Positions 1 through 33,732 of a stretch of 33,732 nt of DNA are shown in pieces. Position 1 is the stretch's first letter, and each line of letters begins with the position of its first letter. The translations under genes were made by a program, and so were the position numbers. The stretch is from positions 1-33,732 of the forward strand of contig NZ_AYKF01000086.1 of the NCBI RefSeq assembly GCF_003732545.1. Reading direction: 5' to 3'. This stretch comes from Salinisphaera orenii subsp. halophila YIM 95161 (GTDB lineage Bacteria; Pseudomonadota; Gammaproteobacteria; Nevskiales; Salinisphaeraceae). Under the pieces are notes generated by a model. That model ran no database searches. It was not told the origin of the DNA and was given only the letters and a program-made list of their open reading frames with translations.

Positions 1-139
1 GGAAGCCGACGCTTTCCTGTGGTTTTTCGAACAAGCATTCGAACCTGCGACAGCGGACAAGTGAGGTTCGACGGTCCGCGTAGCGGACCGAACCGCGCCT
101 TGGGCGCGGGCCCGAAGGGTGAGCGGCGCAGCCGCGAAT

Positions 140-158
140 AATCCTGCCCGGGGCACCA
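140..158 (+). other. tRNA 3'-end-like sequence, copy 1
   Basis: AATCCTGCCCGGGGCACCA reads as the end of a T-loop, a 3' T-stem strand (CCTGC), a 3' acceptor strand (CCGGGGC), a discriminator A and CCA, and it leads directly into an intrinsic terminator as a tRNA gene would. No matching 5' acceptor strand (GCCCCGG) or D/anticodon arm is present in the unit, so this is not an intact tRNA. It is either a duplicated tRNA tail, such as an attachment-site remnant, or chance resemblance. The amino acid identity cannot be given. Confidence 0.5.
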
Positions 159-200
159 CAGGAAAGGGTCGGCGGGAGCCGACGCTTTCCTGTGGTTTTT
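156..200 (+). terminator. Intrinsic terminator between the repeat units
   Basis: A perfect 11-bp stem (CCACAGGAAAG at 156-166 with CTTTCCTGTGG at 185-195) continues after a G-G mismatch into a 6-bp stem (GTCGGC/GCCGAC) closed by a GGGA loop, and is followed by TTTTT at 196-200. This is a strong Rho-independent terminator. Its right half also occupies 5-27, so the window begins inside an earlier copy. Confidence 0.85.
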
Positions 201-312
201 CGAACAAGCATTCGAACCTGCGACATTGGACAAGTCAGGTTCGACGGTCCGCGCAGCGGACCGAACCGCGCCTTGGGCGCGGGCCCGGAGGGTGATCGGC
301 GCCGCCGCGAAT

Positions 313-331
313 AATCCTGCCCGGGGCACCA
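313..331 (+). other. tRNA 3'-end-like sequence, copy 2, at the repeat boundary
   Basis: This is an exact second copy of the 19-bp tRNA-tail-like sequence. Here the homology to the repeat unit ends at the final CCA and no terminator follows. A boundary exactly at a tRNA 3' end is the arrangement expected for an integrase attachment site, but no integrase gene is present in the window. Confidence 0.45.
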
Positions 332-580
332 ATCGACAGGGCCGGCCGCAGATCGTGGATTTCCAGTCATCCTCCGCACCGGCGGCGGACCGATGGCCCG
401 GCGATGACCGCCGGCAGGAACGCGTCGGGCCGCAACATGCGCTCTTGTCGCATCGACTCGGCCCGGATTCGGCTGCTGTAGGCGAATGACCGTCGTTCGC
501 GCTACACGGCCGTCCGGTGCTCGTCATCGGCCCGTGGCATGCCGGTTACGCTTGGCGCAGGCGGAAAGGCCGGCGGCCGA
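332..580. other. Intergenic stretch with no recognised feature
   Basis: These 249 bp separate the repeat array from the end of the cation transporter gene. I see no convincing reading frame, RNA gene or T-tailed hairpin in them on either strand. Confidence 0.5.
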
Positions 581-1234
581 TCAGCCGGAGCCGGGCGCGC
601 GGCCGACATCGCGCGTGTCGCCGGCCTGGCGCCAGTGGGCGAGCGCGTCCGCGAGCACGCCGATCGACGACCGCAGGAAAACGGCCGCGATGACTCCGCC
701 GATGATGATGTCCGGCCACACGCTGTGGGTGAGCGCGACCAGTCCGGCGGCGAGGATGACGCCGCTGTTGGCGATCAGGTCGTTGCGCGAGCAGATCCAG
801 GCCGAACCCATGTTCACGTCGTCGCCGCGGTGGCGCGTGAGCAGGATCAGGCAGACGACGTTGCCGATCAGCGCCAGCGTGCCGGCGACTGCCATGATCG
901 CGGAGACGGGCGCGGCGCCGTGAAACGCCTTGTAGAGCACGTCGGCGGCCACGATGAGGCCGAAGGCGAGCATGATGCTGCCCTTGAAGCCGGCCGCGCC
1001 GGCCTTGGCGCGGCCACCGCGATCGATCACGAACAGGCTCAGGGCATAAACCAGCGAATCGCCCAGCATGTCCAGCGAGTCGGCCAGCAGGGCGGTGGAC
1101 TGTGCCAGCCAGCCCGCGGTGAATTCGCCGACGAACATGACGGCGTTGAGCGCGAGCACCGCCCAGAGCACGCGCGCCTGGTTACGCCGGAGCGCGGCGA
1201 TGTCGGCGTCGTTTTCGTTGCAGCAGCAGGCCAT
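581..1234 (-). CDS. CDF-type cation transporter, membrane domain only
   Basis: The 217-residue protein matches the membrane domain of cation diffusion facilitators, which exchange divalent metal ions for protons. The pattern D52-xx-D55-xxx-D59 lies in the helix that normally holds the first half of the transport site. The second half (usually HxxxD) reads N151-D152-xxx-N156 here, so metal preference is uncertain. There is no room for the usual cytoplasmic C-terminal domain after the last helix. The N-terminus begins MACCC, a possible soft-metal ligand. The reading frame extends further upstream, but M at 1234 directly precedes the family-like N-terminus. It follows the acetyltransferase gene on the same strand after 55 bp, so the two may be cotranscribed. 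Family call firm, substrate unknown. Confidence 0.85.
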   Translation of the reverse strand: MACCCNENDADIAALRRNQARVLWAVLALNAVMFVGEFTAGWLAQSTALLADSLDMLGDSLVYALSLFVIDRGGRAKAGAAGFKGSIMLAFGLIVAADVLYKAFHGAAPVSAIMAVAGTLALIGNVVCLILLTRHRGDDVNMGSAWICSRNDLIANSGVILAAGLVALTHSVWPDIIIGGVIAAVFLRSSIGVLADALAHWRQAGDTRDVGRAPGSG

Positions 1235-1289
1235 GGTCACGGATTGTCGAGTGCAGCCCGATGCTACCAGCATTCCGGCGAGGCGCGGG

Positions 1290-3620
1290 TCAGGCGATGC
1301 GGCGGGTGTAGTCCGGTACCGGAATCTCGACGCGGACGCTGCCGGGGTCGTCGAGCGAGCGCCGCACCTTGAAGCCCAGATCGCGGGAGAGCGCGAGCAT
1401 CGGCTTGTTCTGGGCGAGGACGTCGCCGTAGACGATGTCGATGCCGCGGGCGCCGGCCTGGCGGAGCAGGCAGTCGAGCAGATGGCGCCCGAGCCCGCGG
1501 CCGGTGTGGCTGCGGTGGACAAGAATCGCGAATTCGGCCTCGTGGCCGTCGGGGTCGGCGATGATGGTGCCCATGCCGGCGAGGGCCTCGGGGTCGTCGA
1601 CGGTGCTCACCACCAGCGAGACCTCGCGGTCGTAGTCGACCTGGGTGATGCGCGCGGCCATGTCGTGCGAGAAATGGCGGATGTAGTTGAAGAACCGCAG
1701 TCGGATCTCCTCCGGACTGAGGCTTTCCAGCAGATCGAGCACGGCCGGCTCGTCGGAGGGCCGGATGGCGCGCACGATGTAACGCACGTCGCCCTTCAGC
1801 GTGACGATGTGACGCATGCGCGCCGGATAGGGCGACATCGCCAGCCGATCGCGTTCGGGCAGCGGGGTCTGGGTGAGTTCGATCAGGCTGTCGGTGGGCG
1901 CGTGCAGCCGGCCTTGGGCCCCGGCGGCCAGGCGCAGGTCGATGCGCGCGACCTGGGGCAGATCGGCCACGAGCTTGCCGATGCGCACCAGCGCCCGTGC
2001 CAGGGCGTCGACCGCGGCGCGCGGGCCCAGCAGGCGCCCGGCGCTGGCGGTCTCCAGCATGCGCCGCGCCAGCAGGGTGTCCAGCGGCGGAAAGCCGTAT
2101 GCCGGGGCGAGGCCGACGCTTTCGTCGGCCTCGCTCAGCACCATGCCCAGCTCGGCGTGGCGGGTCGCGCGGATGTGGATCTGCAGCGCGGCCGGCGCTT
2201 CGGTCTGGCCGCTGATGCCGTAGGCGGTGAGCAGATGCAGGGTCTCGTCGGTGGACAGCCACTCCACGTTGTCGGCGGTCAGCAGGGCGAGACGCTCGCG
2301 CTGCCGATCCACGTCCGCGGTCACCGACGGGTCGGGCGGCGGTGTCGCCGTGAGCAGCTCCTGGGTGAAGCGGTACTGGGCGCGATAACGCACCGCGCGC
2401 ACGGCCTCGTCGGCGGAGGCGAAGGTCGCCAGCCGGGCGAGCGCGCTGGCCCGCCGGGCCGGCTGTGCGGTGTGCAGACCGAGCCAGACCGTCATCAGCC
2501 GCGGGCTGATCTCGGCGTCGGCGATCGCCGCCACCATGGGTTCGTGCGGCTGCCCGGCGACCGGGCTGTGCACGAACAGCAGGGCGTCGGCGTTGTCGTC
2601 GGCGGCCGCGGCGCGCAGGGCCGCGAGCGTGGTCTCGACGTCGGCGCGGCCGAGGTCGATAGCCAGGCCGGTGTCGTTGGCGGTCGGTGCGGCCTTGGTG
2701 ATGCGCTGACGCGGCCCGCTGTTCAAGCGCGCCGGCGTGAGCCCCTGGCGATACAGGGCGTCGGTGCCCAGGGCGCAGGCGCCGGCGCCGTTGCCCAGGA
2801 CCGCGACGCGACTGTTGGTCACCGCGGGCAGCAGCTCGAGCGCGGCGAGGCCGTCGAACAGGCCGCCGAGATTCTCGCATTCGACCAGGCCGGCACGGGC
2901 GAAGGCGGCCGAGCGCGCCCGGTCCGGGCCCTGGGGGCCGCCCTCGACGGCGCGCCGCGTCTGCAGCACCAGCACGGGTTTGACGCGGGCGGCCGCGCGC
3001 GCCGCCGACATGAACTTGCGCGGCGACCGGATGCGTCCGATCTGGAGCACGACCGCGCGCGTCTGGGGGTCCAGCGCGGCGTAGTCGAGCAGGTCCGCGG
3101 CGTCGATGTCGGCCTCGGAGCCGGAGCAGGCCATCCAGGAGAATCCGATGTTGCGGCCCAGCGCCCAGTCCAGCGCGGCGGCGGCCAGCGACTGCGACTG
3201 GGTGATCAGCGCCACGCGGCCGGCGCGCGGTTCGAGCGCAAGAGTGCTGACGTTGAGCCCGGCCTTGGTGTCGAACACCCCCGCCGAGCGGCCGCCGAGC
3301 ACGCGCAGGTTGTAGGGCCGCGCGGCCTGCAGCGCCCGGGTGGGCACGCGCTCCGCCGCGGCCCAGAGCAGCGCCCGGCAGCCCGCGGCGCCGAGCGCGT
3401 CCACGGTGCGGGGCTGGGCCCAGGCTTCGGACAGGATCACCGCGAGATCGAGGCCGTCGTCGTCCCCGGTGCCGGCCTTTGGCAGGTCGTAACGGAGCCG
3501 CTCGGCCGGCAGGCAGGCCTCGATGTTGGCCACGAGCTGGCGCTGGGCGTCGTCTTCCGGCGTACCCAGCACGGCCACGTCGCGACCGTGGAACAGCGCG
3601 TCGATGTTGCGCAGTGTCAT
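1290..3620 (-). CDS. Pat/YfiQ-like protein acetyltransferase with shortened ATP-grasp region
   Basis: The 776-residue protein has the order of Pat-type lysine acetyltransferases: an N-terminal CoA-binding Rossmann-like domain (about 1-130), succinyl-CoA-ligase-like domains (about 130-400), a remnant of an ATP-grasp domain (about 410-590) and a C-terminal GNAT domain (about 610-776). The acetyl-CoA loop HTGRGLGRHLL lies in the GNAT part. Known Pat proteins acetylate lysines of enzymes such as acetyl-CoA synthetase. The family is usually near 890 residues. The loss falls in the ATP-grasp region, where the expected lysine-rich nucleotide-binding stretch (like VLKILSPDITHKSDVGG) is not visible. 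Ligand sensing may therefore differ from the family. It is divergent from the MOSC gene across 113 bp. No good ribosome site precedes the ATG. Confidence 0.85.
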   Translation of the reverse strand: MTLRNIDALFHGRDVAVLGTPEDDAQRQLVANIEACLPAERLRYDLPKAGTGDDDGLDLAVILSEAWAQPRTVDALGAAGCRALLWAAAERVPTRALQAARPYNLRVLGGRSAGVFDTKAGLNVSTLALEPRAGRVALITQSQSLAAAALDWALGRNIGFSWMACSGSEADIDAADLLDYAALDPQTRAVVLQIGRIRSPRKFMSAARAAARVKPVLVLQTRRAVEGGPQGPDRARSAAFARAGLVECENLGGLFDGLAALELLPAVTNSRVAVLGNGAGACALGTDALYRQGLTPARLNSGPRQRITKAAPTANDTGLAIDLGRADVETTLAALRAAAADDNADALLFVHSPVAGQPHEPMVAAIADAEISPRLMTVWLGLHTAQPARRASALARLATFASADEAVRAVRYRAQYRFTQELLTATPPPDPSVTADVDRQRERLALLTADNVEWLSTDETLHLLTAYGISGQTEAPAALQIHIRATRHAELGMVLSEADESVGLAPAYGFPPLDTLLARRMLETASAGRLLGPRAAVDALARALVRIGKLVADLPQVARIDLRLAAGAQGRLHAPTDSLIELTQTPLPERDRLAMSPYPARMRHIVTLKGDVRYIVRAIRPSDEPAVLDLLESLSPEEIRLRFFNYIRHFSHDMAARITQVDYDREVSLVVSTVDDPEALAGMGTIIADPDGHEAEFAILVHRSHTGRGLGRHLLDCLLRQAGARGIDIVYGDVLAQNKPMLALSRDLGFKVRRSLDDPGSVRVEIPVPDYTRRIA

Positions 3621-3733
3621 GCCGGCCCGGCCATGGCGTGCGCTGCTGTGGACCCGTTCATCTGCGCATCACAGCAGGGTTGCCCCGCCGGCTCAAGCGC
3701 GCGCGCCGATCGTCGGCGCTAGCATGGAGGGGT

Positions 3734-4258
3734 ATGCACGATATCGATACCGACCGGGAGCCGAAGGATGTCGGCCGACTGGTCGGCATTTTCATCGCCC
3801 CGCAGCGCGGCGCGCCGGTCGTGGCCCGCAACGCCGCCACGGCCGTGGTCGGCCGCGGACTGGCCGGGGATCGCTATTACCACGGCACCGGCACGTTCTC
3901 GGCGCGTGCCGGTCTGTTCGCCGGTGCGCGCGAGCTGTCGCTCATCGACGCCGCCGCGGTCGAGCGATGCAATGCGCGGCTGCGGGCGGCCGGTGAGCGT
4001 GAGGTGAGTGCGGGCGATCTGCGTCGCAATCTCGTCATCGCCGGGCTCGATCTGCGGGCGCACCGCGGCCGTACGCTGGTGATCGGCGCGGTACACGTCG
4101 TCGTGCGCTCGACCTGTCCACCCTGCGGCTATCTCGGACGTCGGCTGGGTGTCGATATGCGCAGCGCGCTGCGCGGCATCGGCGGCGTCCGCGCGGCCGT
4201 TGCGCGTGGCGGACGGCTGGCAGTGGGCATGCCGGTAAGCGGTCTCGACGACGGGTGA
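3734..4258 (+). CDS. MOSC domain protein
   Basis: The 174-residue protein is a single MOSC domain, the sulfur-carrier fold found at the C-terminus of molybdenum cofactor sulfurases and in YiiM/YcbX-type proteins. Visible family features are GLAGDRYY (about 42-49), DLRRNLVIAGLDL (about 95-107) and cysteines C128 and C131 in STCPPCGYL, the expected site of the conserved sulfur-carrying cysteine. The start is set by a strong ribosome site (GGAGGGG, directly before TATG at 3733-3736). Longer in-frame starts upstream overlap the divergent acetyltransferase gene and were rejected. Its substrate is not evident. An intrinsic terminator lies about 170 bp downstream. Confidence 0.88.
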   Translation: MHDIDTDREPKDVGRLVGIFIAPQRGAPVVARNAATAVVGRGLAGDRYYHGTGTFSARAGLFAGARELSLIDAAAVERCNARLRAAGEREVSAGDLRRNLVIAGLDLRAHRGRTLVIGAVHVVVRSTCPPCGYLGRRLGVDMRSALRGIGGVRAAVARGGRLAVGMPVSGLDDG

Positions 4259-4290
4259 GGCGCCTCTAAGGACCCGTGCAGCACGCTGGC

Positions 4291-4427
4291 AGCCCAGATT
4301 GTATGGCGATGCATTCATCTTATGGGGCGGGAGCCGGTCTGGCCGGGAGGCGGAATATCGCCGCCCCTTGCGATGGTTCTCTGGGCTGATGGACTGGGTG
4401 CGGGCGTCCGTTCGGGCGTTATCGGCG
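4291..4427 (+). ncRNA. Candidate structured RNA or leader element upstream of the EAL gene
   Basis: AGCCCAGA at 4291-4298 is fully complementary to TCTGGGCT at 4380-4387 and could close an element of about 97 nt. Inside it, GGGGCGG (4324-4330) pairs perfectly with CCGCCCC (4361-4367), with smaller nested hairpins. A T-tailed terminator follows at 4428-4454 and the EAL gene begins at 4528. I recognise none of the common riboswitch consensus cores, including the GCAAA-type cores of c-di-GMP class I. It could be a leader with an attenuator, a small RNA ending at the terminator, or just the trailer of the MOSC transcript. Confidence 0.35.
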
Positions 4428-4454
4428 ACCGGCGCGCGTGGCCGCCGGTTTTTT
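4428..4454 (+). terminator. Intrinsic terminator between MOSC and EAL genes
   Basis: ACCGGCG (4428-4434) pairs perfectly with CGCCGGT (4443-4449) around an 8-nt loop, and a run of six T (4449-4454) follows. It ends transcription from the MOSC side or acts as an attenuator in the leader of the EAL gene. Confidence 0.75.
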
Positions 4455-4527
4455 CGTGTCACGTCGCTCACGGATCGCCGCGAACGGCCGATACCGCCTA
4501 TGACGTCCACCACACCGCATTCATCCC

Positions 4528-5313
4528 ATGGCCCGATGCCTGCGAACCGAGGACGAGGGTTGCCGACGTTGTGACGGCGCGCTCGATTTCGATTTCACCA
4601 TGGCCTTCCAGCCGATCGTCGACGTGGCGAGCGGGGCGCCCTTTGCCTACGAGGCGCTCGTGCGCGGCATCGACGGCGAATCCGCCGGCGAGATTCTGTC
4701 GTGGGTCACGCCGGGCACGCTTTACAGGTTCGACCAGGCCTGTCGCGTGCGCGCGATCGAGATCGCCCACGGCCTGTCGTGCGGGCAGCTGCTGTCGATC
4801 AATTTCCTGCCCAACGCGGTCTATGAACCCGACGCCTGTATCCAGGCCACGCTGGACGTGGCGCAGACGCTGGGTTTCCCGCTCGATCGAATCATGTTCG
4901 AGGTCACCGAGACCGAGTACGTGCGCGATCGCCGCCATCTGCGCAATATCGTCGAAGCCTACAACGCGATGGGGTTCTCCACCGCCATCGACGACTTCGG
5001 CGGCGGCTACGCCAATCTCGATCTGCTGGTCGATCTGCATCCGGACGTGGTCAAGATCGACCGCCAGCTTATTCAAGATGTGTCCGAGTCGCCGCGGCGG
5101 CAGGCCATCCTCGAGAGTCTCGTGCCACTGGCCGAACGGCTGGGCATCGAGCTCGTGGCGGAGGGCGTGGAGACGCTGGGCGAGGCGCGCTGGCTGTACA
5201 GCCGCGGCATCGTGCTCCAGCAGGGCTATTTCCACGCCCGCCCGGCGGTCGAGGTGCTGCCCGGCCTGAATGCGACGCGACTGGCCGCGGTGCGCGATCA
5301 GGCCCGGACGTAG
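4528..5313 (+). CDS. EAL domain cyclic-di-GMP phosphodiesterase
   Basis: The 261-residue protein is a stand-alone EAL domain preceded by about 25 residues that include a CRRC pair (C12, C15). All residues expected of an active phosphodiesterase are visible: E42 in YEALVR, N92, E125 in MFEVTE, D155 and D156 in DDFGGGY, K176 in VVKID, E212 in AEGVE and Q232 in QQGYF. It should hydrolyse c-di-GMP to pGpG in the cytoplasm. There is no GGDEF, PAS or membrane segment, so any input must come through the short N-terminus or a partner. No clear ribosome site precedes the ATG. The 3' end overlaps the convergent DsrE-like gene by 16 bp. Confidence 0.9.
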   Translation: MARCLRTEDEGCRRCDGALDFDFTMAFQPIVDVASGAPFAYEALVRGIDGESAGEILSWVTPGTLYRFDQACRVRAIEIAHGLSCGQLLSINFLPNAVYEPDACIQATLDVAQTLGFPLDRIMFEVTETEYVRDRRHLRNIVEAYNAMGFSTAIDDFGGGYANLDLLVDLHPDVVKIDRQLIQDVSESPRRQAILESLVPLAERLGIELVAEGVETLGEARWLYSRGIVLQQGYFHARPAVEVLPGLNATRLAAVRDQART

Positions 5314-5603
5314 GCCCAGCCGGCCTGCTGCCGGCGCGCCAGATGCGTGATCGCCGCCGGCACCCGCAGCCACTCGGCGGGCGCGGTCAGGCCCTTGTTG
5401 CGCAGAGTGTTTTCGCAGACGCGCAGATAGGGGTCGGTGGCATGCGGAGCCCGGATCGCGGCGGCCACCGCGGCGGCGTTGATCACGATCTCGATCTCCG
5501 CGTCGGCGACGTCGGCCTGCAGGTTGGCCGCGTTGCTGCGGGCGCGGGCGAGTGACTCGGCGTCGGCGGCGTGGATGACCACGCGCAGGCGGTCGTCGTT
5601 CAT
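5298..5603 (-). CDS. DsrE/DsrF-like sulfur-relay family protein
   Basis: The 101-residue protein has the small alpha/beta DsrE fold pattern: an N-terminal VVIHAADAES strand-loop, a central EIVINAAAVAAAI segment, and a single cysteine in the typical CENTLRNKGL context (C63). Family members carry sulfur on this cysteine (DsrE, TusD) or are uncharacterised, and many isolated members belong to the latter group. It starts 7 bp after the ABC ATPase gene and so is probably the last gene of the importer operon, which hints at sulfur-containing substrates. Its end overlaps the convergent EAL gene by 16 bp. Confidence 0.75.
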   Translation of the reverse strand: MNDDRLRVVIHAADAESLARARSNAANLQADVADAEIEIVINAAAVAAAIRAPHATDPYLRVCENTLRNKGLTAPAEWLRVPAAITHLARRQQAGWAYVRA

Positions 5604-5610
5604 GGGCGGC

Positions 5611-6345
5611 TCACAGATGGTCGGCCACGCGCACGGCGAAGGCCTGCAGGTCGGGATCGTTGCGCCGGTGCGGGCGCGCCGCCGGCACCGCTTCGTCGAA
5701 GACGATGTCCGCCGGCGCGCCGCGCAGCACGCAGACGCGGTCGGCGAGGTAGACGGCCTCGGCGATGTCGTGGGTGACGAACAGCACCGCCATGCGCAGT
5801 CGGCGCCAGATCTCCAGCAGCTCGTCCTGGAGACGCTGGCGGGTCAGGGCATCGACGGCCGAGAACGGCTCGTCCATGAGCAGCAGCCGCGGATGCACCG
5901 CCAGCGCACGGGCCAGACCCACGCGCTGGGCCTGGCCGCCCGACACGGCATGCGGCCAGCGCGGGCCGAAGTCGCGCATGCCGATCAGCGTGAGCACCTC
6001 GTCGATCCGCGCGCGTTTCTCGGCCCGCGACAGCCCCAGCCCGGCCAGGCCGTAGCCGACGTTGGCGCGGATGCGCCGCCAGGGCAGCAGGCGGGTATCC
6101 TGAAAGACGAAGGCCGTGTCGCGGGTGCCGCGCTCGGCGACCTGCGGCGAGGTCGTCCTGCCGCCACTCGGCCGGATCAGCCCGGAGACGTTGCGCAGCA
6201 CGGTCGACTTGCCCACGCCGGAGCCGCCGACCAGTGCGACGAATTCGCCGGCGCCGATGGTGAAGTCCAGGCCTTCGAAAACCGGCGCCTCGGCGCCCGG
6301 AAAGCGATAGGCCAGGTCGCGGACCTCGAGCACCGGCGCACTCAC
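5611..6345 (-). CDS. ABC importer ATPase, nitrate/sulfonate/taurine type
   Basis: The 244-residue ATPase has a Walker A motif GGSGVGKST (about 40-48), a Q-loop (FVFQDTRLLPW), the signature VSGGQAQRVGLARAL, Walker B with LLLMDEPFSAVDAL and the switch histidine in FVTHD. The sequence is of the SsuB/TauB/NrtD type and should power uptake through the adjacent permease. The start is a GTG at 6345 whose bases overlap the permease stop (GTGA). This coupling decides the start over a longer upstream frame. Confidence 0.9.
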   Translation of the reverse strand: MSAPVLEVRDLAYRFPGAEAPVFEGLDFTIGAGEFVALVGGSGVGKSTVLRNVSGLIRPSGGRTTSPQVAERGTRDTAFVFQDTRLLPWRRIRANVGYGLAGLGLSRAEKRARIDEVLTLIGMRDFGPRWPHAVSGGQAQRVGLARALAVHPRLLLMDEPFSAVDALTRQRLQDELLEIWRRLRMAVLFVTHDIAEAVYLADRVCVLRGAPADIVFDEAVPAARPHRRNDPDLQAFAVRVADHL

Positions 6346-7130
6346 GGGCGCCACCGCAGCAGCCGCTTCTCGATCAGCGCGAACAGGCCGTCGGAAAGCG
6401 TGTAGATCAGCGATATCGCCAGCATGTAGACGACCACCGCATCGTAGGCGCCCACGCCCGCGGCGGCGTTCATCTCCTGGCCCATGCCCGGCACGCCCAG
6501 CAGTTCGGCGGCGATCAGCGTCATCCAGGCCTGGCCGACGCCGGTGCGCATGCCCGAAAGAATCCCCGGCGCCGCGCCGGGCAGGGTGACGCTGCCGACA
6601 CGCTTGATGAAGCCGCCGTGGCCGAAGGCGCGGGCCAGTTCGTAGTAGCGCGGGTCGACGTCGCGCACGCCGGCGGCGGTGGCGAAATAGTTGACCCAGA
6701 ACACGCCGATCGAGATCACGAACGCCGCACCCGCATGGCTCACCTGGAACCAGGCGATGGCGAAGACGACCCATGCCAGCGGCGGAATCGGCCGCAGAAT
6801 GCGCGCGAGCATGTAGTGGGCGTCGTCGAAGACCCTCGAGGTCGCCGACAGCAGGCCGACGCCGAAGCCGAGGACGGTGCCCACGCCCAGGCCCCAGACG
6901 TAGTGCACGAGGCTGGAGCCGACGGCCGGCAACAGGCGATCCCCGCGCCACTCGGCGAGCAGCGCGCCGGGGACCGCGAACGGGTCGGGCAGGGTGCCGC
7001 GGGGCGCCCAGTTGAACACGTAGGCGGCGTCCCAGAGGGCCACGAAGGCGGCCACGCCCAGCGCGCCGAGGCCGATGCGCAGCAGCGCCCGGCCGCCGCG
7101 CGCGTCACCGCTGTTCCCGCCGCCGGCCAC
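6342..7130 (-). CDS. ABC importer permease, SsuC/TauC type
   Basis: The 262-residue protein has about six hydrophobic segments and the cytoplasmic EAA loop that docks the ATPase (ELARAFGHGGFIKRVGSVTL, then PGAAPGILSG). This is the binding-protein-dependent permease family that imports sulfonates, taurine, nitrate or related anions. It starts with GTG three bases after the binding-protein stop and ends in a GTGA overlap with the ATPase gene. The substrate cannot be read from the sequence. Confidence 0.9.
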   Translation of the reverse strand: MAGGGNSGDARGGRALLRIGLGALGVAAFVALWDAAYVFNWAPRGTLPDPFAVPGALLAEWRGDRLLPAVGSSLVHYVWGLGVGTVLGFGVGLLSATSRVFDDAHYMLARILRPIPPLAWVVFAIAWFQVSHAGAAFVISIGVFWVNYFATAAGVRDVDPRYYELARAFGHGGFIKRVGSVTLPGAAPGILSGMRTGVGQAWMTLIAAELLGVPGMGQEMNAAAGVGAYDAVVVYMLAISLIYTLSDGLFALIEKRLLRWRP

Positions 7131-7133
7131 CGG

Positions 7134-8168
7134 TCAGTCGTCGTCCGCGTCGGTGTCCAGCGCGTCGAAGAAACGCGTCTCGAAAAGGCCGTCGATGTCC
7201 AGGTCGGCCGCGAGCGTGCCCTGATCGGACTGGAAATCGCGCATGCGCCGGGTGCCGTCGATGATGCGGTTCGGGTCGGCGACGAAGTTGTCGTGCGAGC
7301 GCTCGATGGCACGCCGTACCACCGCCTCCGGCAGCCGGCCGCCGCCGACATACTCGGCGACGGCCGCGACCGCGGCGTCGTCGCCGGCGCGCAGTTTCTC
7401 GGTGGCCGCGGCGTGGGCGGCCACCAGCCGCTCGACCACCTCGGGATGGGCCTCGATGAAAGCTTCGCGCACGGCGACCACGGCGCCGGGCTGGCCGGGG
7501 AACATGCGCTCGCCGCCGGCGACCACGCGGGCGTCGTCGCGACGGTCCTGAACGATGGAGATCACCGGCTCGAGGATGGCGGCGCCGTCCACCGCCCCGG
7601 TCAGCAGCGACTGCTGGACCTGCGAGGCGCCCTGGGCGATCACGCGGATATCGTCGCGATCGACCTCGAGCCGGCGGTCGAGCCAGTAGTCGAGCACGGT
7701 CTGGGGCACCGAGCCGCGCGGGAAGGTCGAGATTTTCGCCGGGCGGCCGGTATCGTCGGCGAAGCGGGCGAACGCCGTGGCCGCCTCGCCGTCCTCGAAA
7801 TAGGGCGCCAGTTCGCCGAGCGCGATGAAGCTGATCTGCTCGATGATGTTGGAGGCGACCACCTTGATGTCCGCCCCCTTGCCGCGCGCGACCATCGCCG
7901 GGCCGATGCCGAAATAGGCGATGTCGAGCTGGCCCGAGGCCAGGGCCTGCACCATGGCGGGCCCGTTCTGGAACGACACCGGGCGCGCGTCGATGCCGGC
8001 CTCAGCGATGGAGCCGTCCTCCAGGCCGACGAACAGCTGGGCGTCCGGCAGAATGGGCATGTAGCCGATCTCGGCGGCCACGTTCTCGCCGGCGTGGGCC
8101 GACGGGCCGGCGAGCGCGAACAGCGCGAGGGTGGCGATCAGTAGCGTCGACGGAACGAGTCGGGTCAT
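7134..8168 (-). CDS. ABC importer periplasmic substrate-binding protein (SsuA/TauA-like)
   Basis: The 344-residue protein has a cleavable signal peptide (about 1-26, ending SAHA) and the NMT1/SsuA-like fold: IGYMPILPDAQLFVGLEDG near the mature start, a GQLDIAYFGIGPAMVARGKG segment that lines the ligand cleft, and VDGAAILEPV. It delivers the ligand to the permease and ATPase encoded directly downstream. Family members bind alkanesulfonates, taurine, nitrate, thiamine precursors or aromatic sulfonates. The DsrE-like gene at the operon end favours a sulfur compound, which is inference. The promoter should lie in the 282-bp gap shared with divergent rdgC. Confidence 0.87.
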   Translation of the reverse strand: MTRLVPSTLLIATLALFALAGPSAHAGENVAAEIGYMPILPDAQLFVGLEDGSIAEAGIDARPVSFQNGPAMVQALASGQLDIAYFGIGPAMVARGKGADIKVVASNIIEQISFIALGELAPYFEDGEAATAFARFADDTGRPAKISTFPRGSVPQTVLDYWLDRRLEVDRDDIRVIAQGASQVQQSLLTGAVDGAAILEPVISIVQDRRDDARVVAGGERMFPGQPGAVVAVREAFIEAHPEVVERLVAAHAAATEKLRAGDDAAVAAVAEYVGGGRLPEAVVRRAIERSHDNFVADPNRIIDGTRRMRDFQSDQGTLAADLDIDGLFETRFFDALDTDADDD

Positions 8169-8222
8169 GACGGGCGATGATGCGAGAATGATTAATGTTA
8201 GAGGCTGCGGGCGCCGGGCGCG

Positions 8223-8247
8223 GCGTTCAAAGAACGCTTGCGTCTTT
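8223..8247. promoter_or_regulatory. Inverted-repeat cluster in the rdgC/importer divergent gap
   Basis: GCGTTC-AAA-GAACGC (8223-8237) is a perfect dyad. It overlaps a second imperfect one in which AAAGAACGC (8229-8237) faces GCGTCTTT (8240-8247). The site lies 55 bp upstream of the binding-protein start, where a repressor or activator of the importer operon could act. No regulator gene is adjacent. Confidence 0.4.
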
Positions 8248-8450
8248 GCTTATGTCGTCGCACCGCGGGCCGTCGGGAGCGCGCGATAGTGCCACAGCCG
8301 GCCCGTCGGCAACAGCTGCATCGGCCTCGCCGTCCGGCGTCTTGAGTTGGGCCGGACGGTTGGGTACTGTCCGCCGACGCACCCGCGCCCCGGGCCGCCG
8401 AATTCTTCCGGTCGCTCCCGCCTCGTCCGAAAACAACAGGTCGATCAGTT

Positions 8451-9374
8451 ATGTGGATACGAAACCTCTGCGTCTTTCTGGGTTCCGAGCCCTTCGCCTG
8501 GAGCGCCGCCGAGCTGGAGACGAAGCTGACCGAGGCGCTCTGCCCGGAATGCGCCGCGCAGTCGACGGGCACCCACGGGTTCGTGCCGCCGGTCAAGGGC
8601 GATGTGGCGATGGTGCACGTCGTCGACGGTCTGGCGATCTGCCTGCATCAGGAGATCAGCCGCGTGCTCCCGGGTGCGGTCCTGGCCGCCGAGGTGGACG
8701 AACGCGTCGACCGCATCGAGGCCGGCGAGGGCCGCAAGGTCAGCCGCCGGGAACGCGCCGATATCCGCGATCAGGCCCATTTCGAGCTGCTGCCGCGGGC
8801 CTTCACCCGGGCGCGGCGTACGCCCGTGGTCATCGATCTGCACAACCATCAGGTCTGGGTCGATGCCAGTTCGGAGAAGCGCGCGGAGACCGTGGTGGGA
8901 TCCCTGCGCGACGCGCTCGTCAGCCTGCCGGTCACGCGCCCGGCCGGCAACATCGCCCCGGCCGCCGAGATGAGCCTCTGGCTGGACGAGCCGGAGCGCC
9001 TGCCCGCGGGATTCGCGCCGGGCGATCGGGCCGCGCTGGAATCCACCGACGAGGCCCGCGCCAGCGTGCGCGTGACGGCGATGGACGTGCAGCGCGACGA
9101 GGTCCGAGCGCATCTGGCCGCCGGCATGCAGGTGGTGCGCTTGAACCTGGCGATGGACGACGCGATCGAGTTCGACCTGGACGAGAGCCTCGACCTCAAG
9201 CGCATCCGCGCGCTGGACGTCATCCAGGAGGATCTCGACGCGCTAGAGACCGAGGACGCCGTGGCCGAGCTGCAGGCCCGGGTCAGCATCCAGGCCCAGC
9301 CGCTGCGCGATCTGATCGCACGCCTCTACGGCCATTTCGGTGCGCTGTCCGCGGACGCCTCGCGAGCCGCCTAG
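8451..9374 (+). CDS. rdgC: Recombination-associated protein RdgC
   Basis: The 307-residue length and the N-terminus MWIRNLCVFLG fit RdgC, a ring-shaped DNA-binding protein that restrains RecA and is found in Beta- and Gammaproteobacteria. Further family traits are the THGFVPPV segment near 42-49, the long acidic and charged middle, and the VIQEDLDALETED region near the C-terminus. It is nucleoid-associated rather than enzymatic. It is followed after 13 bp by a ChaC-like gene on the same strand, with which it probably shares a transcript. Confidence 0.92.
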   Translation: MWIRNLCVFLGSEPFAWSAAELETKLTEALCPECAAQSTGTHGFVPPVKGDVAMVHVVDGLAICLHQEISRVLPGAVLAAEVDERVDRIEAGEGRKVSRRERADIRDQAHFELLPRAFTRARRTPVVIDLHNHQVWVDASSEKRAETVVGSLRDALVSLPVTRPAGNIAPAAEMSLWLDEPERLPAGFAPGDRAALESTDEARASVRVTAMDVQRDEVRAHLAAGMQVVRLNLAMDDAIEFDLDESLDLKRIRALDVIQEDLDALETEDAVAELQARVSIQAQPLRDLIARLYGHFGALSADASRAA

Positions 9375-9387
9375 GGCCGCAGCGGCG

Positions 9388-9957
9388 ATGTCGTTCAACA
9401 CTATCGAGGCCAATCGTCGGGCCGGACGCTTCGCCGACCGCGAGCAGCTGTGGCTGTTCGGCTACGGCTCGCTGATCTACAAGGCCGGCTTCGATTATCT
9501 CGAGCGGCGGCCGGCCTCGATCACCGGCTGGGTCCGGCGGTTCTGGCAGGGCTCGCACGATCACCGCGGCACGCCGGACGCGCCCGGCCGGGTGGCCACG
9601 CTCGTGCGGGCGCCGGGCGAGACCTGCCTCGGCATGGCCTATCGGGTCACGCCCGCGGTCTTCGAGCATCTCGATCATCGCGAGAAGAACGGCTATCTGC
9701 GCTTCGCCACGGAGATGACCTTCGCCGACGGCACCACCGACGAAGGCCTGGTGTATATCGCCACCGAGGACAACGCCGCCTTCGCGGGGCCGGCGCCGGT
9801 GGCGGCGATCGCGCGCCGGATCGCGGTCTCGGAAGGGCCGAGCGGGCCCAACCGCGACTATCTGCTGAATCTCGCCGCGGCCCTGCGCGAACTCGGCGCG
9901 ACGGACGAGCACGTCTTCGCCCTCGAGGCCGAGCTGCGGGCCCTCGAGGACGGCTGA
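9388..9957 (+). CDS. chaC: ChaC-like gamma-glutamylcyclotransferase
   Basis: The 189-residue protein shows the cyclotransferase nucleotide-like loop WLFGYGSLIYK (about 22-32), the family segment RRFWQGSHDHRGTPDAPGR, and the catalytic glutamate in LDHREKNGY. ChaC enzymes cleave glutathione to 5-oxoproline and Cys-Gly in the cytosol. The ATG at 9388 (MSFNT) is preferred over an upstream in-frame start that would overlap rdgC. Its neighbours give no hint of regulation. Confidence 0.88.
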   Translation: MSFNTIEANRRAGRFADREQLWLFGYGSLIYKAGFDYLERRPASITGWVRRFWQGSHDHRGTPDAPGRVATLVRAPGETCLGMAYRVTPAVFEHLDHREKNGYLRFATEMTFADGTTDEGLVYIATEDNAAFAGPAPVAAIARRIAVSEGPSGPNRDYLLNLAAALRELGATDEHVFALEAELRALEDG

Positions 9958-9991
9958 CGACGCCCGCGCGGCCGCGACGCGCCCGGCCCGT

Positions 9992-12421
<2,430 letters not shown>

Positions 12422-12606
12422 GAATACAGTCGGTGTGGCTTTCGATCCGTCGCGGCGCCGTAATCGGACGCGGTCGCGCACGGCACGATCCGTGGGCTTT
12501 GCCCCGCCGCCGCCGGCGCGCCGCGTTCATCGGCCCGCGGCGTGTGCCTGGCGCGCGGCGCGGGTGGCGGTGAACAGGACGCGGGCCGGGGCACGACGGG
12601 CCTGTG

Positions 12607-13011
12607 TCAGCGCTTGTGCAGCGTCAGGTAGAGACAGCCGTCGACGAGCTCGTGGCCGGCCAGGGCCAGCCGCGGCCAGGGCAGCACCACGCGGCGCTCG
12701 AAGCGGCCATGCGGAATCTCCAGCCGGTGCAGCGCGGCCCGCGCGTCGGGTGCGGGTACCGGACGCTCCCCGGCCACGAGCAGCTCGTCGCCGCGGACCT
12801 CCAGTTCGGTGAGGCGGCTGGACGACACGCCGGGCAGGGCGATGACGACCCAGACCGCTTCGTCCGTCTCGAAGATGTCCACCGGCGGCTCCCACTGTCG
12901 CGGCGGACGCGGGCCGGCGGGTCTGAAAAAGCGTCGCTGCAGGCCTTCGGCGCGCTCGAGGCGCTTGACCGCATCGGCCCACATCCAGGCATCCAGATCG
13001 TGTGACGACAT
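12607..13011 (-). CDS. Hsp20/alpha-crystallin family small heat-shock protein
   Basis: The 134-residue protein has a short basic N-terminal arm and an alpha-crystallin domain (about 42-134). Visible signs are PPVDIFETDEAVWVVIALPG, the strand ELEVRGDELLVAGER, LHRLEIPHGRFERRVVLP and the closing DGCLYLTLHK. Family members hold unfolding proteins in a refoldable or degradable state. The usual IxI/V tail after the domain is missing, so oligomer assembly may differ. It is the upstream partner of lon, which suits a hand-over from chaperone to protease. Confidence 0.85.
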   Translation of the reverse strand: MSSHDLDAWMWADAVKRLERAEGLQRRFFRPAGPRPPRQWEPPVDIFETDEAVWVVIALPGVSSSRLTELEVRGDELLVAGERPVPAPDARAALHRLEIPHGRFERRVVLPWPRLALAGHELVDGCLYLTLHKR

Positions 13012-13052
13012 CGCTTGAGGGGTCTCCGTCGGGCGTTTCCGGCTTTAGGAGG

Positions 13053-13081
13053 AAAATAGAGACGGCGCCCCCGAAGTACAA
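13053..13081 (-). promoter_or_regulatory. Candidate promoter of the hsp20-lon unit
   Basis: Read on the minus strand, TTGTAC (13081-13076) is followed after exactly 17 bp by TATTTT (13058-13053), about 40 bp before the hsp20 start. It resembles a vegetative promoter more than a heat-shock sigma-32 site, for which I find no CCCCAT-type box at the right distance. Confidence 0.45.
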
Positions 13082-13098
13082 CTGGGGCGATGCCCGGG

Positions 13099-13818
13099 TC
13101 AGAAACCCAGCAGCCACACCAGCAGCGGCACGAGGACCGCCGTCAGTGCGCCGTTCAGCCCCATGCCGAGTCCGGAGAAGGCGCCGGCCCGCTCGCTGTG
13201 CTCGAAGGCCCGCGCGGTGCCGATGCCGTGCGCGGCCACACCCATGGCGAAGCCCTTGGCCAGCGGGTCGCGCAGGCCCAGCACACGGAGCAGCGGGATG
13301 CCGATCACCGCGCCGGTGATGCCGGTGAGGATGACCAGTACCGCCGTCAGGGAAGGCAGGCCGCCCACCTCGTCGGCCACACCCATGGCGATCGGCGTGG
13401 TCACCGATTTCGGCAGCATCGACAGCAGCGTCTCGGGCGTGAGCCCCACCGCCCAGCCGACCGCCATCGCCGAGACGATGGCAGTCAGCGAGCCCGCCGA
13501 CAGGGCCGCGGCGATCGGCAGCCAGGCGCGGCGCAGCTCCGCGGCCTGCCCGGCGAGCGGCACGGCGAGCGCGACCGTGGCCGGCCCGAGCAGGAAATGA
13601 ATGAACTGGGCGCCGTCGAAGTAGTCGTGATACGGCGTGTCCGTGAGCATGAGCAGGGCCACCAGCACGATGATGCTGACCAGCACCGGGTTGAGCAGCG
13701 CGAAACCCCGGGCGTTGCGATAGATCTGCTGTGCGACCCAGAACACGCCCACCGTCAGCGCCAGCCACAGCAGGGGCGTTTCGGCCAGATAGACCCAGAC
13801 GCGGGTGATGCGATCCAT
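13099..13818 (-). CDS. lrgB: LrgB/CidB-family membrane protein
   Basis: The 239-residue protein is very hydrophobic with about seven to eight membrane segments and the LrgB hallmarks LLGPATVALAVPL, LPKSVTTPIAMGVADEVGG and GVAAHGIGTARAFE. With LrgA it forms an inner-membrane pair first linked to murein hydrolase and lysis control, and more recently to export of pyruvate or glycolate-type acids. The ATG has a good ribosome site (GGGGAG about 7 nt upstream) and lies 3 bp after the lrgA stop, so the two are cotranslated. Confidence 0.92.
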   Translation of the reverse strand: MDRITRVWVYLAETPLLWLALTVGVFWVAQQIYRNARGFALLNPVLVSIIVLVALLMLTDTPYHDYFDGAQFIHFLLGPATVALAVPLAGQAAELRRAWLPIAAALSAGSLTAIVSAMAVGWAVGLTPETLLSMLPKSVTTPIAMGVADEVGGLPSLTAVLVILTGITGAVIGIPLLRVLGLRDPLAKGFAMGVAAHGIGTARAFEHSERAGAFSGLGMGLNGALTAVLVPLLVWLLGF

Positions 13819-13821
13819 GCG

Positions 13822-14166
13822 CTACTCCCCCTGGCGACGCAGCATGTAACGCAGGGTGAAGGCCGTCGCGACCAGCGCCAGTGCAGTGCTGGCGAGCAGG
13901 GTCACGGCGATGCCCAGCCACTCGCCGGCGACCCGGTCGAGGTGGCTGATGATGCCCACCCCCGCGGGCACGAACAGCAGACCCAGATAGGCCAGCAGCC
14001 CGCGCGTCGTCTCGGCGAAGACCGGCGGGGTGCGGCCCCGCGCCAGCAGGGCGACGAACAACAGCAGCATGCCGAGCACCGGGCCGGGCAGCGGCAGGCC
14101 GGTCAGGCGAACGAGGATCTCCCCGGCGAGCTGGAAGGCCAGCAGGGCGGCCAGGCTTCCGATCAT
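13822..14166 (-). CDS. lrgA: LrgA/CidA-family holin-like protein
   Basis: The 114-residue protein has four hydrophobic segments and the family motif GLPLPGPVLGMLLLF (about 23-37), followed by LGLLFVPAGVGII. It is the small holin-like partner of LrgB. The two genes are adjacent in the order lrgA-lrgB, as usual. A perfect 11-bp hairpin in the gap upstream separates it from the M42 peptidase gene. Confidence 0.9.
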   Translation of the reverse strand: MIGSLAALLAFQLAGEILVRLTGLPLPGPVLGMLLLFVALLARGRTPPVFAETTRGLLAYLGLLFVPAGVGIISHLDRVAGEWLGIAVTLLASTALALVATAFTLRYMLRRQGE

Positions 14167-14190
14167 GACGGCTCCCGATCGAAGTGTCGC

Positions 14191-14219
14191 GGCGTGGACG
14201 CGCTACCGGCGTCCACGCC
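14191..14219 (-). terminator. Strong hairpin between the M42 peptidase gene and lrgA
   Basis: GGCGTGGACGC (14191-14201) pairs perfectly over 11 bp with GCGTCCACGCC (14209-14219) around a 7-nt loop. No T-run follows on either strand, so it is either a U-tract-less terminator for the M42 gene or an mRNA processing barrier before lrgAB. Confidence 0.45.
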
Positions 14220-14257
14220 TTGAGTGTACGACACGGGGGTCGGGATCGGGCCCGACG

Positions 14258-15349
14258 TCAGTCGAAGTAGCTGAAGCGCTGCCCGGTTTCGATCGCCTTC
14301 ACCGATTCGTGGATGAGCCGGATCACGTTCTCGACGTCCTGCCGGTGCACCATCTCGACCGTCGTGTGCATGTAGCGCAGCGACAGTGCGATCAGCGCCG
14401 AGGCCACGCCCTGGTGGCTGTAGGCGAAGGCGTCGGTGTCGGTGCCCGTGGCCGGCGCCCGGGCCTGGCGCTGGAACGGAATCTCGCGGCGCTCGGCGGC
14501 GGCGACGATGTGCTCGCGCAGCCGATTCTGGACCGAGGGCGCGTAGGCGATCACCGGGCCCTCGCCGATGCGCGTGGTCCCGTGGGCCTTCTGGTCGATC
14601 ATCGGCGTGGTCGTGTCGTGGGTGACGTCGGTGACGATCGCCACATCCGGGCGCAGGCGCTCGGCGATCATGCCCGCGCCCTTGAGACCGACCTCCTCCT
14701 GCACGGAGTTGACCACGTACAGGCCGAAGTCCGGCCGCTTGCCGGATTCGTGGAACAGACGTGCGACCTCGGCGACCATGAAGCCGCCGATCCGGTTGTC
14801 GATGGCGCGGCAGACGAACTTGTCGCCGTTGAGCACGAAGAACTCGTCGGGATAGGTGATCACGCAGCCCGGGTGGACGCCCATGGCCTCGACCTCGGCT
14901 TTGTCCTTCGCGCCGACGTCGACGAAGATATTGTCCTTGAGCGGCGCCTTCTCCTTGGCCGGATTGCGGGTGTGGATCGCCGGCCAGCCGAACACGCCCT
15001 CGACGAGGCCCTTGTCGGTGTGGATGTTGACCCGCTTGGATGTGGCGATCTGGTGATCCGAGCCGCCGTTGCGGATGACGTAGATCAGGCCGTTGTCGGT
15101 GATGTGGTTGACGTACCAGGAGATCTCGTCGGCGTGGCCCTCGATGACCACCTTGTATTCGGCGTCCGGATTGATCACGCCCACGGCCGAGCCGTAGGTG
15201 TCGGTGATGAATTCGTCGACGTAGGGCCGCAGATAGTCCATCCACAGCTTCTGACCGCCGGACTCGTAGCCGGTCGGCGCGGCGTTGTTGAGATAACGCT
15301 CGAGAAAGTCCATCGAGTCTTCGGTCAGAATGCTCTTGTCGCTCGCCAT
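14258..15349 (-). CDS. M42 family metallo-aminopeptidase (FrvX/YsdC-like)
   Basis: The 363-residue protein carries the M42 metal ligands in order: H72 in EGHADE, the bridging D184 in RAIDNRIGG, E218-E219 in SVQEEVGLKGA, D241 in VTDVTHD and the C-terminal histidine in RYMHTTVEMVH. The enzymes form large dodecameric TET-type particles in the cytosol, use two Zn or Co ions and remove N-terminal residues from peptides. Length and motifs are complete. A GGGAG ribosome site precedes the ATG. It stands alone between the lipoprotein gene and lrgAB on the same strand. Confidence 0.9.
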   Translation of the reverse strand: MASDKSILTEDSMDFLERYLNNAAPTGYESGGQKLWMDYLRPYVDEFITDTYGSAVGVINPDAEYKVVIEGHADEISWYVNHITDNGLIYVIRNGGSDHQIATSKRVNIHTDKGLVEGVFGWPAIHTRNPAKEKAPLKDNIFVDVGAKDKAEVEAMGVHPGCVITYPDEFFVLNGDKFVCRAIDNRIGGFMVAEVARLFHESGKRPDFGLYVVNSVQEEVGLKGAGMIAERLRPDVAIVTDVTHDTTTPMIDQKAHGTTRIGEGPVIAYAPSVQNRLREHIVAAAERREIPFQRQARAPATGTDTDAFAYSHQGVASALIALSLRYMHTTVEMVHRQDVENVIRLIHESVKAIETGQRFSYFD

Positions 15350-15447
15350 GGATACGGCTCCCGGTGAAGTGAGGCGACCGCGCGATGGCGCCGGTCGTGG
15401 CGGTTCGTGGACGGATGGTCGGGGCGGGCCCGGCCCGCTTCAAGCGC

Positions 15448-15840
15448 TCAGTCGGCCGGAGCGATCTCGCGACAGCGCGCCAGCACTCGCCCGGCATCGC
15501 CGTCGTCGTCACGGTGATACAGCGTGGCGCTCGCGCCGGGACCGCTGCCCTCGGTCCGCCAGACCCGCGTGTCGGAGACACAGCGCGCACCGTCGGCCGA
15601 ACGCGTGGCCTGCATCTGGCGGCTGTTGCCTCGGTACTGGACCAGGGCGATATCGGGTGTGGGGTAGGTGGCGCGAATGGTCGCGTCGTTGTCGCAGCCG
15701 TAGGTGACCAGGGACAGCGCTTCGCCGCCTGGCGGGCCATCGGGCGGCGCGGAGGGCGCGGCCGGCCGCTGTCCGGCGCAGCCGGCGGCCAGGCAAAGCC
15801 AGGCGACGAGCCATGGTCCTGCAACGAGTCTGCCGAGCAT
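15448..15840 (-). CDS. MliC-like lipoprotein (C-type lysozyme inhibitor family)
   Basis: The 130-residue protein has a lipoprotein signal with lipobox LAAGC (about 17-21). A small MliC-like beta-barrel domain follows: VTYGCDNDATIRATYP, then ALVQYRGNSRQMQATRSADG, VWRTEG, SATLYHRD and a final cysteine in RCREI that can pair with the cysteine in YGCDN. Family members sit in the outer membrane or periplasm and inhibit C-type lysozyme through a conserved serine and lysine in a SGxxY/K region. Here the loop reads SADGARCVS, a divergent form, so inhibitor activity is not assured. The start at 15840 gives a normal signal peptide; longer starts do not. Confidence 0.7.
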   Translation of the reverse strand: MLGRLVAGPWLVAWLCLAAGCAGQRPAAPSAPPDGPPGGEALSLVTYGCDNDATIRATYPTPDIALVQYRGNSRQMQATRSADGARCVSDTRVWRTEGSGPGASATLYHRDDDGDAGRVLARCREIAPAD

Positions 15841-15980
15841 GAGGCGAACCGGGAGCGTATGGGCGGCCGAGCATGGCACAGGCGCGCCCCGGGGTGCAGG
15901 CGAAGCCGGCGATTCGGCGCGCGTTTCGGCGCATAATCGCGGGTATCGCCGTCCCACAGGCCTCGTTGCCGGGAGTCTGG

Positions 15981-18035
15981 ATGAAGCGCACGCCGCGTAT
16001 CGCGATCGGGGCCTTGGCGGTCCTCGCCGGGCTGATCGTCGTGCTGATGGTCTTCGTGTCGCTGTTCGACTGGAACCTGCTCAAGCCGACCGTCAATCGT
16101 CAGGTCTCCGCCGCGATCCAGCGGCCGTTCGAGATCCGCGGTGAGCTCGGGCTCGACTGGTCGCGCCCCGACTCGCCCTCGGGCTGGCGCGGCTGGATCC
16201 CCTGGCCGCATGTGCACGCCGGGGACATCGTGCTCGGCAATCCCGACTATGTAAAAGCCGGCGACATGGCGCACGTGCAGCGCGTCGACGTGTGGCTGGC
16301 GCCGCTCGGACTGCTCTCCCGGCGCGTGACGATCCCGCGCATCGCGGTGCACAGGCCCGATGCCGGCCTGGTGCGGCTGGCCGACGGGCGCGATAACTGG
16401 ACCTTCGACCTCGGTTCCGACGAATCCGCGAGCGATCCGGAAGACGCCGAGCCGTCGAGCTGGACCGTGGTCATCGACGAGCTCGTGTTCGACGAAGGTA
16501 CGGTGACCTACGACGACGCCACCCTCGATGCCGACTTCACCGTGACGATCGACCCGCTCGGCAAGCCGGTGCCGTTCGCCCAGATCGCCGGCGGCGACGG
16601 CGCCGGTGACCCGGCCGCCGGGGACTACGTCTTCGGGGTCCGGGTCGAGGGTCGCTACAAGGGGGCGCCGCTGTCCGGTACGGGCCGGATGGGCGGGATG
16701 CTCGCGTTGCGGGGCGGCGATCGGCCGTTCCCGATCCAGGCCGACGTGCACTCGGGCAGCACGCGCGTGCAGGTGGCCGGCACGCTGATCAAACCGCTGG
16801 ACTTCGGCGGCGCAGACCTCGACGTCTCGTTTTCCGGCGAAAGTCTCGACAATCTCGAGCGGCTGACCGGCGTCACGCTGCCGGCCACACCCGCCTACGC
16901 GACCGACGGCCATCTGTCGGCGCGCTTCGACGTCATCAAGGGCTCGCGTTTCAGTTACCGGGATTTCAACGGCCGGATCGGCGACAGCGACATCCGCGGC
17001 ACGCTGGTCTACGATCAGGCCGCGCCGCGCCCGAAGCTGAGCGGTGAGCTCATCTCCGACCAGCTGCTGTTTTCCGATCTGGCGCCGCTGATCGGCGCCG
17101 ATTCCAACGCGGACAAGGCGGATCGCGGCGAGGACGCACGCCAGCCCGCGGACAAGGTGCTGCCGGTCGAGCGCTTCGACACCGAGGCCTGGTCGCTGAT
17201 GGATGCCGACGTGAGGTTCACGGCGAAAAGCATCCAGCACGGCGACACGCTGCCCCTGTCGGACATCCACGCCCATCTGGTGCTCGATGACGGCGAACTG
17301 CTGCTCGATCCGCTGCGCTTCGGCATGGCCGGCGGCGAGCTCAACACCACGCTGCGCCTGGCGGGCCGCACGGACCCGATGGTGGGGCGGGTCGATCTGC
17401 ACGCGCGGCGGCTGCAGCTCGACGAGATCATGCCCGCGGTCGAGGCGCTGGAGGGCAGCCTCGGCCAGATCAACGGCGATGCGACGCTGTCGGGCACGGG
17501 CAACTCGGTGGCGGACCTTCTCGGCGGCAGCAACGGTCGCCTGACCGTACTCCTCGACCGCGGCTGGATCAGCCGCAATCTCATGGAGCTGGCCGGGCTG
17601 AACGTCGGCAACTACGTGGTGGGCAAACTGTTCGGCGACGAGCCCACGCGCATCAACTGCGCGGCCGCCGATCTGACCGTCGATGACGGACGGGTACGGC
17701 CGAACGTGTTCGTCTTCGATACCGAGAATGCCGTGATCAACATCACCGGCACGACCCACTTCGCCGATGAGAGCCTGGATCTCAAGATCGCCCCGGCGAG
17801 CAAGGGCGCGCGGCTGCTGACGCTGCGCTCGCCGCTGTACGTCCACGGCACCTACGCCGATCCGGCGCCGGGCGTCGAGGCGGCGCCGCTGGTCGCCCGC
17901 GCCGCCGCCGCGATCACCCTCGGGGCTGTGGCCACGCCGGCGGCCGCGCTGCTGGCGCTCGTCTCGCCGACCGCCGCCGACGAGAATCAGTGCGCGCCGG
18001 TACTCCAGCGTCTCCAGGCGCGCGACGATTCGTAG
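15981..18035 (+). CDS. AsmA family protein
   Basis: The 684-residue protein has one N-terminal membrane anchor (about 7-29) followed by an AsmA N-terminal domain with FDWNLLKPTVNRQVSAAI and the FEIRGELGLDWS segment. A long repeated-beta region ends in the AsmA C-terminal domain (LEGSLGQINGDATLSGTGNS, LDLKIAPASKGARLL). AsmA-like proteins are envelope proteins that bridge or face the periplasm and are thought to move phospholipids to the outer membrane. The ATG at 15981 has a GGGAG site 6 nt upstream and opens directly into the anchor, which rules out longer starts. The last 60 residues are Ala-rich. Confidence 0.9.
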   Translation: MKRTPRIAIGALAVLAGLIVVLMVFVSLFDWNLLKPTVNRQVSAAIQRPFEIRGELGLDWSRPDSPSGWRGWIPWPHVHAGDIVLGNPDYVKAGDMAHVQRVDVWLAPLGLLSRRVTIPRIAVHRPDAGLVRLADGRDNWTFDLGSDESASDPEDAEPSSWTVVIDELVFDEGTVTYDDATLDADFTVTIDPLGKPVPFAQIAGGDGAGDPAAGDYVFGVRVEGRYKGAPLSGTGRMGGMLALRGGDRPFPIQADVHSGSTRVQVAGTLIKPLDFGGADLDVSFSGESLDNLERLTGVTLPATPAYATDGHLSARFDVIKGSRFSYRDFNGRIGDSDIRGTLVYDQAAPRPKLSGELISDQLLFSDLAPLIGADSNADKADRGEDARQPADKVLPVERFDTEAWSLMDADVRFTAKSIQHGDTLPLSDIHAHLVLDDGELLLDPLRFGMAGGELNTTLRLAGRTDPMVGRVDLHARRLQLDEIMPAVEALEGSLGQINGDATLSGTGNSVADLLGGSNGRLTVLLDRGWISRNLMELAGLNVGNYVVGKLFGDEPTRINCAAADLTVDDGRVRPNVFVFDTENAVINITGTTHFADESLDLKIAPASKGARLLTLRSPLYVHGTYADPAPGVEAAPLVARAAAAITLGAVATPAAALLALVSPTAADENQCAPVLQRLQARDDS

Positions 18036-18062
18036 CCCGAGGATCGCATCGGCGGGCGCGGC

Positions 18063-18683
18063 TCAACCCGGGCGGTACATCCGAAAGCGATTGTCCGGCG
18101 TGACCGCGAAATAGTCCGCCGGACCGCCGGCGCGCAGGATCGGCTCGGCGGCGGCCGTGTCGTAGACGCCGTCCACGAGGAGATGCCGGGCGATGTGCAC
18201 GCCCACGACCTCACCCAGCACCAGCCAGGTGTCGGTGGCCTCGCCGTCGGCGCCGGTCAGGCGCAGCAGCTGGCTCAGCCGGCACTCGAACGACACCGGC
18301 GATTCGGCCACCCGGGGTGCCGCGATCACCCGCGAGGGTTCGGGCGTGAGCCCGGCCAGCGCGAATTCGTCGACATCGGGTTCGACCGACGCACAGCTGG
18401 CGTTCATGGACTCGGCCAGCGGCCGGGTGGCCAGATTCCAGCCGAACACGCCGGTGCGTTCGATGTTCGACACGCTGTCCTTGTAGCCCACGCTGGCGAA
18501 GCCGACGATCGGCGGCGTGTAGTTGAAGGCGTTGAAGAAGCTGTACGGCGCGAGGTTGAGGGTGCCGTGTTCGTCGCACGACGAGATCCAGCCGATCGGC
18601 CGGGGGGCGACCAGCGCGTTGAACGGATCGTGCGGCAGGCCGTGGCCGCCGGCCGGTTCGTAGAAATAGGTCTGCTCGGACAT
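18063..18683 (-). CDS. Flavin reductase-like FMN-binding protein
   Basis: The 206-residue protein belongs to the flavin reductase-like split-barrel family. It shows NALVAPRPIGWISSCDEHG (about 22-40), NLAPYSFFNAFNYTPPIVGF (about 43-62), the FMN-phosphate region KDSVSNIERTG and the C-terminal ESPVSFECRLSQLLRL. Members bind FMN, and many are uncharacterised (the DIM6/NTAB group). Partner and substrate are unknown. It ends 27 bp from the convergent AsmA-family gene and lies downstream of lhgO on the same strand after 63 bp. Confidence 0.85.
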   Translation of the reverse strand: MSEQTYFYEPAGGHGLPHDPFNALVAPRPIGWISSCDEHGTLNLAPYSFFNAFNYTPPIVGFASVGYKDSVSNIERTGVFGWNLATRPLAESMNASCASVEPDVDEFALAGLTPEPSRVIAAPRVAESPVSFECRLSQLLRLTGADGEATDTWLVLGEVVGVHIARHLLVDGVYDTAAAEPILRAGGPADYFAVTPDNRFRMYRPG

Positions 18684-18746
18684 GGGGCGTCGCGCGCGGG
18701 GTGTCGAACGTCATCATGACCGATCGCAGGCGACCGGAAAAGGCGG

Positions 18747-19946
18747 CTACCCGGCATCTCCGGCGGACGCCAGGCGCGTGACGATGTGCTCGGCGATCGG
18801 CAGGGCCGAGGTGGCCGCCGGCGAGGGCGCGTTGGCCACGTGCAGCGTGCGCAGCGTGTCCACGAACAGGAAATCGCCCACGAGCGTGCCGTCGCGGCTG
18901 ACGGCCTGGGCCCGGACGCCCGCCGGGTGGGGTTCGAGATCGGCGCGCGTCAGCGACGGACAGTAGCGCCGGACCGCCGCGAGATAGGCGCGCTTGGATA
19001 ACGAATCGCGCATCTCCGCCAGACCGGGGCGCAGATGCGCGCCGAGCATGCGCCGGACGCCGGGGAAGGCGAGCAGGGCCGCGACCTCACGCAGATTGAC
19101 GTCGGTCTTGCGATAGCCCTCGCGGGCCAGCGCCAGCACGGCGTTGGGGCCCACCGTGATCGAGCCGTCGATCATCGGTGTGAGGTGCACGCCCAGAAAC
19201 GGCATCGCCGGATCCGGCACGGGGTAGATCAGATGGCGGACGATGTCGCCGTGCGCCGCCGCCAGCCGGTAGTACTCGCCGCGGAACGGGCAGATGCGGA
19301 AATCCGGATCGATGCCGAGCATCGCCACGACGCGATCGGCCATCAGCCCGGCGCAGGCCACGAGCTGCCGGGTGTGGAAGGCCCCCGCGTCGGTTTCCAC
19401 CACCACTTCGCTGGCGTATTCCGCGAGACCGGTCACGGCCGTGCCGCAGCGGATCTCGCCGCCGGCATCGGTGAACTCGCGGGCCAGCGCGGCGCCGACC
19501 GCACGGTAATCGACGATGCCGCTGTCGGGCACGTGCACCGCAGCGACGCCGCGCACCGCCGGCTCGCGCTCGGCCAGCGCATCGGCCTCGAGCCAGGTGC
19601 GCGTCAGCCCGTTCTCGCCGATGCGATCGAACAGCCGGGCCAGGCCGGCGCGTTCGGAGGCGTCGGCCGCCACGAGCAGCTTGCCGCGGACTTCGAAGGG
19701 AATGTCGTGGGCCGCGCAGAGCGCCCGTGTGGCGCGGTTTCCGGCGATGCAGAAGCGCGCCTTGAGCGAGCCTGGGGCGTAGTAGACCCCGGCGTGGATG
19801 ACGCCGGAGTTGTGCCCGGTCTGGTGGCGATTGAGCCCGGCCTCCTTTTCCAGCAGCAGGACCCGGGCCTGCGGTTGGGTCTGCTTCAGGCGGCGCGCGG
19901 TGGCCAGGCCCACGATGCCGCCGCCGATGAGGATGTAGTCGTACAT
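18747..19946 (-). CDS. lhgO: L-2-hydroxyglutarate oxidase LhgO-type FAD enzyme
   Basis: The 399-residue protein starts with the FAD dinucleotide fold YDYILIGGGIVGLATARRL (GGGIVG at 8-13) and carries LhgO landmarks: NRHQTGHNSGVIHAGVYY, PFRGEYYRL, FLGVHLTPMIDGSITVGPNA and the C-terminal HVANAPSPAATSALPIAEHI. The enzyme oxidises L-2-hydroxyglutarate to 2-oxoglutarate and feeds electrons into the membrane quinone pool. I chose the ATG at 19946; a GTG two codons upstream is possible. No csiD or glutarate-pathway gene lies nearby, so here it may act in metabolite repair. Confidence 0.92.
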   Translation of the reverse strand: MYDYILIGGGIVGLATARRLKQTQPQARVLLLEKEAGLNRHQTGHNSGVIHAGVYYAPGSLKARFCIAGNRATRALCAAHDIPFEVRGKLLVAADASERAGLARLFDRIGENGLTRTWLEADALAEREPAVRGVAAVHVPDSGIVDYRAVGAALAREFTDAGGEIRCGTAVTGLAEYASEVVVETDAGAFHTRQLVACAGLMADRVVAMLGIDPDFRICPFRGEYYRLAAAHGDIVRHLIYPVPDPAMPFLGVHLTPMIDGSITVGPNAVLALAREGYRKTDVNLREVAALLAFPGVRRMLGAHLRPGLAEMRDSLSKRAYLAAVRRYCPSLTRADLEPHPAGVRAQAVSRDGTLVGDFLFVDTLRTLHVANAPSPAATSALPIAEHIVTRLASAGDAG

Positions 19947-20017
19947 GCGCACTGGAGCTATGAATCAGCGAACCGACGATACCGGAGGTGCGGGCTGCGC
20001 GGGCCGGGGCGCGGCGC

Positions 20018-21235
20018 TCAGGCCCGCGCCGGCAGCCCGGTGCCGGCCGTGCCGGTGTGCCTCCACAGGGACGCGAGTGCGCGTCCGGCCGCGCGCGCGA
20101 TCCCGATGGCGGGGCGCTCGATGCAGCGTTGCGCGAGATCGGCGACGACGAAGCTGGCAACGAATGCCAGGGCCAGGAGCCAGCCGAGGCCGATGTGCGT
20201 GTGGCCGGCATGAAGCATCGCCAGAAGCACCAGCGGATGGAACAGATAGAGACTGTAGGAGATGCGGCCCAGGTAACGCAGCGGCGCGCGCGCCAGCCCG
20301 CGTGCCAGCGCCGGCTCGTAGGCGGCCGCGATCAGCAGCAGCGCCGCTCCGGGCATCAGAAGCCAATCGCCGACGATCATCTCGTGCGTGCCGGTGACCT
20401 CCATCGCCCGGGGCCCATAGACGTAGAGCGTCAGCCCCAGGGCGAGCAGGAGTGCCCGCGTGCGCGCCGGCAGCCCGGCATAGATCGCGGCCAGGCTTTC
20501 ACGCCGGTCGGCGAGCACGCCGCCGATGGCGAATGCGAGGAGATAGTGCACGGTAAACACGTAGGCCGTGTAACCGCCGTCGCGAGCGAACCCGGCGAGC
20601 TCGTCGTGCCCGGAGAACACGGCGATGCGCAGACCCGCCATGACGACACTGGCGAGCCCGAAACCGCCCAGCACCGTCCACCACCGCAGACGTCGGATCA
20701 TCAGGAAGACGAGCGGGAACAGCAGCGAGATGCGCATCTCGTGCACCAGCGTCCAGATCGCGAAGTCGTAGGTCGAGGAGTCGAAGGCACCGATGACGGT
20801 GAGGTGGCCGAGCATGGCGCGGGGCCCCGGGTCGTCGGTCCAGAACTTGTTGATCCAGTCGCCCAGCCCGGCCAGATCGCCGCCGTACAGCCACTGCTGC
20901 CCGGCGACCCCGAGCCCCACGGCGACGATATAGGGCAGATAGAGACGCAGGATGCGCTTGGCCGCATAGGCGCCATAGGTCAGTCGCCCGCCTTCGAGCA
21001 TCAACTGAAGCACGAATCCGCTGAGAACGAAGAACAGCACCACCGCCGCGTGGCCGCTCCAGAGGATGCTGAGCGGCGTGTGGCCGAAGTAGGCGAGGAC
21101 CGCGTCGTGCCAGCCGGCATAGGGCGGATTCTCGGCGCCGCGCAGCACGAGCAGGAAGTGGCCGATCACCACGCTGCAGGCCGCGAGCCCGCGCAGGGCG
21201 TCGAATGATTCGATTCGGGCTCCGGAGCTGGGCAT
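20018..21235 (-). CDS. Acyltransferase 3 family membrane protein (OafA-like)
   Basis: The 405-residue integral membrane protein has about ten helices. The N-terminal FDALRGLAACSVVIGHF contains the catalytic arginine and histidine in the R15-x10-H26 spacing of acyltransferase-3 proteins. A FFVLSGFVLQLML segment and the late YLGRISYSLYLFHPLV helix are also typical. Such proteins transfer acetyl or other acyl groups to polysaccharides, LPS or peptidoglycan. The target is not evident because no polysaccharide genes adjoin it. The start at 21235 is set by GGGAG 4 nt upstream; a longer frame to 21283 lacks such a site. Confidence 0.88.
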   Translation of the reverse strand: MPSSGARIESFDALRGLAACSVVIGHFLLVLRGAENPPYAGWHDAVLAYFGHTPLSILWSGHAAVVLFFVLSGFVLQLMLEGGRLTYGAYAAKRILRLYLPYIVAVGLGVAGQQWLYGGDLAGLGDWINKFWTDDPGPRAMLGHLTVIGAFDSSTYDFAIWTLVHEMRISLLFPLVFLMIRRLRWWTVLGGFGLASVVMAGLRIAVFSGHDELAGFARDGGYTAYVFTVHYLLAFAIGGVLADRRESLAAIYAGLPARTRALLLALGLTLYVYGPRAMEVTGTHEMIVGDWLLMPGAALLLIAAAYEPALARGLARAPLRYLGRISYSLYLFHPLVLLAMLHAGHTHIGLGWLLALAFVASFVVADLAQRCIERPAIGIARAAGRALASLWRHTGTAGTGLPARA

Positions 21236-21366
21236 CGCGCGCTCCCGTCGTCGTGCTCGAACGGCCGTGCCGTTCAGGGTCATCCAACGAGCGGGGATCG
21301 CGATCGGTTCCAGTGCTCCGCAGGGGTATCATCGTCAGCGCCGACGATTTCACACGGGACGACGAC

Positions 21367-21954
21367 ATGGACGAATGGGTTCGACGCGCGCTGGCGAAAT
21401 GGCCGGATGTGCCGGCGCTGTTCGGCTGGCTGGGCCTGAGCCGCCGCGGCCACTGGCTGATTCAGGGCGAGCGCATCACCCATCCCCGCATCGTGGAGAC
21501 CATCGCGCGCAATTACGCCGTCGATGCGCACGGCCGCTGGTTCTTCCAGAACGGGCCGCAGCGCGGCTATGTCGCGCTGGACTACGCGCCACGCGTCGCG
21601 CGTGTCCAGGCCGACGACGGCCTGGTCGACCACACCGGCACGCCCGTCACCGATGCGCGTGCGCTCTATCTGGACGAGGACAGCGCCGCGGTGCTCGACA
21701 GCCCGGACGGTGCGGCGCTGATCGATAGCGCCGACCTGGCCTGGGTGCTCGAGCGTCTGCGCCATCGCGGCGAGGCGGTCGACGACGCCGCGCTCGAGGC
21801 GGCGCTCGAAGCCCCCGGCGGCACCGCCACCGACCTCACGCTGGACGCGTTCGGCCGCGCGCTGGCCGTGCACCGCTGTGATCGTCACGCGCTGCCGGCC
21901 GCGCTCGGCTTCGTACGCGATCCCCAGCCGCGGGACGACGACCCCGGCGCCTGA
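21367..21954 (+). CDS. Conserved hypothetical protein
   Basis: The 195-residue protein begins MDEWVRRALAKWPDVPALFG and continues GWLGLSRRGHWLIQGERI and RNYAVDAHGRWFFQNGPQRG. This arrangement is familiar from a proteobacterial protein family of unknown function; I do not assign a DUF number with confidence. There is no signal peptide or membrane segment. The second half (about 85-195) is acidic and Ala/Leu-rich and may be a separate helical domain. It is divergent from the acyltransferase gene and precedes the AhpD-like and creatininase genes on the same strand (58-bp gap to the next). Confidence 0.7.
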   Translation: MDEWVRRALAKWPDVPALFGWLGLSRRGHWLIQGERITHPRIVETIARNYAVDAHGRWFFQNGPQRGYVALDYAPRVARVQADDGLVDHTGTPVTDARALYLDEDSAAVLDSPDGAALIDSADLAWVLERLRHRGEAVDDAALEAALEAPGGTATDLTLDAFGRALAVHRCDRHALPAALGFVRDPQPRDDDPGA

Positions 21955-22012
21955 CGAGACGTTCGCGCCCCGCGCTGCTATCGTCGCGCTGTTCATCCAT
22001 CAGGAGATGCCC

Positions 22013-22597
22013 GTGTCCCATGCGCCCATCAGCGCGTTCGAGGTGCCCGACGAGGCCGAGCTGCCCGAGGACATCCGCGAACGCATCCTCGCCGTGCAGG
22101 ACAAGGCCGGCTTCGTGCCCAACGTGTTCTGGGTGCTGGCCCATCGTCCGGCCGAGTTCCGCGCCTTCTTCGCCTATCACGACGCCCTGATGGAAAAGGA
22201 CTCGGGGCTGACCAAGGGCGAGCGCGAGATGATCGTGGTCGCCACCTCAGGCATCAATCACTGTCTGTACTGCGTGGTCGCCCACGGCGCGATCCTGCGT
22301 ATCCGCGAGGGTAATCCGCTGATCGCCGATCAGCTCGCGGTCGACTATCGCCACGCCGACATCAGCGCGCGTCAGCGCGCGATGCTGGATTTCGCCGTAC
22401 AGGTCGCCACCGCCTCGCACACCGTGGGCGAGGCCGAGCGCGAGACGCTGCGCGCGCACGGCTTCTCCGACGAGGACATCTGGGATATCGGCGCCGTGGC
22501 GGCGTTCTTCGCCCTGTCCAACCGGATGGCCCATGTCACCGCCATGCGGCCGAACGACGCGTTTCACCTGATGGGCCGACAGCCGGGCGAAGGTTAG
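22013..22597 (+). CDS. AhpD-like peroxidase-related enzyme (CMD family)
   Basis: The 194-residue protein has a carboxymuconolactone-decarboxylase/AhpD-like fold with the redox motif HCLYCVVAH, giving the CxxC-xxxH arrangement of alkylhydroperoxidase AhpD. The flanking GLTKGEREMIVVATSGIN and DAVVAFF-like helices (DIWDIGAVAAFFALSNRM) are typical. It probably handles peroxides in the cytosol through disulfide exchange; the reductant is unknown. The start is decided by the ribosome site AGGAG (22002-22006): it touches the ATG at 22007 but is 6 nt from the GTG at 22013, so GTG is preferred. The creatininase gene follows after 7 bp, so the two are probably coexpressed. Confidence 0.85.
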   Translation: MSHAPISAFEVPDEAELPEDIRERILAVQDKAGFVPNVFWVLAHRPAEFRAFFAYHDALMEKDSGLTKGEREMIVVATSGINHCLYCVVAHGAILRIREGNPLIADQLAVDYRHADISARQRAMLDFAVQVATASHTVGEAERETLRAHGFSDEDIWDIGAVAAFFALSNRMAHVTAMRPNDAFHLMGRQPGEG

Positions 22598-22604
22598 CGG
22601 CGGC

Positions 22605-23420
22605 GTGGGTGCGATCCATCGCTGGGCGGAGCTGACCGGGCCCGAGCTTGCCGAGGTCGCGGCCGGCGATCCGGTCGCCGTCTGGCCGCTGGCGGCGGTC
22701 GAGCAGCACGGCGCCCACCTGCCGCTGGGCACCGACACGATCATCGGCGAGGGCCTGTTGGCAGCGGCCTGCGGGGCATTGCGCGAGACGCCGCTGCCCG
22801 AGGCGCGTGATCTGCTGGTCCTGCCGACGTTGGCGCCCGCCGCGAGCCTGGAGCACAGCGCCTATCCGGGCACTCTGAGTCTGTCGGCCGAACAGGTCAT
22901 CACCACGCTCGAATCGGTCGGCGCGGATCTCGTCCGTGCCGGTGTGCGCCGGCTGGTGCTGTTCAACAGCCACGGCGGCAACAAGGCGGTGATGGATCTG
23001 GCCGCGCTGAAGCTGCGCGCCGCGCACGCCATGCTCGTGGTCAAGGCCAGCTATTTCCGTTTCGTCCCGGCGGCCGAGGTGCTGCCGGCGGCGGAACTCG
23101 CCCACGGCGTGCACGGCGGGGCGCTGGAAACCGCGCTCATGGCCCATCTGGCGCCGGAGCGCATCCGCACCGCGCACGTCGCGGATGTCCGGCCCCTCGG
23201 CCGCGAGCTGGCCGACGCCGGTCGCACGATCGCGCCCGAGGGCGAGGCTGCTTTTGCCTGGATGGCCCAGGATCTGCATCCCAGCGGCGTGGCCGGCGAC
23301 GCCACCCTGGCCGACGCCGAGCGCGGCGCGGCCCTGTGCGCGCATATCGCCGAGCGCACCGCGGCCGTGCTGCGTGACGCCGCCGCCTTCGATCTGTCGC
23401 GCCTGCGCCCGACGCCGTGA
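22605..23420 (+). CDS. Creatininase-family amidohydrolase
   Basis: The 271-residue protein, with a GTG start, has the full metal-site pattern of the creatininase family: E and H in VEQHGAHLPLG (about 33-35), D in GTDT (about 44), H in FNSHGGN (about 124) and E in HGGALETALM (about 177). The family includes creatininase, mycofactocin protease MftE and archaeal ArfB, which deformylates the GTP-derived pyrimidine in riboflavin and F420 synthesis. It lies 37 bp from the convergent end of a GTP cyclohydrolase II-like gene. That makes an ArfB-like role in GTP-derived chemistry attractive, but this is inference; it could equally be an unrelated amidase paired with the AhpD-like gene. Confidence 0.87.
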   Translation: MGAIHRWAELTGPELAEVAAGDPVAVWPLAAVEQHGAHLPLGTDTIIGEGLLAAACGALRETPLPEARDLLVLPTLAPAASLEHSAYPGTLSLSAEQVITTLESVGADLVRAGVRRLVLFNSHGGNKAVMDLAALKLRAAHAMLVVKASYFRFVPAAEVLPAAELAHGVHGGALETALMAHLAPERIRTAHVADVRPLGRELADAGRTIAPEGEAAFAWMAQDLHPSGVAGDATLADAERGAALCAHIAERTAAVLRDAAAFDLSRLRPTP

Positions 23421-23457
23421 GCGGCGGCGTCCTGCGACCGGGCGCCTGCGTCTCCGG

Positions 23458-24585
23458 CTAGCCCTTGCCGTTCATCGCCACATCCGCGGACGGCTTGCCG
23501 AGCACGTTGTCGAGCCAGTGGCCGGAACGCGCCGCCTTGGCGGTCAGATAGCGCTCGTTCTGGGCCGTGAGGCGGCCGTAGACGCCGCTGCGCTGGACCA
23601 CGGCGATCCCGCCGCCGCTCATCGCCGCGATCTTGGCCGGATTGTTCGTGAGCAGCTCGATGCGCCGGATCTCGAGCTGGGCGAGCATTTCCAGGGCGAC
23701 GTTGTAGTCGCGCTCGTCGTCGCCGAAACCCAGCACCTGGTCGGCGTCGACCGTGTCCAGGCCGTCGTCCTGCAGGCTGTAGGCGCGCAGCTTGTTGGCC
23801 AGGCCGATGCCGCGGCCCTCCTGGGCGAGGTAGAGCAGCACGCCGCCGCCGCGCTCGGCGATGGTGGCCACGCTCGAGCGCAGCTGCTCGCCGCAGTCGC
23901 AGCGCAGGCTGCCGAACAGGTCCCCGGTCAGGCAGGCCGAATGCAGCCGCACCGGCACCGCCGTGCGCCAGAATTCGGGCTCGCCGATGACGATGGCGAT
24001 GTGCTCGCGCACGCCGTCGGCCTCGCGAAAGAGCACGAAGCGGCTCTTCTCGGCGTCGGCCAGCGGTACGTCCGCCGCGCTGATCCGGCGCAGGAAGTGG
24101 ATCGCACTCGACTCGTAGGCCTCGATGCGGTCGACGTCGATGGCGAGCAGCGTCTGGTCGTCGATCAGCTTCTGCACGGCCTCGCGCCGCGAGGCGTCGA
24201 TCGTCGCGGTCACGGCGGCGGGGATCAGCAGACCGCGGCGCATGAGTGCGAGCGCGGCGTGCGATTCCCGGTCGACGTCCGTCGGCCGCTGGTGCGGGCT
24301 GTGCTCGACGTGGCGCGCGCAGGCCCAGGCGACGACGGTCTGCGCGCTGTCGCCGTCCGTCAGCGACAGCCGCGCGGCATCCGCGGCGATCTCGATGCCC
24401 ATGCGCTCGAGCCGGTGGCGGGTGACCACGAGCGCCGGCGGGTTGCCGGTGGTCGCCCGCAGGCGCGTGAGCGTCTCGTCGGTCAGCCCCTCGAGCGGTG
24501 CCACGAGCGTGTCGCGGTCGCGGCCGCGCACGAGCACCGGCACACCGCGGCGCAGGTCGAAGATCGAACGTTCTATCTGTCGCAT
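23458..24585 (-). CDS. ribA: GTP cyclohydrolase II with degenerate RibB-like N-terminal domain
   Basis: The 375-residue protein has a C-terminal GTP cyclohydrolase II domain (about 180-345). Zinc cysteines C218, C229 and C231 lie in CLTGDLFGSLRCDCG, Y252 in LLYLAQEGRGIGLANK, R292 in DERDY and LLTNNPAK at 311-318, so catalysis to a diaminopyrimidine is likely. The first 170 residues resemble a dihydroxybutanone-phosphate synthase (RibB) fold (FDLRRGVPVLV, then LVVTRHRLERMGI). The acidic catalytic loop (normally DxxDRENEGDL) reads RDRDTLVAP, so this half is probably inactive. The start at 24585 has GAGG 4 nt upstream. It is divergent from the RibD-like gene across 158 bp. It may be a pathway-dedicated paralogue rather than the housekeeping RibA. 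Confidence 0.9.
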   Translation of the reverse strand: MRQIERSIFDLRRGVPVLVRGRDRDTLVAPLEGLTDETLTRLRATTGNPPALVVTRHRLERMGIEIAADAARLSLTDGDSAQTVVAWACARHVEHSPHQRPTDVDRESHAALALMRRGLLIPAAVTATIDASRREAVQKLIDDQTLLAIDVDRIEAYESSAIHFLRRISAADVPLADAEKSRFVLFREADGVREHIAIVIGEPEFWRTAVPVRLHSACLTGDLFGSLRCDCGEQLRSSVATIAERGGGVLLYLAQEGRGIGLANKLRAYSLQDDGLDTVDADQVLGFGDDERDYNVALEMLAQLEIRRIELLTNNPAKIAAMSGGGIAVVQRSGVYGRLTAQNERYLTAKAARSGHWLDNVLGKPSADVAMNGKG

Positions 24586-24648
24586 GTGACCTCGCTTGAT
24601 CGACGCGACCGGATGCACGCCGTTGGCTCAAGAACACAACGCCGGTCG

Positions 24649-24661
24649 GGTTCGTCGAACC
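24649..24661. promoter_or_regulatory. Palindrome in the ribA/ribD-like divergent promoter region
   Basis: GGTTCG-T-CGAACC is a perfect 13-bp dyad in the gap between the divergent GTP cyclohydrolase and reductase genes. It lies inside a wider GCCGG...CCGGC repeat (24641-24664) that is followed by TTTT. It may be an operator shared by both genes or a weak hairpin. No regulator gene is adjacent. Confidence 0.4.
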
Positions 24662-24743
24662 GGCTTTTGGGATAGGGTGATGCCCGGCGCCCGCGGCGGC
24701 TATCCGTGCTGCGCCGGAAACGATGCGCACTCCGGAGGCTCCG

Positions 24744-25556
24744 ATGACGGCAATCGATATCGACTACGCATGGCGATCGCTTCGCGATGCATGCACGGGC
24801 CGCGGCGATGGGATGACGCCCGCGGTCACGATCGACGCCGACGGCCGCTGGCGGGCCGACGGGGCGGTCGAGCCCGAAGCCGCCACGCTGCTGGACACGC
24901 TCGCACCGATCACCCGCGCCGGCACCGTCGTCGGCCAGCTCGGCCAGAGTCTCGACGGGCGCATCGCCACGATCACCGGTGCGTCGCACTACGTGACCGG
25001 GGCGGCCAGCCGCACGCATCTGCATCGGCTGCGGGCGCTGGTGGATGCCGTGGTCGTCGGCGCCGGGACCGCCCAGGCCGACGATCCGCGCCTCACGGTC
25101 CGCCATGTCGACGGCGCCGATCCGGTGCGGGTGGTGCTCGATCCGAACGCGCGGGTCGGGCCCGACCGGCTGCTGTTCACCGACGGTGCCGCGCCCACGC
25201 TGCACGTGGTGGCGCAGGGGCGGCGGGCATGCCGGGGCCCCGGCGTGGAGACCGTGGCGGTCGCACCGGATGCGGCGGGCGCCGTGGCGCCGGCGACGCT
25301 TCTCGCCGCGCTTTCCGCGCGCGGGCTGCGCCGGGTGCTCGTGGAGGGCGGCGGACTGACCGTCTCGCGCTTTCTGGCAGCCGGGCTGCTCGATCGGTTG
25401 CACGTGGTCGTCGCGCCCATGGTCATCGGCTCCGGCCGGCCCGCGGTGACGCTGGCCGAGATCGAGACGCTCGATGCCGCCCTGCGGCCGCCGTGCCGAA
25501 CGCATACGCTGGATGCCGACACGCTGTTCGATCTGGATCTCGGCCGTCCCGGCTAG
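24744..25556 (+). CDS. RibD C-terminal-type reductase without deaminase domain
   Basis: The 270-residue protein has the dihydrofolate-reductase-like fold of RibD reductases: GQLGQSLDGRIA (64-75), VVVGAGTAQADDPRLTVR (103-120), VLVEGGG (198-204) and APMVIGSGR (224-232). The N-terminal deaminase domain of bacterial RibD is absent; instead there are about 60 unassigned residues. Stand-alone reductases of this kind reduce a ribosylaminopyrimidine to the ribityl form, as archaeal ArfC does. A GGAGG site 5 nt upstream sets the start at 24744 (MTAIDID) over an ATG at 24723. Its 3' end overlaps the convergent membrane-protein gene by 134 bp. Confidence 0.9.
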   Translation: MTAIDIDYAWRSLRDACTGRGDGMTPAVTIDADGRWRADGAVEPEAATLLDTLAPITRAGTVVGQLGQSLDGRIATITGASHYVTGAASRTHLHRLRALVDAVVVGAGTAQADDPRLTVRHVDGADPVRVVLDPNARVGPDRLLFTDGAAPTLHVVAQGRRACRGPGVETVAVAPDAAGAVAPATLLAALSARGLRRVLVEGGGLTVSRFLAAGLLDRLHVVVAPMVIGSGRPAVTLAEIETLDAALRPPCRTHTLDADTLFDLDLGRPG

Positions 25557-26481
25557 GCGCCCGCCGTCGGCCACCCCGCGCAAGCACCACAAGCCCCGGC
25601 AGGCTGGATACCAGCACGATCAGGCCATAGGTGATCGAGATCGCCACGCCCTCCTGCGCCGGCAGGCCCGCCAGACTCCAGATGATCGCGGCGGCGCCTT
25701 CGCGCAGCCCCCAGCCGGCGACCGACAGCGGTATCGCCATCGCCAACAGTACCGGCGGCGCGAGCATCCAGAGGGACTGTGCGCCGCGATCCAGCCCCAG
25801 CGCCTGGGCGCAGAGCACGAAAACGCCGACATAGCTGGCGGCCACGAGCAGCGAGCTCGCCAGCTGCAGCGCGACCATGCGGCGTCCCAGCAGTCCGCGT
25901 CGGAGACTGTCGATCAGGCTCAGCAGATGAATCGCCATGCGCCGCGAGCCGCGCACCACGTACGCCGCGAGCAGACCGCCGCCGGCCAGCAGGATGAATC
26001 CCCCCGAGGCGGCCCAGGGATCGACCTGCTCGAAGGCGCGGCCAACGCCCTCGCGCAGCCCCCGTGCCTGAAGGACGGCGAAGGCGGCGATCAGCACCAT
26101 GGCCAGCTGTCCGGACAGGCGTTCGATCAGGACCGCATGAACCGCGCCGCGGTTGTCGTTGTGGCGGGCGTGGCGCCAGGCCCGCGTGGCGTCGCCGAGC
26201 ACGCCGCCGGGCAGGACCTGGTTGAGAAACGTCGCCAGATAGTATTCGCGTACGGCCACCGGCAGGCGCAGGTCCAGGCCGATGCCGCGCGCGGTCAGCC
26301 GCCAGCGCCAGGCGGAGACGACCACCTGGGGCACGGTCAGCGCGAGTGCCGCCAGTGCCCAGCCGGGGGCGATGGTGCCGAGTTGCGCCGCGATCTCGGC
26401 GGTATCCAGCCGCCAGGCCACGAGTCCCAGCAGGATGACGGTCACGCTCAGTCGCAGCAGGGCGGCCTGGCGCGGCGTCAC
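25423..26481 (-). CDS. LPG-synthase-type integral membrane protein (putative flippase)
   Basis: The 352-residue protein has about eight membrane segments and the LPG_synthase_TM/UPF0104 signature YYLATFLNQVLPGGVLGDAT (81-100), then IERLSGQLAMVL and IPLSVAGWGLREGAA. The family comprises the membrane half of MprF and many stand-alone proteins proposed to move lipids or glycolipids across the membrane. It starts at a GTG that overlaps the methyltransferase stop (GTGA), which fixes the start within a longer open frame. The last roughly 45 residues run antisense into the RibD-like gene and are Arg/Ala-rich, so the end is unusual. Last gene of the five-gene operon. Confidence 0.85.
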   Translation of the reverse strand: MTPRQAALLRLSVTVILLGLVAWRLDTAEIAAQLGTIAPGWALAALALTVPQVVVSAWRWRLTARGIGLDLRLPVAVREYYLATFLNQVLPGGVLGDATRAWRHARHNDNRGAVHAVLIERLSGQLAMVLIAAFAVLQARGLREGVGRAFEQVDPWAASGGFILLAGGGLLAAYVVRGSRRMAIHLLSLIDSLRRGLLGRRMVALQLASSLLVAASYVGVFVLCAQALGLDRGAQSLWMLAPPVLLAMAIPLSVAGWGLREGAAAIIWSLAGLPAQEGVAISITYGLIVLVSSLPGLVVLARGGRRRAPSRDGRDPDRTACRHPAYAFGTAAAGRHRASRSRPASPRAGRSR

Positions 26482-27344
26482 GGCTCGGCCCGCGGCGGCG
26501 TGGCGAGCAGGTCGCGGTGCCCGACGCGGCAGCATGCTCGGCCGGCGGCGACATCCGCCGCGCGCCGCCGCGCCCAGCCGGCGATGCGGGCCGCGCGGGC
26601 CGGGGCCTGGGCGGTGGCCGCCTCGCGCCAGCCGTCGATCAGGGCGGCGGCTAGGCGGGCGTCGTCGCGGCCGAGACGCCAGGGGCTCGCGGCCGAGGCC
26701 ACGTGCCAGCCGTGGCGCTGGAAGGCCCGCTCGAACGCCGCCGGCGCCTGCGTGCCGAGCGCGGCGCCGAAGCCCTTGTCGCGGTGCTGGTGCTCGGCGA
26801 GCCGGGCGAAGACGAAGGCGTCGTCCTCGTCCTCGGGCGCGCCGTCGGCCTCGAAGGCCAGATCGCCGTCCACGCTGAGCGCGATCAGCGCCGGGACGGC
26901 GTGGGCGGCACAGGCGCTCGCGAGACGATCCAGCCACTCGGCGTCGACCAGGTCCAGCAGCGCCGCGGCGGTCACCAGATGCGCCCCGGCGATCAGGACG
27001 CCCGGATCGCGCGCGAGGTCGGCGGCGATCGTCTCGAGCGTCACCGGGCGTCCCGATCGGTCGCGCTGTTCGGCGCATTCGCGCGCCGCGCGGGCCAGCA
27101 GATCGGCGTCGTGATCGACCAGGTGCCAGTGCTGGGGCCCGGGCAGGCGTGGTGCCAGATGCCGCAGATTCGAGCCGCTGCCGCAGCCGAGATCCACGAT
27201 CCGGAGGGTGTCGTCCCGCGCCGCGTGCAGCCGGGCCGCTGCGGCTTCGCTCAGTCCGCTGCTGCGCGCCGCGTGGTCGGCGGGTTCGCGCAGGGCGAGC
27301 CAGTCGGCGGCGAAGCGGGCGTCCGGGACGATCGCATCGCTCAT
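26478..27344 (-). CDS. SAM-dependent methyltransferase
   Basis: The 288-residue class I methyltransferase has motif I VDLGCGSGSNLRHL (about 50-63), the acidic end of strand two in HLVDHDADLL and motif LVTAAALLDLVD. The middle segment with APEDEDDAFVFARLAEHQHRDKG and a C-terminal Trp/Arg-rich helical region are probably substrate-specific. It transfers a methyl group from SAM; the acceptor is unknown. Position between a glycosyltransferase gene and a membrane-protein gene, with 4-bp overlaps on both sides (ATGA at its start, GTGA at its end), implies that the products act together. Confidence 0.87.
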   Translation of the reverse strand: MSDAIVPDARFAADWLALREPADHAARSSGLSEAAAARLHAARDDTLRIVDLGCGSGSNLRHLAPRLPGPQHWHLVDHDADLLARAARECAEQRDRSGRPVTLETIAADLARDPGVLIAGAHLVTAAALLDLVDAEWLDRLASACAAHAVPALIALSVDGDLAFEADGAPEDEDDAFVFARLAEHQHRDKGFGAALGTQAPAAFERAFQRHGWHVASAASPWRLGRDDARLAAALIDGWREAATAQAPARAARIAGWARRRAADVAAGRACCRVGHRDLLATPPRAEP

Positions 27345-28402
27345 GCCGGCACGTCGTCGGCGATGGCTTCGAGCATCGCCGAGAACTCGGCGGCGGCCGT
27401 GCGCCAGGGGCGCAGGCGTTCGCGCTCGGCAAGCGCGCCGCGCCGCACGGCGGCCAGCGCGGCCGGGTCGTCCAGCAGCGAGCCCAGCGCGGCGGCCAGC
27501 GCGGCGACGTCGCCGGGGGCGGCCGTGCGCGCGGCTCGTGCCGGAACCGTATCCGCGAGCGCGCCGCCGTTAGTCGTGACCAGCGGCAGACCGCGGGCCA
27601 GGGCCTCGGTGACGACCATGCCGTAGCCTTCGTAATGCGAGGCCAGCACGAACAGATCGGCACGATCGTAGGCGGCGGCGAGTTCGCGCTCATTGCAGTC
27701 GCCGTGCAGCCGAACGCGTGCGCCGAGGCCGAGCGTGTCGATACGGGCGCGGATACGGGCCGCGTGTGCCGGCTCGCGGTCGAGGCTGCCGACCACGTCG
27801 CAGTGCCAGTCGCGGTCGGCGAGCCGGGCGAGTGCGTCGAGGAGCACGGCGTGGCCCTTGCGGGGGGTGACGGTCGCGACACACAGCAGACGGCAGCCGG
27901 GGCCGTCGCTGCCGCGGGCCACGGGCGCCGGATCGGTGCCGGGCTCGATCACCCGCGGCGGAGCGGCGGCGAGGTCGAGCTCGACCAGCCGGCGGGCGGT
28001 GAAGCCGCTGGTGACGACCACCGCCCGGGCGACGACCAGTGCGGCGCGTTCGTCGGCGAGCAGCCGGGCGCTCGCGGCGGCCGTCAGGCCGGTCTCGTCG
28101 GCGAGCGGGTGATGCACGAGCGCGATCAGGCGCAGGCGATCGGCGTGGGCACGGGCGGTCTCGGCCAGGCCGCCGAGCACGAGCCCGTCGACGATCACGC
28201 AGGCGCCGTCGGCGCAGGCGTCCAGCGCCCGTTCCAGGGCGCGCGCGGCCCGAGCATCGGGCTCCGGAAAGCGGCCCTCGAGCCCGGCCACCGTCACCGG
28301 ATGCCCGAGTTCGCGCAGACCGGCGACGATGCGCGCGTCGTAGCGGTAGCCGCCGGTGCGCTGTTCCGGATCGCCGGCGACGACGAACGTGATCGGCGTC
28401 AC
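27341..28402 (-). CDS. Glycosyltransferase family 4-like protein
   Basis: The 353-residue GT-B fold protein has an N-terminal acceptor half (glycine loop AGDPEQRTGGYRYDARI, 9-25; LIALVHHPLADETGL) and a C-terminal donor half with ATVTPRKGHAVLLDAL (176-191) and the E-x7-E nucleotide-sugar site E258/E266 in HYEGYGMVVTEAL. It should transfer a sugar from a nucleotide donor with retention of configuration. The acceptor could be the small molecule made by the neighbouring enzymes or a lipid. It starts with a GTG overlapping the stop of the pterin-synthase-like gene (GTGA) and overlaps the methyltransferase start by 4 bp. Confidence 0.88.
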   Translation of the reverse strand: MTPITFVVAGDPEQRTGGYRYDARIVAGLRELGHPVTVAGLEGRFPEPDARAARALERALDACADGACVIVDGLVLGGLAETARAHADRLRLIALVHHPLADETGLTAAASARLLADERAALVVARAVVVTSGFTARRLVELDLAAAPPRVIEPGTDPAPVARGSDGPGCRLLCVATVTPRKGHAVLLDALARLADRDWHCDVVGSLDREPAHAARIRARIDTLGLGARVRLHGDCNERELAAAYDRADLFVLASHYEGYGMVVTEALARGLPLVTTNGGALADTVPARAARTAAPGDVAALAAALGSLLDDPAALAAVRRGALAERERLRPWRTAAAEFSAMLEAIADDVPA

Positions 28403-28797
28403 ACGCGGCCCTCGAAGCTCGCCCAGGCGATATGCGACTCCGACAGCGTCACGCTCATCCCCTCGACGCCGCGGGCACTATCGCCGAGCCGGCCGGCGCG
28501 GATGGCCTCGCGCATGCGCTCGAATACCACGCCGGCGAGGAACTCGGTCGTGGTGTTGCGGCCCGAGAAGGCCGGCTCCTCGTCCAGATCGCGCATGTTC
28601 AGCCCGGCGAGCACGTCCTTGAGGCCGGCCCCGGCCAGACCGATGTCGATGACCAGGTCGTCGGCGTCGAGCGCCTCGCGCCGGAAGGTGACGTCGACCA
28701 CATAGGTCGCACCGTGGGTGTGCTGGGCCGGGCCGAATATCTCGCCGTTGAAACTATGGGCGATCATGAAGTGATCGCGGACGGTCAGACTGTACAT
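28399..28797 (-). CDS. Divergent 6-pyruvoyl-tetrahydropterin synthase/QueD homologue
   Basis: The 132-residue protein keeps the T-fold layout of PTPS/QueD: first zinc histidine H14 in MIAHSF, HTHGATY (26-32), VIDIG (49-53), NTTTEFLA (81-88) and the substrate-anchoring E120 in LSESH. Aligned by eye to QueD, the catalytic cysteine position is A24. The third zinc histidine position is A30, perhaps replaced by H26. The Asp-His pair of the LDH motif is N67-M68. Classical lyase activity is therefore doubtful, and the fold may bind a pterin or catalyse another step. It lies 37 bp after the dehydrogenase gene and overlaps the glycosyltransferase start by 4 bp. Confidence 0.85.
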   Translation of the reverse strand: MYSLTVRDHFMIAHSFNGEIFGPAQHTHGATYVVDVTFRREALDADDLVIDIGLAGAGLKDVLAGLNMRDLDEEPAFSGRNTTTEFLAGVVFERMREAIRAGRLGDSARGVEGMSVTLSESHIAWASFEGRV

Positions 28798-28834
28798 GGC
28801 ATATCCTGTGGTATGGGGTGGCGATACGCGCGCG

Positions 28835-29812
28835 CTAGTCGTAGCGGATGCGCTGGCAGAGCGTGGGGTCGTGCGGGTCGGCCAGACGGGCCATGACCTC
28901 GGGCAGGCGCTCGAAGGGCGCCTCGGCGTCGATGAGGGCGTCGAAGCGGGCGTCGGCGAGCAGCGAGACCGCCAGCCCGAGGCGGCGGTGGTGGCTCCAG
29001 CGCGGGCGCTGGCCCGGCGCGACGCCTCCCACCTGGCTCGCCCGCAGCGTCAGACGCCGCGAGTGGAAGGCGCCGCCGAGCGGAACCCGCGGCGCCTGCG
29101 CGCCGTACCAGCTCATCTCGGTGACGGTGGCCTCGAAACCGGCCAGCGTCAGAGCCTGGGCGAGCCCGGCCTCGCTGCCGCTGGCGTGGATGACGCGGTC
29201 GCGCTCGCCCGCGGCCGCCGCCGGCGAGCGAAAGCGCAGGCCCAGAGCGCTTCCCAGCGGGGCCTTGCGGTCGTCGATGTCCACCAGTTCGACGTCGGCG
29301 CCGGGCAGCGACGCGGCGAGTCCTGCGACCAGCGCGCCGACCACGCCGGCGCCGATCACGGTGATGCGCTCGCCGATGCCCGGGGCCGTGTCCCAGAGCG
29401 CGTTGATCGCGGTCTCCATGTTGGCCGCGAGCACCGCGCGCTCCGGCGGTACGTCCGCCGGCAGTGCGACGACGGCGTCGACGGGCACCACGTAGCGCGT
29501 CTGGTGCGAATATAGACAGAACACCTCGCGCCCGAGCCACTCGTCCGGACCGGCCTCGACCACGCCGACGTTCGCGTAGCCGTGGCGCACGGGGCCCGGC
29601 AGCGCGCCGGCCTGGAATGGTGCCCGCATGCGCTCGTATTCGCTCGCCGGCACGCCGCCGGCGTAGACCAGCGTCTCGGTGCCGCGGCTGACCGCGCTGT
29701 AGCGGCTGCGCACGCGCAGTTCGCCGGCGCCCGGCGCGCCCACGGCGATCGGCTCGATACGGCTGTCGTGGGGCGGGTGCAACCAAAAGGCGCGGTCACC
29801 GGTATCATTCAT
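28835..29812 (-). CDS. Medium-chain dehydrogenase/reductase without visible zinc ligands
   Basis: The 325-residue protein has an MDR catalytic half and a Rossmann half with VIGAGVVGALVAGLAA (about 152-167) and ELVDID at the end of strand two. The catalytic zinc cysteine normally found in the CGTD/CGTE loop is a serine (SAVSRGTE, 39-46), and the GHE histidine region reads RHGYANVG (76-83). A zinc-free redox mechanism on NAD(P)H is therefore likely. The RGTETLVYAGGVP segment recalls BchC-type dehydrogenases, but no photosynthesis genes are present. First gene of the operon that continues with the PTPS-like gene; the 115-bp gap upstream is shared with the divergent phosphatidyltransferase. Confidence 0.82.
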   Translation of the reverse strand: MNDTGDRAFWLHPPHDSRIEPIAVGAPGAGELRVRSRYSAVSRGTETLVYAGGVPASEYERMRAPFQAGALPGPVRHGYANVGVVEAGPDEWLGREVFCLYSHQTRYVVPVDAVVALPADVPPERAVLAANMETAINALWDTAPGIGERITVIGAGVVGALVAGLAASLPGADVELVDIDDRKAPLGSALGLRFRSPAAAAGERDRVIHASGSEAGLAQALTLAGFEATVTEMSWYGAQAPRVPLGGAFHSRRLTLRASQVGGVAPGQRPRWSHHRRLGLAVSLLADARFDALIDAEAPFERLPEVMARLADPHDPTLCQRIRYD

Positions 29813-29927
29813 GTATGGATGTCATGCAACAGAAATTCTCCGGCAATACTTGCAGCCCGGGCGCGGTTGATCCAGCGCGCGTCCGACGTGTAGGGCGGCC
29901 GCGCATCGATATCCGCGGCGAGCCGCG

Positions 29928-30719
29928 ATGATGCGCGCGTTCGAGCATGGCACGCCGGCGGTCGGCGAGGGGCCCACTGGCGCCGCCTCGCCGGCCCGGC
30001 GGCGCCTGCGGGCGGCGGGTGAGCTGCTGATCGGATTCACACTGCTGTTCGCGGGCGTGGAGCTGGCCATGGGGCTTCTCGACGCGCCGCCGATGCTGCG
30101 CGTCTCGGCCGGGGGATTGTATCTCGCGCTCGCGGTCGTGCTCGTGGGGCCGGGCGAGGCGCCGCCGGCCCGGCTGGGCTGGGCCAACCGGGTCACGCTG
30201 CTGCGCGCGGCCGTGGTGTTGCTCATCGCCGGCCTGCTGGTGTTTCCGGAGGTGCCGCGTGCCCATCCCTATGCAGTGCTCGGCCTGGCGCTGGCGGCAC
30301 TGCTGCTCGACGGTGTCGACGGCTGGGTGGCGCGCCGCACGCGCTCGATCACCGCCTTCGGCGCCCGCTTCGACATGGAACTGGACGCGTTCTTCATCCT
30401 CGTGCTCTGCGTCGGCCTGGTGGCGACCGAACGGGTCGGCCCCTGGGTGCTGGGGATCGGCCTGGCGCGCTATCTGTTCGTGTGCGCGGGGCGCCTGCTG
30501 CCGTGGATGCGCCGGCCCCTGCCGCCGAGCGTTTTCCGCAAGGTCGTGTGCGTCTGGCAGGTCGTGACCCTGTTGCTGTGCTTTGTGCCGGCGATGCCCG
30601 CCGCCGTGGCCGTCGGGGCCGCCGCGACGGCGCTGTCGCTGCTGGCGGTGTCGTTCGGCCGCGACACGTGGTGGCTGCTGCGCCACCGATGCGATGATCG
30701 TACGCCCGACGCGTCATGA
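29928..30719 (+). CDS. CDP-alcohol phosphatidyltransferase family protein
   Basis: The 263-residue membrane protein has about six or seven helices and the complete family motif D131-G132-xx-A135-R136-x8-G145-xxx-D149-xxx-D153. These enzymes displace CMP from a CDP-alcohol with a second alcohol, as in synthesis of phosphatidylglycerol phosphate, phosphatidylserine or inositol lipids. An extra hydrophobic N-terminal stretch (about 33-75) precedes the usual first helix. Substrates are unknown. It is divergent from the pterin-like operon across 115 bp, which raises the possibility of a lipid-linked product. Two adjacent ATG codons (29928, 29931) can serve as start. Confidence 0.88.
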   Translation: MMRAFEHGTPAVGEGPTGAASPARRRLRAAGELLIGFTLLFAGVELAMGLLDAPPMLRVSAGGLYLALAVVLVGPGEAPPARLGWANRVTLLRAAVVLLIAGLLVFPEVPRAHPYAVLGLALAALLLDGVDGWVARRTRSITAFGARFDMELDAFFILVLCVGLVATERVGPWVLGIGLARYLFVCAGRLLPWMRRPLPPSVFRKVVCVWQVVTLLLCFVPAMPAAVAVGAAATALSLLAVSFGRDTWWLLRHRCDDRTPDAS

Positions 30720-30774
30720 CGGCTGACGCGGCAAGACGACAATCGATGACCCCGAGTCCATAGGAGACACGATC

Positions 30775-31380
30775 ATGCCATTCCCGACGTCGACCCTGAC
30801 CGGCCCGCGCCTGACCGCGGCCGCGCTCGCGGCCTGTGCCGCGGGCACGGCCGCGGCGGAGCCCGAGCGCTACGAGATCGATCCGGCCCATTTCTCCATC
30901 GGTTTCTCGATCGAGCACGTCGGCTATGCCGATGTGCTGGGCATGTTTCTGGAGGGCGAAGGCAGCTTCGTCTACGACGAGGCCACCCGCGAGCTGTCCG
31001 AAGGTCGCGTGGAGATCGCCGCCGACAGCGTGTTCACCAATCACGAGGAGCGCGACGGCCACGTCCGCGGTGACGATTTTCTGACGGCAGAGGATCACCC
31101 GGAGATCGTGTTCGTGGCGCGCGAATACACGCCACGCGGTGCGGACGGCGGAGAACTCGAGGGCGATCTCACGCTGCACGGCGAGACCCATCCGGTGACT
31201 CTGGACGTGACCATCAACAAGAGTGCCGAGTATCCCTTCGGCCACGGCCAGCATACCCTGGGCGTCTCGGCGAGTACCCGCATCGAGCGCAGCCGCTGGG
31301 GCATGGACTACGGCGTGGCCAACGGCATGGTCGGCGACACGGTCGAGCTGGACTTCGAGTTCGAAGCGATACGCCAGTAG
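30775..31380 (+). CDS. YceI family periplasmic protein
   Basis: The 201-residue protein has a signal peptide (about 1-28, ending TAAA) and the YceI lipocalin-like barrel: YEIDPAHFSIGFSIEHVGYA, then EEGDGHVRGDDFL-like NHEERDGHVRGDDFL, HPEIVFVAREY, GDLTLHGETHPVTLDV and SASTRIERSRWGMDYG. Family members bind long isoprenoid or lipid-like molecules such as polyprenyl chains. An AGGAG ribosome site stands 8 nt before the ATG. It follows the phosphatidyltransferase gene after 55 bp on the same strand and may share its transcript. Confidence 0.92.
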   Translation: MPFPTSTLTGPRLTAAALAACAAGTAAAEPERYEIDPAHFSIGFSIEHVGYADVLGMFLEGEGSFVYDEATRELSEGRVEIAADSVFTNHEERDGHVRGDDFLTAEDHPEIVFVAREYTPRGADGGELEGDLTLHGETHPVTLDVTINKSAEYPFGHGQHTLGVSASTRIERSRWGMDYGVANGMVGDTVELDFEFEAIRQ

Positions 31381-31719
31381 CCGGCGATCGCCCGGCCGCT
31401 GCGGATGGCCAGGGCCCGCTAAAACTTCATTCGAACGCCGCTTTGGAAGCCGCACATCGTGTGTGGCAAGGCGCGAGTCGCCGATCGTCGCGCGCCACGC
31501 TCCAGACGGGCAACGCCGCAGTGCACCCTTGGTTGATTATTCATGCGCGGCCCAACCCTAGAGTCCAAGGGCCCCGTGAAACGACCAGCGTGCGGCGATC
31601 CAGCGTTGTCGCAGGCTGGCGCAGAGTGATTGCGCGGCGCGCACGACGCCTCGTCTTGCCGCCCATAGTCAATTTTCAGGAAGCGCTTCGCGCGGGCTCG
31701 TATGAAATGTTGATGGGCC
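31381..31719. other. Intergenic region, 339 bp, no gene recognised
   Basis: The gap between convergent yceI and the universal stress gene is visibly less GC-rich than its surroundings, with AT-rich patches such as AGTCAATTTTCAGG. I see perfect 10-bp palindromes GGCGATCGCC (31383-31392) and GAAGCGCTTC (31680-31689), but no T-tailed terminator, RNA gene or plausible reading frame. Confidence 0.5.
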
Positions 31720-32160
31720 CTAGCGCACCGTCATGCAGGCGCACGGCGCGAGGTGGCCGACCTTGTGGGTCACGCTGCCCATGAGCAGGCCGCCGAAATT
31801 CGTCAGCCCGCGCCGGCCCATGACGATGAGATCGGCGTCGAGCCGCTCGGCGCACTCGACGATGCGGCGCGCCGGATCGCCGGAGCCGACCTCGGTGGTC
31901 ATTTCGCGGATCGCGTGGTCCGCGGCGATGCGCCGGGCGGCCTCGATCACGTCGTGGCCGGCTTTCTCCACGTCCTCGTTGCTGGTCTTCACGCTGATCG
32001 CGGCGCCGCCGAGGACCAGCGTCTTGTCGTGGCCGACCGCCTGCGGGACATGCAGCACGTGCAGCCGGGCGTCGTAGCGCGGGGCCATGTCGCAGGCCCA
32101 TTCCAGCGCACGCCGGGAATGTTCCGAACCGTCGACGGCAACGAGAATCGTGTCGATCAT
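31720..32160 (-). CDS. Universal stress protein (UspA family)
   Basis: The 146-residue protein is a single Usp domain beginning MIDTILVAVDGSEHSRRALEWA. It has the ATP-binding motif G-xx-G-x9-GS in GRRGLTNFGGLLMGSV near the C-terminus and ADLIVMG before it, so it is probably of the ATP-binding class. Such proteins raise resistance to starvation and stress by means that are mostly unclear. I chose the ATG at 32160, with GAAG about 5 nt upstream, because it matches the usual family N-terminus. An ATG at 32190 adds ten residues and is possible. It is divergent from the cyclopropane synthase gene. Confidence 0.92.
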   Translation of the reverse strand: MIDTILVAVDGSEHSRRALEWACDMAPRYDARLHVLHVPQAVGHDKTLVLGGAAISVKTSNEDVEKAGHDVIEAARRIAADHAIREMTTEVGSGDPARRIVECAERLDADLIVMGRRGLTNFGGLLMGSVTHKVGHLAPCACMTVR

Positions 32161-32308
32161 GGTGTCTTCGCGGGTCGTCAGATCAGGCATCGACCCTAGC
32201 ACGGCCCGGGGAGCGCCCGGCCTTCAACTGCGGCCGCCGCCGAGGCACACTTGAACCATCGCGGCATGGCGGTCCTCGTGGCGGCAGGTCGCGCGAAAAT
32301 AAAAGTGC

Positions 32309-32339
32309 ACTATACATCGAAATACGATCGGTGTATGGT
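32309..32339. promoter_or_regulatory. Dyad operator-like site and promoter region upstream of cfa
   Basis: ATACATCGA (32312-32320) and TCGGTGTAT (32328-32336) form an inverted repeat with eight of nine matches and a 7-bp spacer, extended by AC/GT outside. It lies in an AT-rich island in otherwise GC-rich DNA. CTATACA at 32310-32316 resembles the extended -10 of stationary-phase sigma-S promoters, which drive cfa in E. coli, but no -35 box is evident. A TetR- or similar-type regulator could bind here. The opposite strand has TATAGT and might serve the stress-protein gene. Confidence 0.5.
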
Positions 32340-32405
32340 TGAGGTCTTGGCATCAATGGGGCGGACGGCGCCGCTACGTGTTGTCGGCCCCGGGGACGGG
32401 AGACA

Positions 32406-33653
32406 ATGAAGACACGTTTTTTTGACCGGCTGATCGACGAGGGCACGCTCGTCATTCATTACCCGGACGGTCGCACGCAGCTGATCGGCCAGGGTGCGCC
32501 CAAGGCGCACATCCACCTGCGCGAACGCCGGGTCCTCACACGGCTGCTCTCCGATCCGGAGATGGCGTTCGGCGAGGCATATATGGACGGCGACTGGTGG
32601 CCCGGCGAGGGCGGCCTCATGGCGCTGTTCGAACTCTACTTCGCCAATGCCCGCAACTTCGGCGGCAGCCGGATACTCGATATCGCGCGCCACGCGCTGC
32701 GGGGCATCCGCGAAGCCAACTCGCGGCTGCGCTCGCGGCGCAACGTCCAGCACCACTACGACATCGACAACGGCCTGTTCGAGCGCTTTCTGGACAGCGA
32801 CATGCAGTACTCCTGCGCCTATTTCGAGACGCCGGACGCGTCGCTGGAGGAGGCGCAGCAGGCCAAATGCCGCCACATCGCGCGCAAACTGTATCTCAAG
32901 CCCGGCGATCGGGTGCTCGACATTGGCTGCGGCTGGGGCGGCATGGCGCTGTACCTCGCGCGCCACCACGGCGTCGACGTGACGGGGCTGACGCTGTCGG
33001 ACAATCAGTACCGCTACGCCTGTGAGCGGGCCGAGGCCGAAGGGTTGTCCCAGCGGGTGCGTTTCCTGCAGCAGGACTATCGCGAGCACGAGGGCAGCTA
33101 CGACGCGATCGTGAGCGTGGGCATGTTCGAGCATGTGGGCCGCCCGCAGTTCCAGACCTTCTTCGATACCGTTAACGCGCTGCTGGCGCCGGGCGGACGC
33201 AGCCTGGTCCACAGCATCGGCCGCAGCGGTCCTCCGGTGGAGGACACCAAGGGCTGGATCGAGAAATACATCTTCCCCGGCGGCTATGTGCCGTCGTTGT
33301 CCGAGGTTGCGCCCTGCATCGAGGAGACCGGCATGTGCCTGTCGGACCTGGAAGTGCTGCGCCTGCACTATGCACGCACGCTGGCGGCCTGGAACGAGCG
33401 CTTCCAGCGCCACCGCGGAGAGTTCCGGGAACGGCTGGGCGAGCGTTTCTGCCGCATGTGGGAGTTCTACCTGCTCGGCTGTCAGGCGATCTTCCGCTGG
33501 GGTGACCTCGTTGTCTTCCAGATGCAGCTGGCCAAGCGCAACGACATCGTCCCGGTCACCCGCGACTATCAGTACGGTCCCGACCCCGTGGCCGCGGCGG
33601 AGGCCAGCGATCCGGCGGCCCGCTGGAGCGCGGATCTGGATCGAACGGGCTAG
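32406..33653 (+). CDS. cfa: Cyclopropane-fatty-acyl-phospholipid synthase
   Basis: The 415-residue protein matches CFA synthases. It has an N-terminal lipid-binding domain (about 1-110), QHHYDIDNGLFERFLD, then YSCAYF with C137, the SAM motif VLDIGCGWGGMALYLA (170-185), the bicarbonate-site glutamate in VGMFEHVG, and EKYIFPGGYVPS. The C-terminal helices end near FRWGDLVVFQMQLAKRND. It adds a methylene group from SAM to unsaturated acyl chains of membrane phospholipids at the inner membrane face, usually in stationary phase or under acid and solvent stress. About 20 acidic residues extend the C-terminus. A GGGAG site lies just upstream of the ATG. Confidence 0.95.
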   Translation: MKTRFFDRLIDEGTLVIHYPDGRTQLIGQGAPKAHIHLRERRVLTRLLSDPEMAFGEAYMDGDWWPGEGGLMALFELYFANARNFGGSRILDIARHALRGIREANSRLRSRRNVQHHYDIDNGLFERFLDSDMQYSCAYFETPDASLEEAQQAKCRHIARKLYLKPGDRVLDIGCGWGGMALYLARHHGVDVTGLTLSDNQYRYACERAEAEGLSQRVRFLQQDYREHEGSYDAIVSVGMFEHVGRPQFQTFFDTVNALLAPGGRSLVHSIGRSGPPVEDTKGWIEKYIFPGGYVPSLSEVAPCIEETGMCLSDLEVLRLHYARTLAAWNERFQRHRGEFRERLGERFCRMWEFYLLGCQAIFRWGDLVVFQMQLAKRNDIVPVTRDYQYGPDPVAAAEASDPAARWSADLDRTG

Positions 33654-33719
33654 CCCGCAGCCGCGGGCTCCGGCTATGCGGTCCGTGTGCACCCGGCCGC
33701 GCTCCGAGGCGCGGCCGGG
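33653..33719 (+). terminator. Hairpins downstream of cfa
   Basis: GCCCGC (33653-33658) pairs with GCGGGC (33663-33668) right at the stop codon. Further on, CCCGGCCGCGC (33692-33702) pairs perfectly over 11 bp with GCGCGGCCGGG (33709-33719). Neither is followed by a T-run within the window, so termination is plausible but not certain. Confidence 0.45.
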
Positions 33720-33732
33720 GCGGGGTCGAGTC

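Follow-up and report, generated by a model that had tools for sequence, protein, structure and literature searches.

A conserved bacterial gene cluster around a PTPS-IV protein and its possible branch from the riboflavin pathway

Genes at the locus

The window, the whole stretch of DNA analyzed here, comprises 33,732 nucleotides from Salinisphaera orenii subsp. halophila YIM 95161. The host of the cluster is a salt-loving bacterium. A sequence-only reading had placed a series of enzyme families side by side in the window, and searches of the window proteins confirmed this observation, the MDR protein giving sub-threshold matches and the other families clear Pfam matches. The genes are as follows.

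22605..23420, + strand: creatininase-family hydrolase, possible formamidase or amidase (PF02633, 4.9e-62)
23458..24618, - strand: GTP cyclohydrolase II (GCHII) with a degenerate DHBPS-like N-terminal region (PF00925, 2.4e-56)
24723..25556, + strand: RibD_C-type reductase without a deaminase domain (PF01872, 2.7e-40, residues 69-249)
25423..26481, - strand: LPG_synthase_TM (LPGS) or flippase-like membrane protein, accessory (PF03706, 9.3e-41)
26478..27344, - strand: class I SAM methyltransferase, MT (PF08242, 1.5e-7)
27341..28402, - strand: GT4 glycosyltransferase (PF00534, 1.4e-28)
28399..28797, - strand: PTPS-IV or SCO6650-type T-fold protein with an FGPAQ...HGAT signature (PF01242, 1.5e-21)
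28835..29812, - strand: MDR-superfamily oxidoreductase lacking the customary catalytic zinc Cys (low-scoring matches to BchC and MDR)
29928..30719, + strand: CDP-alcohol phosphatidyltransferase, accessory (PF01066, 2.4e-17)
30775..31380, + strand: YceI family protein, recurrent neighbor (PF04264, 1.7e-41)

The last five minus-strand genes had been read as one operon with 4-bp overlaps. The open reading frame coordinates place such overlaps at three of the four junctions (PTPS/GT4, GT4/MT and MT/LPGS), whereas the MDR and PTPS genes are separated by a 37-bp gap. The LPGS and RibD_C genes converge and share 134 bp at their 3' ends. The CDP-alcohol and MDR genes are transcribed divergently, and the YceI gene follows the CDP-alcohol gene after 55 bp. 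The RibD_C start codon is at 24723 or 24744, and the true GCHII start is perhaps the ATG at 24585. A scan of positions 22500-31500 found no promoter. The same region contains four terminator-like sites versus 1.0 ± 0.9 in shuffled sequences, all within genes. Control by an FMN riboswitch was rejected: positions 18000-33732 gave no Rfam match at the gathering score, and positions 1-14000 of C87, another contig of this genome, gave two tRNAs only.

Conservation of the cluster

We compared 132 loci: 80 named loci, which are the best-scoring matches and thus a non-random sample, 38 evenly drawn loci and 14 from close relatives. The named loci overlap partly with the others (for example G006 and L121). 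Of the 80 named loci, 74 show the order MDR, PTPS, GT4, MT on one strand within 5 kb, as do 33 of the 38 evenly drawn and all 14 close loci. This order is found across Pseudomonadota, Actinomycetota, Gemmatimonadota and Acidobacteriota. The conserved order rules out a chance neighborhood, and the genes do not scatter independently. GT4 is present in 78/80 named, 37/38 evenly drawn and 14/14 close loci, and the methyltransferase in 75/80, 35/38 and 14/14, respectively, as counted with profiles cleaned of GT4-MT fusions. Such fusions occur in 26 of the 132 loci. Among 369 genomes of the class, strong MDR matches and strong PTPS matches fall in the identical 17 genomes; in one genome, G127, the two genes lie on different contigs. 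Together, the conserved order, the fusions and the identical MDR/PTPS-IV phyletic profile support a joint pathway, as the sequence-only reading had proposed. The cluster is retained in three genomes of 1.0-1.1 Mb, and the PTPS gene is present in all 14 Salinisphaera genomes searched.

Properties of the encoded proteins

Judged by its motifs, the window PTPS is a member of the published orphan PTPS-IV family, which is the SCO6650 family. The family profile matches the SCO6650 structure 3d7j at 4.8e-58, and the next PTPS structure at 2.5e-7. We take 3d7j to be a hexameric T-fold that lacks zinc. In an alignment of 31 rows, F21-G22-P23-A24 is invariant and Q25 is conserved in at least 90%; the window protein has FGPAQ. 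It reads FGPAQHTHGATY, and the motifs CxxxHGH, CxxxxxHGH and ExxHGH are absent. A30 replaces the second His of HGH and is conserved in at least 90% of the 31 rows. E120 and T-x-E are retained, and the conserved Glu presumably holds a guanine-derived or pterin-like ring. The window protein scores 34 bits against the QueD model (cut-off 89 bits) and shares 63% identity with its counterpart in Streptomyces seoulensis. The three absent motifs are described for QueD/PTPS-I, PTPS-II and PTPS-III in two papers (PMC5445326, PMC5041015). Loss of the QueD nucleophile motif and of part of the zinc site suggests that PTPS-IV does not catalyze the QueD/PTPS reaction.

The cluster had been called undescribed, which holds in part. 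Excerpts of PMC5445326 already define PTPS-IV as a COG0720 subfamily (AGeNNT cluster-node 62) with the FGPAQ signature, and report GCHII (PF00925, there termed GTP cyclohydrolase I / FolE2) and RibD_C (PF01872) as its neighbors; these excerpts give no function. They do not name the MDR, GT4, methyltransferase, LPGS, CDP-alcohol and creatininase partners. A search of literature records found no report of the whole cluster. The actinobacterial loci share the core, and 13 of 21 also carry GCHII and the creatininase.

The window GCHII contains the zinc Cys motif C-x10-C-x-C, QEGR and the switch Tyr, whose roles we assume to be those familiar in this family. It scores 229 bits against NF001591 (cut-off 148 bits). 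Its N-terminal region, about 180 residues long, has a profile overlapping with the DHBPS portion of RibBA; the region alone gave zero Pfam matches. GHTEA, the intact DHBPS motif of RibBA, is absent from the window GCHII and from 27 cluster GCHIIs checked, and is present in a C87 protein of the window genome. Our search of this genome found one other GCHII-like domain. It is degenerate, leaving the cluster copy as the only zinc-intact GCHII found. Judged by these motifs, the cluster GCHII must therefore double as the riboflavin gene in this Salinisphaera genome, and the idea of an extra, dedicated ribA was rejected.

The sequence-only reading had asked whether genomes with the cluster hold separate housekeeping ribA and ribD. 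The window genome has a separate ribD, a full-length frame on contig C87, whereas its other ribA-like domain is the degenerate one. The cluster pair is thus unique in the genome for ribA and not for ribD. Of the outcome that the sequence-only reading had named as its refutation, the ribA part is observed, and the ribD part and an independent scattering of the other genes are not. Intact and degenerate GCHIIs were scored by short motifs, and 18 stretches were re-inspected. Of the 28 genomes with a GCHII in the cluster, 17 have by this measure no other intact copy, and perhaps 4 more; 7 genomes have an intact GCHII elsewhere as well. No intact GCHII was found in 13 of 53 PTPS-IV genomes, including G506, which has one partial match.

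The RibD-type protein is a stand-alone reductase, as had been read: PF01872 matches residues 69-249 only, and Pfam found no pyrimidine deaminase domain of the riboflavin pathway in it. With full RibD encoded elsewhere, it is an extra gene of the cluster. A RibD_C paralog accompanies 53/80 named, 31/38 evenly drawn and 14/14 close clusters, and two or more RibD_C genes are present in 49 of 53 genomes. Among solved structures, the family profile comes closest to the diaminopyrimidine reductase 6p8c (7.8e-45). Against TIGR01508, the archaeal ArfC/yeast-type model, the protein scores 113 bits (cut-off 186) and is related but outside the family.

The MDR protein gave partial, sub-threshold Pfam matches only. 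BchC is its best NCBIfam relative (2.6e-8, 33 bits versus a cut-off of 291). An alignment of 18 relatives indicated that the usual catalytic zinc Cys is absent. The protein reads SRGTE at what we take to be the canonical position of this Cys.

A cyclohydrolase, a creatininase-family hydrolase and a deaminase-free reductase are shared in outline with archaeal ArfA/B/C. This likeness, drawn by the sequence-only reading, fits the actinobacterial versions but not the window GCHII. At 13 actinobacterial loci the switch residue of GCHII is Met (7) or His (6), and a creatininase lies nearby in all 13. It is Tyr in the window, in loci L106 and L107 and in one further locus. The GCHII SCO6655 of Streptomyces coelicolor reportedly forms a formylated product because of a Met at this position; the window GCHII differs from it by its Tyr and its additional N-terminal region. 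We assume that a non-Tyr residue marks the SCO6655 type with a formyl product. With Tyr retained in the window GCHII, the data do not support an ArfA-like formylated product at this locus, and the adjacent creatininase would be dispensable as a deformylase, provided that GCHII completes its usual reaction. An archaeal-type cyclohydrolase was rejected, as GCH III (PF05165) was found in none of 43 genomes, the window genome among them.

The creatininase is the single PF02633 match in the window genome. Its residues E33, H35, D44, H123 and E175, presumably metal-binding, are invariant in an alignment of 15 rows. It scores 19.3 bits against the ArfB model NF033501 (cut-off 180), sharing only the superfamily. 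It may act as a deformylase or in another role. BrbF of Sinorhizobium meliloti, as described in an excerpt of PMC9478397, is a creatininase-annotated formamidase that strips formate from a GTP-derived pyrimidine; the two proteins are alike in family annotation, a likeness by description only.

Proposed pathway and alternatives

We think it on balance probable that the cluster encodes a branch of the riboflavin pathway, leaving it at 2,5-diamino-6-ribosylamino-4(3H)-pyrimidinone 5'-phosphate and ending in a pterin-type product that carries a sugar and a methyl group and still has its 2-amino group. We infer the reactions, the PTPS-IV substrate and the product from the families, residues, gene order, co-occurrence and fusions described above. 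The cluster GCHII would convert GTP to the diaminopyrimidine, in Salinisphaera also supplying riboflavin. The stand-alone RibD_C protein would then reduce the ribosyl arm to ribityl without deamination, so that the 2-amino group is retained. PTPS-IV would bind the 2-amino-4-oxo ring through its conserved Glu, and would more likely close or modify the ring or side chain than carry out the QueD/PTPS reaction. The zinc-free MDR protein may provide an NAD(P)-dependent redox step, and GT4 and the methyltransferase, acting as a single unit, may glycosylate and methylate the product. In a subset of genomes, the window's included, the CDP-alcohol phosphatidyltransferase and the flippase-like protein probably lipidate or translocate it, and YceI may be its carrier. 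Ring binding by PTPS-IV is predicted from conserved residues and their presumed roles, which weakens this proposal. The 13 PTPS-IV genomes in which no intact GCHII was found, the Tyr of the window GCHII that would make the adjacent creatininase dispensable, the lack of lipid genes in 9 of the 14 close loci and the separate contigs of MDR and PTPS in G127 also count against it.

An unlikely but substantial alternative is that the MDR-PTPS-GT4-MT core has nothing to do with GTP and makes, for instance, a substituent of an envelope glycan or glycolipid, with PTPS-IV as a recruited fold for binding or catalysis and ribA and the creatininase adjoining only as riboflavin supply genes. The genomes with a sole intact GCHII in the cluster are consistent with it, since the gene would serve riboflavin there. 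GCHII is also missing from 25 of the 38 evenly drawn loci (some are cut by contig ends) and RibD_C from 7, so synteny alone does not fix the entry of GTP. OpgH, found inside the retrieved stretch at 12/38 evenly drawn and 15/80 named loci, fits an envelope product as well. However, the RibD_C paralog accompanies the core in most evenly drawn clusters and is duplicated in nearly all genomes searched, the PTPS family and its conserved Glu (in its presumed role) indicate a guanine-derived ring, and 7 genomes keep a cluster GCHII despite an intact one elsewhere. Somewhat less likely still is a lipid- or envelope-linked product. Here the CDP-alcohol enzyme would attach the ribityl-phosphate arm or the sugar to a phospholipid, with the LPGS-like protein as flippase and YceI as carrier, and in several lineages the product would meet osmoregulated periplasmic glucans (OpgG/OpgH). 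To our knowledge, no lipid of this kind is known. The CDP-alcohol gene is found in 74/80 named, 22/38 evenly drawn and 5/14 close loci, and LPGS in 59/80, 19/38 and 5/14; the close loci have either both genes (5) or neither (9). YceI occurs in 22/80, 13/38 and 1/14, and a cytochrome b561 family protein in 7/38 evenly drawn loci, one Pfam-confirmed. NCBIfam confirmed OpgH for 6 proteins, and the Gemmatimonadales locus L113 carries opgG-opgH-MDR-PTPS as a single string. The recurrence of lipid genes, YceI and opgGH next to the cluster is a hint of a link to the cell envelope. Yet the lipid genes are accessory and missing from many clusters, and opgG/opgH were found in none of 21 actinobacterial stretches.

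Two further pathways are far less probable. A part for PTPS-IV in F420 synthesis is stated in an excerpt of PMC5041015, without data ('de Crecy-Lagard and R. White unpublished'). It is very improbable, as the F420 ligase PF01996 was found in only 1 of 53 PTPS-IV genomes, in a match interrupted by stops; the same search was positive in 3 of 14 control genomes, all archaea. Least probable is an azapteridine pathway like that of toxoflavin, whose synthesis combines a GCHII, a RibD-like protein and a methyltransferase, all present together here. Toxoflavin synthesis is not known to have counterparts of PTPS, MDR, GT4 or the lipid genes. The cluster RibD protein lacks the deaminase domain, and the presence of PTPS in all 14 Salinisphaera genomes searched and the retention of the cluster in 1.0-1.1 Mb genomes also argue against it.

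The riboflavin-branch proposal sets the branch point at a known intermediate and predicts a product with its 2-amino group kept. For the orphan structure 3d7j, the gene set supplies specific partner enzymes in a defined order. The PTPS-IV family is encoded in at least 592 stretches of a one-genome-per-species collection, and pathway maps may thus lack a metabolite that is common among bacteria. The window genome suggests that one gene serves both riboflavin and the cluster pathway, a point to consider when genes are annotated only by the name of their family. Doubtful, and less probable than a lipid-linked product in general, is a lipid-anchored, glycosylated, methylated pterin-type envelope cofactor, a 2-amino-4-oxo ring with a ribityl arm whose phosphate is joined to a phospholipid, with export by the LPGS-like protein, carriage by YceI, redox exchange with cytochrome b561 and coupling to OpgGH in some lineages. 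If true, hundreds of species would possess a membrane cofactor or head group of a new class.

A sulfatase-like neighbor is seen at several loci. Those in L135, L152 and L084 gave no NCBIfam match, and that in L152 no Pfam match at 1e-4; those in L181 and L183 match PF00884 weakly (25 and 26 bits, cut-off 25).

Arrangement and conservation of the cluster

The gene families that the sequence-only reading named in the window were confirmed where it had placed them, by Pfam and NCBIfam profile matches. The window corresponds to contig C86; the whole genome amounts to 3.79 Mb and is 98.66% complete. Five of the genes run in series on the minus strand:

28835-29812, minus strand, MDR oxidoreductase, first in order
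28399-28797, minus strand, PTPS-like protein, second
27341-28402, minus strand, GT4 glycosyltransferase, third
26478-27344, minus strand, SAM methyltransferase, fourth
25423-26481, minus strand, LPG_synthase_TM protein (LPGS), fifth and last

These had been described as one operon with 4-bp overlaps. ORF coordinates bear this out from PTPS to LPGS, but MDR and PTPS are separated by a 37-bp gap. Beyond LPGS come RibD_C (plus), GTP cyclohydrolase II (GCHII, minus) and creatininase (plus). On the other side of MDR, and transcribed away from it, the CDP-alcohol phosphatidyltransferase gene (plus) precedes YceI. A cyclopropane-fatty-acid-synthase-type enzyme lies downstream of YceI (32406-33653), and a flavin reductase (18063-18683) and a DAO-type oxidoreductase (18747-19952) are found on the upstream side.

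In a collection with a single genome for each species, at least 592 PTPS relatives were confirmed. The best 80 of these were kept, from Pseudomonadota (50), Actinomycetota (21), Gemmatimonadota (6) and Acidobacteriota (3). Another 38 loci are from genomes drawn evenly from the class and phylum, and 14 are from the same genus or family.

Loci with each family (best-scoring 80; evenly drawn 38; close 14), counted with cleaned profiles; contig ends cut off part of some loci. The first four are the core.
MDR: 80; 37; 14
PTPS: 80; 38; 14
GT4: 78; 37; 14
Methyltransferase: 75; 35; 14
CDP-alcohol: 74; 22; 5
LPGS: 59; 19; 5
RibD_C: 53; 31; 14
Creatininase: 47; 7; 13
GCHII: 41; 13; 14
YceI: 22; 13; 1

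The order MDR, PTPS, GT4, methyltransferase on one strand within 5 kb is kept in 74/80, 33/38 and 14/14 loci, respectively. Co-occurrence and order of the core families are conserved across four phyla, and the case for a joint pathway is good. Of the close loci, five hold both CDP-alcohol and LPGS and nine hold neither. GT4 and the methyltransferase form a single open frame in 26 of the 132 loci (20 of the best 80, 6 evenly drawn), in Marinobacter, Vreelandella/Halomonas, one Gemmatimonadales and one Streptomyces (e.g. loci L090, L119, L113, L138, L160).

Among 369 genomes of the class, PTPS-IV, the subfamily of the window protein (E < 1e-30), and the MDR subfamily (E < 1e-90) were each found in 17, and the two sets of genomes are identical. 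Four extra MDR matches, at 1e-56 to 1e-66, are in genomes without PTPS-IV. The two genes are on separate contigs in G127, and the MDR matches in G281 and G313 contain one stop each. Groups in the MDR tree largely follow the phyla. Its 21 actinobacterial rows form one group (support 100/100), and three changes are needed for Pseudomonadota and likewise for Gemmatimonadota. Three genomes of 1.0-1.1 Mb (G201, G313, G408) retain YceI, CDP-alcohol, MDR, PTPS, GT4, methyltransferase, LPGS and RibD_C. Two records are likely mislabelled: 'Rhodovulum' (L081, PALT01000032.1), which nests among Vreelandella, and 'Endozoicomonas sp. G2_2' (L075, NZ_JAGHQU010000013.1).

The PTPS-like protein

The window protein reads FGPAQHTHGATY. 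H14, H28, T83-x-E85 and E120 are invariant in an alignment of 31 rows. A30, at least 90% conserved in these rows, gives HGA in place of HGH, and the CxxxHGH motif was not found in the window sequence or the alignment. In QueD and PTPS, a C-terminal Glu holds the pterin ring. The family profile matched PDB 3d7j (SCO6650) at 4.8e-58 and the remaining PTPS structures at 2.5e-7 or weaker. 3d7j reportedly lacks both zinc and PTPS activity.

The PTPS subfamily at the heart of the cluster is a published orphan. One study gives FGPAQ as the signature of PTPS-IV and reports PF00925 and PF01872 near its genes (PMC5445326). Another places PTPS-IV in F420 synthesis on unpublished work (PMC5041015). We rejected this role: an F420 ligase match was found in 1 of 53 PTPS-IV genomes and has internal stops, and the search was positive in three archaeal control genomes. 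Elsewhere in the window genome, a 379-aa frame on contig C88 (74550-75293) has two PTPS-family matches and is perhaps an ordinary QueD-like gene.

GTP cyclohydrolase II, RibD_C and creatininase

Two matches to GCHII and two to RibD_C were found in the window genome. Contig C87 encodes a 434-aa frame with RibD_C and a 395-aa protein. In the latter, the motifs ENEGD and GHTEA of DHBPS, the other half of RibBA proteins, are intact, and the GCHII domain retains neither the zinc cysteines nor QEGR. The cluster GCHII is its mirror image, with GCHII intact and GHTEA absent. As the only intact GCHII found in this genome, it must serve riboflavin too. The genome has a separate full-length RibD besides the cluster RibD_C, and no second intact GCHII was found.

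We judged intactness by motif in the 28 genomes whose cluster includes GCHII, namely those of 27 evenly drawn or close loci and the window genome. Another intact GCHII is absent in 17: G016, G462, G703 and all 14 Salinisphaera, three of them less than 90% complete. A further GCHII with the zinc motif and without QEGR is present in four (G434, G503, G608, G624), and a second intact one in seven (G316, G411, G422, G714, G720, G747, G801). In G281, the single intact GCHII adjoins a RibD_C gene on a different contig from the cluster.

At least two RibD_C copies are present in 49 of the 53 PTPS-IV genomes (exceptions G313, G462, G499, G798). By motif, 13 of the 53 have only degenerate GCHII domains (G127, G197, G201, G214, G309, G313, G324, G408, G419, G506, G669, G672, G798); G313 has no GCHII match whatever, and G506 has one partial match. 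GCH III was found in none of 43 genomes tested, including these 13. The solved structure nearest to the RibD_C profile is the diaminopyrimidine reductase 6p8c. The natural reading of these sequences is that the pathway would branch at diaminopyrimidine, with the RibD_C paralog as the putative first dedicated enzyme.

GCHII, creatininase and RibD_C had been likened to archaeal ArfA/B/C. Among the best 80, 13 of the 21 actinobacterial loci contain GCHII. The switch residue is Met in seven and His in six, and creatininase is nearby in all 13. SCO6655, which has Met, reportedly releases a formylated pyrimidine. In the 28 non-actinobacterial GCHII loci of this set, all with creatininase, the residue is Tyr in 27 and Ile in L080. 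It is Tyr in all 27 evenly drawn and close clusters with GCHII, 17 of which have creatininase. A formyl product requiring a deformylase is therefore plausible in the actinobacterial clusters and is not supported for the window. The likeness to Arf enzymes extends to the former, but not to the window GCHII. As PMC9478397 shows, a creatininase-annotated enzyme can act as a formamidase of this sort.

Envelope-related neighbours

OpgH-family genes lie within the fetched stretch in 15/80 best-scoring, 12/38 evenly drawn and 0/14 close loci. Neighbouring opgG/opgH genes are found in L113, L089, L174, L177, L180, L181, L185, L187, L189-L191, L193, L195 and L196. Gemmatimonadales L113 (3-4202) has the string opgG-opgH-MDR-PTPS, Halomonadaceae such as L089 have creatininase-fkbM-opgH-opgG, and opgH adjoins MDR in genomes that belong to the same phylum as the window but to a different class, probably the alphaproteobacteria. 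NCBIfam confirmed OpgH in the six proteins tried (L077, L113, L185, L189, L190, L196), and Pfam confirmed OpgG in two (L107, L113). In 7/38 evenly drawn loci, a cytochrome b561 family gene lies close to those for the methyltransferase and RibD_C (L185 at 13134-13676, L187, L188, L189, L191, L195, L196), with PF01292 confirmed for the L185 protein, one of the seven. A more speculative and rather unlikely reading is that the cluster makes a lipid-linked, envelope-located pterin-type cofactor.

A sulfatase-like membrane protein family of about 440-790 aa is also found near the cluster in 17/80 best-scoring and 6/38 evenly drawn loci. Members include L135:16782-18398, L152:3572-5197, L181:696-2351 and L183:6989-8914, the last two with weak PF00884 matches.
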